A stretch of 64,000 nt of DNA from an uncultured Bacteroidales bacterium (GTDB taxonomy: Bacteria; Bacteroidota; Bacteroidia; Bacteroidales; Muribaculaceae), in contig CADBDH010000021.1 of the NCBI GenBank assembly GCA_902793405.1, positions 20,600 through 84,599 of the forward strand, written 5' to 3'. The notes under the pieces are model-generated. The model had not been told where the DNA came from. It saw nothing but the letters and a program-made list of their open reading frames with translations, and made no database searches. The translations under genes and the position numbers were made by a program. Positions 1-64,000 of the stretch are shown in pieces (within the stretch, counting starts at the first letter, position 1; each line of letters starts with the position of its first letter).

Positions 1-801
1 GCGTTCACCAGTGTCCTTGTCCGCCAGCGACACGGCAATATTCTTGGCCTCCACGATATCCTTCACATCGCGGCTGAACATCTTCAGGTCGGCAAGGTAA
101 CGCTGGTTGACTATGCCCATTGATGTCAGGTGCAGCGTCTTGATCAACCTATCGGCCTTTTCCAGATAAACAAGGGCACTGTCATTCTTATTGACTGCGG
201 CATAGGATCCCCCTATTGTTGACAAGCATGTCGCTATATAAAAGCTGTCGGGCACCTGCTGGAAGTGATACAGCGCTCGTTTCAAATAGATGATATCAGC
301 ACTGTCCATCACCAGATTATCGCGGTATAGGGAACCCATTCTCATATTGGCATAACCCAAATTAAAGTGGTCGCCCGGCGCAGCAACACTTGCCGCCTGC
401 TTGTAATAAGTGATGGCACCCTCGGGGTCGCCAAGCAAGTTAATGACCGCACCTTTATAGATATAAGATCGCGTCAGCTTCTCCTGCTCGCCTTCGTGAT
501 GCATATAATAGTCGAGGGCTACATTGATAATGCTGTCGCTCGTGATGTCCACATAGCAGCGGTACTGCGCCTGCGTCAGCAGCAGTGCATGATAGGCACG
601 GTCGCCCGCACTTGCCAGCTTGTCGCCATCAATGGCATTAAGCAAGCGCAGGGCACTGTCGGGGTCATTACTGCGCAAAACACTGTCGGCAGTGATGAGC
701 CGAGGGTCATAACGATTGGATTGACCATGGCAACCCCAAAAGACAAAGACCAACGCAAATAAAATTGGAATGATAACATGTGTTTTAGACTTCTTATCCA
801 T
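1..801 (-). CDS. TPR-repeat lipoprotein, C-terminus cut by window edge
   Basis: The frame is open from the ATG at 801 to the window edge, giving 267 codons. The N-terminus is a lipoprotein signal: Lys-rich start, hydrophobic stretch, then VFWGC with the lipid Cys near residue 24. The rest is helical with TPR-like units, for example the segment containing GDPEGAITYYKQAAS and the later ALYHFQQ and ALVYLEKA segments. Bacteroidales have many such lipoprotein TPR proteins, some with a C-terminal coiled coil and HTH domain acting as membrane-anchored regulators. The C-terminus is outside the window, so that role cannot be confirmed. It is divergent from the small secreted-protein genes starting at 1007. 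Confidence 0.75.
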   Translation of the reverse strand, partial: MDKKSKTHVIIPILFALVFVFWGCHGQSNRYDPRLITADSVLRSNDPDSALRLLNAIDGDKLASAGDRAYHALLLTQAQYRCYVDITSDSIINVALDYYMHHEGEQEKLTRSYIYKGAVINLLGDPEGAITYYKQAASVAAPGDHFNLGYANMRMGSLYRDNLVMDSADIIYLKRALYHFQQVPDSFYIATCLSTIGGSYAAVNKNDSALVYLEKADRLIKTLHLTSMGIVNQRYLADLKMFSRDVKDIVEAKNIAVSLADKDTGER

Positions 802-939
802 GACGGCAAAATTAGTAAAAAAACAAGAAAATACTGACGAAAAAACGGCTCGAAAGCCAAATATTACTTCACGTTACAAATTATTTTTTAATTAGCTGAT
901 AATCAGTACCCATTTTTCGAAGATGTTACATTATGTTAC

Positions 940-970
940 TTGCAAAGACCAACCGTTTTTCCTAACTTTG
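940..970 (+). promoter_or_regulatory. Bacteroidota-type promoter of the 1007 gene
   Basis: TTG at 940-942 as a -33 element and TAACTTTG at 963-970 as the -7 element, 20 bp apart, matching the primary sigma consensus (TTG/TTTG, about 19-21 bp, TAnnTTTG). The ATG follows 36 bp downstream. Confidence 0.65.
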
Positions 971-1006
971 TAAAGCAAAACAGCATTTTTAACCATAAAA
1001 TTCAAT

Positions 1007-1381
1007 ATGATGAAACGTTTCACATTATTGTCTTTTTTACTGTTCATGGCAATGCCTCTCTTTGCCGAAAACCATCAACATCCCATTATTCTTGAACATA
1101 AGGGCGGCCCGCGTGATGGAGTTCAGATGTACGACGATATGCCTGCGGCATATTATTGCTATGATATTAAGACACAGGAAATTACCATCGATGGTGGCGG
1201 AGTGGTGAGTTATTATGACGTGGAGATTTCCTCGCCAGTGACTAATACGGTCGAGGTCAGTACGCAGGTCGATGGCACCTACGACACCTTCAGCATCTCG
1301 TCCCTGCCAACAGGCACCCACGTCATCACCATCACTTCTCCCTCGGGCAATGTCTTTGAAGGAACCTTCACAATTTATTAG
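1007..1381 (+). CDS. small secreted protein, DUF3244-like
   Basis: 124 residues starting ATGATG, so 1007 or 1010 could be the start. A Sec signal peptide (MMKRFTLLSFLLFMAMPLFA) is followed by a mature chain of about 100 residues. It has alternating beta strands, a YYCYDIKTQEITIDG segment, and an Ig-like ending (SSLPTGTHVITITSPSGNV, then a terminal strand). This resembles the small DUF3244 family of secreted Bacteroidales proteins, whose function is unknown. It sits behind a clear promoter and ahead of another small secreted ORF. The family assignment is moderate; the secreted beta-sandwich character is visible directly. Confidence 0.7.
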   Translation: MMKRFTLLSFLLFMAMPLFAENHQHPIILEHKGGPRDGVQMYDDMPAAYYCYDIKTQEITIDGGGVVSYYDVEISSPVTNTVEVSTQVDGTYDTFSISSLPTGTHVITITSPSGNVFEGTFTIY

Positions 1382-1481
1382 TATAACATATTTATGCAAT
1401 AGGAGACTGAGATTTTCCCGATGAAATCAAAATCTGGAATTGTATTTATTAATCACTAGTTAATAATCTTAAATTTTTATT

Positions 1482-1673
1482 ATGAAGAAAAACTTATTTT
1501 TGGCAGTATTCTGCCTGCTGGCAAGCGCCAGCCCAGTGAGTGCCGCAAACTACTTCAGCCTGCGCACCGGGACTACCACACCTATCAACGACACGCTCCG
1601 CATTTCGCCAAATTTCGTGGGGACGGATTGCCCGATGTATGTATATGCACAACGAGTTGCCGATAAACCTTAA
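1482..1673 (+). pseudogene. truncated secreted protein N-terminus
   Basis: A 63-residue ORF with a good signal peptide (MKKNLFLAVFCLLASASPVSA, cleavage before ANYF), then only about 40 mature residues before a stop. The mature start (ANYFSLRTGTTTPINDTLRI) reads like the opening of a longer beta-rich secreted protein. A second reading frame overlaps the stop and continues briefly (MHNELPINLNPAS). That is consistent with an internal deletion or frameshift having cut a longer gene. It could also be a genuine short secreted peptide. The next gene starts 66 bp downstream and may have been part of the same secreted-protein cluster. Confidence 0.45.
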
Positions 1674-1739
1674 TCCCGCCAGCATCTGAGAAAACGAATT
1701 TTTTACTGACATTTATCAACCACTTAATTCACATGAATC

Positions 1740-2774
1740 ATGAAACGTATAAACTACTTTTTTAGTGTTGTGCTCATGTTGACGGCCTTTTCGCTGATGC
1801 CCGACAGAGCCGACGCCATACCCCAGTACGGGGATGTTGACATGAATATGGATGTCGAGATCGCCGACGTGGTTCGTTTGATAGACGACATCATCAGTGG
1901 AGAGCCCACTATCATGGACGACATTGATGGTGACCTGAATGTGAACATCACTGATGTCATCATCCTGATTGATTATCTGATGACCGGTCAGTGGACCTTT
2001 AACCTTTACTATCCCCCTGTCCCCGACAGTGCGATGGTCGTTACCGTCAACGGCGTGTCCTTCGCCATGATGCCCGTCAAGGGAGGAGTGTTTTACCCGT
2101 ATAAACATGGATTTGGCGACCATTCAGAAACTAATACTCAAGTGACCCTGAGCGACTTCTACATAGGCATGACCGAGGTGACCGTCGACTTGTGGGAGGC
2201 TGTGATGGGCAGCCGTGCGTCATGCTCCTTGAGGTACTGGGCCAAGCCTAACGAACCTGTGGTTTTCGTCTCATGGTGGCAATGCAAGGAATTTATTGAC
2301 AAACTTAACGAGCTCACAGGAATGGAGTTCCACTTGCCCACGACAGACCAGTGGGGATATGCCGCCACAGGGGGACTATGGTCACACGATTACCGCTATG
2401 CAGGCAGCAACGAACTCGACGAGGTGGCCTGGCATAGCAGCAACACACCCCTACTGCATCAACGGTACGATGAAAAATGGCCCGGGCATGGCTATACCAT
2501 GCCAGTGGGCTTGAAAAAGCCCAACGAACTGGGTCTCTATGACATGAGCGGCAACATGATGGAGTTTTTGGCAATGTCTAATCGTGGCTGGGGAGACACG
2601 TATACGGAGGACGTGCCATCCGATTATCGTTTTGCCGAGGCGGCTGGTGGAGGTCTCTTTTCAGACACGATGTTTTGTGAAGTCTACGAGAGAAAAACTT
2701 TCAAAAACGTGAATTTGACCCATACAGATTGCGGCCTTCGACTGGCGCTCCAGGCGTCTTCTCTGAACCGCTAG
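1740..2774 (+). CDS. secreted dockerin-like plus formylglycine-enzyme-like (SUMF1) protein
   Basis: 344 residues. A signal peptide ends near RADA. Residues about 30-80 hold two dockerin type I-like calcium-loop and helix repeats (DVDMNMDVEIADVVRLIDD and DIDGDLNVNITDVIILIDY). Residues about 95-340 form a FGE/SUMF1-type domain, shown by FYIGMTEVTVDLWEAVMG, the WWQCKEFIDKLN helix, FHLPTTDQWGYAATGG, ELGLYDMSGNMMEF and the ending CGLRLAL. The catalytic-cysteine region has one Cys (MFCEVYER) and then TDCG, so the classical Cys pair is not intact. Many bacterial members of this fold are not sulfatase activators. Dockerin at the N-terminus is unusual; in cellulosomes it recruits proteins to cohesins, and no cohesin is visible here. 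A secreted binding or adaptor role is inferred. Confidence 0.8.
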   Translation: MKRINYFFSVVLMLTAFSLMPDRADAIPQYGDVDMNMDVEIADVVRLIDDIISGEPTIMDDIDGDLNVNITDVIILIDYLMTGQWTFNLYYPPVPDSAMVVTVNGVSFAMMPVKGGVFYPYKHGFGDHSETNTQVTLSDFYIGMTEVTVDLWEAVMGSRASCSLRYWAKPNEPVVFVSWWQCKEFIDKLNELTGMEFHLPTTDQWGYAATGGLWSHDYRYAGSNELDEVAWHSSNTPLLHQRYDEKWPGHGYTMPVGLKKPNELGLYDMSGNMMEFLAMSNRGWGDTYTEDVPSDYRFAEAAGGGLFSDTMFCEVYERKTFKNVNLTHTDCGLRLALQASSLNR

Positions 2775-2863
2775 TCGGGACATTGCCCCCCTTGGCAGCA
2801 TTCAACGCACGCCCGTGCTCGCAGTCTAGTGATACTCGCTGCTTAGGACTTTATGATTAGAGA

Positions 2864-2889
2864 AAAGCAGGCGCACGCGCCTGCTTTTT
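2864..2889 (+). terminator. rho-independent terminator
   Basis: Perfect 8-bp stem AGCAGGCG / CGCCTGCT with loop CACG, followed by TTTT. It lies about 90 bp downstream of the dockerin-FGE gene. Confidence 0.8.
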
Positions 2890-3332
2890 GTCATGGACAA
2901 TAGCTCCCGTATCACCTATCTTTGCCAGCAAAAAACGAACGAGACAAAGCCATGAACACACAAAAACATATCAGAAACACAACGCACTGAAAACCAGTGA
3001 ATTGTAAAAATATTTAACATTTATTATAAATCCCCCCGCACCTTTTTCAGTCAACTGGCACAACTTGGCGACCTGGCGTGAGACCCAAGGAAGCGGATGC
3101 CTTCGTATCATTCGTAAAAATTCGCAGACAGTTAAAGGTTTGTCGATTAAAAAACTTCGCGGCTTAGCGTCTTAGCATAGTGCCAAGAGCGCGGATACCC
3201 AAAAAAAAGGTTGTTACCGTTGTTTAACCAGTCAATTTGTTATAGTTGTTTGAAAAACGTAGCGCGAGGCCCAAGTGCGGATTAATAAAAAGTTGTTTGG
3301 AGTTGTCCAAGTTGTCTTCAATAATGCTAGCG
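2890..3332. other. intergenic stretch with GTTGTTT-rich part
   Basis: No supported gene. A TATCTTTG box at 2917-2924 resembles a -7 element but leads only to a 12-codon frame. Bases about 3208-3320 carry several GTTGTT/GTTGTTTG units, similar to the CAAACAAC array near 24.2 kb. Probably a decayed gene plus repeat sequence. Confidence 0.4.
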
Positions 3333-4088
3333 TCACTTGTAGAAGGTGATCCAGTTGGTGCAGTAGCGGGATTTCTCGGCAACGGGGTGGATTTCATGGA
3401 CCTGGCCGTCGGTGTCGCGCCACCAGGAGTGGTTCCAGCCGGCGCCCATGTCCATGTACAGGGCATATTGAGGGCCGAACTGCTCCAGCAGGTCAACAAA
3501 CTGTTCGTAGCTCACCTCGTCGCGGCTATCGACGACGCACAGGCGGCCGTCTTTCTCGCACAGGGCGCGGTACTTGTTCACGCCCTCGCGCCACAGAGGA
3601 CGGATGCTCTCGCCATTATATATAATGATGGCCTGGCCAAAACCCATGCCACCGGCCTGGGCCACACTGTCGAGCAGTTCGCCATAGTCGCCATTGACAA
3701 ACTCCCAAGTCGTGTCGCCAAACCAGGCGAAAGCGCCGCTGTTGTCCAGGCACTTGGCACCCTTGTAACGCTTGCCGCCACTCACGTGGTCGCCATCGAT
3801 GTTGCTGTGGGCAAACTCATCAAGCAACTCGTGGGTGAAGGCTGCCTCGGCACAAAAGACGACGCTGTCATCGTCCTGGGAGGGCATCTGTCCGCACACG
3901 AGGTCGATGCGGCCGAATTGCGGATAGTAAGCGATGAGTCCAGCCACTGTTGAGTCATCGATGATGACATTCTCTTGCGCGGAAATAGTGTCGTTATTGG
4001 CCATAGTCTGTTTAGAAGATTTACCGCCACAGCAGCAGCACAACAGCACTGCCAGCACGGGTAAAAGAAAGCGGAGAGTCTTGCTCAT
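3333..4088 (-). CDS. lipoprotein, possible phosphodiester-glycosidase-like (DUF2233) domain
   Basis: 251 residues. The signal peptide ends in a run of Cys (LLCCCCGG), so it is a predicted lipoprotein. The mature part has a VVFCAEAAFTHELL segment, a HVSGGKRYKG motif, GMGFGQAIIIYNGE, a short VDSRDEVSYEQF helix and YALYMDMGAGWNHSWWR. This layout resembles the NAGPA/DUF2233 fold, where a late GG/GD loop holds the active site, but the match is weak. It starts 29 bp after lgt on the same strand and probably shares its promoter. Function unknown; a surface or periplasmic lipoprotein is the safe reading. Confidence 0.6.
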   Translation of the reverse strand: MSKTLRFLLPVLAVLLCCCCGGKSSKQTMANNDTISAQENVIIDDSTVAGLIAYYPQFGRIDLVCGQMPSQDDDSVVFCAEAAFTHELLDEFAHSNIDGDHVSGGKRYKGAKCLDNSGAFAWFGDTTWEFVNGDYGELLDSVAQAGGMGFGQAIIIYNGESIRPLWREGVNKYRALCEKDGRLCVVDSRDEVSYEQFVDLLEQFGPQYALYMDMGAGWNHSWWRDTDGQVHEIHPVAEKSRYCTNWITFYK

Positions 4089-4117
4089 TATGCAATGGTG
4101 TTTATGAATTATACTTG

Positions 4118-5002
4118 TTATTTTCCCTTGGTCTTCTCATCGGCAAAGCGGTCGGGGTACTCCAACGGCACGCGCGGACGGCGTAAGGCCCTAACCACCA
4201 GCCAAATGCCGAGCAGGATGAACGGGATGCTCAATAGCTGGCCCTGGTCGAGACCCCAGTTGGCACGCATGGCGATTTCCCACGGTTCCTGCACATTCTT
4301 GATGTACTCGATGAAGAAACGCGGCACAAAGATGCCCAGCATGAACACGCCAAAGATGAGTCCCTCGCGCTCCTGGCAACGCCAGCGCCAGTACATCAAC
4401 ATGCAAACGGCAAAGGTCAACAGGTAGAAAGCGGCCTCATAGATCTGCGTCGGGTGGCTCGGAGCCGAGAACACCGGCTCGGCGCCCTGCATCCACTGGC
4501 CCAGATTCTCCACAAAGCGGAAACCCCACGGCATCGAGGTCTCGCCACCGTAAATCTCATGGTTCATCAGGTTGCCGATGCGGATGAGCGCCGCCACAAA
4601 GCCCACAGGCACCACCAGACGGTCAAACGTCCACAGCATGGGCTTGCGGGTCACATAGCGGCTATAGAGCCAAATGGCGATCATAATGCCCAACGTGCCG
4701 CCGTGACTGGCCAGACCGCCCTCCCAAATCTTGGGAATCTCGCCCAGATGCTGCGAGTAGTATCCCCAATCGTAGAAAAAGACATGGCCTAGCCTGGCGC
4801 CTAAAATCGTTGCCACCACCACATAGATGAACAGGCTGCCCACCCAACTCTCTTTAGCTCCCTCGTGACGGAAGATGCGGTAAACGATCTCATAACCCAC
4901 CAGAAAACCGATGGCAAACATCAGTCCATACCACCTGACGGTGACAGAACCGAATTGAAACAGGACTGGACTAGCGGTCCAATTGATAGTATCTAGTATC
5001 AT
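4118..5002 (-). CDS. lgt: prolipoprotein diacylglyceryl transferase
   Basis: 294 residues, normal for Lgt. This inner-membrane enzyme moves diacylglycerol from phosphatidylglycerol to the lipobox Cys of prolipoproteins, the first step of lipoprotein maturation. About seven hydrophobic segments are visible. Family motifs are present in order: VRWYGLMFAIGF, GARLGHVFFYDW, GGLASHGGTLG, the signature RIGNLMNHEIYG near residue 150, HPTQIYEA and a C-terminal RFFIEYIKNVQ. Substrates abound in this window, including all the SusD proteins. It is divergent from obg, and the two promoters overlap between about 5030 and 5080. Confidence 0.96.
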   Translation of the reverse strand: MILDTINWTASPVLFQFGSVTVRWYGLMFAIGFLVGYEIVYRIFRHEGAKESWVGSLFIYVVVATILGARLGHVFFYDWGYYSQHLGEIPKIWEGGLASHGGTLGIMIAIWLYSRYVTRKPMLWTFDRLVVPVGFVAALIRIGNLMNHEIYGGETSMPWGFRFVENLGQWMQGAEPVFSAPSHPTQIYEAAFYLLTFAVCMLMYWRWRCQEREGLIFGVFMLGIFVPRFFIEYIKNVQEPWEIAMRANWGLDQGQLLSIPFILLGIWLVVRALRRPRVPLEYPDRFADEKTKGK

Positions 5003-5032
5003 ACTGATTGTTTATTGACTTAGTTTAGATGG

Positions 5033-5040
5033 CAAAGGTA
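5033..5040 (-). promoter_or_regulatory. -7 element of lgt promoter
   Basis: Reads TACCTTTG on the minus strand, 31 bp upstream of the lgt ATG. It lies just upstream of the obg -7 box, so the two promoters are back to back. Confidence 0.6.
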
Positions 5041-5071
5041 GCAAGAATTTTCCAATCAAGTGAAAAAATAG

Positions 5072-5079
5072 TATCTTTG
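5072..5079 (+). promoter_or_regulatory. -7 element of obg promoter
   Basis: TATCTTTG, 21 bp upstream of the chosen obg ATG at 5101. This position rules out the longer frame start at 5029, which would precede the transcription start. Confidence 0.65.
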
Positions 5080-5100
5080 CAAAAAATAATACAGACAGTT

Positions 5101-6315
5101 ATGGCAGAAAGCAATTTTATCGACTACGTGAAAATCCTGTGCCGCAGTGGCAAGGGCGGCAGGGGATCGGCCCATCTGCACCGCGCCAAGTATGTGCCCA
5201 AGGGCGGACCTGACGGCGGCGACGGCGGTCGCGGTGGCCACATCTTCCTGAAGGGCAACCGCAACCTGTGGACCCTCATCCACTTGAAGTACCAGCGCCA
5301 CGTGTTCGCCACCGACGGTCAAGCCGGCGGTGAGAACCAGTGCACCGGCAAGGACGGCGAGGACCGCACCATCGAGGTGCCCTGCGGAACGGCTGTCTAT
5401 GATGCCGAAACCGGACAATTCCTGTGTGACGTGACCGAGGACGGCCAGATCGTGCGTCTGCTGCGCGGCGGCCGCGGTGGCCAGGGCAACCAGCACTTCA
5501 AGACGGCGACACGGCAGACGCCGCGTTTTGCCCAACCTGGTGAACCCGGCGTCGAGAAAGCCGTCATCCTGGAGTTGAAACTGCTGGCCGACGTGGGTCT
5601 CGTGGGTTTCCCCAATGCGGGTAAATCGACACTGCTCAGCGTCATCAGCGCTGCCAAGCCCAAAATTGCCAACTACCCCTTCACGACGCTGGAGCCCAAC
5701 CTGGGCATCGTGTCCTACCGTGGCCAGCAATCCTTTGTCATGGCCGACATCCCCGGCATTATCGAGGGAGCCAGCGAGGGCCGCGGACTTGGCCTGCGTT
5801 TCCTTCGCCACATCGAGCGCAACGCCGTGTTGCTGTTCATGATACCAGCCGACAGCGATGACATCCGCAAGGAGTACGACATCCTGTGCCACGAGTTGGA
5901 GACGTTCAACCCCGACCTGGTGGAGAAACCCCGTGTGCTCGCCATCACCAAGTGCGACATGCTGGACGAGGAACTCATCGAGCAGATGCGCCCCGAAGTG
6001 CCTGACGATATTCCCCACGTATTCATTTCGAGTGTTGCCCAAATGGGCCTGACCGAACTCAAGGACCTGTTGTGGCGAACCATCAACGATGAGCGCAACC
6101 GCATCCCCGAAACGCCCACCCATCACGACCTGGACGCCAGACATCGCGAGCAGGCCGAAGACAATTTCATCTTTGGCGCCGAAGACCTCGACGACGAGGC
6201 ACCCGATGCCGGCGGCAAGATGGTGGACTCGGGCGGCAAGCAATGGAGCGAAGAATACTGGGAAAGCGACTACGAGGACGAGAACAAGGACTTCCAAGTC
6301 GTCAGTGATGATTAA
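5101..6315 (+). CDS. obg: Obg family GTPase
   Basis: 404 residues from the ATG at 5101 ([12 protein letters not shown]), the conserved Obg start. The in-frame upstream extension lacks homology. The glycine-rich Obg domain (residues 1-155: [29 protein letters not shown]) precedes the G domain. That has G1 GFPNAGKST near 168, switch [11 protein letters not shown] near 214, and TKCD near 283. The C-terminal extension is acidic and variable, with no clear TGS domain. Obg GTPases assist 50S ribosome assembly and couple growth to stress signals. It converges on the kinase gene at 6494 across a shared terminator. Confidence 0.96.
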
Positions 6316-6337
6316 TACAAGTGGTGCAAAAGCGCCA

Positions 6338-6462
6338 CTTGTGGTCTAGGGTCTAGGGTTTAGAGTTTAGGGAGGCATCCGCATTCTTGATTCTCGCTTC
6401 TCTAAGCTCTAAGCTTTAAGCTCTAAACTGTTCGCGCCAGCGAACATCAAAGACCCTAGACT
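6338..6462. repeat. heptamer-rich fold-back spacer
   Basis: The arms GGTCTAGGGTCT and AGACCCTAGAC pair at the outside, and GTTTAGAG pairs with CTCTAAAC inside. CTAAGCTCTAAG-type units and a short GTTCGC/GCGAAC hairpin also occur. The composition matches the spacers between the susC and susD genes. Confidence 0.55.
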
Positions 6463-6492
6463 AAAAAACGGACTTTTTCAAGTCCGTTTTTT
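6463..6492. terminator. bidirectional terminator between obg and the kinase gene
   Basis: AAAAAACGGACTT paired with AAGTCCGTTTTTT around a TTTC loop. It has T-runs on both strands and serves the two convergent genes. Confidence 0.85.
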
Positions 6493-6493
6493 A

Positions 6494-7537
6494 TTATTTC
6501 CCTTCGTTGCTGAGCAGGAATCGCCGTTTGGGGGCTATGGCGACGAAATCATCATGGGTTAACGGGGCTATGCGTTCCAGCATGCGGCCTAAGCGCCTTG
6601 CCATGTCATACTCTTCGGGTTCACTCTCAGGAACCTCTTTGAGCAGCTGGAGCACGCGGGGCTTGATGGCCGAGAACTCAAACACCATCGACGTGTTGAA
6701 CCAGGCATCGGCATGGCTGGCAAACGGCAAAATCCACATGTGCTCGCCACGCAACACACCCGGCCACCACTGCAGCGTCTGCAACGCGCTGGCGCCACGG
6801 CTGTTGAAGTCACGGTAGATGCGGCGCAACAGGCGGTTATCGTGTTCGCCAAGCCCTGTTTTCTCGCCATAATAGATGGTTGCCTGGGCTGTGACAAAAA
6901 GCTTGAATTTCAACTCATCGTCAATGTCGGCGATGAGCTGGGGATTGAGGGCATGCAGACCCTCGAGGAACAGGAGGCTGTTGTTCTCGAGCTTGAGTGT
7001 GTTGCCGCGATAGATGCGTTCGCCCTTGACATAGTCATAGGTGGGCATCGACACTTGGTCACCCGACAGCAGACTGGCCACATCGCGACTCAACTGCTTC
7101 ACGTCCAACCCATAGAACGACTCATAATCAATGTTGCCGTTCATGTCCAGCGGACGCTGGTCCAGATTGAGGAAATAGTTGTCGAGCGACACTACACAAG
7201 GCTGGATGCCGTTGTCACGCAACATGTGGTTAAGGAAGCGTGACGTGGTGGTCTTGCCTGAGCAGGACGGGCCGGCCACAAGCACCATGCGCAGTCCTTC
7301 CTGGCGGAAACGGCGTGTGATTTCGGATGTGATGCGCTCCAAACGGCGGCTGTGCTGGAATTCGTCCTCGGCAATCAGGTCGGGCGCATAACCCTGTGAG
7401 ATGACGTCGTTAAAGAGCGAGACGCCGTCTTGCCCTTGCGACTCCATCCTGCGGATTGTTCCACAAAACTCTTCCAGTGTCATGTGCTGCTTGCCACTGG
7501 GCTGTTGTGCTACCGCATTTGCTGCATTCTCAATCAT
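6494..7537 (-). CDS. uridine-kinase-like P-loop nucleoside kinase, short form
   Basis: 347 residues. The Walker A motif GPSCSGKTTTS lies near residue 90, followed by SLDNYFLNLDQRP, YDYVKGER, LLFLEGLHALNP and NRLLRRIYRDFNSRGASA. These are the landmarks of the uridine kinase/phosphoribulokinase fold. It is clearly a paralogue of the 561-residue kinase at 7638-9323 but lacks that protein's N-terminal TGS and tRNA-synthetase-like region. Both genes run in the same direction 100 bp apart, separated by a strong hairpin. Expected reaction: NTP-dependent phosphorylation of a nucleoside or related small molecule; the substrate is not determinable here. Confidence 0.85.
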   Translation of the reverse strand: MIENAANAVAQQPSGKQHMTLEEFCGTIRRMESQGQDGVSLFNDVISQGYAPDLIAEDEFQHSRRLERITSEITRRFRQEGLRMVLVAGPSCSGKTTTSRFLNHMLRDNGIQPCVVSLDNYFLNLDQRPLDMNGNIDYESFYGLDVKQLSRDVASLLSGDQVSMPTYDYVKGERIYRGNTLKLENNSLLFLEGLHALNPQLIADIDDELKFKLFVTAQATIYYGEKTGLGEHDNRLLRRIYRDFNSRGASALQTLQWWPGVLRGEHMWILPFASHADAWFNTSMVFEFSAIKPRVLQLLKEVPESEPEEYDMARRLGRMLERIAPLTHDDFVAIAPKRRFLLSNEGK

Positions 7538-7594
7538 TTGTCGTGTCTTTATTGTTTTGTTGTTGTTGATTTCAATATCATGCTATATGAACGG

Positions 7595-7629
7595 CGTGGG
7601 CCCTATTGCGCATCACAATAGGGCCCACG
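7595..7629 (-). terminator. 14-bp hairpin between the two kinase genes
   Basis: CGTGGGCCCTATTG pairs perfectly with CAATAGGGCCCACG around a 7-nt loop. There is no clear T-run on the minus strand, so it may be a partial terminator or an mRNA-processing hairpin that sets the level of the downstream kinase. Confidence 0.55.
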
Positions 7630-7637
7630 TGGTCTCG

Positions 7638-9323
7638 CTAGTAGTGGAAGCTGCTGCCTCCCAGGAATTCTCGCAGTAAGCTCGTGCTGGGGATATCTTT
7701 CTCGTCCAGCGGTTCGAAATAATTCAAGAATTTTATCAGACGGGAAGCCACGGCATACTCGGGCGTGCTGGAAGGAACCTGCTCGAGAATGGGCAGCGCA
7801 TGGTTCTTCATCGCCGACAATTCAAACAGCAGCGATGAGTTGAACATGGCATCGGCATTCTCGCTGAAGGGCATGATCCACTTGTTCTCGCCACGGCGCA
7901 CGCTGGGCCATCGCTTGATGGTGTCGAGCGCACTGCTGCCACGATACTTGTGATCACGCACGATGCGACGCAACAGGCGGTTATCGTAGGTACCGATCCA
8001 GTTATGGTCGTCGATGTTGAGCGTGGTCAACGCCGACACAAACAGGCGGAACTTCTGATTCTCGGGAATGTTGCGTGTGAGTTCGGGATTGAGGCCATGG
8101 ATGCCTTCCATGAGCAGGATGTCGCCATCCTCGAGCTTGAGCGTGTTGCCCAAGTACTCTCGTTCTCCCTTCTTGAAGTTGTAGGTGGGCATAGCCACTT
8201 CCTTGCCGGCAAGCAGATCGGTCACGTCCTTGTTGAACTGCTCCAGGTCAAGGGCATAGAGCGACTCGTAGTCGTAGTCGCCCGTCTCGTCGCGCGGCGT
8301 GCGCTCGCGGTTGATGAAGTAGTTGTCCAGCTCAACGACCTTGGGCACAATGAAGTTGGTTATCAGCTGGATAGCCAAGCGCTTAGACGAAGTGGTCTTG
8401 CCGCTGGACGACGGTCCGGCAATGAGCACAACGCGTGCCCCACCCTCGTGGTAGCGGCGAGTGATCTCGTCGGCAATCTGGATGAAGTATTTGTTGTGCA
8501 GGGCTTCCACAACATTGATAAGCAATGGTGCGTGACCGCCCTTGATGGCCCGGTTGAGCTCACCAACGTCACCCAACCGGATGATTTGGTTGAACTTGAC
8601 GTGGTCGGTGAAAGCGTTGAACAGCTTGGGCTGGGGTTCCCACTTAGCCACCTGGTCGATGTTGTAACGGTCAGGACCCAACAACAGCAAACCCTTCTCG
8701 TAGGGCAGCAGGTCAAAGACTTTCAACATGCCCGTCGAGGGCACCAGCGGACCGTAGAAGCTGTCGATAATGTCGCCGAGCTTATAATAGACGGTATACA
8801 GCTGATTGATGCCCTCAAGCAACCGCACCTTGTCCTCGAGGCCCTGTTTGCGGAACATTTCGATGACATCGGTCGTGAGACGCTCGCGGCGCAAGAATGG
8901 AATGTCTTCCTCGACGATTTCGGTCATGCGCTGCTTGAGTTGGACGACGACCTCGGGCGTCAAGAATTCCTCCTCATGCTTGATTTGGCAATAGTGACCG
9001 TTGCTGATGCTGTGCTGGATACACAGGCGCTTGCCGGGGTACAGGTCGTTGAGCGCCTTGTAAAGCACCATGCACAACGAGCGCGTGTACACGCGGTAAC
9101 CCCCATTGGACACAACATCGATGAACTCGACATGCTTGGGCGAGAATACGGGATAATGCAGATCTTCAACCTTGTTGTTGACAAGCACGCACACAGCATC
9201 ACCCTTGAGGCCGACGCGCCCCTTGATGGTCTCATACAGATCGATGAGTGCGTCGCCACCGTCAATGCTCAGGTACTCGTTCGTGTTCTTGCAGAACACC
9301 TTGAGTTCATCGTATTTTTTCAT
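7638..9323 (-). CDS. nucleoside kinase with N-terminal TGS / ThrRS-like domain
   Basis: 561 residues. Residues about 1-60 form a TGS-like domain. They are followed by a region resembling the second additional domain of threonyl-tRNA synthetase (HSISNGHYCQI near residue 105). The kinase half has Walker A GPSSSGKTTSS near 305, ELDNYFINRERTPRD, YNFKKGER, LLMEGIHGLNP and NRLLRRIVRDHKYRGSSA. This fused architecture is common in Bacteroidota and Firmicutes and is usually annotated as uridine kinase; its exact substrate is uncertain. A TAACTTTG promoter box lies just upstream (minus strand of 9356-9363). Confidence 0.9.
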   Translation of the reverse strand: MKKYDELKVFCKNTNEYLSIDGGDALIDLYETIKGRVGLKGDAVCVLVNNKVEDLHYPVFSPKHVEFIDVVSNGGYRVYTRSLCMVLYKALNDLYPGKRLCIQHSISNGHYCQIKHEEEFLTPEVVVQLKQRMTEIVEEDIPFLRRERLTTDVIEMFRKQGLEDKVRLLEGINQLYTVYYKLGDIIDSFYGPLVPSTGMLKVFDLLPYEKGLLLLGPDRYNIDQVAKWEPQPKLFNAFTDHVKFNQIIRLGDVGELNRAIKGGHAPLLINVVEALHNKYFIQIADEITRRYHEGGARVVLIAGPSSSGKTTSSKRLAIQLITNFIVPKVVELDNYFINRERTPRDETGDYDYESLYALDLEQFNKDVTDLLAGKEVAMPTYNFKKGEREYLGNTLKLEDGDILLMEGIHGLNPELTRNIPENQKFRLFVSALTTLNIDDHNWIGTYDNRLLRRIVRDHKYRGSSALDTIKRWPSVRRGENKWIMPFSENADAMFNSSLLFELSAMKNHALPILEQVPSSTPEYAVASRLIKFLNYFEPLDEKDIPSTSLLREFLGGSSFHY

Positions 9324-9355
9324 ACATGTGCCAGTGCTTACGGGTTTATGAGGTG

Positions 9356-9363
9356 CAAAGTTA
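9356..9363 (-). promoter_or_regulatory. -7 element of the TGS-kinase gene
   Basis: TAACTTTG on the minus strand, 33 bp before the ATG at 9323. Confidence 0.6.
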
Positions 9364-9459
9364 CTAAAAAATCCCTAAAACCAGTGAGCATTTTACAACA
9401 AAACGCTTGAAAAAGGCATTTTTTTCGTTTTTATGGACATGGATATGAACAGATTGTCT

Positions 9460-9467
9460 TACCTTTG
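9460..9467 (+). promoter_or_regulatory. -7 element of the metallo-hydrolase gene
   Basis: TACCTTTG, 30 bp upstream of the ATG at 9497. It fits a start at 9497 rather than the in-frame TTG at 9491. Confidence 0.6.
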
Positions 9468-9496
9468 GACAAAAAGTTTAACCATTCTAATTGACA

Positions 9497-10246
9497 ATGA
9501 AAACGAAATTATTGATTATGGCAATGATGATTGTTGGCGCCATGTGCGGTTGCACAGCGCAGGAGAATGAAGCAGGTTGTGACGTGTTCAAGACGCATAA
9601 CGGCACGACGGTGAAGATGTACTGCATCAAGCACGGCAGCGTCAGGATGCAAGTGGGCGACAAGTGGATCTATGTAGATCCTGTCACAACGGCTGTCAAG
9701 CCCGTGACCGACTACTCCACCCTGCCCAAGGCCGATTACATCCTGGTGACGCACGAGCATTTTGACCACCTGGACTCGGTGGCCATCAACCAGTTGAGCA
9801 AAGAGGGCACCATGCTCATCACCAATGCCCGCTGCCACGAGATACTGGGCGGCAAGGGCAAGGTGATGGCCAACGGCGACTTCCTTGAATTACCCAATGG
9901 CTGGACCGTTGACGCCGTGCCTGCCTACAACACCTCGCCCGACAAGCAGCAGTTCCACCCCAAGGGCCGTGACAACGGCTTTGTGCTCACCATCGAGGGC
10001 ATGCGCATCTACATCGCCGGCGACACCGAGGACTACCCCGAGATGAGCACCATCAAGGACATCGACGTGGCCTTCCTGCCCTGCAACCTGCCCTACACGA
10101 TGACGCCCGAGCAGTGCTCACACGCCGCCACGATGATCAAGCCCGCCGTGCTCTTCCCCTACCACTACGGCCAGACCGACATCCAGCAGGTAGTCAAACT
10201 GCTGGAAGGCAGCGGCATCGACGTCCGCATCCGCAATTACCAGTAA
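9497..10246 (+). CDS. MBL-fold metallo-hydrolase, UlaG-like, exported
   Basis: 249 residues from ATG 9497; a TTG six bases earlier is a poorer start. The N-terminus is hydrophobic and ends in AMCGC, so it is probably a lipoprotein. The metallo-beta-lactamase core is clear: VTHEHFDHLDS (HxHxDH) near residue 95, GDTEDY as the later Asp ligand, and FPYHYGQ as the final His. Similar exported UlaG/YfiR-type hydrolases occur widely in Bacteroidales; the substrate is unknown. It is monocistronic, with its own promoter and terminator. Confidence 0.88.
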   Translation: MKTKLLIMAMMIVGAMCGCTAQENEAGCDVFKTHNGTTVKMYCIKHGSVRMQVGDKWIYVDPVTTAVKPVTDYSTLPKADYILVTHEHFDHLDSVAINQLSKEGTMLITNARCHEILGGKGKVMANGDFLELPNGWTVDAVPAYNTSPDKQQFHPKGRDNGFVLTIEGMRIYIAGDTEDYPEMSTIKDIDVAFLPCNLPYTMTPEQCSHAATMIKPAVLFPYHYGQTDIQQVVKLLEGSGIDVRIRNYQ

Positions 10247-10274
10247 AAAACCAACCAAGAAAGTAAAAAACAGT

Positions 10275-10310
10275 TCGGAAAAGTGTTGTAAGAATTCACT
10301 TTTCCGAGCT
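10275..10310 (+). terminator. terminator of metallo-hydrolase gene
   Basis: TCGGAAAAGTG pairs with CACTTTTCCGA (11 bp), followed by the T-rich GCTATTTTGTG. Confidence 0.7.
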
Positions 10311-10333
10311 ATTTTGTGTTATCCTCAATACGG

Positions 10334-11767
10334 CTAGTCTTTATCTGGCAGCTCGACAAAGAGGTCATCTAGAGTGATAATGCGTCTTGAAATCTCGGAG
10401 TAACCAGTTGATTTCATACCCTTTGTGGTAATGATGATGGTTTGTGTCCCTTTCTTGCATTTGGTCTCTCGTACAAAGGTTTCAACGCGGTTTAAAATCC
10501 GCTCATATTCATCCTTGGAAAGAGAATACTCTGTTCTGGAATATTTCACTTCACAAATAGTCACAATGCCATCGGCACGATCAATGATAATGTCTATCTG
10601 AGCTGCCGGTGAGCTCTCTTTACTGCGCCAGGAATAAAAATCGGTGTGGATAACATCGAGCCTTAATGCATATATAATCTGCTGGATGTGACTCATGCAG
10701 ACACGCTCGTAAGCAAGACCATACCATGTGTTCTGAGTTGGGGTCCCTATCATATTGCGCCAGTAGTGTATGTCTGTCACATGGCGTCGCACAAATTGGT
10801 GATAAAACAATGTATAGAAGTCAATGAGCTGATAAATTCCAGCATTTGCTTTCATTCCATTGTTGTACAATCTCACGAAATCGCAGCACAGCAAATCGTC
10901 AAGCATATCGCCCAAGTGCCCATTATTGGGAACCTTTAGCATCTCGGCGATTTGCTTGCGGGTAAGGCCTTTTTTATGTTCTGCTAACAGTTTTACGATA
11001 CCCATATATTTTTCAGGATGACGATATAGGGACCGAAACAGCCTATTGTATTCATCCCTCATTACTGGGTTTTCTCCAAAGAAGAGTTTATCAATATTCT
11101 CAGCGGCACTATATTCCATGTTCACCAACCCTAAATAGTAGGGGACACCACCCATTGCCATATAAATCTGCAATATCGAAAGCCTATCCCAATTGGATCC
11201 CTGCTCAGCAAAGAATTGCTCTGTTTGATATAATGAAAACGGTTTGAGGTGCATTTCATGGGTGACACGATTGTGCAACCCTCCCCTATTGTTGATGACA
11301 TTACGTATCATCCATGATGTAGCAGACCCACACACGATGAGCATCATGTTATCAATCCAGGAAGCCAAACTGTTCCAGAAGTAATCCAAAGCAGGCACAA
11401 ATCCTGAATTCCGAGTCTCAAAACAAGGTAATTCATCAATAAAGACAATGCATCGACGATGTTGGTGCTCACTCTTGTTTTTCAGCAACTCACCTAATGC
11501 GGCAAACGCCTGCATCCATGTAGTGGCATTGGGCCCAGTATATCCATATCGCTTCAACGCTAAATTGAAGGCTTCCAATTCGTTTTTAAATGTCCCATTA
11601 ATGATTCCCGTTACATAAAAGTCAAACTGATCCTGAAAATGTTTCCTGATCAAGAATGTCTTCCCTACCCTGCGCCGACCATAAATCGCGATAAACTCAG
11701 GGCGGTCACTCATCATGTATTTGTTGAGCAACGCTGTTTCCTTTTCTCGTCCCACTAATTTTTCCAT
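10334..11767 (-). CDS. AAA ATPase with PD-(D/E)xK-like C-terminus (ATPase_2/DUF234 type)
   Basis: 477 residues from ATG 11767. A GTG nine codons upstream is in frame but overlaps the -7 box. Walker A GRRRVGKT is at residues 30-37 and Walker B IVFIDELP near 108. A GSATSWM sensor-type segment and a winged-helix stretch (KGLTRKQIAEML) follow. The C-terminal domain contains AQIDIIIDRADGIVTICEVKYS, a D...ExK arrangement like restriction-type nucleases. Such ATPases are common as solitary accessory genes in Bacteroidales, with unclear function. Lower GC than neighbours and an inverted-repeat region upstream suggest horizontal acquisition. Confidence 0.85.
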   Translation of the reverse strand: MEKLVGREKETALLNKYMMSDRPEFIAIYGRRRVGKTFLIRKHFQDQFDFYVTGIINGTFKNELEAFNLALKRYGYTGPNATTWMQAFAALGELLKNKSEHQHRRCIVFIDELPCFETRNSGFVPALDYFWNSLASWIDNMMLIVCGSATSWMIRNVINNRGGLHNRVTHEMHLKPFSLYQTEQFFAEQGSNWDRLSILQIYMAMGGVPYYLGLVNMEYSAAENIDKLFFGENPVMRDEYNRLFRSLYRHPEKYMGIVKLLAEHKKGLTRKQIAEMLKVPNNGHLGDMLDDLLCCDFVRLYNNGMKANAGIYQLIDFYTLFYHQFVRRHVTDIHYWRNMIGTPTQNTWYGLAYERVCMSHIQQIIYALRLDVIHTDFYSWRSKESSPAAQIDIIIDRADGIVTICEVKYSRTEYSLSKDEYERILNRVETFVRETKCKKGTQTIIITTKGMKSTGYSEISRRIITLDDLFVELPDKD

Positions 11768-11793
11768 ATTGCCATGATGTTGATTGAACGCCA

Positions 11794-11801
11794 CAAATTT
11801 A
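11794..11801 (-). promoter_or_regulatory. -7 element of the ATPase gene
   Basis: TAAATTTG on the minus strand, 26 bp before ATG 11767. It overlaps the alternative GTG start, which argues for the ATG. Confidence 0.55.
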
Positions 11802-11821
11802 AAACTTATTTTTTAATAAAG

Positions 11822-12031
11822 CGTTTTCAATTGGGCGAAAAGTGTATTTATTTTGCAACTTTCGCCCGATTGAGTAAGTCATTAAAGGATATTTTGCCCT
11901 GAGAATCCACAAAAACCACATTCAATATGCAGGTTTACATAGCTTTATCACTATTATCCTATTTATTAGCTTTATACATTCAATCGGGCGAAAAATACAA
12001 AAATAACGAACTTTTCGCCCAATTGAAAACG
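11822..12031. repeat. nested inverted repeat, about 210 bp
   Basis: The outer 22-bp arms at 11822-11843 and 12010-12031 are perfect reverse complements (core TTTTCAATTGGGCGAAAA). Inner arms at 11860-11873 and 11980-11993 also pair perfectly (TTTCGCCCGATTGA). The bases between outer and inner arms are partly matched too, so each side is an imperfect arm of roughly 52 bp. There is no coding frame inside. It could be a MITE-like element or an operator region for the adjacent ATPase. Confidence 0.75.
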
Positions 12032-12047
12032 TTTGGCAGAGAAAGAG

Positions 12048-12087
12048 AACTGCCGCCGTGTCGAGATGAATCGACGCGACGGCAGTT
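12048..12087. terminator. hairpin between ATPase region and susD
   Basis: AACTGCCG pairs with CGGCAGTT, with a GTCGA/TCGAC inner stem. TTGTTTTGATT follows on the plus strand. A terminator-like structure. Confidence 0.5.
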
Positions 12088-12154
12088 GTTTTGATTGCGG
12101 TTATCTCGAGGAGGGCGGTGGAGGCCTTTGACCTCTAAGCCCTACACTCTAAAC

Positions 12155-12191
12155 TTCAAGGGTATCAAACAGTGGGCTTGATACCCTTGAA
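12155..12191 (-). terminator. terminator of susC-susD operon 1
   Basis: A perfect 14-bp stem (TTCAAGGGTATCAA and its complement) with a 9-nt loop lies 6 bp after the susD stop on the minus strand. Confidence 0.75.
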
Positions 12192-12197
12192 TAAGGT

Positions 12198-13910
12198 TTA
12201 CCAACCAGGGTTCTGGCTCGTGCCACCCTTGCTCAGCGTAATCTGGTTGCTGGGGATGGGGCACAGGTAGTACTTCTTGTCGAAGATACGCTGTTTCGAT
12301 ACCGGAATCACATAGCCCTGAGCATCCAGGTTGAAGGTCGGGTCGAGATCTACTACACCAGCCAGGAAAGCACCGCGGTTGATGTTGGGATGATCCTGGG
12401 TGTCGAGGAGGTCAAGCTTGTGCCAGCGGACGAGGTCCCAATAACGGTACCAGTTGTCGGCCATGAGCTCACAACGACGGGTGCGGCGGATTTCCCACAA
12501 CAGGTTGCTAACGTCCATGTTGTTGGCGGGGTCGGTAGCAGGATTCATGGTCATACCGGGCAGACCGGCACGGGCCTGCAGCTTGTTGACGCTGATATCC
12601 AGGTCAGACTGGTTGAGGGTGCCCAATTCGGCCTTGGCCTCGGCATAGTTCAGATAGATGACTGCCAGCCAGTAGATGGGAGCATCGGTGTAGTTCTTAC
12701 CGGTGTTGATTCGGTAGTCCACTTCCATCTGTACATTATCATACTTGGCAATGTTGTAACCCGTCGATGAGGTCATCAGCATCGAGTTGGAGCGAACCCA
12801 ACCATGGCCCTTGAAGCACAGATACGGATCCAGCAGGACGCTCAAGCGCTTGTCGCGGTTGGCGAGCATGCCACGGATGCTGTAAGCATTGTTGGAGGGA
12901 TCAAGCTGGGGATGATCATCGGTGTTATATGCAGTGGTATACAGGGGCTTGCCGTCCAGGAACAGGAAGGCCTCGACAGCGTCCTTGCTGATACCGCGCT
13001 GCTGTGACGACGAAGCGGTGTAGTCGGCCGTGGAGTGCATGAGCTGATCCTTCACATAGTTGCGGAAGAAGATCACCTCAGAGTTCTTGCTCAGGTCAAG
13101 CGAGTTGTACACCTCGCCATAGTTGGCCGTGAGGCTGTACTTGCCCGAGTTCATGATCTGCTGTGAAGCGTCAACGCACTCGTTAAGGTACTTCTGGGCG
13201 CGGGTAGCGTCGGCTGCCTTGCCGTTCTCGTCTTCAGTGCGGTACTTGCAATAGGTACCCTCAAACAGGCAGATGTCGCTCTTCATGGCAAGTGCCATGT
13301 CCTTGCTCCATGAGTTCTTGCCACCGGCACCCAGGTTCTGGATTGCAAAGTTCAGATCGTCGAGCACAAAGTCCATGACACGGTCACGGTCGGTGCGAGG
13401 ACCATAAACAACATCGCTCTGAGCCACGGGGTCGAGGATAACCTCTTCGAGCAGATTGACATCACCATACATGCGCACGAGCTGGTAGTACTGCCATGCG
13501 CGGTTCAGGCGGCCAACAGCGACATAATAGTTCTTCTCGCTATCGAGCAGAGTAGAATTCTTCAAACCGGTCAACATGTAGTTGCAGCGGCGGATTTCGG
13601 TGTAGGGAGTGCTCCAGTAAGTGGAAGTACCGGGAACAGTGGTGAACATCCAATCGTCGAAGCTAGGATTCACCTGGTCGTCGCTCAGGCTCTTGAAATA
13701 GAACCAGCCCGAGCCGCCACCTTGGCCATATCCAACATAGTTCTCATACAGGACGTTGCTGTAGCTGGCCACCTGATTGGTATTGCTCCAAAATTCGGGT
13801 CCAAGCTCAAACTTGGTGCGCTCGTTCTTGGTGAGCATATCGTCACATGATGACAACGAGATGAGAGCGGCACCCAGTCCACAAAGTATAATTGATTTGA
13901 AAAGTTTCAT
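12198..13910 (-). CDS. SusD/RagB outer-membrane lipoprotein (operon 1)
   Basis: 570 residues. The lipobox SLSSC gives a lipid-anchored Cys near residue 22. SusD-type TPR helices follow (GRLNRAWQYYQLVRMYGDVNLLEE; ALAMKSDICLFEGTYCKY). The C-terminal RagB/SusD block has WLAVIYLNYAEAKAELG, LLWEIRRTRRCELMADNWYRYWDLVRW and the terminal CPIPSNQI. SusD proteins sit as a lid over their SusC barrel at the cell surface and capture the nutrient. It lies 129 bp downstream of its SusC. The first codons match those of the SusD genes at 22254 and 28450. The substrate is unknown; no polysaccharide-degrading gene is adjacent. Confidence 0.93.
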   Translation of the reverse strand: MKLFKSIILCGLGAALISLSSCDDMLTKNERTKFELGPEFWSNTNQVASYSNVLYENYVGYGQGGGSGWFYFKSLSDDQVNPSFDDWMFTTVPGTSTYWSTPYTEIRRCNYMLTGLKNSTLLDSEKNYYVAVGRLNRAWQYYQLVRMYGDVNLLEEVILDPVAQSDVVYGPRTDRDRVMDFVLDDLNFAIQNLGAGGKNSWSKDMALAMKSDICLFEGTYCKYRTEDENGKAADATRAQKYLNECVDASQQIMNSGKYSLTANYGEVYNSLDLSKNSEVIFFRNYVKDQLMHSTADYTASSSQQRGISKDAVEAFLFLDGKPLYTTAYNTDDHPQLDPSNNAYSIRGMLANRDKRLSVLLDPYLCFKGHGWVRSNSMLMTSSTGYNIAKYDNVQMEVDYRINTGKNYTDAPIYWLAVIYLNYAEAKAELGTLNQSDLDISVNKLQARAGLPGMTMNPATDPANNMDVSNLLWEIRRTRRCELMADNWYRYWDLVRWHKLDLLDTQDHPNINRGAFLAGVVDLDPTFNLDAQGYVIPVSKQRIFDKKYYLCPIPSNQITLSKGGTSQNPGW

Positions 13911-14039
13911 ATTATCTTCTTTTTTAGTTGTAAGTTTTAAGTCGTAAGTTTTAAGTATGAATAGTATCGCCTGAGAACTGTATCGTCATGAGGTAATATT
14001 ACTTAAAACCAAAAACTTAAAACTAAAAACTGATTAATC
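13911..14039 (-). repeat. susC-susD intercistronic spacer, class 1, inverted copy
   Basis: Built of AGTTTTAAGT-type units whose two halves pair into a long hairpin. Read on the minus strand it matches the spacer at 22124-22253 with about two differences in roughly 130 bases. Confidence 0.85.
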
Positions 14040-17000
14040 TTACTTCACGATGATTTCGCAGATAGAAACGCGGTTCCAGCTCAGTTCATCAAACATTTCG
14101 CTGATGCCCTGACCCTGGGCGTTGATGCGCTTGGCATCGATGCCATACTTCTTCACGAGCATATCCTTCACGCTGGCGGCACGGCCGTTGGCAAGGGTAA
14201 TGTTGCGCTCGATGGGACCGTCCTTGGAGGCGTAACCGTTGATGGTGCAGGTAGCCTCGGGATGGCTCTTCATGTAAGCGGCGATGCGCTCAACGTTGGG
14301 CTGCTGGTCGGCATATACTGCCATCGAGTTGATGGGGAAGTGAACCAGGATGGTCATGTACTGCAATGACTTGTCGATCATGCCGATCTTGCTCTTCTGG
14401 CAATCGTTCAGGTCCTTCTGGAGCTGACTGTTGCGGTTGTTGGCAGCGTTGAGCTGGTTCTGCAGCTCGGCGATGCGGGCATTGTAAGCGCTCTCGGCAT
14501 TAGCGAGCTGTGAGCGCAGGTCATTGATCTGAGCGTTCAGGAGACCATTGTCGCCAGGAGCGGCGGTAACGGCAGCACTGCGGCTGGTGCCGAAGGTCAC
14601 TTGCAGACCCACCGACCAAGTGCGGTTGATGGGATAGGTGCGGCCCCAGGTACCGTAACCCAGAGAACCCTGACCGGCGTTCATCTCGGGGTCGATGGGG
14701 AGCTTGCCGCTGCCCTTGTGGAGCAGACACAGGTTGTTCACACTACCGTAAACACGCAGCTTGTCGATAAAGGCCTTGCGGGTCAGGTTCTCGGGCAGGG
14801 TGTAACCCAGCGTGATGTTCTTGAGGCGCAGGTAGCTCATGTCGACGAGGTACTTGGTCTGGGGATAGTAGTTGTGGCAGCCACCCTCACCCGAGAGGCC
14901 TACCACGTTACCAGCGAACTCGTTGCCGGGGAACAGGCAGGGGAAGTCGTTGTCCTCGCTGATGTTCACGACACCGTTCTCGGGATCATAGATATTGTAC
15001 TTGGTCTGGTTGGCAAAGATAGCCAAGTCGGCCGAACGCATCATCGGGAAGACGAAGGCTGACTGGGTCCACATGTCGCGCTTGCCCACACCCTGGAAGA
15101 AGACGTCAAGGTCAAAACCCTTGAAGTTGCCACCAACGTGGAAGCTGTACTCATAGCGAGGCATCATGTTACCGATGACCTTGAGGTCACCATGGTCTTC
15201 CTCGGTGCCCTTGCCGCCGTCAATCACGCCGTCACCGTTCAGGTCCTTGTACTTGATGTCACCAGGGCCGAAGACGAAGGTCTGGGTCTGGATGCCGGTC
15301 TGGTCGGCAACGCCGGGAGCATAGATCCACGAGCCGTCGTCATTCTTGCCGGTGAAGTCACGCTCGGTAAAGTAGCGGTCGGTCTCGAAGCCCCAGATGT
15401 CACCCCAGGTCATATCCTTGTAGGCATAAGCACTGTTGCAGGGGTAGCCAATCAGGTGCGAATCGTTGTTCCACTTGGTCACCTTGGTCTTGGCATCACC
15501 CACGCTGGCGCTGAAGTAAGCACCGAAGTCCTTGTTGAACTGCTTGCGCAGGTCCAGAGTAGCTTCCCAACCACGGGTACGGAGCTCACCGTTGTTGGTC
15601 ACAGGAGCGGCAGCACCCACTGCGGGAGGCAGTGCGGTACCAGGACCCAGCATGTCGCTGGTGGTGCGCTGATACCAGTCAAAGCCCAGGGTGAGGATAT
15701 CACCGAACAGACCCAGGTCGATACCGGCGTCCATGGTGGTGATGCGCTCCCAGGTCAGCGAGGAGTTCACCCATTTGGGCAGACCCAGCTCGGTCACCTT
15801 GGCACCATTCTCGTTGAGCCAATAGATGCTGCCCTGAGCAATGGGGCTGATGAGCGACTGGAACTGGTTCTCACCGACGGCCTCGTTACCGATGGTACCG
15901 TAAGAGAAACGCAGCTTACCGTTGTCCACGATGTGGCGCAGGCGGTCCCAGTACTTCTCCTGGGTGAAGCGGTAACCTACCGAGCCCGAGGGGAAGAATG
16001 CCCAGTGGTCATTCACGGGGAAGCTCGACGAACCGTCGTAGCGGCCGTTCAACTCGAGCAGGTAGATGCCCTTGTAGTCATAATTGATACGGCCAAAGTA
16101 GCCGGCGGTAGCCTTGTCAAAGGTGCTGCTGTTGATGTTCCACTTGGTCTGGTCACCATAGGTCAGCGCCATCTCGGGATAGGCCTCGCTATAGAGCTGG
16201 GGCCTGTAGGCATAAAAGTAGTCGCTGGTGTAGTTGTCACCGTTGACACCCACCATGATGTTGAAGTTGTGGGCGTCGTTGAAGCTCTTGTTCCAGTTCA
16301 AGGTGGCGTTTGCAGCCCACTTGTTGCTCTTGCTGTTGTCGCGCCAGGCGTTGGTGTTACCGTCGTTCACGATCCACTGGGGAGTTACACCGCTCCAGTT
16401 GTAGCCATAGACGGTGTGGTCACTCGAACCGCTGTTCATGTTACCGATCTCATAGGTGAAGTCGGCATTCAAGGTCAGGTCCTTGGTGATGTGTACCGTG
16501 GTGAAGGCGGTCATGCTCAGGCGGTCCATCGTCACGTTCTTGCGGGCAGCCTGCTTCTGCATGGCGATTACGCGGAAGTCGAGCTGCTCACCCGTGGTGG
16601 GATCGGCAATCGTGCCGCTGGGGATAAAGAACGAACCCCAGCGCCAGATGTACTGGTACATGTTGTTCCAGGTATCGGCGCGTGAGAAGTGGCGGCGCGA
16701 GAAGTTGATGCGGGTACCAACGGTCAACCAGTCGGTCAAGTCGGTCGAGATGTTGGCAGCGGCATTGTAGCGCTTACGCATAGCGGGATTCCACTTCATG
16801 TTGTCCTCCTTGTAGTTGTAACCGAAGGACAGGTAGTAGGTGGTGCGGTTGCTGGCACCGCGAACCGACACGTTGTGGCCCTGAGAGGGTGCAGCGTGGT
16901 TGTACCAGATGTTCTGGATGTCATAGTCGGCATAGTACATGGGCTGGCTGCCGACGAAGCGGTAGTCACCCACATCACCGTCGCTTGCCCAGGGGCGCAT

Positions 17001-17960
17001 CACGCCGTAGCCGATCTTCTTGCCACCGTTCTGCTTCTGCCATGCCTCGGCATAGGGCAGCAGCTGGTCGAAGTACATACCGAAGAGCTCGACAGCATCC
17101 GAACCCTCACGCTTCTTGGCCATGATGGCCGACTTCAACTGGGTGGGAACATCGGGAAAATCAGGCAGGTAGGTGGGATCGTCCCAACCGAAGTTGTTGG
17201 TGTAGGTCACCGTGGCGCGCTCACCCTTCTGGCCCTTCTTGGTGGTGATCAACAGCACACCAAAGGCGGCACGGGTACCGTAGATCGATGACGAAGCAGC
17301 GTCCTTCAATACCGATACCGATGCGATGTCGTTGCCGTTGAGCAGCTGCAATCCGTCCATATCGCTCACCACGCCGTCGATGACGATCATGGGCTGCGAG
17401 TTCTGGTCGTTGCTCAGCGTACCCACGCCACGGATGCGCATCGTGGGATTGCCGTCGATGTCACCGCTGGCGTTGATGATGCTCAAGCCGGGAACGGCGC
17501 CCTGCAAGGCGCGCGACACGTCCTGCTCGGGACGCGAGTTGAAGGTCTTATCGACATCCACTGTCGATACGGCACCGGTCAGGTTCACCTTCTTCTGGGT
17601 ACCATAACCCACAACAACGACCTCGTCCAGGAGGGCGTTATCCTCGGCCATAACGACGCGCATGCCCGCAGTAGCGCGGGTTTCTACCGTCTTGTAGCCG
17701 ATGAACGAAATCTGGAGCTTGGCATTGACGCCAGCCCGCAACGAGAAGTTACCGTCCACATCGGTCGATGTGCCACGGGTCGTTCCAACCTCGACAACGC
17801 TCGCGCCGATGACGGGTTCTCCCTTCTCATCGACAACGCGGCCTGTCACAATGCTGGTGGCGGTACTTGCCGTCACCTGGGGCGCAGGGGCTGCCTGGGC
17901 CTGATAACCAGAGCCACACAGCATCAGCAATGCGCCCAAAAGAGCTAAATGTCTTTTCAT
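14040..17960 (-). CDS. SusC-type TonB-dependent transporter fused to coiled coil and OmpA domain (operon 1)
   Basis: 1306 residues from ATG 17960 (a GTG two codons earlier is less likely). Signal peptide, then a carboxypeptidase-regulatory-like domain (VTGRVVDEKGEPVIGASV), a TonB-box region DEVVVVGYGTQ, the plug (PMIVIDGV, VSVLKDAASSSIYGTRAAFGVLLITTKKG) and the barrel. The barrel closes with TWSVGLQVTFG near residue 1130, where ordinary SusC proteins end. The protein continues with an alanine-rich coiled coil and an OmpA-like domain ([59 protein letters not shown]). The barrel C-terminus faces the periplasm, so the tail would reach peptidoglycan. Its OmpA tail is the most divergent of the four. 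Cotranscribed with the SusD gene downstream. Confidence 0.93.
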   Translation of the reverse strand: MKRHLALLGALLMLCGSGYQAQAAPAPQVTASTATSIVTGRVVDEKGEPVIGASVVEVGTTRGTSTDVDGNFSLRAGVNAKLQISFIGYKTVETRATAGMRVVMAEDNALLDEVVVVGYGTQKKVNLTGAVSTVDVDKTFNSRPEQDVSRALQGAVPGLSIINASGDIDGNPTMRIRGVGTLSNDQNSQPMIVIDGVVSDMDGLQLLNGNDIASVSVLKDAASSSIYGTRAAFGVLLITTKKGQKGERATVTYTNNFGWDDPTYLPDFPDVPTQLKSAIMAKKREGSDAVELFGMYFDQLLPYAEAWQKQNGGKKIGYGVMRPWASDGDVGDYRFVGSQPMYYADYDIQNIWYNHAAPSQGHNVSVRGASNRTTYYLSFGYNYKEDNMKWNPAMRKRYNAAANISTDLTDWLTVGTRINFSRRHFSRADTWNNMYQYIWRWGSFFIPSGTIADPTTGEQLDFRVIAMQKQAARKNVTMDRLSMTAFTTVHITKDLTLNADFTYEIGNMNSGSSDHTVYGYNWSGVTPQWIVNDGNTNAWRDNSKSNKWAANATLNWNKSFNDAHNFNIMVGVNGDNYTSDYFYAYRPQLYSEAYPEMALTYGDQTKWNINSSTFDKATAGYFGRINYDYKGIYLLELNGRYDGSSSFPVNDHWAFFPSGSVGYRFTQEKYWDRLRHIVDNGKLRFSYGTIGNEAVGENQFQSLISPIAQGSIYWLNENGAKVTELGLPKWVNSSLTWERITTMDAGIDLGLFGDILTLGFDWYQRTTSDMLGPGTALPPAVGAAAPVTNNGELRTRGWEATLDLRKQFNKDFGAYFSASVGDAKTKVTKWNNDSHLIGYPCNSAYAYKDMTWGDIWGFETDRYFTERDFTGKNDDGSWIYAPGVADQTGIQTQTFVFGPGDIKYKDLNGDGVIDGGKGTEEDHGDLKVIGNMMPRYEYSFHVGGNFKGFDLDVFFQGVGKRDMWTQSAFVFPMMRSADLAIFANQTKYNIYDPENGVVNISEDNDFPCLFPGNEFAGNVVGLSGEGGCHNYYPQTKYLVDMSYLRLKNITLGYTLPENLTRKAFIDKLRVYGSVNNLCLLHKGSGKLPIDPEMNAGQGSLGYGTWGRTYPINRTWSVGLQVTFGTSRSAAVTAAPGDNGLLNAQINDLRSQLANAESAYNARIAELQNQLNAANNRNSQLQKDLNDCQKSKIGMIDKSLQYMTILVHFPINSMAVYADQQPNVERIAAYMKSHPEATCTINGYASKDGPIERNITLANGRAASVKDMLVKKYGIDAKRINAQGQGISEMFDELSWNRVSICEIIVK

Positions 17961-18388
17961 AAGCACGTTTTAATTTGTTAATATTAAGTGATTAATTACT
18001 AGTTGAGTCTTTTTGCCGCTAACACACGTTGGGTGCGTTAATAAAGTTATATTTTTTTAACAAAGTGCAAAAGTCTTAATAATTTTTGAAACAACCAAAA
18101 AAAACAGGCCGTATTTTACAAATACAAATGTAAAAAATCTTAAAAATTCGTCTAAAACTCGTAAATATTGCCGAAAATACTATTACTTTCAATGGGTATT
18201 CCGCATTTTTTTTACCAATTATTTGGTCATGTGAATTTTTGTTTGCAAATTTGCCTACTTTTAAAGCCGCTTTAGCCTATGAGCCATTAGCATTTAACCC
18301 CTATTTGGTTTCGGCTAAACGGAGTATTGCGACAAAAGAAAATAAAGTCAGTTAATTTCAATTTTTTATAAACTAAAAGTAAGTGCGT
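17961..18388. promoter_or_regulatory. divergent promoter region between two susC genes
   Basis: 428 bp, AT-rich, no gene. For the minus-strand susC, TAACTTTA (minus strand of 18042-18049) with TTTTG 18 bp upstream (18068-18072) makes a plausible promoter. For the plus-strand susC the best candidate is around 18236-18265 (TTTTTG then TACTTTTA), which is weaker. Both transcripts would have leaders of about 80-130 nt. Confidence 0.45.
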
Positions 18389-21300
18389 ATGAAAAAACAA
18401 TTAGCACTGTTGGCCGCTTTGGCAATCGCCTGCGGAGCTCCCGCTGGGATGACATCACTTCCCAGCACGGGTTTCACAGCCGAGGCCCAGGCCAACAAAG
18501 TCTCTGGCGTCATACGTGACGCCCAAGGTGAGCCCCTCATCGGTGCGACCGTCAAGGTCAAGGGTACCAACCGCGGTACTGCCACCGATGTCGACGGCAA
18601 GTATTCAATCGCCGCCAACCGTGGCGACGTGCTCGTCATTTCCTACGTGGGCAGCAAGCCCATGGAGGTTACCGTGGGCAGCAGCAGCATGGATATTGAC
18701 ATGGCTGCCAATGACCAGGTACTGGACGAGGTTGTTGTAACCGCACTCGGTATCCGCAAGGACAAGAAGTCGCTGGGTTATGCAGTCGACGACTTGAAGG
18801 CCGAGGAACTGATGCGCAACAAGAGCGCCAACGCCATCAACTCCCTCTCGGGTAAGATTGCTGGTGTAAACATCACCCAGTCGTCGGGTGCTGCCGGTGC
18901 CGGTGCACAGATCATCCTGCGTGGTGGTACCACGGTTTCCGAGACTCATGACTCTCAGCCGCTGTTCGTTGTCGATGGTGTCATCTACGACAACTCGGCA
19001 GGTATTGTGGGTAACTCGGCATTCGACGGTATGATGAACAGTGCCACCACCTCTTCCAACCGTGTAATGGATATCAACCCCGAGGACATCGAGAGCATGT
19101 CGGTACTGAAAGGCCCGGCTGCTGCGGCACTTTACGGCTCGATGGCTGCCAACGGTGTTGTGCTGATTACCACCAAGAAGGGTAAGGAAGGCCACACCGA
19201 GGTGAGCTTCTCGGGTAAGATGATCGCCTCGATGGTGAAGGATCTGCCCAAGACCCAGAAGGAGTTCGTTCGCGGTTACATGACCGACATGTACAACGAC
19301 GCTGGCCAGTGGACCGGTCTTGACATCAAGAACGACAGCTACAACTCATGGGGTCCCAAGCAGAATGTTCCCTTCTATGACAACCTGAAGAACTTCTTCG
19401 AGACGGGTATCATCTGGGACACCAACCTGAGCGTTAGCGGTGGTACCAAGAACAACAACTTCTTCCTGAGCGGTTCATTCTACGATCAGGACGGTATTGT
19501 TCCCACCACGGGTTACACCAAGACGACCTTCCGTTTCAACGGTGAGCAGAAGGTGGGCCGCTTCACCTTCGGTGCCAACGCTGCCTACAGCAATGCCCGC
19601 ACCACCAAGACCCTGACTGGTGCCGCTCTGTACGGTTCCAGTGGTACTGGTGCCCTCTATGCAGCCTACAACTGGTCTCCCAGCGATGACATGCGTCACT
19701 ACCTCAACGAGGATGGCACACGCTATCGCATGTTCGGCGACCTGATTGAACCTGCTGAAGAGCGCGATAACCCCTACTGGATTGTCAACAAGAACAAGAT
19801 GACCGATGAAACCGAGCGTTTCACCGGCAACTTCAATGTGAAGTGGGATATCTTTGACTGGTGGTGGCTGAGCTACCGCATGGGTGTTGACTCCTATACC
19901 ACCCAGAGTAACAATACAATCGCCCCTGGCGGTGCCATCAAGAAGGTTTGGCAGAATGGTATGTGGAGTAACAACATGTACAAGTATCGCTACCTGAGCA
20001 ACAACTTGATGTCGAACTGGAATGGTCAGTTCGGTGACTTTAACATCAACCTGATGTTGGGTGGTTCGACCGACTATACCAAGAGCCGTAGCGACTATAT
20101 CATGGCTTGGAATTTCCCCACCGAACTCTATAGTGCAGAGAACGCCGAGAAAACCGCTCAGAGTTTCAAGCACCGTATCAGCCAGAAGCGTATGGTTTCG
20201 GCCTTCGGTGAATTCCGCGTTGACTGGCGCAATGCCATCTTCCTGACCGTTACCGGCCGTAATGACTGGACTTCGACCCTGCCCAAGAATAACCGTAGCT
20301 ACTTCTATCCCAGCGTGAGTGGCGCTATCGCCTTCACCGAGCTCTTCCGTGAGAGCCTGCCCGACTGGTTCTCGTTCGGTAAGATCCGTGCCAGCTGGGC
20401 ACAAGTAGGTAAGGATACCGACCCCTACGAGACCAACACCTATCTGTGGCCTGTGGGCACCTATCTCGAGGGTATCGTTGGTATGGGTAACATCTGGACC
20501 CGTGGTAATTCCTATATGAAGCCTGAGCGCACCCGCTCGACCGAGGTCGGTCTTGAGTTGCGTTTCATCCAGAACCGCTTGAAATTTGATGCTGCTTACT
20601 ATACCAACAATTCTTATGACATGATCTTGTCGCCGCGCGGACCTCAGTCGACCGGTTACATCTTCTGCTCATTGAACTCTGGTAACATCTATAACAAGGG
20701 TATTGAGTTGAGCCTGAGCGGTACTCCCATCCAGCATGAGAACTTCACTTGGGAAACCGGTATCAACTTCTTCGGCAACCGTGGCACCGTGGGCGAACTG
20801 GTTAACGGTATCGACGTTATGTACCTGACCGACGTGCAGTATGGTGGCGCCAAGGCTGCCAGCTACAACCATGGTAACTTTATGGGTATTGACGGTACCA
20901 AGTGGAACCGCAATGCCGAGGGCAAGCTCATCCTTGACAAGAACGGCTTCCCCACCACCGACGGCAAGGCCTATGAGGTCGGCGACCGTGAGGCCAAGTG
21001 GCAGGGTGGTTTCAACAACACCTTCACCTTCTTCAAGAACTGGACCTTCAACATGTTGTGGGAGTTCCGCTATGGTGGCGACGTCTTCAACGGTACCAAG
21101 TATGCTATGTCGATGTCTGGTGTAAGCCAACTCAGCGCTGACTGGCGCAACCAGAGCCTCACGATCGAAGGTGTGGATAGCGAAGGCAATCCCGTTACCA
21201 ACACTTGGGAGGCTGACGAGAACTATACCTTCAACGGCAACGAGACCAGTGGTTACAACATCATCAAGAACTACTACACCGGTGCTTACAACTACGAGGT

Positions 21301-22123
21301 TCGCAACTGGATCACCAGCGTGAAGAGCCTGCGTCTGCGCACCATCTCGCTGACCTATGATGTTCCCCGTAGCGTCCTGGCCCGCATCAAGTACATCAAG
21401 CGTGCTGCTATCACTGCATCGGCCAACAACCTGCTGCTGTTCACCAACTACGACGGTGATCCCGAGGTAGCTGCTTCGGGTGCCGGTATCGGTGGTTCGT
21501 CTTCGGTAGGCTTTGACTACTGCGGTGTTCCCGCTACCCGCTCCTATGCTGTAGGTGTCAACCTGGTATTCGGTACCGACGATGCTGCTCCCGCTCGCGT
21601 CAACAACATCGAACTCGACAACCTGAACGGCCAGATCAATGACCTGCGCAACCAGCTTGCCAACGCTCAGAACGCCAGCAACGCCCGCATTGCACAGCTC
21701 GAGAACGACCTCGCTGCTGCCAACAAGGCCCTGGCCAACTGCCGCAACGACCTGAATGCTGCCAAGAACGCCGCTCCCAAGGTGGTTGACAACAGCAAGC
21801 AGTTCATGAACGTGCTCGTTCACTTCCCCGTGAACAAGACCGCTATCACCGCCGACCAGCGCGCCAATGTTGAGCGTGTTGCCGCTTACCTGAAGAGCCA
21901 TCCCGAGGCTACCTGCACCATCAACGGTTATGCTTCGCCCGAGGGCAACCAGGAGAACAACATCAAGCTCGCTAACGGCCGTGCCGCTAGCGTGAAGGAC
22001 ATGCTCGTCAAGAAGTATGGTATCGCTGCCAACCGCATCAATGCCAAGGGTCAGGGTATCAGCAACATGTTTGACGAACTGAGCTGGAACCGCGTTTCTA
22101 TCTGCGAAATCATCGTGAAGTAA
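18389..22123 (+). CDS. SusC-type TonB-dependent transporter fused to coiled coil and OmpA domain (operon 2)
   Basis: 1244 residues from ATG 18389; an in-frame GTG two codons upstream is unlikely. Order: signal peptide, regulatory-like beta domain (VSGVIRDAQGEPLIGATV), DEVVVTALGI TonB-box region, plug (PLFVVDGVIYDN; SVLKGPAAAALYGSMAANGVVLITTKKG), then the barrel, ending SYAVGVNLVFG near residue 1065. The last 174 residues (from 21599) are an added periplasmic module. Its coiled coil ([34 protein letters not shown]) has one Cys, and the OmpA-like domain follows ([51 protein letters not shown]). TonB energy would drive import of a substrate delivered by the SusD encoded next. Divergent from operon 1. 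Confidence 0.94.
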   Translation: MKKQLALLAALAIACGAPAGMTSLPSTGFTAEAQANKVSGVIRDAQGEPLIGATVKVKGTNRGTATDVDGKYSIAANRGDVLVISYVGSKPMEVTVGSSSMDIDMAANDQVLDEVVVTALGIRKDKKSLGYAVDDLKAEELMRNKSANAINSLSGKIAGVNITQSSGAAGAGAQIILRGGTTVSETHDSQPLFVVDGVIYDNSAGIVGNSAFDGMMNSATTSSNRVMDINPEDIESMSVLKGPAAAALYGSMAANGVVLITTKKGKEGHTEVSFSGKMIASMVKDLPKTQKEFVRGYMTDMYNDAGQWTGLDIKNDSYNSWGPKQNVPFYDNLKNFFETGIIWDTNLSVSGGTKNNNFFLSGSFYDQDGIVPTTGYTKTTFRFNGEQKVGRFTFGANAAYSNARTTKTLTGAALYGSSGTGALYAAYNWSPSDDMRHYLNEDGTRYRMFGDLIEPAEERDNPYWIVNKNKMTDETERFTGNFNVKWDIFDWWWLSYRMGVDSYTTQSNNTIAPGGAIKKVWQNGMWSNNMYKYRYLSNNLMSNWNGQFGDFNINLMLGGSTDYTKSRSDYIMAWNFPTELYSAENAEKTAQSFKHRISQKRMVSAFGEFRVDWRNAIFLTVTGRNDWTSTLPKNNRSYFYPSVSGAIAFTELFRESLPDWFSFGKIRASWAQVGKDTDPYETNTYLWPVGTYLEGIVGMGNIWTRGNSYMKPERTRSTEVGLELRFIQNRLKFDAAYYTNNSYDMILSPRGPQSTGYIFCSLNSGNIYNKGIELSLSGTPIQHENFTWETGINFFGNRGTVGELVNGIDVMYLTDVQYGGAKAASYNHGNFMGIDGTKWNRNAEGKLILDKNGFPTTDGKAYEVGDREAKWQGGFNNTFTFFKNWTFNMLWEFRYGGDVFNGTKYAMSMSGVSQLSADWRNQSLTIEGVDSEGNPVTNTWEADENYTFNGNETSGYNIIKNYYTGAYNYEVRNWITSVKSLRLRTISLTYDVPRSVLARIKYIKRAAITASANNLLLFTNYDGDPEVAASGAGIGGSSSVGFDYCGVPATRSYAVGVNLVFGTDDAAPARVNNIELDNLNGQINDLRNQLANAQNASNARIAQLENDLAAANKALANCRNDLNAAKNAAPKVVDNSKQFMNVLVHFPVNKTAITADQRANVERVAAYLKSHPEATCTINGYASPEGNQENNIKLANGRAASVKDMLVKKYGIAANRINAKGQGISNMFDELSWNRVSICEIIVK

Positions 22124-22253
22124 GGATTAATCAGTTTTTAGTTTTAAGTTTTTGGTTTTAAGTAATATTACCTCATGACGATACAGTTTTCAGGCGATAC
22201 TATTCATACTTAAAACTTACGACTTAAAACTTACAACTAAAAAAGAAGATAAT
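22124..22253 (+). repeat. susC-susD intercistronic spacer, class 1
   Basis: 130 bases; the two halves (AGTTTTTAGTTTTAAG... and ...CTTAAAACTTACAACT) are complementary and would form a long mRNA hairpin between susC and susD. Nearly identical to 13911-14039 in inverted orientation. Confidence 0.85.
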
Positions 22254-24095
22254 ATGAAATCATTGAAATCAATTATACTGTGCGGTCTGGGTGTTGCGAT
22301 GCTGTCGCTCACCTCATGCAACGACTGGCTTGACGTGAATGTTGACCCGAATACCCCTTCGGCCGAGTCAACGACCTACGACCAGCGTCTGGCTCACATT
22401 GAGTTCTATACCAACAGTGGTTTGCAGTTCAGTGCCTGGCGTACCACCATGTCGATGGGTGACTGGACCCGCTACAACGGTGGCGGTAACTACTGGCATG
22501 TATCCTATTGGTATCCTGTTGACGGTCAGGTAACGACTACCTATCAGTGGTGGTTCGTTGGCGCCTATGCCAATGTGCCTGACATGATCGCTAAGGCTGA
22601 GGCCGATGAGAACTGGCAGTATGCCGGTGCCGGCTATCTGATTAAGGCTTATGGCTTCATGGCCATGACCGACCTCTATGGTGAGATGCCTTATACTCAG
22701 GCAGCCGCCGAGCCCGCTACTCCCGAGTATGACACGGGTAAGACCATCTATCTGGGTTGCTTTGAGACCATCGACAAGGCTATCGAGATGCTTGAGAAGG
22801 GTCGCAGCCAGGATCCCAACCTGCCCACGCTGGCAGCCGGTGACTGGTGGAACAAGGGTGACCTGAACAAGTGGATCAAGCTCGCCTACATGTTGAAGGC
22901 CCGCTGGATCAACAAGCTGAACAAGAAGGGTGCCGGCAGCTACAAGGACGGTAAGTATGATGCTGACGAGATTCTGCGCTGCCTCGACAAGGCCATGCAG
23001 AGCAATGCCGACAACACCATCGTGAACCATACCGACGCCAACGGTCCCACCCACGACAACCTGGGTTGGGATGAGCCCGTTGACTACTCACCCCTGTTCT
23101 CGGTTTGCGGTATGAATGCCGGTTACATGGTGACCAAGATGCTCTATGACAACCTGACCAACTTTGCTGGTAACGGCGTTGAGGATCCCCGTGCCGACCA
23201 CATCATCCCCTGGGCTTACAGCCCCAGCAAGGATGCCAACAGCCGCACCGACGTGAAGTGGGTGGGCAACTGGCGTCGTTCGCTTGGCGTTGACATGGCC
23301 AGTGAAATCAATAGCCAGGGCGGTCCCCTGCGCGCCATGTTCAACACGGGCACCAACAGCTGGTATATTGACACTAAGAATGATGCCCGTAAGGGTGATA
23401 CCGTCTATGTCGAGTGCACCAGCGACTGCAAGGGTTACTTCGCTAATCCCAGCATCCTGTACTGCCGCGCCGGTAGCGGCATGTTCCAGTCGGCTGAGTC
23501 GGGTACGTTCTACACCCGCGTGAGCTCGCCTACCTACATTGGCACCTATGCCGAGTGCTGCTTCATCAAGGCCGAGACCCTGTTCAAGAAGGGTGACAAG
23601 GCTGGCGCTTACGCTGCCTACAGGGCTGGTGTAAAGGCTAGCTGCGAGCTGATGAATGAGAAGCTGAGGGCATGGATTGCCGAAGATGCAAGCCTCGCCG
23701 ACTGCCCGTCGTTCACCCCGATGACCGATGAGGCCATCAATAACTTCCTGGACAATGGTATCGGCACTCAGGGCGAACTGAGCCTGGGTCACATCCTCAT
23801 GCAGAAGCGTATCGCCCTCATGTTCTCCTATGAGATCTGGAACGATATGCGCCGCTATGACTTCGATCCCAACATCTTCTTCGGTTGGTCGATTCCCGCT
23901 TACCACTACAAGGTGGCTTATCGCCGCTGGCGCCAGTGCTCGCACGAGTACAACTACAACAGCAAGAACCTGCAGGCCATCGGTGCACAGGTTCCCGGCG
24001 CCCGCATGACCGACAGCGAGGGCAACGAAGTGATGTGGAACCGTCAGGATGACGCTTGGACCATCCCCGTATGGTGGGACAGCAACCAAGAGTAA
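22254..24095 (+). CDS. SusD-like outer-membrane lipoprotein (operon 2)
   Basis: 613 residues with lipobox LSLTSC and Cys near residue 22. The body fits the SusD-like_2 branch: WLDVNVDPNTPS start, a GAGYLIKAYGFMAMTDLYGEMPYTQA helix pair, LAYMLKARWINKLNK, and the late ILMQKRIALMFSYEIWNDMRRYDF block in place of the classic RagB ending. This branch often pairs with TonB transporters of uncertain substrate, not only glycans. The leader codons resemble those of the other SusD proteins here, while the mature parts differ. Followed by a strong terminator, so this is a two-gene operon. Confidence 0.92.
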   Translation: MKSLKSIILCGLGVAMLSLTSCNDWLDVNVDPNTPSAESTTYDQRLAHIEFYTNSGLQFSAWRTTMSMGDWTRYNGGGNYWHVSYWYPVDGQVTTTYQWWFVGAYANVPDMIAKAEADENWQYAGAGYLIKAYGFMAMTDLYGEMPYTQAAAEPATPEYDTGKTIYLGCFETIDKAIEMLEKGRSQDPNLPTLAAGDWWNKGDLNKWIKLAYMLKARWINKLNKKGAGSYKDGKYDADEILRCLDKAMQSNADNTIVNHTDANGPTHDNLGWDEPVDYSPLFSVCGMNAGYMVTKMLYDNLTNFAGNGVEDPRADHIIPWAYSPSKDANSRTDVKWVGNWRRSLGVDMASEINSQGGPLRAMFNTGTNSWYIDTKNDARKGDTVYVECTSDCKGYFANPSILYCRAGSGMFQSAESGTFYTRVSSPTYIGTYAECCFIKAETLFKKGDKAGAYAAYRAGVKASCELMNEKLRAWIAEDASLADCPSFTPMTDEAINNFLDNGIGTQGELSLGHILMQKRIALMFSYEIWNDMRRYDFDPNIFFGWSIPAYHYKVAYRRWRQCSHEYNYNSKNLQAIGAQVPGARMTDSEGNEVMWNRQDDAWTIPVWWDSNQE

Positions 24096-24120
24096 TCCCC
24101 CACTCCATCCAACACTAACA

Positions 24121-24161
24121 ACAACCGCCGAGGCTACTCACAGCCCCGGCGGCTGTTTTTT
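24121..24161 (+). terminator. terminator of operon 2
   Basis: CCGCCGaGGCT...AGCCcCGGCGG stem with one mismatch, followed by TGTTTTTTC. The same GCCGaGGC/GCCcCGGC design ends operon 3. Confidence 0.85.
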
Positions 24162-24184
24162 CTACCAAACCACCACACACTTTA

Positions 24185-24342
24185 TTCAAACAACACAAAT
24201 ATCAAACAACGCACACATATATCAAACAACTTGAACAACAATAAACAACCAAAACAACCCTTTTTATGTTGATGATATTTATGTTGATGATGTTGTTCAT
24301 TGTTGTTTGTGTTGTTTGATTCTGGTAAGGTTGTTTGATTTT
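24185..24342. repeat. CAAACAAC-unit array with inverted arms
   Basis: ATCAAACAAC-type units recur on the left (24185-24250) and as the complement GTTGTTTGAT on the right (24288-24340). They frame a central ATGTTGATGATATTTATGTTGATGATG direct repeat of about 13 bp. The arms can fold on each other. No coding frame. The remaining 24343-24654 is AT-rich leader of the next susC without a confident promoter call. Confidence 0.6.
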
Positions 24343-24654
24343 CATGAGGCTGTATAATGTTAATTTTGTGAAAAATTTGCGGTTAATCTATAATCTGACG
24401 GGGCGAAATTTGTGGCTTTTTCTTTATAAAAGGTGATTTTTGAGCAATTTTGCGCCAAAAATGCCATTTTTTCAGCAAAACGTTTGTTCAGTTTAAACTT
24501 TTTTTGCACTTTTGCCCTTTGAAATCCGTTTTATCGGCAAGAAACAAGAATCGCCGTAGGATGGTTTTCACGAGAACTGATGTAAAATAGCTTGACTATC
24601 AATCGATGAGATATTAACCAATTCATTAACAAATCAATTAAAAGCAAAGTGCGT

Positions 24655-27600
24655 ATGAAAAAACAATTAGCACTGCTCTGCACACTGGCGATAGCCTTTG
24701 GCGTCCCTGCTGGACTGGCCCCGAGTCAGTACAACACGGGATTCACAGCTGTTGCCCAGAGCAACCGAGTTTCGGGCGTCGTGAAGGACGCCAACGGAGA
24801 GCCGATGATTGGCGTTAATGTGAGGGTTAAGGGCACGAATACGGGAACGACCACCGACTTGGATGGCCGTTACTCGATTAAGGCCGACCCCAACCAGACG
24901 CTAGTCTTCTCCTTTGTGGGCTATGACGCCATCGAAGTTCCCGCGTCACAAGCCGCCAACGTACAGTTGACCGAAGGTGCCAACACCCTGCAGGATGTGG
25001 TGGTAACGGCCGAGTTCGGTATGAAACGTGTTGCCCGCACCGTGGGTTCCTCGGTGCAGAACGTGAAGGCCCAGGACATCATCGAGTCGGGCCGCACCGA
25101 CTTTATCTCGGCCCTGCAAGGTCGTGTGTCGGGTATGAGCGTCGTTAGTTCGGGTGGTGCCCCTGGTGCCTCGACGACGGTTGTGCTGCGCAGTGCCACG
25201 TCACTGAGCGGTAACAACCAGCCGTTGTATGTTATCGACGGTATCCCCATGAACAACACCTCGTTCAACCCCACCAGCGGCCTGGCCGTTGAGGATGGCG
25301 GTAGCGCCGGCCTGACGCCCCGTTCGACCGACTACTCGTCACGTGGTAACGACTTCAACCCCGAGGACATCGAGTCGATGACCGTGCTGAAGGGTGCTGC
25401 CGCAGCCGCTCTGTACGGTAGTGATGCATCTAACGGCGCCATCATCATCACCACCAAGAAGGGCCGCTCGGGCCGCGCTCGCGTGACCTACAGCAACCAG
25501 TTCACCTGGTCCAAGGCCTATGGCTGGCCCAAGATCCAGGACAAGTACATCAATGGTGCCTATGGTGCTGCCAACTTCTACTACACGAGCCGCTACGGTT
25601 CGCTATATGATGGCACGATGCCATTCTTTGACAACACGGCTGCCGTGCTGCAGACCGGTTTCATGCACCGTCACAACCTGTCGATGGAGGCCGGTAACGA
25701 CAAGATGTCGGTTCGCGCCAGTGCATCGTTCTTCGACCAGGATGGTGTCATCAAGACCACAGGCCTGACCCGTACCAACCTGTCGCTGGCTGGACGTGCC
25801 GAGTTGACCAAGTGGTTGTCGATGGAAGGAAGCATGCAGTATGTCAACGCCAAAAACGACAAGGCCCTGCGTGGTCTTTACGGTCCTGTGCGTTACAGCT
25901 ACCGCTGGCCCAGCGTGGATGACATGAGCATCTACCTGGCCGAGGATGGTGCCCACATGAAGTATCCCGCATACTATACCGACACCGACCTCTTGAACCC
26001 GCTGTTCGCCCTGAAGAAGAACCTGATGCATGACCAAACCGACCGCATCATCAGCGCCTTCTCGCTGAACTTCACCCCGATTGCCCACACCTACCTGCGC
26101 CTGCAGATGGGTTGGGACGTGAGCACCTCGACCTATGAGACGGGCACCCACCCCTACTATACGAGTGCCAACCAGAGTGTCGATGACAGCAACAACAGTG
26201 GTACTTACAACATCACCAAGTATAACACCAACGACCCGACGCTGAACGTACTGGCCGGCTACAACAACAGCTGGCTGGACAACAAGTTCTCGCTGGGTAT
26301 CCAGGCCGGTTACCACCAGCTCGAGAACGGCGTGACCAGCCTGTCGTCCTATGGTTCTAACTTCAAGGTGATCGACTTCTACAGCATCAACAACTGTACC
26401 GAGAGCACCGTTACCAGCAAGAAGCGCTCGACCAAGCGCCGCGTGCAGGCTATCTCGGGTCAGTTGGAGCTGGGCTTCAACAACATGATCTTCTTGACGG
26501 GCCGCTTCCGTAACGACTGGTCGTCGACCCTGCCCAAGGATAACAACAGCTACTTCTATCCCGCCGGCGAGCTTTCAATCGTGCTGAGCGAGATGAAGTT
26601 CATGAAGAACATCGGCTTCATCAACTACCTGAAACTGCGTGGCGCTATCGCCCAGGTAGGTAAGGATGCTCCCGTGCTCTCGATCGATCCCGAGCTCGAA
26701 CCCACCGGCCTGACCGGCGGCGGTTACAAGTATGGCTACACCGGTCCCAACCGCAGCCTCAAGCCCGAGATGACCACCTCCTACGAGGCTGGTGTTGAGG
26801 CACGCTTCTGGAACGACCGCATCAACGCCGACTTCACCTGGTTCCGCACCCACTGCGCCGACCAGATCGTTACCGGCTTCCGCATGAGTTACGCTACCGG
26901 CTTCGTGCTCAACAACATGAACGTGGGTACGTTTAACACGTGGGGCTGGGAAGGCCACGCCGACGTTGACGTGGTTCGCGCCAACGATATCCGCTGGAAT
27001 GTGGGCTTTAACATCTCCCACACCAACAGTAAGGTCGTTTACCTGCCCGAGAACCTGGTTGAGTTCTACAATGCCTATACCTGGAACTCAGGTAACATCC
27101 GCAATGGTGTGATGAAGGGACATCCCATCAGCACTGTTACCGGCCGTGCCTATGAGCGCAACTCCAAGGGTCAGATCCTGATCGACCCGACCACCGGTCT
27201 GCCCCGCACCAGTGCCGACTGGAGCATCCTGGGTAACCGCGAGCCCAAGCTGCGCTTCGGTCTCACCACCGCGCTGAGCGTGAAGAACTGGCGCCTGAGT
27301 GCCATGTTCCAGGGCCGCTACCATGCCGACGTTGTCAATGCTACCATGCGCGACATGTTGGGCACCGGTCTGAACTGGCTGTCAGTTGACATGCGTGAGA
27401 AGGGCTTCGTAGTATTTGACGGCGTACTCTACGACGGCAAGCAGGAGAGCGACAATCCCACCAAGAACACCATCGCCGTTAACCTGGGCGAGTATGGCTC
27501 TTACACCTACACCGGTGGTGATGAGGACTGGATCCAGCACAAGATCAACTACATCCGTTGCCAGGAATTGCGTCTGGCTTATGTATTCTCACGCAACTGG

Positions 27601-28353
27601 CTCACCAAGGTAACCAAGGGTACCGTACAGAATGCCAGCATCTATGCTTCGGCCAACGACTTGTTCACCATCACCAACTACACGGGTACCGACGTTGCCG
27701 GTAACACCCTGTCGGCAGCTGCCGGCGGTACCGGTGGTGAGGGTTACGACTGCTGGTCGCTGCCCACTCCGCGCAGCTACTCGGTAGGTCTGAGCGTGAC
27801 CTTCGGCAGCAACGACGAGGCTCCCAAGCCCGCCTACGTGAACACGACGGCCCTGAACGACCAGATCAACGACCTGCGCGCTCAGCTCGCCAACGCCGAG
27901 AACAGCTACAACAGCCGTCTGGCTCAGATGCAGAACGACCTCGACGCCGCTAACCGCGCCCTGGCCAACTGCCGCAACGACCTGAATGCTGCCAAGAACG
28001 CCGCTCCCAAGGTGGTTGACAACAGCAAGCAGTACATGAACGTGCTCGTTCACTTCCCCGTGAACAAGACCGGCATCACCGCCGATCAGCGCGCCAACGT
28101 TGAACGCGTCGCCGCTTACCTGAAGAGTCATCCCGAGGCTACCTGCGAAATCAAGGGTTACGCTTCGCCCGAGGGCAACCAGGAGAACAACATCAAGCTC
28201 GCTAACGGCCGTGCCGCCAGCGTGAAGGATATGCTCGTCAACAAGTATGGTATCGCTGCCAACCGCATCAATGCCAAGGGCCAGGGTATCAGCAACATGT
28301 TTGACGAATTGAGTTGGAACCGTGTTTCGATTTGCGAAATCGTCGTGAAGTGA
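24655..28353 (+). CDS. SusC-type TonB-dependent transporter fused to coiled coil and OmpA domain (operon 3)
   Basis: 1232 residues from ATG 24655. The signal peptide is nearly the same as in the 18389 gene (MKKQLALL). Then VSGVVKDANGEPMIGVNV, DVVVTAEFG, plug (PLYVIDGIPMNNTSF; TVLKGAAAAALYGSDASNGAIIITTKKG) and the barrel, closing with SYSVGLSVTFG. The added tail begins near 27835: coiled coil ([20 protein letters not shown]) with the ALANC cysteine, then the OmpA-like domain ([46 protein letters not shown]). The tail DNA around 27958-28070 matches that of the 18389 gene almost exactly while the barrels differ strongly, pointing to recent exchange of the module. The SusD and a third lipoprotein follow. 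Confidence 0.94.
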   Translation: MKKQLALLCTLAIAFGVPAGLAPSQYNTGFTAVAQSNRVSGVVKDANGEPMIGVNVRVKGTNTGTTTDLDGRYSIKADPNQTLVFSFVGYDAIEVPASQAANVQLTEGANTLQDVVVTAEFGMKRVARTVGSSVQNVKAQDIIESGRTDFISALQGRVSGMSVVSSGGAPGASTTVVLRSATSLSGNNQPLYVIDGIPMNNTSFNPTSGLAVEDGGSAGLTPRSTDYSSRGNDFNPEDIESMTVLKGAAAAALYGSDASNGAIIITTKKGRSGRARVTYSNQFTWSKAYGWPKIQDKYINGAYGAANFYYTSRYGSLYDGTMPFFDNTAAVLQTGFMHRHNLSMEAGNDKMSVRASASFFDQDGVIKTTGLTRTNLSLAGRAELTKWLSMEGSMQYVNAKNDKALRGLYGPVRYSYRWPSVDDMSIYLAEDGAHMKYPAYYTDTDLLNPLFALKKNLMHDQTDRIISAFSLNFTPIAHTYLRLQMGWDVSTSTYETGTHPYYTSANQSVDDSNNSGTYNITKYNTNDPTLNVLAGYNNSWLDNKFSLGIQAGYHQLENGVTSLSSYGSNFKVIDFYSINNCTESTVTSKKRSTKRRVQAISGQLELGFNNMIFLTGRFRNDWSSTLPKDNNSYFYPAGELSIVLSEMKFMKNIGFINYLKLRGAIAQVGKDAPVLSIDPELEPTGLTGGGYKYGYTGPNRSLKPEMTTSYEAGVEARFWNDRINADFTWFRTHCADQIVTGFRMSYATGFVLNNMNVGTFNTWGWEGHADVDVVRANDIRWNVGFNISHTNSKVVYLPENLVEFYNAYTWNSGNIRNGVMKGHPISTVTGRAYERNSKGQILIDPTTGLPRTSADWSILGNREPKLRFGLTTALSVKNWRLSAMFQGRYHADVVNATMRDMLGTGLNWLSVDMREKGFVVFDGVLYDGKQESDNPTKNTIAVNLGEYGSYTYTGGDEDWIQHKINYIRCQELRLAYVFSRNWLTKVTKGTVQNASIYASANDLFTITNYTGTDVAGNTLSAAAGGTGGEGYDCWSLPTPRSYSVGLSVTFGSNDEAPKPAYVNTTALNDQINDLRAQLANAENSYNSRLAQMQNDLDAANRALANCRNDLNAAKNAAPKVVDNSKQYMNVLVHFPVNKTGITADQRANVERVAAYLKSHPEATCEIKGYASPEGNQENNIKLANGRAASVKDMLVNKYGIAANRINAKGQGISNMFDELSWNRVSICEIVVK

Positions 28354-28449
28354 TATTAACAAGTTTAAAGTTTAGAGTTTAGAGTTTAAAGTGACTTAAG
28401 TTACTAAAAACTAAGGACTAAGAACTAAAAACTAAAAACTAAAATAGAT
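28354..28449 (+). repeat. susC-susD intercistronic spacer, class 2
   Basis: Contains AGTTTAGAGTTTAGAGTTT and CTAAAAACTAAAAACT units that can pair. The 59 bases at 28361-28419 reappear exactly, inverted, at 60564-60622 in operon 4. Confidence 0.85.
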
Positions 28450-30336
28450 ATGAAACTTTTCAAATCAATTATATTGTGTGCGCTGGCTTGCGTGACGTTG
28501 GGACTGACATCCTGCGACGACTACCTGGATGTGAACAAGAACACCGACGCCCCTGACTATGTAGAGGGCTACCTCTACCTGGCAGGTATCCAGCAGGCTT
28601 ATCAGGGCATCTACTGGGACTTGCGTGCCATCGCTCCGCTCACCCAGATGATGGGTACCTCGAGTTACACCAATTTTGCCAACCACTACTACACCAAGGC
28701 CAGCGATGCCGGTGGTGAAGCATGGCGCATGGTTTACTGGAACCAGGGCATGAACCTGGAGAACATGATCAACCAGAGTGTTCAGGCCGAGAATTGGACG
28801 CTTGCCGGTATCGGCATGGCCATGAAGGCTTTCTCATGGGACCTGCTGACCAAGGTCAACGGTGAGGCTCCCATGAAACAGGCCTATGAGGCAGGACGTC
28901 TCGACCATCAGTACGACTACCAGTATGACATCTATCCCCAGGTGCGCGAGTGGGCCTACAAGGCTATCGAGTACCTGCAGAAGGAGGACAACTCGTCCTA
29001 TGGCAACCGCATCAAGAACAACGACTTCATTTATGGCGGTGACAAGGACAAGTGGGTTAAGTTCTGCTATGCAGTGATTGCCCGCAACCTGGCCTCGCTG
29101 ACCAACAAGAAGGACTTCAGGGAGAAATACTACAATGAGTTCCTCGAGGCTGTCAGCAAAGCTTTTGCCAGCAATGACGACAACGCTACCCTGAAGATTG
29201 CCGGTGGTGGCGCCGATGCTGCCGAGAGCGGCTACAACAACTTCTGGGGTCCCTATCGTGGCAACTTGAGCTACAGCTACTTCCAGCACGACTATGCCGT
29301 GCAGCTGTTCACGGGTACCATCCGCAAGTATGATGAGAACGGTAACTATATCCAGACCGAGGATACCATCGAGATCAACCGTCAGCACTATCCCTACCAG
29401 CTGCTCGACAAGCAGATCACCAGCGATACCCTGCCCGATGCCGGTCACTTCGACCCGCGCCGCCTCGTGAAGCTGGCCACGACCGACAGCAGCAAGTATG
29501 CCACCATCGCCGACCGCGAGGTGCTGCGCAGCCTCTACTATGTGGGCTCGGGCTTCACTGGCGCTTCAGGCCCCATCGGCACTGCTCCCTCGTTCTGGGG
29601 CCGCAATGCCGTGTCCAACACCGTCTATGACGGTTCCGGCCACTGGATCTATCGCGACGACTGTCCCTACATCATGACCACCTATGCCGAGCTGCTGTTC
29701 GACCTGGCCGAGGTTCAGTTCAAGTATGGCAGCAAGAGCGATGCATTTGAGACCTGGAAGAAGGCCATGCAGGCCGATATGGACTTCACTGCCAGCTACA
29801 TCGTAGCCGGTACCTATGATGGTACTTACCGTCAGGGTGACCGTGTGACCAAGGCCACCTTCAACACCCTGGCACAGGAATACCTGAATGGTCCCTACGT
29901 GGGTGGTCTGTCACAGAGTGACTTCTCGCTGTCACACATCATGATGCAGAAGTATCTGGCCCTCTATCCCTGGGGTGCTATCGAAGCTTGGGTTGACCTG
30001 CGCAAGTACTTCTATGACATCCAGTACACAGGCGACTATCCCAAGTATGGCAACGGTTGGGACAGAACAACTCTCGACCAGAAGCTGGATACCGATCCCA
30101 ACAAGGTTTACAAGGGATTCTGGCTGCAGCCTGCACAGGTACAGGGTCGCAAGAGCGCCTTCAATACCGACAACAACGGCTCGCCCTGCTTCCGCCTGCG
30201 CCCGCGCTACAACTCCGAGTACATGTGGAACAAGGGCAACCTTGATGCCCTGTTGCCCATCGGTGGCCAAGAGCTTGATTACCAGTGCTCAATCATGTGG
30301 TTCTGCTATCCCGGTGATATGCCTACGTCAAGATAA
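28450..30336 (+). CDS. SusD-like outer-membrane lipoprotein (operon 3)
   Basis: 628 residues; lipobox LGLTSC with Cys near residue 22, then DDYLDVNKNTDAP typical of the SusD-like_2 branch. Visible helices: LAGIGMAMKAFSWDLLTKVNGEAPMKQA, WVKFCYAVIARNLASL, YAELLFDLAEVQFKYG. A late ISHIMMQKYLALYPWG-type segment is also present (as SHIMMQKYLALYPWGAIEAWVDLRKY). The leader matches the SusD at 13910 (MKLFKSIILC). It is followed after 30 bp by a further lipoprotein gene. Substrate unknown; like operon 2 it lacks enzyme neighbours. Confidence 0.92.
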   Translation: MKLFKSIILCALACVTLGLTSCDDYLDVNKNTDAPDYVEGYLYLAGIQQAYQGIYWDLRAIAPLTQMMGTSSYTNFANHYYTKASDAGGEAWRMVYWNQGMNLENMINQSVQAENWTLAGIGMAMKAFSWDLLTKVNGEAPMKQAYEAGRLDHQYDYQYDIYPQVREWAYKAIEYLQKEDNSSYGNRIKNNDFIYGGDKDKWVKFCYAVIARNLASLTNKKDFREKYYNEFLEAVSKAFASNDDNATLKIAGGGADAAESGYNNFWGPYRGNLSYSYFQHDYAVQLFTGTIRKYDENGNYIQTEDTIEINRQHYPYQLLDKQITSDTLPDAGHFDPRRLVKLATTDSSKYATIADREVLRSLYYVGSGFTGASGPIGTAPSFWGRNAVSNTVYDGSGHWIYRDDCPYIMTTYAELLFDLAEVQFKYGSKSDAFETWKKAMQADMDFTASYIVAGTYDGTYRQGDRVTKATFNTLAQEYLNGPYVGGLSQSDFSLSHIMMQKYLALYPWGAIEAWVDLRKYFYDIQYTGDYPKYGNGWDRTTLDQKLDTDPNKVYKGFWLQPAQVQGRKSAFNTDNNGSPCFRLRPRYNSEYMWNKGNLDALLPIGGQELDYQCSIMWFCYPGDMPTSR

Positions 30337-30366
30337 TTTATTAATGATATTAAAATCCGATAGATT

Positions 30367-31239
30367 ATGAAATATTTCAAATATATAGCATTATTGCTGC
30401 TGGTGGCTGTGATGATGGGCTCCTGTGACAAGAAAGACGTCGCCTATATGGCCGAGCCCGTTGACGAGTCGTCAAAGGCATATATCCAGGTAGGCTACTA
30501 TGAGCCTGTCACCGCCGGTGCAGCCAATTACATGTACTTTATCGACATCAACGGTGTCGAGTACGGCAACGACGGTGCCACCTTCCTGGCCACCTTCAAC
30601 ACGGTTCCTTCGGGCGGTACCAACCGCTACTATGCTGTAGATGCCGGCAATGTCAACCTCAAGCTGCACAAGCGTGTGAGCGATGGAAACGGAGGTTACA
30701 CCTATCCTGTAGTCTATGACCAGAACGTGACCGTACAGGCCGGCAAGCGCTATTGCCTGTATGTGCATGACCTGAACAAGGCTCCCATCCCCATCGAGAT
30801 GACTCCCGCTCCCGAGTTCGGCAAGGCACTTGATACCGACTCGCTGTGCCGCGTTCATTTCGTCAACCTGCTCTATGAGGCCGACGGCACGCCCTACACC
30901 GGCAAGGTGCAGTATGGTGTTCAGAACCTGGACACCAAGGAGTATGAGCCTGTGGGAAAGCCGATTGGATTCGGTGAGAGCACCGATTGGTTCACTGTAA
31001 AGATCCGCAAGACCGTCTACAACAGTAGCGGTTCACAGCGCCGTGAGGTATGCCTCTTTGCCGTGGATAACGACGGCAAGGTAACCGGTATGCTCCCCTA
31101 CACCAAGTCTAACGGTACGATGGGTGAATTCACCGACTACTGGACCTGGTACATCGGCCGCGCTTATCGTCAGATCGCTGCCGGCAACTGCGGTAGCAAG
31201 AGCATCCGTTGCACCCTCTATCAGTTCGTGATCGAGTAA
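30367..31239 (+). CDS. accessory surface lipoprotein of SusCD operon 3
   Basis: 290 residues; the signal peptide ends MMGSC, lipid Cys near residue 20. The mature chain looks like two beta-sandwich halves. The first (KAYIQVGYYEPVTAGAANYMYFIDINGVEY...) is reminiscent of DUF4397-type domains. The second starts near LCRVHFVNLLYEADG. A Q(C/F)VIE-like final strand closes it. Third genes in SusCD operons usually encode surface glycan- or ligand-binding lipoproteins (SusE/SusF-like position). That role is inferred from position only. It ends just before a terminator, so operon 3 is susC-susD-lipoprotein. Confidence 0.8.
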   Translation: MKYFKYIALLLLVAVMMGSCDKKDVAYMAEPVDESSKAYIQVGYYEPVTAGAANYMYFIDINGVEYGNDGATFLATFNTVPSGGTNRYYAVDAGNVNLKLHKRVSDGNGGYTYPVVYDQNVTVQAGKRYCLYVHDLNKAPIPIEMTPAPEFGKALDTDSLCRVHFVNLLYEADGTPYTGKVQYGVQNLDTKEYEPVGKPIGFGESTDWFTVKIRKTVYNSSGSQRREVCLFAVDNDGKVTGMLPYTKSNGTMGEFTDYWTWYIGRAYRQIAAGNCGSKSIRCTLYQFVIE

Positions 31240-31276
31240 GGCAGCAGGGGACTCATCCCCTACCCTACAATAAAAA

Positions 31277-31316
31277 CGTCCGCCGAGGCCTTCACAGCCC
31301 CGGCGGCGTTTTTTAT
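31277..31316 (+). terminator. terminator of operon 3
   Basis: CGCCGaGGC...GCCcCGGCG stem, loop CTTCACA, then GTTTTTTATC. Sequence-related to the terminator at 24121. Confidence 0.85.
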
Positions 31317-31338
31317 CGAATCTGCAACCACAAGACCT

Positions 31339-31411
31339 GTAGAGACGCAAAATCTTGCGTCGCGGTACATCAGTCTATGTAACAACAAGAGGCGCAAAAT
31401 TTTGCGCCTCT
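31339..31411. repeat. two GAGACGCAAAAT-type palindromes
   Basis: The first (31339-31368) is an imperfect hairpin built on GAGACGCAAAATCTTGCGTC. The second (31388-31411) is a perfect 24-bp palindrome with half-site AGAGGCGCAAAA. This palindrome type is widespread in Bacteroidota intergenic DNA. Degenerate relatives occur at 57131-57225. Confidence 0.7.
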
Positions 31412-31455
31412 ACATATTTAATCTCATGGGACTTAAATCTCTGTTATTCTTCGGG

Positions 31456-32583
31456 TTAAGGAATGTCGATATCCACTACAGGAGCGGTCTCGAGCAGGTT
31501 GCGGTACAGGTCGGTCATCTTCTTGTAGAAGGCGGGATAATCGAGGTTGTCCTCAAAGTCCTTCTGTGCCTGGGTACCCATACGACTGCGGGTGGCAGTG
31601 TCGTTGATGAGCAGGTTGATGGCATCGGTGAGTGCCTGTTCGTCGCCTGGCGGGACGAGAATGCCGTTCACACCGTCATGGACGTACTCTGATTGGGCTC
31701 CGTTGTTGCTGCAGATGTGCGCTTTACCGGCCATCATATACTCCAAGTTGCTGATTCCCAGCGCTTCGGGCTGTATGGACGGCAACACGCCAAAGTCGGC
31801 CTGTCGCAGGTATTCCAGGATGTTGTCCCTGAATCCCAACAGCGACACATTATTCACCATGCCCGCGGCCACGATGAAACCCTTGATTTTTGCCTTGTAT
31901 TTGGGCTCTCCTTCGCCGATAATGGCCAGGTGGTACTTGGACCTGTCCACATGGGTTAATGCGCTCAGAAGGGCGTCTAAGCCCTTTTCGGGGGCCAGTT
32001 TGCCGTGATACATGATGAGTGCCTGGTGCGGTTTCAAGTCCAATTCACGTCGCAGGTCGGGCACATCGGTACCTATCTGGCTGTCGCACACGCTGTCACG
32101 CAACACCACGCCACGGTCGGCATACTGCTTCTTGGCCTTGCCCAGGAAGGCCTCACGGGCCATCTCAGAGGAGAAGACAAAGCAATCAATGGATTTGTAC
32201 AGCTTGGTGTACATATAGTTCTTCTTGGGCTTGTAAACGCCATGCACGCTCACCACCACGCGCGTGTCGCGGTTCTCGCTGATGCGACGCGCCATCACGG
32301 CCATGAAGGCATCCTTGAAGCTGTGCACATGTATGATGTTCTTGCCCTTGCGCAGCAGGCGCGCAAAACGCACGGGACTGTCGATGTCGGTAACGCCCTT
32401 GAGCGGTAAAATCGAGATGGGAATCTCAAGCCTGCGGTACTGTTTCAACACCACGGGACGCTTGCGGCACACGACCTCGACATAAAAGTCCTTGTCGTTG
32501 CGAAGGCGATCCACCAGGTCATAGGTGTACTGCTCGGCACCTGTCCAGTGCTTATTGGATACGATATGAAATACGTTAATCAT
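31456..32583 (-). CDS. GT4-family glycosyltransferase
   Basis: 375 residues from ATG 32583 (the preceding TTG is not needed). GT-B fold: N-terminal NVFHIVSNKHWTGAEQYTYDL and IIHVHSFKDAF. C-terminal donor-binding half: MYHGKLAPEKGLDALLSAL, LAIIGEGEPKYKAKI, VSLLGFRDNILEYLRQADFGVLPS and the EALGISNLEYMMAGKAHI motif with the EX7E-type Glu. Such enzymes add sugars to lipopolysaccharide, capsule or glycoproteins from nucleotide-sugar donors. It is solitary here, with no other polysaccharide genes adjacent, so acceptor and donor are unknown. Confidence 0.88.
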   Translation of the reverse strand: MINVFHIVSNKHWTGAEQYTYDLVDRLRNDKDFYVEVVCRKRPVVLKQYRRLEIPISILPLKGVTDIDSPVRFARLLRKGKNIIHVHSFKDAFMAVMARRISENRDTRVVVSVHGVYKPKKNYMYTKLYKSIDCFVFSSEMAREAFLGKAKKQYADRGVVLRDSVCDSQIGTDVPDLRRELDLKPHQALIMYHGKLAPEKGLDALLSALTHVDRSKYHLAIIGEGEPKYKAKIKGFIVAAGMVNNVSLLGFRDNILEYLRQADFGVLPSIQPEALGISNLEYMMAGKAHICSNNGAQSEYVHDGVNGILVPPGDEQALTDAINLLINDTATRSRMGTQAQKDFEDNLDYPAFYKKMTDLYRNLLETAPVVDIDIP

Positions 32584-32808
32584 CAAGTTGGTTTATATGA
32601 TAAGGCATTAGCCACGCCACGAAGATACACATTTTTTCTTGAAGGACAAAATAATGACAAAAAAACTGACGCCTCTCCCCCACCCCAATCCTCAATAAAA
32701 AGGGCAAAAATTCGCGATGAAATGGGCAATTTTTGGCAGGGAACAGATTTGAAGTGACTTCATCGAGTGTATAATAGACCTGGCCTATCCACTACTGCCG
32801 AAAACAAT

Positions 32809-32837
32809 AAGGCACGGCGCATGATGCGCCGTGCCTT
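32809..32837 (-). terminator. terminator of SPFH/NfeD operon
   Basis: Near-perfect palindrome with 14-bp arms (AAGGCACGGCGCAT and complement). It is followed on the minus strand by ATTGTTTTCGG. Confidence 0.8.
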
Positions 32838-32870
32838 GATATGGTATGTCGACTACTCTACCCTACCCGA

Positions 32871-33836
32871 TTACTCCTTCTTATCGTCATGACCGAAGAG
32901 TTCCTTGATACCGCCGATCGAGCCTAACAGGTTGGTGGCCTCATAAGGCAGGTAAACGGTCTTGGTCTTGTCACCGCTGGCAACGGTGTCGAGCATCTGG
33001 ATGTACTTCTGGGCAAGCAGGTAGTTGGCAGGGTTGGTGCTTTGACCAACGGCCTGGGTAATCTTGTCGATGGCGATAGCCTCGGCCTCGGCCTTGCGGA
33101 TGCGGGCCTGAGCCTCACCCTCGGCACGCAGGATCTCGGTCTGCTTGTCGGCCTCGGCCTGATTGATGCGTGCGGTCTTCTGACCCTCGGACTGGAGGAT
33201 GGCAGCCTGTTTCTGACCCTCGCTGGTCAAGATGGTAGCACGCTTGTTACGCTCGGCCTGCATCTGCTTCTCCATGGCCTGGAGAACGGTTTGAGGCGGC
33301 TGGATGTCCTGCAACTCAACGCGGTTCACCTTGATACCCCACTTGTTGGTGGCATCGTCGAGCACGGCACGCAGCTTGGAGTTGATGGTATCACGCGAGG
33401 TAAGCGTCTGGTCCAGCTCGAGTTCACCAATGATGTTACGCAGCGTGGTCTGGGTCAGCTTCTCGATAGCGTTGGGCAAGTTATTGATCTCATACACAGC
33501 CTTGAAGGGATCCATGATCTGGAAATAAAGCAGCGCATTGATTTGGGTCATTACGTTATCCTTGGTAATCACATTCTGCTTGTCGAAGTCGTATACTTGT
33601 TCGCGCAGGTCAATCACATTGGTGGTGCGATAGCGTCCGTGCTCATAGGCCACAATGCTCTTGGCGCGATCGATGAACGGGATAATCACATTGATACCGG
33701 GTTTGAGCGTGGCATAGTATTTACCCAGTCGCTCGATAATCTTGGTCTCGCTCTGCGGAATAATCACGAGGCTGTTTTTGACAAGAATCAGGGCCAGCAG
33801 AATAACGACGATAAGAAAAATTGATAGCGGTGTCAT
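32871..33836 (-). CDS. SPFH/band-7 (stomatin-like) membrane protein
   Basis: 321 residues. One N-terminal transmembrane helix (FLIVVILLALILV) is followed by the band-7 domain (VIIPQSETKIIERLGKYYATLKPGINVIIPFIDR; QTTLRNIIGELELDQTLTSRD; WGIKVNRVELQDIQPP). A long coiled coil rich in Ala, Glu and Gln follows (repeats of SEGQKQAAILQ and AEGEAQARIRKAEAEA). This is the QmcA/slipin type. These proteins oligomerise in membrane microdomains and pair with NfeD, encoded 52 bp upstream in the same operon. Cellular role: membrane organisation or protease scaffolding, from family knowledge. Confidence 0.92.
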   Translation of the reverse strand: MTPLSIFLIVVILLALILVKNSLVIIPQSETKIIERLGKYYATLKPGINVIIPFIDRAKSIVAYEHGRYRTTNVIDLREQVYDFDKQNVITKDNVMTQINALLYFQIMDPFKAVYEINNLPNAIEKLTQTTLRNIIGELELDQTLTSRDTINSKLRAVLDDATNKWGIKVNRVELQDIQPPQTVLQAMEKQMQAERNKRATILTSEGQKQAAILQSEGQKTARINQAEADKQTEILRAEGEAQARIRKAEAEAIAIDKITQAVGQSTNPANYLLAQKYIQMLDTVASGDKTKTVYLPYEATNLLGSIGGIKELFGHDDKKE

Positions 33837-33888
33837 AATAATAAATGTTTAGTTGTTAGTTGATATTCTTTAATCCTTAGCAATCCTT

Positions 33889-34338
33889 TTAAACGGGTTC
33901 GACGGTGAGGATGATGCTGTCCATCTTGACAACACGCACACGAGCACCCTGAGCAATGGCGGTGCCGTCGGCACTGCAAGCCTTCCAATCGTCGCCATCG
34001 ATAGCGACACGGCCAAATCCGCCGGCAAGGATATCCTCGCTCACTCGTCCCTCCTGCCCTATCATGGCCTCGGCATTGCTCAAGCGTTCACGTTGGGGTT
34101 TGTGCAGTTTCTTGAGCAGAGCCGGTCGCACCAGCAACAGGCTCAATGCCGAAACGATGGCAAAGATGATGATCTGCCACGTGAGTGAGGCACCACATCC
34201 GGCAACGATAGCCGAGACGGCTGCACCGATAGCGAAACACAAAATGAAGAAATCTCCCGAAGATAATTCAAGGATGAGGCACACGATGGAAATAATAACC
34301 CAAATGAGCCAGAGGTTAGATGAAAAATACTGTATCAT
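33889..34338 (-). CDS. NfeD-family membrane protein
   Basis: 149 residues. Hydrophobic segments at about 8-28, 32-50 and 52-72 (LWLIWVIISIVCLILEL; FFILCFAIGAAVSAIVAG; IIIFAIVSALSLLLV) precede a C-terminal OB-fold-like domain. That runs from AMIGQEGRVSEDILAGGFGRVAIDGDDWKA to RVRVVKMDSIILTVEP. This is the short NfeD form without protease domain, which partners with SPFH proteins. First gene of a two-gene operon. A TACCTTTG -7 box lies at 34416-34423 (minus strand). Confidence 0.9.
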   Translation of the reverse strand: MIQYFSSNLWLIWVIISIVCLILELSSGDFFILCFAIGAAVSAIVAGCGASLTWQIIIFAIVSALSLLLVRPALLKKLHKPQRERLSNAEAMIGQEGRVSEDILAGGFGRVAIDGDDWKACSADGTAIAQGARVRVVKMDSIILTVEPV

Positions 34339-34731
34339 AATATCTCAATTTTATTATAAGTTCATTAACTGCTTCGTCACAATGTCCTCATGCGGGACTC
34401 TCCATAAGGTTTCCTCAAAGGTACAAGTTTATCTTTAATCCTGCAAATTTTATGCCAAATTCCTCAAAAAAAACACGCATGACCCCAGGCATTCAGCCAA
34501 ATTTTGAATTCTCAAGGGGTTAAAACGGCATTTTGCGCTGTTTTTCACGCAATTAGCGGTTTTTGGCGATTTTTCAGAAAATCGGGCAGGGGAGAGCTGG
34601 CACACATTTTGCCGCAATTTATACCCTAAGGCTTGTCGGCAAGAGACCAAGGGTTCAAAACTTGCCGATTTATGCTTGTTAATCAAAATAAAGTGTTATC
34701 TTTGTGTCCCGTTTTTCAAGACAAAACCATT
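34339..34731. promoter_or_regulatory. divergent promoter region, NfeD/SPFH operon and ybeY
   Basis: Minus strand: TACCTTTG at 34416-34423, about 78 bp before nfeD. Plus strand: TTG at 34676-34678, then TATCTTTG at 34697-34704 (18 bp spacing), 27 bp before ybeY. Between the two promoters lies AT-rich DNA in which I see no gene. A 78-codon minus-strand frame there is rejected. Confidence 0.6.
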
Positions 34732-35172
34732 ATGACCGAAATCAATTACATGACCCATGGCAACGTCGAGATGCCACGCCTCAACAACGAGGCGGTGCAG
34801 AACTGGATCGTTGAAGTTGCACGCCGCCACAACCAGCAGGTCGGATGTCTGACCTACGTCTTCTGTGACGACGAGTACATTCTTGCCACCAATCGCGAGT
34901 TTCTGGGACACGATTACTATACGGACATCATCACGTTTGACTACACCAATTCTCGGCACATCGCGGGCGACATGGTCATCTCGCTCGACACCGTGAAAAG
35001 TAATGCCGAGATGCTGGGAGTGCCTTACGATACCGAGCTCATGCGCGTCATCATCCATGGTGTGCTTCACTTGTGCGGCATCAATGACAAGGGACCCGGT
35101 GAACGTGAGATTATGGAACAACACGAAAACGAGGCCCTGGCCTTGTTGCCCCAAGACGCTTTTCAAGCATGA
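34732..35172 (+). CDS. ybeY: endoribonuclease YbeY
   Basis: 146 residues from ATG 34732, placed just after a strong promoter; the longer frame from 34633 would start upstream of the promoter. YbeY is a zinc-dependent RNase that matures 16S rRNA ends and takes part in ribosome quality control. Features: VCDDEYILATNREFLGHDYYTDIITF (written here with FCDDEY), AGDMVISLDTV, and the metal site VIIHGVLHLCGINDKGPGERE. The first two metal His are present. The third position, usually HL.GYDH, reads IND-K, a variant to note. Its stop overlaps the mnmG start by 4 bases. Confidence 0.93.
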   Translation: MTEINYMTHGNVEMPRLNNEAVQNWIVEVARRHNQQVGCLTYVFCDDEYILATNREFLGHDYYTDIITFDYTNSRHIAGDMVISLDTVKSNAEMLGVPYDTELMRVIIHGVLHLCGINDKGPGEREIMEQHENEALALLPQDAFQA

Positions 35173-37046
35173 GAAACGACTATGACGTGATAGTTGTGGG
35201 TGCCGGACATGCCGGTTGCGAGGCTGCCAGTGCAGCAGCCCGGCTGGGGTCGTGCACCTTGCTCATCACGATCGACATGAACAAAATCGCACAGATGAGC
35301 TGCAATCCCGCCGTCGGCGGCATTGCCAAGGGGCAAATCGTGCGCGAAATCGACGCCCTGGGCGGACAGATGGGCATCGTGACCGACCGCAGCAGCATCC
35401 AGTTCAGGATGCTCAACCGCAGCAAGGGTCCCGCCATGTGGAGTCCGCGCTCGCAGAGCGACCGGCAACAGTTCATCCTCGAGTGGAGAAAAGTGCTTGA
35501 AAACACGCCCAATCTGTACATGTGGCAGGATTCAGTCGATGAATTCATCATCGAGGGTGGGGTAGTGAAGGGTGTCAAAACCGTTTTGGGACTCACCTTT
35601 ACTGCCAAGGCCGTCATACTCACTGCAGGCACTTTCCTGAACGGACTGATGCATGTGGGCAAGGTGCAGACCGCCGGTGGACGCGTCGCTGAGCCTCCAG
35701 CAAGGGGCATCACCGAGCAACTGGCACAACTGGGTTTTACCGTGGGAAGGATGAAAACCGGCACGCCGCCGCGCCTCGACGAACGCACCATCGACTTCAC
35801 ACAATGCATCAAGCAGGAGGGTGAGCACGATTTTCACCACTTCTCGTTCATGCCAGGTATCACCTCACTGCTGACGCAACGCCCCTGCTGGATTGTCCAC
35901 ACCAACGAGCAAGTGCATGAAATTCTGCGCCAGGGACTGCCCATGTCACCGCTTTATAACGGTCAAATCACCAGCATTGGGCCGCGTTATTGTCCCAGCA
36001 TCGAGACCAAGATCGTCACCTTTGCCGACAAGACATCACACCAGCTCTTTATCGAGCCCGAGGGTGCCGACACCCACGAGATGTACCTCAACGGGTTCTC
36101 GTCATCACTGCCCTGGGAGGTCCAAATGGAGGCATTGAGGCAGATTCCCGCCCTGCGCGATGTGCATGCGTTCCGTCCGGGCTACGCCATCGAGTATGAC
36201 TTCTTTGACCCCACCCAGCTCACCCACACGCTGGAATCCAAACTGGTGAAAAACCTCTTCCTTGCCGGCCAGGTCAACGGCACGACAGGGTATGAGGAAG
36301 CAGCTGGACAAGGACTCATCGCCGGCATCAACGCCCACCAGAACGTCACGGGAGGCGAACCGTTTACCCTGGCCCGCAACGAGGCTTACATCGGCGTGCT
36401 CATCGATGATCTGGTCACCTGTGGCGTTGACGAACCCTACCGCATGTTCACCTCACGTGCCGAGCATCGCATCCTGCTGCGCCAAGACGACGCCGACATG
36501 CGCCTCACCGAGAAGAGTTACCGCCTGGGTCTGGCCACACAGGAGAGATATGACCTGATGTGCAGCAAGCGTGAACAGATTGAACAGTTCACCGCCTTTA
36601 GCCAGCAATTCACCGTCAAGGCAGCTGTCATCAACCCCATGCTCGAGGCCCATGGTCTGCAGCCGTTGACTCAAGGGCAGCGACTGCATGACCTGCTGCT
36701 CAGGCCCCAACTTAACATCAAAATGCTTGCCGAAGCCCTGCCCGAACTGCAGACGCAACTCGACAAGATGGAAGAGGCACGGCGCGATGAAATCATCGAG
36801 GCCGCCGAAATTGCCATCAAGTACCAGGGGTACATCGAGCGCGAGACTCTCATTGCCGACAGGGTAGCACGACTCGACAATGTGACCCTAAAGGGCAAAT
36901 TCGACTATTCCCAAATACACCAGATATCCACCGAGGCACGCCAGAAACTGCAAGCCATCGACCCCGACACGGTAGGGCAGGCTTCACGCATCCCGGGCGT
37001 GTCACCCAGCGACATCAATATCCTGCTCGCACTGCTGGGCAGATAA
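35169..37046 (+). CDS. mnmG: tRNA uridine-5-carboxymethylaminomethyl modification enzyme MnmG
   Basis: 625 residues, standard length. FAD-binding GAGHAGCEAA at residues 11-20. Signature stretches: MSCNPAVGGIAKGQIVREIDALGGQMG, RMLNRSKGPAMWSPRSQ, GRMKTGTPPRLD and FLAGQVNGTTGYEEAAGQGLIAGINA. MnmG works with MnmE to modify U34 of certain tRNAs (cmnm5U). ATGA overlap with ybeY implies translational coupling. In many bacteria this gene (gidA) lies near the replication origin. That fits the parS-like sites immediately downstream, though no dnaA or oriC is visible in the window. Confidence 0.97.
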   Translation: MRNDYDVIVVGAGHAGCEAASAAARLGSCTLLITIDMNKIAQMSCNPAVGGIAKGQIVREIDALGGQMGIVTDRSSIQFRMLNRSKGPAMWSPRSQSDRQQFILEWRKVLENTPNLYMWQDSVDEFIIEGGVVKGVKTVLGLTFTAKAVILTAGTFLNGLMHVGKVQTAGGRVAEPPARGITEQLAQLGFTVGRMKTGTPPRLDERTIDFTQCIKQEGEHDFHHFSFMPGITSLLTQRPCWIVHTNEQVHEILRQGLPMSPLYNGQITSIGPRYCPSIETKIVTFADKTSHQLFIEPEGADTHEMYLNGFSSSLPWEVQMEALRQIPALRDVHAFRPGYAIEYDFFDPTQLTHTLESKLVKNLFLAGQVNGTTGYEEAAGQGLIAGINAHQNVTGGEPFTLARNEAYIGVLIDDLVTCGVDEPYRMFTSRAEHRILLRQDDADMRLTEKSYRLGLATQERYDLMCSKREQIEQFTAFSQQFTVKAAVINPMLEAHGLQPLTQGQRLHDLLLRPQLNIKMLAEALPELQTQLDKMEEARRDEIIEAAEIAIKYQGYIERETLIADRVARLDNVTLKGKFDYSQIHQISTEARQKLQAIDPDTVGQASRIPGVSPSDINILLALLGR

Positions 37047-37048
37047 TT

Positions 37049-37064
37049 TGTTCCACGTGAAACA
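37049..37064. other. parS-like centromere site (one mismatch)
   Basis: TGTTCCACGTGAAACA differs at one base from the ParB-binding consensus TGTTTCACGTGAAACA. It sits between mnmG and apt. Confidence 0.7.
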
Positions 37065-37090
37065 ATTAACCCCTAATATATTGATTTACA

Positions 37091-37624
37091 ATGAATAAGC
37101 AAGAATTAGAAAAAGTAAAAAGCGTGGTCCGCAACATTCCGGACTTTCCTGTTCCAGGCATCCAGTTCAAGGACCTGACCACTGCATTCAAGGACACCGA
37201 GGCGCTCCAAATCATGACACGCGCCATGGCCGATCTGTACCGTGACAAGGGTGTGACGCGCGTGGTAGGCATCGAGGCTCGCGGCTTTATCGGCGGCGCC
37301 ATTCTGGCCACCCAGCTCAACGCCGGTTTCGTGCCCCTGCGCAAACCCGGCAAATTGCCCGCTGAGGTCATCCAGAAGTCATACACCAAGGAATATGGCA
37401 CCGACACCATCGAGATCCACAAGGACGCCATCACGCCCGATGACGTGGTTGTCATCCATGACGACCTGCTTGCCACCGGTGGCACGATGCTCGCAGCCTA
37501 TGAGCTGGTGAAGTCGATGAACCCCAAGAAGATCTACATCAACTTCATTTGTGACCTCGCCGACCTGCACGGTCGTGAAGTGTTCCCGAGCGATGTAGAG
37601 GTAACCTCGCTGTTCACCTTCTGA
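37091..37624 (+). CDS. apt: adenine phosphoribosyltransferase
   Basis: 177 residues. Catalyses adenine + PRPP to AMP + PPi (purine salvage, cytoplasm). Visible: IPDFPVPGIQFKDLTT near the N-terminus, VVGIEARGFIGGAILA, FVPLRKPGKLPAE and the PRPP-binding loop VVVIHDDLLATGGTMLAA at about 115-132. Starts 44 bp after mnmG, behind the parS-like site, and probably belongs to the same transcript, followed by uvrC. Confidence 0.95.
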   Translation: MNKQELEKVKSVVRNIPDFPVPGIQFKDLTTAFKDTEALQIMTRAMADLYRDKGVTRVVGIEARGFIGGAILATQLNAGFVPLRKPGKLPAEVIQKSYTKEYGTDTIEIHKDAITPDDVVVIHDDLLATGGTMLAAYELVKSMNPKKIYINFICDLADLHGREVFPSDVEVTSLFTF

Positions 37625-37664
37625 GAACAACCCGGATAATACCTAGGGCTAGCGCATCCGAGGA

Positions 37665-39509
37665 ATGACCGACGACTTGAAGTTGAAACTATCGCTGCTC
37701 CCCGATGAGCCTGGCGTTTACCGCTACCGCAATCGGGAGGGCACCATCATCTACGTAGGCAAGGCCAAGAACCTGAAGCGACGCGTCAACTCCTACTTCA
37801 ACCGGGAGCACGCATCGCTGCGCACCACCATGCTTGTGCGCAATATCGCCGACCTGGAGTACACCGTCGTCAACACCGAGGAAGAAGCCCTTGACCTGGA
37901 AAACGCCCTCATCAAGGAGTTCCAGCCGCGTTACAACGTCCTGCTCAAGGACGACAAGAGCTATCCCTGGATATGCATCTCGGGAGACCTTTATCCGCGC
38001 GTGTATATCACACGCGAGGCGAGGGCCAAGGGAGACCGCTTCTATGGTCCATACCCCAAGGCCGAGGTTGCTAAAATCCTGATTGACACCATAAGGCAGA
38101 TTTACCCGCTGCGCACATGCAGGCTACATGTTTCACGTGAAACAATCGACTCGGGCAAGCACCGACTGTGCCTGCAGTACCACATCCACCGCTGCGAGGG
38201 CTGCTGTCAGGGACTAGTGAGTGCCGAGCGCTATGGGGAATACATCAGCGAGATACGGCAGATTCTCAACGGCGACACCCACCAGCTGATGGACCTGCTC
38301 ATGGAGCAGATGCAACAGCTGGCAGCAGAGTTGCGGTTTGAGGAAGCCGAAGTCATCAAGCACCGCTACAAACTGCTGGAGCACGTCAGGCGCCGTTCGG
38401 TCATCGTCAGTCCCAGCATCCACAACATCGACGTCTTCGGGCTGCTGCGCGACGATGACGCCGCATGGGTCAACTTCATGCACATGCGGGGTGGGGCAGT
38501 GGTACAGTCGTTGACGCTTGAATACCGACTCTCGACCCGCGACGAGACCGATGCCGAGATCATGTCGATGGCCATTGCCGAGGTGCACCAGCGCTTTGCC
38601 GAAACCTATCGCCGTGACCGTGTCACCGAGGCAGTAGTCAACGTCCTGCCCGATGTGGAATTCAACGGCCTCACGTGCTCGATACCGCAGCGCGGCGACA
38701 AGAAGCACCTGCTCGATATCGCCGTGAAAAATGCGGTACAGAAGCGCACCGACCGCCTGCGGGCCATGGAAAAGCTCAATCCCGAGCAACGCGTGACACG
38801 CACCCTCACCACCATGCAGCGCGACCTGCGCATGACGGCACTTCCTCGCCATGTGGAATGCTTCGACAACAGCAACATCAGCGGCTCGAGTCCTGTGGCT
38901 TCGTGCGTGGTCTTCCGCAACGCCAAGCCATCCAAAAAGGAATACCGGCATTTCAACATCAAGACCGTCGAGGGTACCGACGATTTCGCCTCGATGCGCG
39001 AAGTCATCACCCGCCGCTACAGCCGTCTGGTACAGGAAGGCCAAGAGTTGCCACAGCTGCTCATTGTCGATGGCGGCAAGGGGCAGGTGACATCGGCCAT
39101 CGAAGCGCTCGACAGCATCGGCCTGGGTGGCCAGATGACCGTTGTGGGCATCGCCAAGCGCTTGAACGAGGTGTATTTTCCTGGCGACAGTGTGCCGCTC
39201 TTCATCGACAAGAACAGCGAGACGCTCCACGTCATCCAGCGGCTGCGCGACGAGGCACACCGCTTTGCCATCACCTTCCACCGCAAACAGCGCAGCAAGG
39301 GTCAGGTCCACAGCGCGCTCGACGAGGTGGCAGGCATCGGCCCCAAGACCCGCACGCTGCTGCTCAAACACTTCAAGTCGCTGAAACGCATCCGCGAGGC
39401 CAGCGAGCAGGAACTTTCATCGCTCGTTGGTCCGGCCAAGGCCCGCTCGCTATACGAGTCACTGCATAGCGATGCTGCAGCACAAACAACAATGGACGAT
39501 AACAACTAG
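37665..39509 (+). CDS. uvrC: excinuclease ABC subunit C
   Basis: 614 residues. N-terminal GIY-YIG nuclease (PGVYRYRNREGTIIYVGKAKNLKRRV), a UVR motif (LAAELRFEEAEVIKHRYKLLE near 215) and the C-terminal RNase H-like nuclease (VECFDNSNISGSSPVASCVVF; LLIVDGGKGQV). The HhH region follows (VAGIGPKTRTLLLKHF). UvrC makes both incisions in nucleotide excision repair with UvrA and UvrB, neither of which is in the window. The codons for HVSRET near residue 158 contain a perfect 16-bp parS consensus, so the gene also carries a centromere site. Confidence 0.97.
   Translation: MTDDLKLKLSLLPDEPGVYRYRNREGTIIYVGKAKNLKRRVNSYFNREHASLRTTMLVRNIADLEYTVVNTEEEALDLENALIKEFQPRYNVLLKDDKSYPWICISGDLYPRVYITREARAKGDRFYGPYPKAEVAKILIDTIRQIYPLRTCRLHVSRETIDSGKHRLCLQYHIHRCEGCCQGLVSAERYGEYISEIRQILNGDTHQLMDLLMEQMQQLAAELRFEEAEVIKHRYKLLEHVRRRSVIVSPSIHNIDVFGLLRDDDAAWVNFMHMRGGAVVQSLTLEYRLSTRDETDAEIMSMAIAEVHQRFAETYRRDRVTEAVVNVLPDVEFNGLTCSIPQRGDKKHLLDIAVKNAVQKRTDRLRAMEKLNPEQRVTRTLTTMQRDLRMTALPRHVECFDNSNISGSSPVASCVVFRNAKPSKKEYRHFNIKTVEGTDDFASMREVITRRYSRLVQEGQELPQLLIVDGGKGQVTSAIEALDSIGLGGQMTVVGIAKRLNEVYFPGDSVPLFIDKNSETLHVIQRLRDEAHRFAITFHRKQRSKGQVHSALDEVAGIGPKTRTLLLKHFKSLKRIREASEQELSSLVGPAKARSLYESLHSDAAAQTTMDDNN
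38129..38144. other. parS site, perfect consensus, inside uvrC
   Basis: TGTTTCACGTGAAACA, the exact ParB-binding palindrome, read in frame as part of HVSRET. It lies 1080 bp from the one-mismatch copy. Confidence 0.85.
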
Positions 39510-39520
39510 ATTTTGCCATT

Positions 39521-40387
39521 ATGATAAAACGCCTAGTCATTTTCGGAAACACCTATCAGCAGGAACACACCTCCAGGGTGCTGTCGCTGCTGGAGTACCT
39601 GAGGCAACGCGGCCTGGACATCGCCGTCGAGCAGGATTACCTGCATCTGCTGTCCGCCCACGATATCAGCGGTATCACTTCGTTTGAGGCCAGTCAAGTG
39701 CCCGAGGCCGACATGGCGCTATCGCTGGGCGGTGACGGCACGTTCCTGACCACTGCGATGTGGGTATCGCGCCAGGGAATGCCCATCCTGGGCATCAATC
39801 TGGGCCACCTGGGCTACCTCACCACCGGCCACTTTAACGAGAACAGCAGCGTCATTGACGATGTACTGGCCGGCAAATACCGCATCGAGGAACGCACCAT
39901 GCTGCAGGTTGAGTGTGACGGCGTAGATATACCTCACCCGTGGGCACTCAACGAGGTGGCCATCCTGCGTCACGACACCTCGTCGATGCTCGATATGGAA
40001 ACCAGCCTGTGTGACCATGCCCTCACCACCTACCGCGGCGACGGCCTGATTGTGAGCACACCGACGGGTTCTACAGCCTATAACATGAGCGTTGGAGGCC
40101 CCATCCTGGAGCCCACCACATCGTGCCTGGTTCTGTCGCCCATCTCGCCCCACTCGTTGACGATGCGTCCGCTGGTTGTGCGCGACGACAGCACGATTGT
40201 CGTGCGCACCCACACGCGCGCCACCCACTACGAGGTAAGTATCGACGGCGAGGTGACGTTGTGCCCAACGGGCTCATTACTGACCATCAAACGCGCCGAA
40301 CACTGCGCCCGCGTCGTGCAGTTGACTAGCAACAATTTTGCCAGCACACTGCGCCAAAAACTCCTCTGGGGCACCGATCAGCGGTAA
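39521..40387 (+). CDS. nadK: NAD kinase
   Basis: 288 residues. ATP-dependent phosphorylation of NAD to NADP. Family motifs: MALSLGGDGTFLTTAM (GGDG near residue 70), ILGINLGHLGYLT, ALNEVAI (NE/D motif), YRGDGLIVSTPTGSTAYNMSVGGPIL, and ISPHSLTMRPLVV near the C-terminus. Starts 11 bp after uvrC, so it is likely the last gene of the ybeY-mnmG-apt-uvrC-nadK run, which ends at the terminator at 40416. Confidence 0.96.
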   Translation: MIKRLVIFGNTYQQEHTSRVLSLLEYLRQRGLDIAVEQDYLHLLSAHDISGITSFEASQVPEADMALSLGGDGTFLTTAMWVSRQGMPILGINLGHLGYLTTGHFNENSSVIDDVLAGKYRIEERTMLQVECDGVDIPHPWALNEVAILRHDTSSMLDMETSLCDHALTTYRGDGLIVSTPTGSTAYNMSVGGPILEPTTSCLVLSPISPHSLTMRPLVVRDDSTIVVRTHTRATHYEVSIDGEVTLCPTGSLLTIKRAEHCARVVQLTSNNFASTLRQKLLWGTDQR

Positions 40388-40415
40388 CCGGCAACATCAT
40401 CCAAAACAACACACA

Positions 40416-40456
40416 AACGCAAAGCGGCAATGGACGTTCCACTGCCGCTTTGTGTT
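40416..40456. terminator. terminator between nadK and a glycosyltransferase
   Basis: CGCAAAGCGGCA pairs with TGCCGCTTTGTG (one mismatch), extended by TGGA/TCCA near the loop. Works for the convergent genes on both sides. Confidence 0.75.
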
Positions 40457-40478
40457 GTATTTAAAGCCTGTTGCCGGA

Positions 40479-41621
40479 TTACTCGGTATAGAGACGGCGA
40501 TGCGTCAAGATCGAGCGGTAGATGTGAATCATATGATCGGCAAGAATCTTATCGGAAAAGCGCTCGGTGTTATTGCGCGCAGCTTCCATTATCGCTGCCT
40601 TCTTGTTGTCGTCATCAAGCACTTCACTCAGCTTGTCGGCTCCTTCCTCGAAATTATCGTAGTAGATGACGCCGTCGCCACCAAACTCTCTCGCCCTGGC
40701 CGAATCCTTGCAGATAACCAAAGCACCGCTGCGCTGGGCATTGATGATCTTATAGAGGTCACGCGCACGCTCGGTCGAGGGAATGATGACAGCCTTGGCC
40801 ATCTTGCAAACGGCGGTGAGGTCGGCATGGTGCACCTTGTCCACCTGTTTGAAACGGTGGAAGATGTGCATGTCGTGCGCCTCTTCCTTGATAACGTGGT
40901 CAAAGTGGTCGGTGCGGTAGCCCAGCATCACGATAGAAATCTTGCGGTTGCGCAACGCGTGAACCAACTTCATGGCCTCGACGAGGTTATCTTCCTTGTC
41001 AAGACGGCCCTTGTACAGGACAAAACGCTCGGGCAGGTGATACTTCTCACGCAGGATTTCAAACATGTTCTCGGGCACAGAGTCATCACAACCCTCATAG
41101 AAACAGGGATGTACTACCTCCACGTCGTCGGGCTTGACATGATAGTGGTCGATGATCAGCTGGCGGTCAACTTCATCAAGGGCGATGATGCGCTTGGCAA
41201 TCTTGCACGCCTTGCGGGCACGACGCTGCATCAGCATGCGCTCAATCCAGCCGTTAGCACTGCGATAGAGGGGGTCGGTCATGGTAAACACCGTGGGGAA
41301 ACTGCTGCCGGCAAAGCCCGAAGCAATACCGTCATCAATGCCATGGAAAGTGTTCACACCATGGCCCTTGGCCGAGCGCACGATGCCATTGTTGGTATAC
41401 CAACGGCTCTTGCTGTGGATGTGGTTGCGCGGGAATTTCACGCGCACACTATCTTCGTTGAACAAGGCCGTGAGACGCTTGTTCGACTTGTTCTCGGGAG
41501 AGTACAGGATGTAATAATTATCAGGATAGTGCTTGGCTAGCGCCTTGATGAGGATGCGGCCATAATAGGACGTATCATTATTCTCCATGATAATCTTGCG
41601 ACCACCGTAACCTACTACCAT
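40479..41621 (-). CDS. GT4-family glycosyltransferase
   Basis: 380 residues. The N-terminal half holds SYYGRILIKALAKHYPDNYYILY and GVNTFHGIDDGIA; the donor half has FVLYKGRLDKEDNLVEAMKLV, SIVMLGYRTDHFDHVI, FHRFKQVDKVHHADLTAVCKMAKAVIIPS and the late GALVICKDSAREFGG-type segment. GT-B fold, retaining GT4 type. It is not closely similar to the enzyme at 31456. A TACCTTTG -7 box lies at 41698-41705 on its strand. No sugar-pathway genes adjoin it; a cell-envelope role is inferred. Confidence 0.85.
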   Translation of the reverse strand: MVVGYGGRKIIMENNDTSYYGRILIKALAKHYPDNYYILYSPENKSNKRLTALFNEDSVRVKFPRNHIHSKSRWYTNNGIVRSAKGHGVNTFHGIDDGIASGFAGSSFPTVFTMTDPLYRSANGWIERMLMQRRARKACKIAKRIIALDEVDRQLIIDHYHVKPDDVEVVHPCFYEGCDDSVPENMFEILREKYHLPERFVLYKGRLDKEDNLVEAMKLVHALRNRKISIVMLGYRTDHFDHVIKEEAHDMHIFHRFKQVDKVHHADLTAVCKMAKAVIIPSTERARDLYKIINAQRSGALVICKDSARAREFGGDGVIYYDNFEEGADKLSEVLDDDNKKAAIMEAARNNTERFSDKILADHMIHIYRSILTHRRLYTE

Positions 41622-41697
41622 AATTCTTTATATTTTGTTTTTAATCAGTTGTTCTAATAATTTGTGTCGACTGTTCATAACAGTTGCTGACAACTTG

Positions 41698-41766
41698 CAA
41701 AGGTACTATTTTTTTTATTTCCATACGGGATTTCCATTCGTTTTTTGGAAAAATGACTTAAATTTG
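41698..41766. promoter_or_regulatory. divergent promoters, glycosyltransferase and DUF4923 gene
   Basis: Minus: TACCTTTG at 41698-41705. Plus: TAAATTTG at 41759-41766, 18 bp before ATG 41785, giving a very short leader. Confidence 0.6.
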
Positions 41767-41784
41767 CGCCAAAATTGATTGCCA

Positions 41785-42405
41785 ATGAAAAGATTATTGA
41801 CCATAATTTGCGTCATGGCAGCCATGATACTGCCCGTGACCACCAGTTGCAAAACGGCACACAAGAATGCCGGAAACGGCCTGCACCCCGACGAAGTGTT
41901 TACCGTGACCGAGGACGATATCGCCAACGAGACGCTGAAGATTAACCGCAGCCTGCAGGGTCAATGGAAATACAAAGCGCCTAGTGTGGGGGTGAGCGGC
42001 AAGAACCTGATTGCAGGTATCGCCAAACCCATTGCCAAGGGCAAGTTGAAGAAGAAACTCAAGAATGCCTACAAGAAAATCGGCTTGGACAAGGCCAGCC
42101 CGCAGTTCGTGTTCAACGAGGACGGCACTTGCTCGATGAAGATGATGGGTGTGAGCCTGAAAGGTACCTACAACTATAATCCCACCACCCAGAAAATCTC
42201 CTTCAAGTGGCATGGAGTGCCCCTCAGTGCCAACCTCAGGCCCGATGGCAAGCAGAAAATGCACCTCACATTCGACGCCGACAAACTGCTGAAACTCATG
42301 TCGTTGATGGGACGTTTCAGCGACAGTTCCACCATCAAGGCGCTGTCGACACTGCTCGACAACTACGAGGACGTCATGGTGGGTTTCGAGCTCAAGAAGC
42401 AGTAG
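41785..42405 (+). CDS. DUF4923-like lipoprotein
   Basis: 206 residues from ATG 41785 (the TTG two codons upstream is rejected on promoter spacing). Signal peptide ending VTTSC gives a lipoprotein. Mature part: SLQGQWKYKAPSVGVSGKNLIAGIAKPIAKGKLKKKLKNAYKKIGLDKASPQF, then a lipocalin-like beta part (FNEDGTCSMKMMGVSLKGTYNYNPTTQKISF) and an acidic end. This matches the DUF4923 family of Bacteroidales as I recall it; function unknown. The beta region suggests a ligand-binding or assembly role. Confidence 0.75.
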   Translation: MKRLLTIICVMAAMILPVTTSCKTAHKNAGNGLHPDEVFTVTEDDIANETLKINRSLQGQWKYKAPSVGVSGKNLIAGIAKPIAKGKLKKKLKNAYKKIGLDKASPQFVFNEDGTCSMKMMGVSLKGTYNYNPTTQKISFKWHGVPLSANLRPDGKQKMHLTFDADKLLKLMSLMGRFSDSSTIKALSTLLDNYEDVMVGFELKKQ

Positions 42406-42428
42406 CGTATCCACCCTTTACAAGAACT

Positions 42429-42465
42429 ACAGGAGAGAAACCCCGTCATGGGATTTCTCTCCTGT
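42429..42465. terminator. terminator between convergent DUF4923 and hypothetical genes
   Basis: ACAGGAGAGAAA pairs with TTTCTCTCCTGT, with CCC/GGG in the loop; T-rich flank on the plus strand. Confidence 0.75.
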
Positions 42466-42485
42466 GTTATATGGCTGCGGCCGAG

Positions 42486-43088
42486 TTAACGGCGGGGCGG
42501 CTTGTTCATCTGCTGCTTGCCCTGGTTGACGGCCTGCTTCTTGGTCATGCCGGGCTGACTCTTGCTGCCGGGCTGGCTCTTAGGCGTGCCCATGCCACCG
42601 ATGCCGGGCTTGGGCTGCGACTTGCTGTCAGGAGCCCCAAAGGTGCGCCCGTTGTAGGCACTGTGGTCGAAGTAGCGGTTAGAGCCCTTGTAAACCTGGT
42701 AGCCCGGAGGAGCTGCACGGTAGTACCTGTTCTTGGGATACCTGTTATAGATGGAGAAGACGAACTTCCTGTTCTCCCACGATACGGGGCGATAGAAGTA
42801 CTCCAGCTGTATGTAGTACTGGTATTGTGCAGGTGAGAGCACAAACCTGAGTTCGTTGTTGCGACGGGTCCAGAAGGTGCCGAAGATGTCATCGTACACG
42901 TCCAGACACATGATGTAGTCCATGTTGATTTCAAATACGGCATTATACTGGTCGTCACTCAGTCCAAGCTCAAAGGCCATCTTGTCGGTCAGGAAGAACG
43001 CCTGATCGCGGGCCGTCTTGTAACTCATCGCGTTGGCGGCTGCCCCGAGGGTCAGTATTGCCACCATTGTTAAGATAAACCTTTTCAT
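42486..43088 (-). CDS. secreted protein of unknown function with SQP-rich tail
   Basis: 200 residues; Sec signal peptide (MKRFILTMVAILTLGAAANA). The mature N-terminal part (about 22-110) is helical with DKMAFELGLSDDQYNAVFEINMDYI and RRNNELRFVLSPAQYQYY. These resemble periplasmic stress-type helical proteins with LxxxQ-like positions. The C-terminal 60 residues are low complexity: repeated SKSQPG/SQP units, Gly, Pro and Lys, ending PPRR. Not a family I can name. A TAATTTTG box at 43128-43135 (minus strand) is the probable promoter. Confidence 0.7.
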   Translation of the reverse strand: MKRFILTMVAILTLGAAANAMSYKTARDQAFFLTDKMAFELGLSDDQYNAVFEINMDYIMCLDVYDDIFGTFWTRRNNELRFVLSPAQYQYYIQLEYFYRPVSWENRKFVFSIYNRYPKNRYYRAAPPGYQVYKGSNRYFDHSAYNGRTFGAPDSKSQPKPGIGGMGTPKSQPGSKSQPGMTKKQAVNQGKQQMNKPPRR

Positions 43089-43342
43089 AGTGCGTATGTT
43101 TTAACTGTCCATAAATGTTTGTTGCCCCAAAATTAGTTTCATTGATGAATTGCTGCAAATTTTTTAGACAGATATTCATAAATAATCGACTAATCACCCT
43201 CAAATCTGCATATTTTGTGCCACAACGGCCATGGCTGGCGCGACATCCTGTTTTCAAGCGGCTAACGGCTGATTGACATCGACCAATCGGGTGGATTTCG
43301 CGATTTTTCGGCCCAGATTTCACCAGTTTCGGGGTTTATTAT

Positions 43343-43350
43343 TAATTTTG
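43343..43350 (+). promoter_or_regulatory. -7 element abutting the GH3 gene start
   Basis: TAATTTTG ends only 6 bp before the ATG at 43357, so transcription would begin at or very near the start codon, giving a leaderless mRNA. Confidence 0.5.
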
Positions 43351-43356
43351 TAGCCT

Positions 43357-44871
43357 ATGATAGACTTCACACCTCTTGTCCGAAACCGTTTCCTGGGGCG
43401 CCTGCAACAGCATGTGCGGTACATCGACCATGCCGATGCGGTGCAGCAGGGCGAGTTGGTGCGTCTCGTCGAGAAAGCAGCGCTCACGCGCATCGGCCGC
43501 AAATATGACTTCTCGTCCATCAGGACCTACAAGCAGTTTGCCTCAACACTGCCCTTGTATTCCTATGAGGACCTGCGCCCTCACATCATGCGCATGGTCA
43601 ACGGCATCAAGGACGAGCTGTGGCCCGGACGCTGCATGAACTTCGCGCAGTCGTCGGGCACAAGCGACGGTCGCAGCAAGTACATCCCCATCACACGCGA
43701 GTCGTTCCAGTGGAACCATTATCCCGGCGCCAGCGATGTCGTGACGCATTACCTGAACATGAACCCCCACAGCCGCATCTTCTCGGGCAAAGCACTCATT
43801 CTGGGTGGCAGCTTTGCCAACAACCTGCAGCTGAAACCCGGGGTGAGGGTAGGGGACCTGAGTGCCAACCTCATCGAGAACATGAACCCGCTGGCCAATC
43901 TGGCGCGCATTCCAAGCAAGCAAGTGGCTCTCATGGAAGATTGGACCGAGAAACTGCCTCTGCTGGTTGAAGCCGGCATCGGGGCCAACGTGACCAACCT
44001 GAGCGGCGTGCCCTCGTGGTTCTTAACGCTACTCAGGCGGGTGCTCGAACGCACCGGCAAGTCCAGCATTCATGAGGTGTGGCCCAATCTGGAGGTGTTC
44101 TTCCACGGTGGCATCGCCTTTGAGCCCTACAGGCAGCAGTATGAGGAGATTTGCGACATGAGCAAGATGCACTTCATGGACACCTACAACGCCAGCGAGG
44201 GCTTTTTTGCCGTGCAGAGCGACTGGTCGAGCGAGGCCATGCTGCTTCTGCTCGACGTGGGCGTGTTCTACGAGTTCCTGCCCGTCGAGGAGAGCGACAG
44301 CGAGACGCCCGAGGTCTATCCCATCTGGGAAATTGAGGCCAGACGCACCTATGAACTCATCATCACCGCGGCCAACGGCCTGTGGCGCTATCGCCTGGGC
44401 GACACGGTAACGGTCGAGCAGCTCAATCCCGTGAAAATCAGGATTGCCGGACGCACACGCAGTTTCATCAACGCCTTCGGCGAGGAGCTGATGGTGTACA
44501 ATGCCGACCATGCCATCACGCTGGCAGCCCAGGAAACCGATGCCAAAGTGCTCAACTACACCGCCGCGCCCGTCTTTGCCCAGGGCAACAAGCGTGGCCA
44601 TCATCAATGGCTCATCGAGTTTGCGCGCGAGCCCCAGGACAAGGACCGCTTCATGCAGTTGCTGGACCAGCACCTGCGCGAGGTCAACAGCGACTATGAC
44701 GCCAAGCGCACGGGCGACATCTTCCTGGCGCCCCCGACGCTGGTTGTCGCCACAACCGGCCTGTTCGACCGCTGGCTGGCCTCCACCGGCAAGCTGGGCG
44801 GCCAACGCAAAGTCCCCCGCCTGAACAACAACCGCGACATCATCGAACAGATGCTGCAATTCAACAATTAG
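43357..44871 (+). CDS. GH3-family acyl-adenylate-forming enzyme
   Basis: 504 residues. GH3 proteins adenylate a carboxylate and may transfer it to an amine; plant members conjugate auxin or jasmonate to amino acids. Here the ATP-binding P-loop-like stretch NFAQSSGTSDGRSKYIPIT lies near residue 95, with FHGGIAFEPYRQQYEE, the YNASEGFFAVQSD motif near 275 and a later LWRYRLGDTVTVE and IAGRTRSFINAFGEELM. These Bacteroidota homologues have no assigned substrate. A possible link with the envelope enzyme encoded 62 bp downstream on the same strand is only positional. Confidence 0.88.
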   Translation: MIDFTPLVRNRFLGRLQQHVRYIDHADAVQQGELVRLVEKAALTRIGRKYDFSSIRTYKQFASTLPLYSYEDLRPHIMRMVNGIKDELWPGRCMNFAQSSGTSDGRSKYIPITRESFQWNHYPGASDVVTHYLNMNPHSRIFSGKALILGGSFANNLQLKPGVRVGDLSANLIENMNPLANLARIPSKQVALMEDWTEKLPLLVEAGIGANVTNLSGVPSWFLTLLRRVLERTGKSSIHEVWPNLEVFFHGGIAFEPYRQQYEEICDMSKMHFMDTYNASEGFFAVQSDWSSEAMLLLLDVGVFYEFLPVEESDSETPEVYPIWEIEARRTYELIITAANGLWRYRLGDTVTVEQLNPVKIRIAGRTRSFINAFGEELMVYNADHAITLAAQETDAKVLNYTAAPVFAQGNKRGHHQWLIEFAREPQDKDRFMQLLDQHLREVNSDYDAKRTGDIFLAPPTLVVATTGLFDRWLASTGKLGGQRKVPRLNNNRDIIEQMLQFNN

Positions 44872-44886
44872 GAATTGCTTTAGACC

Positions 44887-44919
44887 ATCTAGATTATCTA
44901 GTGCATCTAGTTGATCTAG
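44887..44919 (+). repeat. four ATCTAG units at 9-bp spacing
   Basis: ATCTAG occurs at 44887, 44896, 44905 and 44914, each separated by three variable bases. It lies between the GH3 gene and the LTA-synthase-like gene, just upstream of the latter's start. Confidence 0.7.
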
Positions 44920-44933
44920 GAAAATACAAGAAA

Positions 44934-46907
44934 ATGTGGAATAAGCTGATTCATAGCAATATCGGAGCCGCAGTGCTGAATATGCTGGTGGCGTATCTGG
45001 TGTGGATGCTGTCGCGGGTGGCCTTCTTTGTGGAGAACTGGTCCACCTTTGCACCCTACATGTCGTGGCCGCTGTTCAAGGGCATGCTGCATGGCGCGCT
45101 GGTATTCGATACTTCGGCTTTGCTCTACATCAATGGTATCTATTTGGCACTCATGCTGTTGCCGCTTCACCTCAAGGAGCGGCCAGGCTTCCACAAGGGG
45201 TTGCGCTGGCTGTTTGTCGTGACCAATGCCGTCGCCATCGCCATCAACCTGATGGACGCCGTCTATTTCCAATATACGGGCCGCCGCTCGACGGTGACGG
45301 TCTTCACCGAGTTTGCCAACGAGGGCAACATCACCTCCATCCTCCTGACCGAATTCCTCCGTCACTGGTACCTGGTACTGGCATTCATCGCGCTGGTATT
45401 CATCTTGTGGCGCTGCTATACTAAGCCCAGGCTAGAGGTTTATCGATTTGGTTTTCAGTACTATGTATCCCAAGCCATCGCCTTGTTGGTAATGGTGCCG
45501 CTGGCCATTGTGGGCATCCGTGGCAGCGTCACGGCGGGCACGCGCCCCATCACCATCAGCAACGCCAACGAGTTCGTCAACCGTCCTGTCGAGGCCTCGG
45601 TGGTGCTGAATACGCCGTTCTCGATGATTCGCAGCATCGGCAAGAAAGCCTTTGTCACACCCGACTACATGCCTACAGCCCAGATGGAGGCTACCTACAG
45701 CCCCGTTCATGAGCATCCCGTGACCGACGATCTGAGCCACCCGGGCAAGAACGTGGTCATCCTCATCGTTGAGAGCATGGGCAAGGAGTACATCGGCTCG
45801 CTCAATCCCGACCTGGACGGAGGCCGGTACAAAGGCTATATGCCCTTTATCGACAGCCTGGTAGCCAAGTCGCTGACTTTCAAGTACAGCTATGCCAACG
45901 GCCGCATCAGCATGGACGCCATGCCCTCGATCCTGTCGGGCCTGCCCATGATGGTCGAGTCGTTCTTCCTCACGCCCGCCTCGCTCAACGATGTGGACGG
46001 CATCTCGTCGATGCTGGACCGCGAGGGCTACAGCACCGCATTTTTCCACGGCGGACACAACATCTCGATGGGTTTCAGCGCCTATGCCCACAGCATCGGC
46101 TACCAGCGCTATTACGGCCTGGACGAGTACTGCCAGTCGAAAAAATACGATGGAATGGACGATTTTGACGGGAAATGGGCCATCTGGGACGAGCCCTTCC
46201 TGCAGTTCACGCTCGACAATATCGAGGAAATGAAGCAGCCCTTCCTGGCCACGGTGTTCACCGCCTCGTCACATCACCCCTATAACGTGCCCGACCGATA
46301 CCGCGACTCGTTGCGCGACGAGGGCGGCCAGCCCATCCACAAGTGTGTGCGCTACACCGACCTGGCACTGCGCCGCTTCTTTGAGCGCGCCAGCCGTGAA
46401 CCGTGGTACCAGAACACCATCTTCGTCCTCGTGGCCGACCACACCAACCAATCCAGCCACGACATCTACAAGACCGACCTGGGCCTGTACAGCATACCCA
46501 TCATCTTCTTCACCCCCGACGGCACACTGACTCCCGCCCAGCGCGACGATGTCATCGTCCAGCAGACCGACATCACGCCCACCTTGCTGCACCTGTTGGG
46601 CTACGACAAGCCCTACCTGGCCTTTGGCGACGATGCGCTCGCTGCCGACCCCTCAGGGACATGGGCATTCAATTACAATGCCGGAGTTTACCAGCTGGTC
46701 AAGGGCGACCTGCTGCTCCAGTTCAACGGCACACGCACCACAGCCGTCTATCGCTTCAAGACCGACAAACTGCTGAGAAACAACCTGGTTGGCCAGCTAC
46801 CTGAACAGCAGCCGATGGAGCAATTCATCAAAGCCCTCATCCAGCAGTACATGTCCCGCATGAACGAGAACCGACTCCTCCCGTCCTCCAATACAGACAA
46901 CAAATAA
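44934..46907 (+). CDS. LTA-synthase-like phosphoglycerol transferase (alkaline phosphatase superfamily)
   Basis: 657 residues from ATG 44934 (MWNKLIHSNIG); an upstream ATG at 44901 would lie in the repeat and adds no hydrophobic segment. About five N-terminal transmembrane helices (to residue about 195) precede an extracytoplasmic sulfatase-type domain. Metal-site landmarks: VILIVESMGKEYIG, NGRISMDAMPSILSG (nucleophile position reads Ser), FHGGHNISMGF and VADHTNQSS. The family moves phosphoglycerol or phosphoethanolamine groups onto envelope glycans or lipids. The Ser in place of the usual Thr nucleophile is worth noting. Ends at a strong terminator. Confidence 0.88.
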   Translation: MWNKLIHSNIGAAVLNMLVAYLVWMLSRVAFFVENWSTFAPYMSWPLFKGMLHGALVFDTSALLYINGIYLALMLLPLHLKERPGFHKGLRWLFVVTNAVAIAINLMDAVYFQYTGRRSTVTVFTEFANEGNITSILLTEFLRHWYLVLAFIALVFILWRCYTKPRLEVYRFGFQYYVSQAIALLVMVPLAIVGIRGSVTAGTRPITISNANEFVNRPVEASVVLNTPFSMIRSIGKKAFVTPDYMPTAQMEATYSPVHEHPVTDDLSHPGKNVVILIVESMGKEYIGSLNPDLDGGRYKGYMPFIDSLVAKSLTFKYSYANGRISMDAMPSILSGLPMMVESFFLTPASLNDVDGISSMLDREGYSTAFFHGGHNISMGFSAYAHSIGYQRYYGLDEYCQSKKYDGMDDFDGKWAIWDEPFLQFTLDNIEEMKQPFLATVFTASSHHPYNVPDRYRDSLRDEGGQPIHKCVRYTDLALRRFFERASREPWYQNTIFVLVADHTNQSSHDIYKTDLGLYSIPIIFFTPDGTLTPAQRDDVIVQQTDITPTLLHLLGYDKPYLAFGDDALAADPSGTWAFNYNAGVYQLVKGDLLLQFNGTRTTAVYRFKTDKLLRNNLVGQLPEQQPMEQFIKALIQQYMSRMNENRLLPSSNTDNK

Positions 46908-46927
46908 AAACAACAGGCTCAAAAAGC

Positions 46928-46996
46928 AACAATAAGTACAATAAATACAAATCATTGACCATCAGTTGATTTTGTATTTATTGTACTTATTGTTTT
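46928..46996 (+). terminator. long-stem terminator of the LTA-synthase-like gene
   Basis: A 27-nt arm starting AACAATAAGTACAATAAA pairs with its complement, with one bulge, and TTTTCC follows. The stem is far longer than a typical terminator. Confidence 0.8.
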
Positions 46997-47045
46997 CCTT
47001 CTAAGGGAATTGTTGTCTAAGTTGGTTTTATCGGGAGATAGAAAA

Positions 47046-47082
47046 AAGAAGTCCCCGGCAATCGGTTGATTGTCGAGGACTC
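47046..47082 (-). terminator. terminator of tRNA-Leu
   Basis: On the minus strand AGTCCTCGACAATC pairs with GATTGCCGGGGACT (two mismatches), followed by TCTTTTTTC. Confidence 0.75.
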
Positions 47083-47083
47083 T

Positions 47084-47168
47084 TGGTGCCCAGGGCGGGA
47101 CTCGAACCCGCACACCTCGCGGCACACGCACCTGAAACGTGCGCGTCTACCAATTCCGCCACCTGGGC
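47084..47168 (-). tRNA. tRNA-Leu (anticodon CAG)
   Basis: 85 nt on the minus strand including an encoded CCA. Acceptor GCCCAGG pairs with CCTGGGC. D-arm GGCGGAATTGGTAGACGC, anticodon loop TTCAGGT (CAG), long variable arm (GCCGCGAGGTG) typical of type II tRNA-Leu, and T-arm with GGTTCGAGTCC. A TACCTTTG promoter box lies about 40 bp upstream (minus strand of 47207-47214). Confidence 0.96.
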
Positions 47169-47324
47169 ATGTTGGCTTTGCGCAATTGCTTTTGCGTTTA
47201 GCGGTGCAAAGGTAGTACTTTTTTTTAATATACAAGCATTTTGGCAAAAAAAATGCGCAAAAAACGCATTTTTCCCTCGAATGACGGACTACACGGATTA
47301 TCTGCGCGGCCATTTATGCTACTT

Positions 47325-47515
47325 TTTTAATACGAATTTCACAAATTATACTAAGTGCTGGCGGGTGACTTTGCTACGTTTTAAACGCGGATTACGCGGA
47401 TAGAACTGATTGGGCATCCGCAATCTAACTCTAACTACGAATTACGCGAATTATACTGATTTATAGCATGCGCATTGGGTTAGATAATTCGCTGAATTCG
47501 TGTAATTTGTAGTTT
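47325..47515. repeat. TACGAATTA-type repeats in intergenic DNA
   Basis: CTACGAATTACGCGAATTA at 47435-47453 faces a degenerate inverted copy at 47485-47512. Another variant (TACGAATTTCACAAATTATA) starts near 47331. The family is the same as at 54342-54525. No gene between 47215 and 47519. Confidence 0.65.
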
Positions 47516-47519
47516 TTGG

Positions 47520-49619
47520 TTAGCGGATAGGATTGCGGTTGAGGCGGCGGTTGTTTTTGGCGTCGTTGTATTTGTTGCCGGTGTAGGTATTGGTGATGCC
47601 GGTGCTGAATTCGTCTTCTTCCTCTTCCTCGTCGGTGCCGTTGCGGGAATTCTTTTTCTCGACTTTGTTCTTGGCCTGTTCGGGCTTGTTGCGGCGGATG
47701 TCCTCAGGCTTCTGCAAGTCCAGAGCGGTCTGGTAGATGTTCCAGCTCTCGTCCATATCCCAGTTGGCACGCAGGCGCAGCTTCTTGGGATAATAATATA
47801 CCTCCTCGGGCTGCAGGTGGCTTTTATAATTGCCGGTGTCCCACTTGCCGTTGCCGTTGCTGTCGATGGTCAGGCGCAGGAAGTAGGTGCCTGGTGAGAC
47901 ATTGATCAACTCAAACGCACCATTGACGACGGGCACGGTGCGCAGCACTTTCTCGGCGCTGCCTAGCAGTTCAACAAAGGCGCTATCCTTGACATTGACC
48001 TTGAAAAAGACGTTGGCATACTGTTCCAAGCCCTTCACCCTCAGTTCCTTGCTGAGTTTCTCGTTGGACAGGCCATAGACCGAGGTCACCGCAGCGCTGT
48101 CGATGGTGAGGCGGTAGGTGGAGTCGGGTAGGGTGGTGACAGGCAGCCAGTAGCGCATGGGGTTACAGTCATCGACAAGGCGGAACTGCGGCACGGCGTC
48201 CCCGTAGGGCACCCATAGCGTGTCGCGTTTCACCTCGAAGTGCACGCCGGCAGGGTCGATGCCGGCAATGGGGGCGTCGAAACTGAGGACTATCGAGTCG
48301 CCCACGTCGATGTTGCCGCTCTTGGCCAAGTCCATCTTGACGTGAGGGATTGCGTTGGGATCCACACGCTGCAACTCCTTGATTTCCTCTAACTCGCCTT
48401 CGTTCAGTTCCTTGCCTTGGGCCACGGCCTTCTCTTGCTTTTCGAGCAGCTGGGCCAGACGTTTGGCGCGCTCTTCGCGTTCCTTAGCCTTCTTTTCCTC
48501 TTCTTTGACTTGTGAGGCAGGTTTGCGGTAGCCGAAACGGACGGTGTCGGTCACCTGTACCAGGCGGTCGGCCGTGTCGGTGCGCAGATAGGTCATAGCG
48601 ACTATCACAGTGTCGGTCTTGATCATCGCCGAATCGGTTATCCAGTAGAAAATCGAGTCGTTGGCAGGGGTGCGCTCCACGCGGTACCAGTCGCGCTGAT
48701 GCTCGGCAGGCCTGATGACGTCGAGCTGGGGCAGGGTGTCGTTGGGCGCCCCGAACAGCAGATACAGCTTGTTATCGGCAGGACGAGCCGTCTGCTTGAC
48801 GTAATGCGACTTGTAACCCTCGTTGAACATGCTCAGCAACAGGTCGTTGGGCAAGTACAGCGTGTGGGATGCCGTCATCACGGTGTCGATGCGGCGATCG
48901 AAGGTGAATACCGTGTCCTGGGACGTATACTCGCTTGTGGTGGGTACTACGATGGTATCCAGGAAGGCGATATCCTCGGTGCGCGCCATGCGGTAGTCGC
49001 CGTCAACGTCGTTGAGGGCAAACACATGGTAGCTGCCGGGCTTGAGGTTGCGGATGGTGAACTTGCCGCGGTCGTTGGTGCGGCTCACGCGCTCCAGCGG
49101 AATACTGGTGAAAGCGGTGTCGTCGAGGTTGCTGTGCAGGCCCACAATGACGTGCTGCATCGGCTCCAAATCGTTGGCCCGCAGCACGATGCCCGACACA
49201 GCCAGCGTGTCGATAGCGTCGCCCGTCGAGAAGGCAAAGGTGTATCCATCCAGCTGGTTGCTCTCGTTGTTGTCCTCGATGGCATTGGAGAAGTCGATGA
49301 CGTAGGTCGTGTTATCCTGCAGCGTGTCGCGGAACTCGACCGTCACTTTCTTGCCCACCGTGCGGATTTGCGGCATGGTGCGGGGAGCAGGCGAGATGAT
49401 GACCTTCTTCTGCTGGTCCTTGAGGTTGACGATTTCGTCAAAAACGATTTCGACCTTGTTGCCATTGAAATTGACCGAACCGGGAGCCGGTGACGTCTTT
49501 ACCACCTGGGGCGGCGTGTAGTCGCGCGGACCGCCCTCGGGCGACCCGATACTTGCACAGGCCACGAGCAAAGCGCCCACGGCAACCGTCATCAACCAAT
49601 ATATCCAACGTCCCTTCAT
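47520..49619 (-). CDS. Ig-like (Big_5) domain lipoprotein
   Basis: 699 residues; lipobox ALLVAC with Cys near 21. Residues about 35-135 form an Ig-like bacterial domain (TPPQVVKTSPAPGSVNFNGNKVEIVFDEIVNL; RDTLQDNTTYVIDFSNAIEDNNE). A carboxypeptidase-regulatory-like part follows (KFTIRNLKPGSYHVFALNDVDGDYRM). A charged coiled stretch near 385-430 (EEEKKAKEREERAKRLAQ) precedes further beta domains (PGTYFLRLTIDSNGNGKWDTG). The tail is acidic and Asn-rich. It is the last gene of a three-gene operon with 4-bp overlaps (histidine kinase, hydrolase, lipoprotein). A role in envelope assembly or type 9 secretion is not shown. Confidence 0.85.
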   Translation of the reverse strand: MKGRWIYWLMTVAVGALLVACASIGSPEGGPRDYTPPQVVKTSPAPGSVNFNGNKVEIVFDEIVNLKDQQKKVIISPAPRTMPQIRTVGKKVTVEFRDTLQDNTTYVIDFSNAIEDNNESNQLDGYTFAFSTGDAIDTLAVSGIVLRANDLEPMQHVIVGLHSNLDDTAFTSIPLERVSRTNDRGKFTIRNLKPGSYHVFALNDVDGDYRMARTEDIAFLDTIVVPTTSEYTSQDTVFTFDRRIDTVMTASHTLYLPNDLLLSMFNEGYKSHYVKQTARPADNKLYLLFGAPNDTLPQLDVIRPAEHQRDWYRVERTPANDSIFYWITDSAMIKTDTVIVAMTYLRTDTADRLVQVTDTVRFGYRKPASQVKEEEKKAKEREERAKRLAQLLEKQEKAVAQGKELNEGELEEIKELQRVDPNAIPHVKMDLAKSGNIDVGDSIVLSFDAPIAGIDPAGVHFEVKRDTLWVPYGDAVPQFRLVDDCNPMRYWLPVTTLPDSTYRLTIDSAAVTSVYGLSNEKLSKELRVKGLEQYANVFFKVNVKDSAFVELLGSAEKVLRTVPVVNGAFELINVSPGTYFLRLTIDSNGNGKWDTGNYKSHLQPEEVYYYPKKLRLRANWDMDESWNIYQTALDLQKPEDIRRNKPEQAKNKVEKKNSRNGTDEEEEEDEFSTGITNTYTGNKYNDAKNNRRLNRNPIR

Positions 49620-50473
49620 GATAACTTGTCAGTATTAACGGCATCTATGGCCAGGTCAAATGATTCGAGGTCGGCAGGGACAAGGATGCGGCCCTTGAAG
49701 TACTGGGCGGTCTCGGCGGCGAAGGTGGCAGCACGGGTGTCGAGATGGGTGTCCTCGGTGTGATAGAGCACCAGGTTCTTGACATTCAGCTCCTGGGCCA
49801 GCATACCGGCATCGAGGGCCGTGCTGTGGTTCTTCTCGTAGGGGTTGAACACGAAACGGTCCTTGTACAGGCAGAAGGCCTCGCACATCAGCCAGTCGCA
49901 GTTGCGGGCGTAGGGCTCGCAATGCATGCTGTAGGGCTCGTCGCCCAGGCACACCAGGCGCTGTCCGTCGGGCAAAACGGCCTGGAAACCATATTGCTTG
50001 AAATTGGTCGAACCGATATCAAAGAAAGTGACCTTCATGTCATCGATATCGACCTGCTCGCCATCCTGCACCTCGCGCAGGATGACAGATGAGCCCAGGG
50101 AATTCAAAATTTTGGCAGGAATCATCAGCCGGGCCATCGTCTCGAGTGCATCCCGCACCTCGTTGTTGCAGTAGATGATGAACGGCCCCTTGTGCTTACC
50201 CTTGAAAATCATGGGGGAAATCTTGCGAATCATCCAGATGGCGCCCATGATGTGGTCGGTGTGGCTATGGGTCACAAACATGTGGCGGATGCCCTCGAAG
50301 GGGATTCTGGCCTTTAGCAACTGAACCAGGATGCCATTGCCGCCGCCACCGTCTACCAGCATACCGCCGCGCGCCGTGCGCAGGTAGAAGCAGGTATTGT
50401 AGCAGTTGACGCACATGGCGTTGCCCGTGCCCAGCATGGTGATGCGCGAAGTGGTATTTCCTGGCGTCTTCAT
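49616..50473 (-). CDS. MBL-fold metallo-hydrolase, RNase Z-like
   Basis: 285 residues. Core: ITMLGTGNAMCVN start, MLVDGGGGNGILVQLL, FVTHSHTDHIMGAIW (HxHxDH near 67), LVCLGDEPYSMHCE as the later Asp site, NHSTALDAGMLAQEL, and VLYHTED with the last His. No signal peptide is apparent, so probably cytoplasmic. Start and stop each overlap the neighbouring genes by 4 bases, suggesting translational coupling with the histidine kinase upstream. Substrate unknown; an RNase Z identity is not supported. Confidence 0.88.
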   Translation of the reverse strand: MKTPGNTTSRITMLGTGNAMCVNCYNTCFYLRTARGGMLVDGGGGNGILVQLLKARIPFEGIRHMFVTHSHTDHIMGAIWMIRKISPMIFKGKHKGPFIIYCNNEVRDALETMARLMIPAKILNSLGSSVILREVQDGEQVDIDDMKVTFFDIGSTNFKQYGFQAVLPDGQRLVCLGDEPYSMHCEPYARNCDWLMCEAFCLYKDRFVFNPYEKNHSTALDAGMLAQELNVKNLVLYHTEDTHLDTRAATFAAETAQYFKGRILVPADLESFDLAIDAVNTDKLS

Positions 50474-51705
50474 GATTCTGACTTGATTTTAGGAAGTTCG
50501 ATGCCAAATGTGGTACCCTTGCCCACCTCCGACTCCTTGATATAGATCTGGCCGTTGTGGTATTCCTCGATAATGCGCTTGACGAGTGTCAGTCCCAAGC
50601 CCCAACCGCGCTTTTTGGTGGTGAAACCGGGATTGAAGACATTCTTGAAGTTCTTGCGGGCGATGCCCTTGCCGGTGTCCTTGACCAGGATAACGACGTT
50701 GTTGGGGCTGTCCTCGACGGTGATGTCCAGACGTCCCTCGCCATCCATGGCATCGACGGCATTCTTGGTCAGGTTCTCCATCACCCAGGCAAACAGCGTC
50801 TGGCTCAGCAGCACGCCGTTGTTGGTCTGGTCGTTGGTGTGGATATAAAGGCTCACGCGCTTGGGTATGCGGGCGCGCATGTACTCCAGGCTGCTGGTCA
50901 CCGCCTCGTTGATGGGAACAAGTTCCTTGTCGGGCATGGAGCCGATCTTGGAGAAGCGGTCGGCAATGGTCGAGAGGCGCTTCACATCCTTGTCCATATC
51001 GGTGACGATGCTCTTGTCCACACCCATCGACTCGAGCAGCTGCATCCATGCCATCAACGATGATATGGGGGTGCCCAGCTGGTGCGCGGTCTCCTTCGAG
51101 AGGCCCACCCACACCTTGTTCTGCTCGGCACGCTTGATGCTCATGAGCGCAAAATAGGCGATGGCAAAGAAGAGGATGAGCACAGCCAGCTGGATGTAAG
51201 GGAAATAGGCCAGACGGCGCAGCAGCGTCGAGTCCTCGTAGTAGAGGTACTGCGTAGTGCTCTTATCAATCTGGATTTCAATCTTGTTCTCGCTGTTCTT
51301 GAGGTGGCGCAGTTTCTTGTTGAGGTATTCGAGGTTAGTGGGCGAAATTTCAAACGCCAGACTATCCTCGGGCTCAGGCAGGCGGAAGTTGCGGTGCAAC
51401 AGGATGTTATCCTTGTCATCGACCAGCAGTACGGGGATGTTGTGGTTGGCCTCGATGATGCTCAGCAGGAAGTCAACGTCGGTGGCACTGGCGCCAGCAC
51501 CATTATCGCCGCTCTCGCTGCCCATCGTCGCCAATTCCTGGGTTGCATCGGCCCAAATCTCCATACGCTCGCGTTCCTGCACGGCAAGGTCCTTCACCAG
51601 ATTGTTGGAGATGTAAAGGAACAATGCCACCAGCACCAGCGAGATGGCCAGGAACACCACCTTCCAGATGCGACGCGAGTCATATATGTTGCGCAGATTT
51701 GCCAT
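50470..51705 (-). CDS. sensor histidine kinase without adjacent response regulator
   Basis: 411 residues. Transmembrane helix about 14-33, an extracytoplasmic region of about 130 residues, and a second helix near 170-190. The HisKA-type box is SKETAHQLGTPISSLMAW, in which His is followed by QLGTPISSL; the HATPase part has MENLTKNAVDAMDG (N box), VKDTGKGI (G1), FNPGFTTKKRGWGLGLTLVKRI (F/G2) and KGTTFGIELP. Autophosphorylating membrane sensor. No response regulator is in the window, so its partner is elsewhere. Its downstream neighbours, hydrolase and lipoprotein, are probably cotranscribed. Confidence 0.92.
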   Translation of the reverse strand: MANLRNIYDSRRIWKVVFLAISLVLVALFLYISNNLVKDLAVQERERMEIWADATQELATMGSESGDNGAGASATDVDFLLSIIEANHNIPVLLVDDKDNILLHRNFRLPEPEDSLAFEISPTNLEYLNKKLRHLKNSENKIEIQIDKSTTQYLYYEDSTLLRRLAYFPYIQLAVLILFFAIAYFALMSIKRAEQNKVWVGLSKETAHQLGTPISSLMAWMQLLESMGVDKSIVTDMDKDVKRLSTIADRFSKIGSMPDKELVPINEAVTSSLEYMRARIPKRVSLYIHTNDQTNNGVLLSQTLFAWVMENLTKNAVDAMDGEGRLDITVEDSPNNVVILVKDTGKGIARKNFKNVFNPGFTTKKRGWGLGLTLVKRIIEEYHNGQIYIKESEVGKGTTFGIELPKIKSES

Positions 51706-51710
51706 GCGAA

Positions 51711-52907
51711 CTACAGTAATCTTTTAAGTTCTTCAATATCGGGTAATGCCTTGCGGTAACGATCAGGCATATCCTTGTTGGTTGTGTATGTCGCTACACC
51801 CATCGGCTTGCTATAGTCCCGTATCACAAATTCAACAAAATCATGGTCGGCACTTTTACAAAGAACTATTCCTATAGACGGATTCTCATGCGGTTTTTTC
51901 ACTTTCGCATCAAGAATGCTTAAGTATCCCATCAATTGACCGAGGTATGAGGTCTTGAATGCTCCGGTCTTGAGTTCAATCACTACAAGAGCATTTAATT
52001 CTCGGTTAAAAAACAGCAAATCAGGAAACTGCTCAATGCCATAAGCCTCAAGATGATACTGATTACCGATGAAAGCAAAATCATTGCCAAAGGTCATGAT
52101 AAATTCCTTGATGTTCTGAATAATCTGTTGTTCTACAACACGTTCATCAACATCAATGGATTCTCGTTCACCAATCTCCTCCACATTGATAAAATTGAGC
52201 AAGTATTCGTCTTTAAACATCATCACGGCCTTGCGTGCCTCTGTTGTATTAGGAATCGTTTGGCCAAAGTTGTTGGGTATCAGTGATTGATGTTCGTGAG
52301 CCGATTCCTTAATGAGTTGACCCAATTTATCTGCCGAAAGATGTTCCTCGACAGTTCGATGCAAATAATAATATCTGGATGATAAATCTTTTATTCCTTC
52401 GATAATTCTTATGTGATGAGTGAACGGTACTCTGAAAAAATCGTCAACCGGAAAATCTCCCGTTACAGGCACTTGCAGACTATAGTCTATGTCTATAATA
52501 CTGTCTGACTCATCTTGGTCTAATTCGCCAATTGCAATTGGCGAATTAGTAAATTGCTGGTTACCAGGTTTTTGAATTTCGCCAATTGCAATTGGCGAAT
52601 GTGTATCAAGAAAGCTCCATTCCTCATAGAACAGTCGCATATTTTTTAAACTTGATACAGAAAACCCCCTTAGACCAGGCAGTTCCTTGCGCAATCGACC
52701 ACTAATGGCCTGAAGGGCACCTGTTCCCCAAACACCCTTGCGTGTGTTCAATGCAAGATAACGGCCTATCGCATAATAGAGTGCCAGTTGCACCCGATTA
52801 ACATCCTTAGCCGCTTCGTATTGTCCCTGCAAGATAGCTGTCTTGATAGCTGTTACAGCTTTCAAGATGGGATTGTCGTCATTCTGATTTTGTTCAATAC
52901 TAGACAT
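51711..52907 (-). CDS. DUF1016/YhcG-type PDDEXK nuclease-like protein
   Basis: 398 residues. N-terminal DUF1016 part (QLALYYAIGRYLALN; LPGLRGFSVSSLKNMRLFYEEW) and C-terminal PDDEXK part (FAFIGNQYHLEAYGIEQFPDLLFFNRELNALVVIELKTGAFKTSYLGQL, with D...ExK). GC is clearly lower than the surrounding core genes, consistent with transfer. The linker contains two copies of SPIAIGE encoded by near-identical DNA palindromes (52521-52548 and 52578-52599). A TAACTTTG box with TTTG 20 bp upstream lies at 52930-52937. Family members are linked to DNA restriction or repair, but no function is established. Confidence 0.88.
   Translation of the reverse strand: MSSIEQNQNDDNPILKAVTAIKTAILQGQYEAAKDVNRVQLALYYAIGRYLALNTRKGVWGTGALQAISGRLRKELPGLRGFSVSSLKNMRLFYEEWSFLDTHSPIAIGEIQKPGNQQFTNSPIAIGELDQDESDSIIDIDYSLQVPVTGDFPVDDFFRVPFTHHIRIIEGIKDLSSRYYYLHRTVEEHLSADKLGQLIKESAHEHQSLIPNNFGQTIPNTTEARKAVMMFKDEYLLNFINVEEIGERESIDVDERVVEQQIIQNIKEFIMTFGNDFAFIGNQYHLEAYGIEQFPDLLFFNRELNALVVIELKTGAFKTSYLGQLMGYLSILDAKVKKPHENPSIGIVLCKSADHDFVEFVIRDYSKPMGVATYTTNKDMPDRYRKALPDIEELKRLL
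52521..52599 (-). repeat. two palindromes inside the DUF1016 coding sequence
   Basis: A 28-bp perfect palindrome at 52521-52548 (half-site TAATTCGCCAATTG) and a 22-bp perfect copy at 52578-52599 (half-site TTCGCCAATTG). Both are read in the same frame as SPIAIGE. Confidence 0.9.
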
Positions 52908-52929
52908 GCGGATTGATGTTAACGGAGGG

Positions 52930-52937
52930 CAAAGTTA
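52930..52937 (-). promoter_or_regulatory. -7 element of DUF1016 gene
   Basis: TAACTTTG on the minus strand, with TTTG about 20 bp upstream, 22 bp before ATG 52907. Confidence 0.6.
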
Positions 52938-52964
52938 TAGAAATCCTGTGAATTGGACAAATAT

Positions 52965-53828
52965 TTAGGATTGAATGAGCTCTGCCTCGATCCAGCGGGG
53001 GACGCTGTCGGCGGTGTTGGGGCCGATGACCTCGCTGGCTGCGGCTTTGACCTCGGGAAAGGCATTGCCCACGGCGACGCTGTGGTCAGCGGCCTGCATC
53101 ATGGCGATGTCGTTGCGGTTGTCACCGAAGACCACCACACGCCTGGCGCCCACCTCGCGGGCCAACTCGGCGATGGCGCCCGCCTTGCTGGTGCCGGCAG
53201 TGAAAATCTCGAGGTAGCCCTCGCTCTCGTCAAAGATGTCGTGGTAGAGCATCACCGAGCAGGTGGGAACCGATGCCTTGAGGTCTCCCGCAATGGCTTT
53301 GAGCACAGCATATTTGTTCATCGAGAAGATGAGGAGCGCCTCGTCATCGCTGTGACGGTATTCACGGTCATCGAGGAAAAACTTCTTCAAGGGAAGTTGC
53401 TGACGCGCAGCGATAAACCTCTCCTCCTGGGGCGACAGAGGACCATAGTGATGGGTGTGCAACAGGCTGCTGCCATGGCGGCGATAGATAAACGGGTGGG
53501 CTCCACGGCGGTCAAACACGTCGGCCACGGCATTGACCGTCATGTCGTCGATGCCTCGCGTGTGCTCGTAGCAACCCGTCACGGGATTCCACATGGCCGA
53601 GCCGCCGATGACGATGAACGGCAGCCGTGCATGCACCTCTTGCATCAGAGGCACCACCGTAGCCGGCGTGCGAGCCGTGGCAACGGTAAACAGGCCGCCC
53701 AATTCCCCGATGATGCGGTTGAGCGTGGCTACAGTCACAGCCGACAGCTGCGAGTCCTCGCCCAGCAAGGTCCCGTCCAGGTCGCTCACATAGAGCGTCG
53801 GTCCATTCATTTCATGGCTAAATATCAT
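52965..53828 (-). CDS. HAD-superfamily Cof-type phosphatase
   Basis: Up to 287 residues; ATG 53828 and ATG 53810 (MNGPTLYVSDLDG) are both in frame, and the promoter at 53834-53841 is so close that 53810 is more likely. Motif I YVSDLDGTLLGE, motif II-like FTVATARTPA, motif III Lys in TSKAGAIAELARE and motif IV VVFGDNRNDIAMMQAAD. The cap is of C2B type. Such enzymes hydrolyse phosphorylated sugars or cofactors; the substrate is not predictable. Standalone gene. Confidence 0.88.
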   Translation of the reverse strand: MIFSHEMNGPTLYVSDLDGTLLGEDSQLSAVTVATLNRIIGELGGLFTVATARTPATVVPLMQEVHARLPFIVIGGSAMWNPVTGCYEHTRGIDDMTVNAVADVFDRRGAHPFIYRRHGSSLLHTHHYGPLSPQEERFIAARQQLPLKKFFLDDREYRHSDDEALLIFSMNKYAVLKAIAGDLKASVPTCSVMLYHDIFDESEGYLEIFTAGTSKAGAIAELAREVGARRVVVFGDNRNDIAMMQAADHSVAVGNAFPEVKAAASEVIGPNTADSVPRWIEAELIQS

Positions 53829-53833
53829 GACTG

Positions 53834-53841
53834 CAAAGGTA
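53834..53841 (-). promoter_or_regulatory. -7 element of HAD phosphatase gene
   Basis: TACCTTTG on the minus strand, ending 5 bp before ATG 53828. Confidence 0.55.
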
Positions 53842-53926
53842 TAACTTTTTCAAAAAACCGTAGTCCTTCCCATCCCAGAATCAAGATTTGTCACTACCTT
53901 TGCCCCTAGGCTTTAAACAAGAATAG

Positions 53927-54337
53927 ATGATGATTCATAAAATTATTCATAAAGAAGAAGCTTTCAATATCATTGGGGCGGCAATGGAAGTCCATAATGT
54001 TGTTGGATGCGGCTTTACCGAACCTCTTTACCAAGATGCACTGGAAGAAGAGTTGAACTTGCGAAATATTCCTTATGAAAGAGAAAAGACTTACTATTTC
54101 ACTTACAAAGGAAAACGCTTAGATAAGACTTTCAGACCTGACTTTGTCTGTTATGACAAGGTAATCGTCGAATTGAAGACCGTAGACGAAATCTCGGATG
54201 AGCATTATGCTCAAGTGTACAACTATTTAAAGGCAACAGGAATGCAACTTGGACTTCTTATCAATTTTGGCAAGAAATCGCTTGAATACAAGCGCATTCT
54301 CCCCAACTCAAAATGGAACCAAGAGCCTACAGAATAA
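53927..54337 (+). CDS. GxxExxY-type protein
   Basis: 136 residues. The defining motif is GCGFTEPLYQDALEEEL (GxxExxY, residues about 27-33). It is followed by a PDDEXK-like core (DKTFRPDFVCYDKVIVELKTVD, D...ExK) and YLKATGMQLGLLINFGKKSLEYKRI. These small nuclease-like proteins are scattered through Bacteroidales genomes; no function is established. Low GC relative to neighbours. Intergenic CTACGAATTA repeats follow directly downstream, as commonly seen near this family. A TACCTTTG -7 box lies at 53895-53902. Confidence 0.9.
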   Translation: MMIHKIIHKEEAFNIIGAAMEVHNVVGCGFTEPLYQDALEEELNLRNIPYEREKTYYFTYKGKRLDKTFRPDFVCYDKVIVELKTVDEISDEHYAQVYNYLKATGMQLGLLINFGKKSLEYKRILPNSKWNQEPTE

Positions 54338-54341
54338 CTGT

Positions 54342-54525
54342 CTACGAATTAAACGAATTAGACTAATTTTTTTATTTGAAACAATGATTCAAAATTAGTT
54401 GAATCCGGAAAATTCGACAGTATAAAAAAGAGACCAATTAACTACTTAATAACTATCTACGAGTAAAACGAATTATGATTAACTTGAATGCGAATGCCAA
54501 TTAGCTTAATTCGGTTAATTCGTAG
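54342..54525. repeat. CTACGAATTAnnCGAATTA repeats
   Basis: Copies at 54342-54360 and 54457-54475 (plus) and 54507-54525 (minus). The first and last can pair to fold the whole 184-bp spacer between the GxxExxY gene and sodB. Confidence 0.75.
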
Positions 54526-54546
54526 ACAAACAAAAAAAAGAGGATT

Positions 54547-55164
54547 ATGATGATGAAGCAGACAATGCCTGTAGAAGGGAAGTTTGAATTGATGACTTTG
54601 CCTTATGCTCCCGACGCTCTGGAGCCGATTATCAGTGCCAATACGCTGGCTTTCCACCATGGCAAGCACTTGGCAGCCTACGTGAACAACTTGAATGCTG
54701 CGTTGCCCGGCAGTGGCTTGGAAGGCAAAGCCCTTGAGGAAGTGGTGCTTAACGCACAAGGCGGCATGCTCAACAACGCTGGACAAATCCTGAACCATAA
54801 CCTGTATTTCTCACAGTTTATGGCTCCAAAGGCCGACAACGCGCCCACGGGACGCCTGGCTCAGGCCATCAACGAGGAATTCGGGTCGTTTGAGGACTTC
54901 AAGAAGACTTTTGCTGGAGCAGGAGCAACACTATTTGGTTCGGGATGGGTTTGGCTCAGCGCCGACGCCAATGGCAACCTGAGGATTTCACAAGAGCCCA
55001 ATGCGGCCAACCCCATCCAGCATGGCCTGCGTCCGCTGCTGACGATGGACGTGTGGGAGCACGCCTACTACCCCGATTACCAAAACCGTCGCCCCGACCA
55101 TCTGGCCGCCCTGTGGCAGATTATCGACTGGGACGTAGTGGCAGCACGATACGAAGAAGAGTAA
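54547..55164 (+). CDS. sodB: superoxide dismutase (Fe/Mn family)
   Basis: 205 residues; starts ATGATGATG, so 54547 or 54553. Converts superoxide to O2 and H2O2. Metal ligands are visible: His in FHHGKHLAAYV, His in QILNHNLYF, and Asp plus His in MDVWEHAYYPDYQNRRPDH. FGSGWVWL is the usual family core. No signal peptide, so cytoplasmic. The gene at 55174 begins 9 bp downstream and may be cotranscribed. Confidence 0.95.
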   Translation: MMMKQTMPVEGKFELMTLPYAPDALEPIISANTLAFHHGKHLAAYVNNLNAALPGSGLEGKALEEVVLNAQGGMLNNAGQILNHNLYFSQFMAPKADNAPTGRLAQAINEEFGSFEDFKKTFAGAGATLFGSGWVWLSADANGNLRISQEPNAANPIQHGLRPLLTMDVWEHAYYPDYQNRRPDHLAALWQIIDWDVVAARYEEE

Positions 55165-55173
55165 AAATCGTCG

Positions 55174-56157
55174 ATGAAAAGGGCGTTTTTTGTGGTTTTG
55201 GCACTATTGTGCCTGGCTGGCACGGCCACCGCTGGCGACAAGGTGAACGAGCGATGGCAACAGGCGGTGCTCGCCGCCATCGACTTGTTTCCCGATAGGG
55301 GAGGCTACTACACGGGCGGGCGTCCCAACGACTTATTTGCCAAGACGACCTGGCGGGGCCTGCACGAGGCTTACCAGATGTCGCCTGGCGACGAGCGGCC
55401 GCGGTTTGACCCGATGCTGGCACAGCCGTCGTTCTGCTCGAGCGCGACCTACTCGGTCATCATCAAGGCCCTGCTCATCTGGGACACCAAGCACAAAATC
55501 AAGCGCGAAGCGTGGGTGAACATGAAACCCCGCGTAGGCATCGCCGATGCATTTAACCCCGACGGGGTGGGGCAGGACGACGGCGTGGGTTTCTGGGGAC
55601 GCGCCAATGCCAATGGGCCCGGACTGGGCGTGCTGGTGCGCGAACTGGGTGCAGGCTACAGTTTTACCGCATATCGCGGTGCCAAAAGCGAACGCAACAA
55701 GGAAACGCCCGATGAGCGCTATCTCACCGACGATGAATGGTGTACACTCGACATCTGGACACGCGCCATGCCTGGCGACCTGATGAAAATCTTCTGGAAC
55801 CGCAACGAGAGCCGCGGCAGCGACAGCGGCGCCATCATCGGCTGTAACGATGACAAGACCGCCGACCAGGAGGCCGGCCATAGCGTCATCTACTTGGGTT
55901 GTGAGGGCGATACGGTCACCTATTGGTCCTCGAACGGTCCTGGCAAGCACCCCGAACAGATGGGGTACAGCATAGGCCGCTGCCACAAGAACGACATCCA
56001 ACGCGTGGTATTTACCCGCATCACACGTCCCGAGCGCTTCAACAACGCACGAAAAATGGCGCCCACCGACGTGAACGCCTATCTTAGTGACCTCAACGGC
56101 AAGCGCCACAGCACCACCGCCGAGATGCTTATTCAGTTAGGAGTGAGTGAAAAGTGA
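55174..56157 (+). CDS. secreted protein, possible cysteine-peptidase/NlpC-P60-like fold
   Basis: 327 residues; signal peptide (MKRAFFVVLALLCLAGTATA). The mature part contains QPSFCSSATYSVIIKAL, with a Cys at a helix start. Further on are PGDLMKIFWNRNE and then EAGHSVIYLGCEGDTVTYWSSNG, with a His opening a beta strand. This Cys-then-His order with PGD before the His resembles NlpC/P60 or CHAP amidases, which cut peptidoglycan. The match is by pattern only; I cannot name the family. Starts 9 bp after sodB. Confidence 0.65.
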   Translation: MKRAFFVVLALLCLAGTATAGDKVNERWQQAVLAAIDLFPDRGGYYTGGRPNDLFAKTTWRGLHEAYQMSPGDERPRFDPMLAQPSFCSSATYSVIIKALLIWDTKHKIKREAWVNMKPRVGIADAFNPDGVGQDDGVGFWGRANANGPGLGVLVRELGAGYSFTAYRGAKSERNKETPDERYLTDDEWCTLDIWTRAMPGDLMKIFWNRNESRGSDSGAIIGCNDDKTADQEAGHSVIYLGCEGDTVTYWSSNGPGKHPEQMGYSIGRCHKNDIQRVVFTRITRPERFNNARKMAPTDVNAYLSDLNGKRHSTTAEMLIQLGVSEK

Positions 56158-56201
56158 GGAGTGAGGAGTTAGGAGTTGCTTTTGTCCTGGTACAACTCTT
56201 C

Positions 56202-56243
56202 ACTATTAACTATTAACTATTAACTATTAACTGTTAACTGTTA
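56202..56243. repeat. heptamer tandem repeat (ACTATTA)n
   Basis: Four ACTATTA and two ACTGTTA units in tandem. The array ends in the stop codon of the GIN-domain gene (minus strand). Confidence 0.8.
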
Positions 56244-57023
56244 ATTCTTCAGGCCTGAGACATCTACCTTGCCACTGCCTGCGATATCCTCGTCGTGGGA
56301 GCCCACCTTGCCGCGCAAGATGACGTCACCCGAGCCGGCAATATCGCTCTTGACATGGTCAACATTGAGGTTGCTAAGTGTGATATTGCCCGAGCCGGCA
56401 ATCTCGTTTTTCACGTTCTTGCAGACAAGGCTAGCCACCTCGATATCACCCGAGCCGGCAATTTCACTCTTTACCTCATTGGCCTGGACTGTACCCAGGG
56501 TGATGTCACCCGAGCCGGCAATCTCCAGGTACAGATTCTTGCTGGAGAGCTGTGCGAGTGTGATGTCGCCCGAACCGGCAATTTCCAATCTGATATCGTT
56601 CACGGTCAAGGCTTTGGGTGCCGAGATTTTTCCTGAGCCTGCCAGCTCAAGGGCGCCAACCATGGGCGAGGTGACAAAGATCTGCAAGCCCTTAAACGTG
56701 TCGCCAGATTCATTCTTGCGCTGGTCAATGGTCAAGTCACCATCCTTGACATAGATGGTCATCTTGCCGAGCTGCTCGGGCGTGCCCTCGACACGCACGC
56801 TGTGGTTCTCGCCCTGCTCAAAGATGACATTGAACGGTCCTACTACATCTACCACATCAAACGCATCCATCGACGTTACCTGGCCCACCTGATGCACCTG
56901 GGTGGGCGTGTCGTTGGTGTGGCCGCCAAAATTCCAATCCTTACCGTCAATTTTTACACGCAGGCATGACGACATCGTCATCACAACCAGAGCCAAGAGG
57001 CTCATTACCAATACCTTTTTCAT
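56241..57023 (-). CDS. GIN-domain (DUF2807) lipoprotein with seven 20-residue repeats
   Basis: 260 residues; lipobox TMSSC with Cys near 20. The N-terminal part has DAFDVVDVVGPFNVIFEQGE, typical of head GIN domains. Residues about 135-255 consist of seven units, each opening with AGSG(D/K/N), at a nearly constant 20-residue spacing (EIAGSGDI four times, then variants). This builds a right-handed parallel beta-helix. The family is abundant in Bacteroidota envelopes and often linked to sigma-factor loci; function unknown. An ECF-like promoter precedes it (57058-57087). Confidence 0.9.
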   Translation of the reverse strand: MKKVLVMSLLALVVMTMSSCLRVKIDGKDWNFGGHTNDTPTQVHQVGQVTSMDAFDVVDVVGPFNVIFEQGENHSVRVEGTPEQLGKMTIYVKDGDLTIDQRKNESGDTFKGLQIFVTSPMVGALELAGSGKISAPKALTVNDIRLEIAGSGDITLAQLSSKNLYLEIAGSGDITLGTVQANEVKSEIAGSGDIEVASLVCKNVKNEIAGSGNITLSNLNVDHVKSDIAGSGDVILRGKVGSHDEDIAGSGKVDVSGLKN

Positions 57024-57057
57024 ATCTTATCCAATGATTAATTGTTAGTTTCTATAC

Positions 57058-57087
57058 TATAGACGCACGAGCCCCCAAAAAAGTTTC
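57058..57087 (-). promoter_or_regulatory. possible ECF-type promoter of the GIN gene
   Basis: On the minus strand GAAACTT (57081-57087) and CGTCTATA (57058-57065), with 15 bases between GAAACTT and CGTC. No TAnnTTTG box is present. The arrangement resembles -35 AAC / -10 CGTC promoters of extracytoplasmic-function sigma factors. Confidence 0.45.
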
Positions 57088-57278
57088 AGAAAAACGAGTT
57101 TTTTTTAAATATTTACCCTAAAAAAGTAGGACCAGTAGAGGTGCAAAATCTGTGCAAACCGAACACCATGATGCTTGCATCGATGGTTGAGGTGCCGCAA
57201 ATTAATCTAAAATCTTGCGTCTCAAGTGTATGTGATGTCTATCTTCTGCAAAACCTAATGCTACTCATCCCGAATTAT

Positions 57279-58015
57279 CACCCGAAGGGTGCCCTTTTAG
57301 TAACCCCGCCAAGAAGGCTTCCGAAGCGTAGCGAGGATTGCCGGTTGGCGGGGATATGGCAACTCCCCATTTCTGTCGCCTTCGGCGACCCCAGAGCGTC
57401 AATCTTTCAGGAAGTACTTGTCATCAATTTCGCCACCACCGTCAAGAATGATTTTCCTGTATTCCTCAGCAAAGGATGTTTGCCGGTGATGTTCTTTCTG
57501 GTTGATGATATACTGCTTAACCACAGGAATTTGCTCCTTGGAATAGGTAAAAGCGGCATAGCCTTCTCCCCAACCTGCGAAAAGCGGAAACAAGGGATTG
57601 TGCTTCATCCATCCATTAGTGGCATATTTCAGGCCCCTGACAAACTCAGCTACTGCTAGGTCTGGAGGAAGTGAAACAAGGATGTGCACATGGTCAGGCA
57701 TACCACCAATGCGGTACAACTTTGCACGATGACGAGTGGTGTAACCGTAGGCATAGTCATAAAACTCACGTTCGTGTGCCTCATCGATAGCGGGAATGCT
57801 TCGATAAGTGCGGAATACGATATGATAGACGAGGTTGGTGTAACTCATAACTCGACAAAGATAACACCAATGTTCAAATTGTGCAAACACCGCAGCAATG
57901 GGGTCACCTACGGCGACATTCAGGTGTTCTCTACTCCCCCTTGCCATCGTTCTCCTCACTATGCTTCGGATCACGATTGACAAGGGGGTTACTCAAAGAT
58001 CACCCTTTGGGTGAG
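57279..58015. mobile_element. IS200-type element with REP-like structured ends
   Basis: A Y1 transposase gene flanked by related inverted ends. Both ends hold CACCC-GGGTG hairpins (57280-57292; 58001-58013) and GTAACCCC (57300-57307; complement 57985-57992). Each also has a C-run/G-run stem (57304-57312 with 57345-57353; 57936-57943 with 57981-57988). Inside the stem is TCCGAAGCGTAGCGAGGA or a close variant. The exact boundaries are not certain. Only one copy is in the window. Confidence 0.75.
57399..57848 (-). CDS. tnpA: IS200/IS605-family Y1 transposase
   Basis: 149 residues from ATG 57848 (MSYTNLVYHIVFRTYRS). The longer frame to 57983 adds 45 residues unlike the family and is rejected. 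The HUH motif is HVHILVSL (near residue 70) and the nucleophile is the Tyr in VVKQYIINQKEHH near residue 122. WGEGYAAFTYSKE is a standard family segment. Y1 enzymes move single-stranded DNA and recognise hairpins at the element ends. Such hairpins are present on both sides here. The frame is intact. Confidence 0.9.
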   Translation of the reverse strand: MSYTNLVYHIVFRTYRSIPAIDEAHEREFYDYAYGYTTRHRAKLYRIGGMPDHVHILVSLPPDLAVAEFVRGLKYATNGWMKHNPLFPLFAGWGEGYAAFTYSKEQIPVVKQYIINQKEHHRQTSFAEEYRKIILDGGGEIDDKYFLKD

Positions 58016-58153
58016 ACATGCCATAAAACAATGACTTGATTATCATCGTAGTCGTATTAATAAATAATAACGAAGGGTGGGCGCTTTCCCCTCAACGGGA
58101 GCGCCCACCCTTGCGATGTGGATTTATGTTCTGTTTAAGAACTTATCAACTGA
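57849..58153. other. intergenic: right end of IS element and operon 4 terminator
   Basis: 57849-58015 belongs to the IS200-type element. 58016-58072 is AT-rich with nothing recognised. 58073-58112 is the terminator of operon 4. 58113-58153 carries no feature. Confidence 0.6.
58073..58112 (-). terminator. terminator of SusCD operon 4
   Basis: AAGGGTGGGCGCT pairs perfectly with AGCGCCCACCCTT; on the minus strand CGTTATTATTTATT follows. Confidence 0.85.
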
Positions 58154-58951
58154 TTACAGCGGATAGGTGAAGATGAAGCGACCAAGGTACAGGTTGCTGC
58201 CGTTCACGAGCAGGTGGTTCACGTCATAGGTATCACCATCCTGATCGATGAAGCAGTAGTCCATATAGTTCTCGGTATCATAGTAGCACCTGTAGCCCCA
58301 GTAGTTGAGGTTCCAGTAACCCTCGGGAACAGTGATGCTGCCATCGTCGTTGAGTCTGAACTCAAAGTAGGTACCGTTGGCGTCACCATAGATAACCTGA
58401 CAAGGATCAACGATGCGATAGATGTTGGTGCGCTCTGCATTGATTACAGGAACGTCAGCCTCCCAGCCATCTTCCCAGTTATAGTCAATAAAGTGGCACT
58501 TACCGGCATCAATCCAGTTGTAGTCGCAATGTACGAGAACATTGGTAGCGGTGATCTGCTCACCAAACTCCTCGTTGACGGTTGCGGCATCGGTGCTCGA
58601 CAGCGTGACAGTACCTTTGTAAAGAGTACCGGGCTGCATATTGCTAACCACAACAGTGGCATAGGCAATACCCTCACCCTGGGCGAAAGTTACCTGATTG
58701 CTCTTCAGGGTCATACCCTCAGATTGATCACTCAAGGTAACATTGGCAGTATAAGCGCTATTGGTCTTAGCACGGGTAATGGCAACAGGCACCTCGATAT
58801 TGGCTTCCTTGGTGAGAGTGCTCTGCTCCTCCACCATGAAACTGATGTTATCCACCTTGGGCTCGTAGATGGCGCCGATATTGTCGGTATCGCAGCTGGT
58901 CAAGCCAGCAGCGACAATTGCCAATCCTAAAATATATTTACCTAATTTCAT
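58154..58951 (-). CDS. accessory surface lipoprotein of SusCD operon 4, Calx-beta-like
   Basis: 265 residues from ATG 58951 (MKLGKYILGL); a TTG three codons upstream is in frame but weaker. Lipobox AGLTSC. Residues about 30-130 look like a Calx-beta/Ig-type domain (NISFMVEEQSTLTKEANIEVPVAITR; NQVTFAQGEGIAYATVVVSNMQPGTLYKGTVTLSS). The C-terminal half is rich in Tyr, Trp and Asn with acidic turns (YNWEDGWEAD; FEFRLNDDGSITVPEGYWNLNYWGY), as in ligand-binding surface domains. Third gene after susC and susD, the usual SusE/F-like position. Ligand unknown. Confidence 0.8.
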   Translation of the reverse strand: MKLGKYILGLAIVAAGLTSCDTDNIGAIYEPKVDNISFMVEEQSTLTKEANIEVPVAITRAKTNSAYTANVTLSDQSEGMTLKSNQVTFAQGEGIAYATVVVSNMQPGTLYKGTVTLSSTDAATVNEEFGEQITATNVLVHCDYNWIDAGKCHFIDYNWEDGWEADVPVINAERTNIYRIVDPCQVIYGDANGTYFEFRLNDDGSITVPEGYWNLNYWGYRCYYDTENYMDYCFIDQDGDTYDVNHLLVNGSNLYLGRFIFTYPL

Positions 58952-58984
58952 AATATTCAATTAGTTAATGTGATTAAACATTCT

Positions 58985-60532
58985 TTACTCGGGATAGTCA
59001 CCCACGGGGTTCTGATCCTTAGATAAATCCATATTCACATTGCCGTCAAACTCGGCCTGAGGAATCGTCAGTACCCACAGGTAGCTGGTGGGATCAACCA
59101 TAGCCAAGGAGTGAGTAGGCAGCAACAGACCATCGGGCCAGCCATACGAGCTGGGACGAACGAAGCCCTGGTGCAAGCGACGGATGGTGTAGATGCGGCC
59201 ATCCTCGCCCCACAACTCCAGACGACGCTGGATGAGGATTTCCTCAAGCAGCGAACCAGTTTCGTTGGTCGTGATGGTCTCCAGAGCGTTACCACTCTTC
59301 TCGGTAGTGTAATTAGCATCACGCTTTGCCATCAGAGCCATCAGGTACTGCTTGGCAGTGGCGTCATCACCCTTGTGGCAAGCGGCCTCGGCGGCATTGA
59401 GGTACATCTCCTCAACACGCATCCAGACGTAGTCGGCTTCCCAGGTCTGCTCGTTGGAGAACTCAAACTTCTTCTGCAGGAAGTTCTCGGCAGGATTCCA
59501 CCATGCACGGCGTGCATCGCTGGTTTTCATCTTGCTATACAGCCAAGACGAAATCTGCTTGGGAGCACGCTGACCATAGGGGGCAGTACCACTCATGTGG
59601 GTCATCAGCGAAGCATACATACCGGCCTGGTCGCTCACAATCTGAGCACCCCACATCACGTTACCCTGACCAACCGAGTTGATGAAGTTAGCCTTGTTGG
59701 GAGCAAATGCAGAGGGGTCGATAGACTGAATGCTCTTGCCACTGGCAGCGATAGCCTTCTTGGCAGCGTCCAGGGCGTCGTCCCACTTCTCCTCGACGAG
59801 GGCGATACGGGACTTGATACCCAGAGCCACGGCATAGCTCATGTGGCTGGGATGACGCTGGGCGGGCGACTTGGCCAGCAGTTCGAGGGCCTTGTTGATG
59901 TCGCTGTCGATCTGAGTGTAAACCTTGGCAACACTCGAGCGGGGCTGACCGGTCGTGGTGGTCATAGTAGGCTCAACGTAGATGGGCACACAAGGATCGT
60001 CGCTGAAGTTGTAGTTGCGGGCAAACGTCTGTGCAAGCATGAAGTAGCTGTAGGCACGGATGGCATAAGCCTGACCGATTACATAGGCTACATCCTCGGC
60101 AGAACCACCCATGGTTCCCTCGGCGGCGATGATGTAGTTGGCATTGGCAATCCAGGTGTAGTAGGCCATCCACAGGTCATAGCTGCGCCATGAACTGCTG
60201 GTGTAACGGCCCTTTACATTATAAGCAGCGTCGAACCAGAACCAACCTGAGCCCTGGGCACCCATGATGAAGTCGTCACCCATCACCTCGGCCATCAGGT
60301 TATAGGCACTGATACCGAAGCACTGGTGGGTATTACCGGTGGTGGACCAACCGGCAGTGTACATCGAGCGGTAGATACCGTTCAGGGGAATCAACGCCTT
60401 GGTAGCGTCGCTCATGAAGGTAGAACCCGACATGGAGTCGGTGGGCTCGGTCTCCAGCATCTTGCTGTCGCAGGATGAAAGAACGAGCATGCCGAACATC
60501 CCAATAAACAAATATTTAAATATCTTTTTCAT
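58985..60532 (-). CDS. SusD/RagB outer-membrane lipoprotein (operon 4)
   Basis: 515 residues. Lipobox LVLSSC with Cys near residue 21, but the leader (MKKIFKYLFIG) differs from the MKxxKSIILC leaders of the other SusD proteins. SusD helices: EDVAYVIGQAYAIRAYSYFMLAQTFARNYNFSDDPCVPIY (classic SusD), YAVALGIKSRIALVEEKWDDA and WMRVEEMYLNAAEAACHKGDD. The RagB end is EEILIQRRLELWGEDGRIYTIRRLHQGFVRP with TIPQAEFDGN. Follows the SusC after a 98-bp class 2 spacer and precedes the Calx-beta-like lipoprotein. Confidence 0.93.
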   Translation of the reverse strand: MKKIFKYLFIGMFGMLVLSSCDSKMLETEPTDSMSGSTFMSDATKALIPLNGIYRSMYTAGWSTTGNTHQCFGISAYNLMAEVMGDDFIMGAQGSGWFWFDAAYNVKGRYTSSSWRSYDLWMAYYTWIANANYIIAAEGTMGGSAEDVAYVIGQAYAIRAYSYFMLAQTFARNYNFSDDPCVPIYVEPTMTTTTGQPRSSVAKVYTQIDSDINKALELLAKSPAQRHPSHMSYAVALGIKSRIALVEEKWDDALDAAKKAIAASGKSIQSIDPSAFAPNKANFINSVGQGNVMWGAQIVSDQAGMYASLMTHMSGTAPYGQRAPKQISSWLYSKMKTSDARRAWWNPAENFLQKKFEFSNEQTWEADYVWMRVEEMYLNAAEAACHKGDDATAKQYLMALMAKRDANYTTEKSGNALETITTNETGSLLEEILIQRRLELWGEDGRIYTIRRLHQGFVRPSSYGWPDGLLLPTHSLAMVDPTSYLWVLTIPQAEFDGNVNMDLSKDQNPVGDYPE

Positions 60533-60630
60533 GTTTATATCGTTGTTTTAGTTGTAAGTCTTAAGTCCTTAGTTTTTAGTAACTTAAGTCACTTTAAACT
60601 CTAAACTCTAAACTTTAAACTTAATTAATC
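60533..60630 (-). repeat. susC-susD intercistronic spacer, class 2, inverted copy
   Basis: 60564-60622 is the exact reverse complement of 28361-28419 (59 bases). The part next to SusD differs, with AGTTGTAAGTCTTAAG units. Confidence 0.85.
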
Positions 60631-63600
60631 TTACTTCACGATGATCTCGCAGATGGAAACACGGTTCCAGCTCAATTCGTCAAACATGTTGCTGATACCC
60701 TGGCCAGCAGCGTTGATGCGGTTGGCAGCGATACCATACTTCTTGACGAGCATATCCTTCACGCTAGCAGCACGGCCGTTAGCGAGCTTGATGTTCACCT
60801 CTTCCTTGCCCTCGGGCGAAGCATAACCCTTGATGATGCAGGTTGCCTCGGGATGGCTCTTCAGGTAAGCAGCCACGCGCTCAACGTTGGCACGCTGGTC
60901 GGCGGTGATAGCGGTACCACTCTTGGGGAAGTGAACCAGGATGTTCATGTACTGCTTGCTGTTGTCTACCACCTTGGGAGCGGCATTCTTGGCAGCATTC
61001 AGGTCGTTGCGGCAGTTAGCCAGGGCGCGGTTAGCGGCGTCGAGGTCACCCTGCAGCTGAGCCAGACGGCTGTTGGCGTCGGCAGCGGCACCCTGAGCTT
61101 CGGCGAGCTGAGCGCGCAGGTCGTTGATCTGGCCGTTCAGTGCATTCACGTTAACGGCGGGAGCGGGTGCGGCATAGGTCTTGCCGAAGTTCAGCTCGAT
61201 ACCTACGGTGTAGGTCCTGTTGGGGCTGTAATCATAGTCGGTACCACCAGAGAAGTTGTACTGGGGATCCAAACCGTCGAGGTGGGTGAAGAGGGCCAGG
61301 TTGTCGACCGAACCGAAGATACGGGCACCGGTCATACCCAGCTTGCTAACCCAGCTCATGGGCAGAGCATAAGCCAAAGTGATGTTCTTGATAGCGAAGT
61401 AGCTGGCATCGATCAGGAAGCGATCGGTGTTAGCAATCGACTCGGCAATAGTTGAGCGGGGAACGTCGGTCACGTCACCGGGCTTCTGCCAACGGCGCAT
61501 CATGTTCTTGTTCCAGGTCGAGCTCAGGTACCACAGGTTCATATCGCTCTGATACAGGCCGTCAAATACCTTGCCACCCAGCGAATAGGTGGTCAGCACG
61601 CTCAGGGTCAGACCCCTCCAAGAGAAGTCGGTGCCCAGCGAACCAAAGATGTCCGGCTGACGGCTGCCCTGGTAGTACTTGCAGGTGTTAGCAATAGAAT
61701 AGCTGTCGGTGATGTACTCGGTACCAGGCTTCATGTTGCCGTCATCGTCCTTCTCATATGCCCAGTACAGTGAATGACCGTTCGAGGGGTCAACACCGGC
61801 ACTCTTAGGCATATAATAGGTATAGATGGGCATACCTTCCTTGATCACGCGAACACCGCTGACCAGCTCAGGAGCCTCCTTGGTCAACTTGATGACCTTG
61901 TTCTTGTTGTGGGTACCAATCATGGTGATGTTCCACTCAAAGTCGGCAGTGCGGACGGGGGTGATGCGCAGCGAAGCCTCGACACCGCGGTTGCGCATGT
62001 CGCCCACGTTGTCCATGAAGCCGCTGAAACCGGTCGACAATGCCATCGGGCGGTTAAGCAGCATGTTCTTGGTCAGACGGTTGTAGAAGTCAACGTTCAA
62101 CTGCATGCGGTGGTTGAACAGGATGGCATCGAAGCCAGCATTGAAGTTCTGGCTCTTCTCCCAAGATACTAACTGGTTCTCGAGCGAAGCAATCAGCGCA
62201 CCGATGTTGGTAGCGTTGCTGTAGCTCAGGTTATACAGTGACTGCCAAGCATAATAGGTCTGCAGCATATCGTTACCCTGCTCACCAAAGCTGGCCTTAA
62301 CCGACAGGTTGTTGATCCAACCCACGTTCTGCATGAACTTCTCGCCAGATACACGCCAGTTGGCACCAACACTCCAGAAGATGCCCTTGTTGTGATCGCG
62401 GTGGAAGCGCGATGAAGCATCCTGACGGAGCGAACCGCTCAGGAAGTAACGGCCACCATAGTTGTAGTTGATACGGCCGAAGTAAGAATCGATGCGATAC
62501 TTGTCGGTGTAGGAGTCAGCCTCCAGCAGGGTGGTGGCGGGACGCAGCTCGTAGATACCGTCCACGAGGTTGGTCTTGCCTGCTACCAGATAGTTGAATT
62601 CATAAGCATACCACTCATGACCAGCCAGCAGGCCGATGGTGTGGTCACCGAAGGTGCGGTCCCAGGTCAGCAACTGGTTGAAGGTGTAGCTCTGGATGCG
62701 GCGGTTATACTTCTCCAGCAGACCACCGGCGTTAGCCTGGTTACCGTGCTGAGAGTTCATGTAGTTAGTGTTGTTGCGGTTCTGATAGTCCATGCTGAAG
62801 TTGGCAGCCAGCTTGAGGCCTTGACGCCAGCCGTACTTGGCCAGGTCGCTACCCAGCACCAGACCGGTGCGCAGACCAGCTACGTCGCGTTTAGCATAAG
62901 CCTTATCGAGCATCAGCATACCCAGTGACGAGAAGTCGGTCATCGAACCGGGACGGGTACCGTTGGGAGTTGCCTCACCCCAGTCATACTGGATGTTACC
63001 GTCAGCGTCATATACGGTTTTACCTTCGATATCCTTCAGGTAAACGGGCAGCAGCGGGTTGATGAACTGTGCAGTGTACCAGGGGTTAGAGGTGCTGGTA
63101 CCGTCATAGTCACTGAAGTTCTGCATAGCGTGAGCCAGCGAAACATTGATGTTGGCGCCCAACCAGTCGGTGATTTGGCTGGTGATGTTGGCACGGCCGG
63201 TGTAACGCTCATAGTTGGTGGTCTTCAGGATACCGTCCTCGTTCAAGTAGCTCAACGACATCAGGTACTGTGCGTGCTCGCTACCACCGGTCACCTGCAA
63301 CTGGTGCTCGTGACGGAAGGCATTGTTGCGGATTACGCTGTCATACCAGTCCTCGTCCCAGGCGCTCTTGGCGTCGGTGCGAACATAACCGGTAGCGGGG
63401 TCGATCAGCTGATCCCAGCTGTAGTTCTTGAACGGGTTGTACTGCTCGCCACCCAGGGTGCTGCTCAGTTTGCCACGAGCGATAGCCTCGGCTTCTTTCC
63501 AGCTATTACCGTTGTCGATAGCCTCGTTGCGCAGGGCCTCATACACGAGCTGAACATACTCCTTCTGATCAACATGCTGGTAGCGCTTGGTGGCACGCGA

Positions 63601-64000
63601 TGACCAACCGAAGGTCGAACGCCACATGATGTTGCTGCGGCCTTCAACACCCTTCTTGGTGGTGATCATCACAACACCGTTGGCACCACGGGCACCGTAC
63701 AGAGCGGCTGCCGATGCATCCTTCAGGACGGTCATCGACTCGATATCCGACGGGTTGATCGAGCTCAGGTTGCCGTCAAAGGGAGCACCATCAACAACAT
63801 ACAACGGGGTGCTGTATGCGTTGATCGAACCGTAACCACGAATCTGGATGTTGGGCGACGAACCGGGCTGGCCCGATGCGCTGGTCACCTGCAGACCGGC
63901 CACGTTACCCTCGAGGGCCTTGGTAGCATCGGTAACAGGACGCAACTCCAGTTTCTTGTTGGTCACAGCCTCGGCCGAACCGGTGTAAGAGGTCTTCTTG
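60631..64000 (-). CDS. SusC-type TonB-dependent transporter fused to coiled coil and OmpA domain (operon 4), N-terminus beyond window
   Basis: The frame is open to the right edge; about 1123 codons are present, missing the signal peptide and first domain. The visible part begins within the plug ([79 protein letters not shown]), then the barrel ending [11 protein letters not shown]. The added tail (60634-61165) has a coiled coil with four extra residues versus the others ([21 protein letters not shown]), the ALANC cysteine and an OmpA-like domain ([46 protein letters not shown]). It heads operon 4: susC, susD, lipoprotein. Confidence 0.92.

Follow-up and report, generated by a model that had tools for sequence, protein, structure and literature searches.

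Among the systems described so far, those closest to the locus analyzed here include the SusC/RagA importers (TIGR04056), for A the BT2261-2264 complex (5fq6), with which our four genes have in common the plug, a carboxypeptidase-like N-terminal domain, a barrel of the 22-strand type and a SusD partner. BT2263-2264 reportedly imports peptides. TonB barrels have their C-terminus on the periplasmic side. In the outer membrane of Flavobacterium johnsoniae, no component is more abundant than OmpA and a SusCDE complex (PMC12611786). The OmpM protein of diderm Firmicutes combines nutrient uptake and an outer-membrane tether in one protein, by means of a stalk that is a coiled coil and a domain that binds the wall (PMC10628300). 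For a fusion of SusC, or of a TonB receptor, with OmpA, no precedent was found in the open-licence literature at the level of titles and abstract starts, and within that scope the opinion of the preliminary description of this DNA, that no well-described SusC-OmpA protein is known, still stands.

Four SusC genes with a C-terminal coil and OmpA domain

The window, that is, the whole stretch of 64,000 nucleotides analyzed, belongs to genome G000 and contains four SusC genes, named C (14040-), A (18389+), B (24655+) and D (60631-); G and L numbers designate genomes and loci, respectively. All four exceeded the cut-off of TIGR04056, A matching BT_2264 over nearly the full length, and each one has a SusD-type gene on its 3' side (Table 1). 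Among the other genes of the window, a sulfatase-family gene (44901-46904) and an FGE-like, sulfatase-modifying gene (1740-2771) were observed, as well as a YhcG-type PDDEXK nuclease (PF06250 with DUF1016_N; 51714-52907) adjoining a histidine-kinase-like ATPase gene.

Table 1. Positions of the fused SusC genes, their SusD partners and the associated repeats in the window.
Feature	Position	Strand	Remarks
SusC A with tail, 1244 aa	18389..22123	+	body nearest BT_2264 among solved structures
Tail of SusC A	21572..22120	+	helix at about residues 1073-1126 (21605-21766); Pfam OmpA residues 1146-1226 (21824-22066)
SusC B with tail, 1232 aa	24655..28353	+	tail 27805-28350; Pfam OmpA 28054-28296
SusC C with tail, 1306 aa	14040..17960	-	tail 14043-14591; Pfam OmpA 14097-14339
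SusC D with tail, 5' end lost at contig end	60631..63999	-	tail 60634-61185; Pfam OmpA 60688-60930
SusD partner of A	22254..24095	+	PF12771, PF12741
SusD partner of B	28450..30336	+	PF12771
SusD partner of C	12198..13910	-	PF07980, PF14322
SusD partner of D	58985..60532	-	matches SusD-like chains in PDB
AT-rich palindromic repeat, from tail A to SusD	22121..22253	+	shares 99% identity with the copy after C across 129 nt
Matching palindromic repeat, from tail C to SusD	13911..14039	-	pair of the repeat after A

SusC proteins usually end at the closing barrel strand, as the plain orthologs do, but A-D run further, and the translations place barrel and tail in a single open frame in all four genes. 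The residues beyond the terminal barrel Phe number 183, 182, 183 and 184, so that the extension proposed in the preliminary description is real, but longer than the approximately 170 residues given there; likewise, the tail of A starts slightly upstream, at 21572 and not at 21599. PF00691 scored above the curated Pfam cut-off in the four tails (E values of 6.1e-14, 1.6e-13, 1.1e-11 and 3.2e-12), in agreement with the OmpA-like domain suggested earlier. Regarding the motifs said to be shared, NRVSICEI and GYAS(P/K)(E/D)[14 protein letters not shown] occur in every tail, while HFPxN holds for three, as gene D reads HFPKS. Pairwise identity among A-D is 62-85% in the tails and 24-35% in the barrels. 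In the genome as a whole, 12 SusC-family places lie above the TIGR04056 cut-off, four of them fused and eight without a tail; there are nine PF00691 places, four being these tails, all on one contig.

Structure prediction of the tail of A, as the preliminary description had recommended, returned a helix and an OmpA fold. The AlphaFold2 model of A (residues 118-1244, 46 sequences, pLDDT 76.6, pTM 0.70) has its last barrel strand at 1050-1062, a helix at 1073-1126 and then the OmpA fold, and a tail-only model (30 sequences, pLDDT 88.6, pTM 0.57) gave the same fold with a 55-residue helix at tail positions 13-67, which would be about 8 nm long (at 0.15 nm per residue). This predicted helix has coiled-coil periodicity (22 of 5000 shuffles were as strong as the real coil), consistent with the coiled coil first described. 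In Foldseek searches, the best match of the larger A model was BT2261-2264 (5fq6), and the best PDB matches of the tail were the A. baumannii OmpA-like structures 3td3 and 3td5, the latter with peptidoglycan peptide, and the OprF peptidoglycan domains.

Distribution among relatives and origin of the tail

To place the fusion among relatives, we considered 101 genomes of the genus, which probably belongs to the Muribaculaceae. MnmG matched in 94 of them, at 86% or above in 39 (the subclade) and at 77% or below in the other 55, bar one fragment at 80%. The tail search found a fused SusC in 38 of the 39 subclade genomes, and the sole exception, G178, is 57% complete, with a contig that ends before the SusC genes. 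In the other 62 genomes of the genus, no fused tail was present among the matches listed, which end at about 182 bits, so that a weaker tail would be missed; the fused tails listed score at least 230. Genome G213 has an OmpA of the subclade type, but no MnmG match and no tail among the matches listed, for which we suspect an assembly gap. Among 149 family genomes, the fusion was found only in G000, among the matches listed. With a junction profile spanning barrel end and tail (at most five candidates scored per genome, about 150 matches listed), searches of 393 order genomes and of 395 class genomes gave junction-crossing matches from G000 alone, again among the matches listed. Overall, the tailed SusC is a trait of one subclade of one genus, and not of SusC proteins generally.

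A scan of named genomes yielded 23 loci, in records labelled Muribaculaceae, Prevotellaceae or Bacteroidales, some of which name sheep, goat or water buffalo; the RUG codes in record names presumably denote rumen genomes. On these loci, 48 of the 56 SusC-matching frames carry all or part of the tail, and the remaining eight stop short of the C-terminus, four cut by a contig end and four being upstream pieces of broken genes; all 48 frames extending past the barrel have all or part of a tail. The A gene of L084, L086 and L088 consists of two frames, apparently broken as a result of the assembly or of mixed strains. We also considered an OmpA match within a 1086-aa frame of G190 as an independent fusion, which was discarded, as the part examined looks lipoprotein-like and gave no SusC match.

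Unfused orthologs of A, B and D were compared across the genus. The 24 A sequences in the subclade have frames of 1209-1311 aa, and the 28 plain ones outside (63-78% identity) have 972-1106 aa and align to the barrel end only. Similarly, 18 B sequences in the subclade measure 1210-1320 aa (one, cut at its 5' end, 1093), and 19 outside (65-75%) measure 997-1147 aa, with alignments that do not go beyond the end of the barrel; for D, 21 full subclade sequences (at least 81%) have 1122-1260 aa and 11 full sequences outside (63-70%) have 1048-1058 aa. At the junction, plain A genes end in TTC or TTT followed by TAA, and the fused gene continues from TTC to GGT. Moreover, one contig of G152 carries A, SusD, B, SusD, the 30367 homologue, a glycosyltransferase, band 7, mnmG and uvrC in the order of the window and without tails; gene C was not found within the 40 kb taken. 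The tail is thus a derived, clade-specific trait. It is, however, not universal at the locus, since in G165 a plain A-like SusC (L157 1577-4828; 54% identical) adjoins a fused C. In addition, a plain relative of D (35-38%) occurs in 12 genomes, 11 from the subclade plus G213, in some cases on a contig that also has fused genes.

As for the source of the tail, the major OmpA of the same genome (L003 553-1803, 416 aa) has a C-terminal OmpA domain and is encoded on a contig other than that of the fused genes, and its C-terminal coil and OmpA domain are 56-63% identical to the tails. In a quick tree built from 61 OmpA regions (150 columns, with many of the other forks open), the 11 tails chosen make up a single clade (support 94), which the major OmpAs of the subclade itself join in one branch (97.5) within genus and family. 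The ending NRVSICE is common to the examined tails and to all 15 OmpAs of that branch, L131 included, and occurs in none of 35 other OmpAs. With the tails grouping together as the sister clade of the major OmpA of their own lineage, the computations support that the coil and OmpA domain were captured from the cell's major OmpA once, in the subclade ancestor, and then spread. Compared with this donor, the tail has a coil longer by 14 residues (two heptads) and a linker shorter by six. Each of 23 A tails has an LN..GYAS spacing of 101, as do 15 of the 16 C tails (the other was not measurable); 12 B tails range over 101-105 and one D tail has 104, as compared to 92-97 for the subclade OmpAs (14 of 15, the other again not measurable). 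The preliminary description had pointed out that the beta-signal for BAM would be internal; this is not odd in itself, as the likely donor also carries its OmpA domain C-terminally. E. coli OmpA shows this arrangement as well.

Barrel exchange, gene conversion and selection

Position C (12198-17960; L070-L091) holds two SusC/SusD alleles, one in six loci (window included) and the other in ten. Between them, the SusC bodies are 53% and the SusD proteins 48% identical, whereas the tails are 83.5% identical, compared to 85% and 88% within the alleles; identity goes up at the tail, likewise in the first 60 residues, and the bodies of both alleles intermix in the tail tree. For A, the tail state has to change three times among the A sequences on a body tree of 39 sequences, and four times, as forced by starred branches, once B is included, numbers that do not separate gain from loss. 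In that tree, the fused sequences L081 and L156 lie with the plain ones L150-L153, and the fused L082 lies with the plain L143 and L144. A single fused A clade was rejected with p values of 5e-6 (21 fused A sequences) and 4e-37 (19), which are indicative only, as the tests were set after the tree, with L157 left out. Altogether, the computations support that barrel exchange has taken place, both among alleles and over the boundary of the subclade, while tails stay with the lineage.

The repeats following A and C provide a further comparison. The palindromic repeat has 44 other matches in the genome, 70-94% identical, the long ones (at least 100 nt) 70-79%. In the same genome, the A and C repeats are at least 95% identical over at least 129 nt in three of 14 genomes (window, L072 and L087), and weaker or shorter in 11. 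The repeat, which folds as a strong hairpin (z -4.2), belongs to a dispersed element with more than 40 full or partial genome matches. Moreover, B and D share an exact run of 59 nt after the stop, and A and B one of 76 nt inside the tail; by eye, the L156 tail has a B-like start followed by a C-like coil and OmpA domain, and the A tail of L089 falls among the C tails. These results support gene-conversion tracts between the SusC genes of one locus.

In 105 pairs from 15 A genes, mean dN/dS was 0.178 (maximum 0.326) in the tail and 0.184 in the barrel, and the tails are under purifying selection. Values of dS were 0.359 for the OmpA domain, 0.571 for the coil (104 pairs) and 0.572 for the barrel, the low value of the OmpA domain being as expected if this domain were homogenized. 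The fusion is not a chance one, given that the tails are much more alike than the barrels, that the tail dN/dS is 0.18 and that unfused orthologs stop at the barrel end.

Possible functions of the tail

We consider it rather probable that A-D are SusC TonB-dependent importers with an acquired periplasmic peptidoglycan tether. The computations support that the coil and OmpA domain of the major OmpA were fused directly after the terminal Phe of a SusC barrel, once, in the subclade ancestor, that the tail then reached four SusC genes at a single locus, among which gene-conversion tracts occur, and that purifying selection has kept it during barrel exchange. From what is established for TonB barrels, the tail would exit on the periplasmic side; its helix of about 8 nm, two heptads longer than the donor coil, may reach toward the cell wall, where the OmpA domain would hold peptidoglycan, and the transporter would share the anchoring of OmpA and resist TonB pulling. 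In A. baumannii OmpA, Asp271 and Arg286 are involved in diaminopimelate binding (PMC5974059). The matching Arg is kept in the four tails, but the Asp position is Ser, which counts against a tether, as do the eight SusC places without a tail, the plain genes (that of G165 and the relatives of D) and the other OmpA-domain proteins that the subclade retains, which give no hint of a lost tether being replaced by the tail. Nevertheless, all 50 canonical OmpAs inspected from genus and family read GYAS, an acidic residue lying two positions further along; the change to Ser is a family trait, and this acidic residue, also present in the tails, could substitute for Asp. Peptidoglycan tethering fits the evidence, the tails being putative peptidoglycan binders.

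The main rival to a wall tether is clustering mediated by the coil, in which the tail would work mainly as an oligomerization handle, its Ala-rich coil pairing with other fused SusCs or with the major OmpA, and wall binding would be secondary or shared. This would agree with a coil that derives from that of OmpA itself, with its periodicity and its two additional heptads, as well as with P. gingivalis OmpA reportedly being a predicted heterotrimer (PMC5300881). However, a pure handle needs no OmpA domain, and in the A genes this domain is conserved at least as well as the coil (dN of 0.063 vs 0.097); we hold this explanation to be unlikely, although it deserves to be kept in mind. Less likely still, the tail would be a 3' cassette close to neutral, which recombination has distributed inside a single locus and which plays no transporter-specific role. 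The ectopic conversion tracts (A/C repeats, and the B/D and A/B runs) and the plain alleles tolerated in G165 and, for the D relative, in 11 subclade genomes would be in its favor, yet such a cassette is difficult to reconcile with the dN/dS of the tail, its fixed spacing, its presence in 38 of 39 genomes and its retention when barrels from other lineages come in.

No point was found in favor of two genes joined through assembly error or unlikely read-through, even though the genomes are fragmented assemblies and the A gene is broken in some relatives; the single open frames, the 48 tailed frames out of 48, the location of the donor OmpA on another contig and purifying selection make such an artefact extremely improbable, and it was rejected. 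Compensation for a lost OmpA-domain protein was likewise considered and is not supported, as the subclade keeps its other OmpA-domain proteins: PF00691 matches amount to 318 in the 39 subclade genomes and 286 in the 62 others of the genus, an excess of about 3.5 per genome, approximately the number of fused copies.

Returning to the tether, a broader and quite tentative possibility is that the whole lineage uses the tail as an anchoring cassette: barrels serving different nutrients would swap between strains, while resident tails, homogenized by gene conversion, would stay and provide a standardized attachment to the cell wall, with import from fixed, wall-anchored stations that may take over part of the structural role of OmpA. 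The fused tails also represent a single-origin domain capture followed by spread among paralogs, and matched plain and fused orthologs offer a natural experiment on the effect of a tether on TonB-driven import, transporter mobility and envelope stiffness.

When compared to known systems, A-D differ from solved and unfused SusC relatives, which stop at the barrel, in going on for 182-184 residues of coil and OmpA domain. The major OmpA of the same genome and family is alike in this C-terminal part, to which the tails are sister in the tree, but its N-terminal part is small and of OmpA length, where A-D have a SusC of more than 1000 residues. OmpM is the closest concept, as a functional analogy and not a homology: it is a porin that forms trimers and carries an SLH domain at its N-terminus, whereas A-D are TonB-dependent SusC proteins with a C-terminal OmpA domain, in which Pfam scans detected no SLH family and the barrel is that of SusC. 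Finally, nutrient import and envelope anchoring reside in separate proteins in F. johnsoniae (PMC12611786); if the tether is true, A-D would join both in one protein, in one group of gut bacteria.
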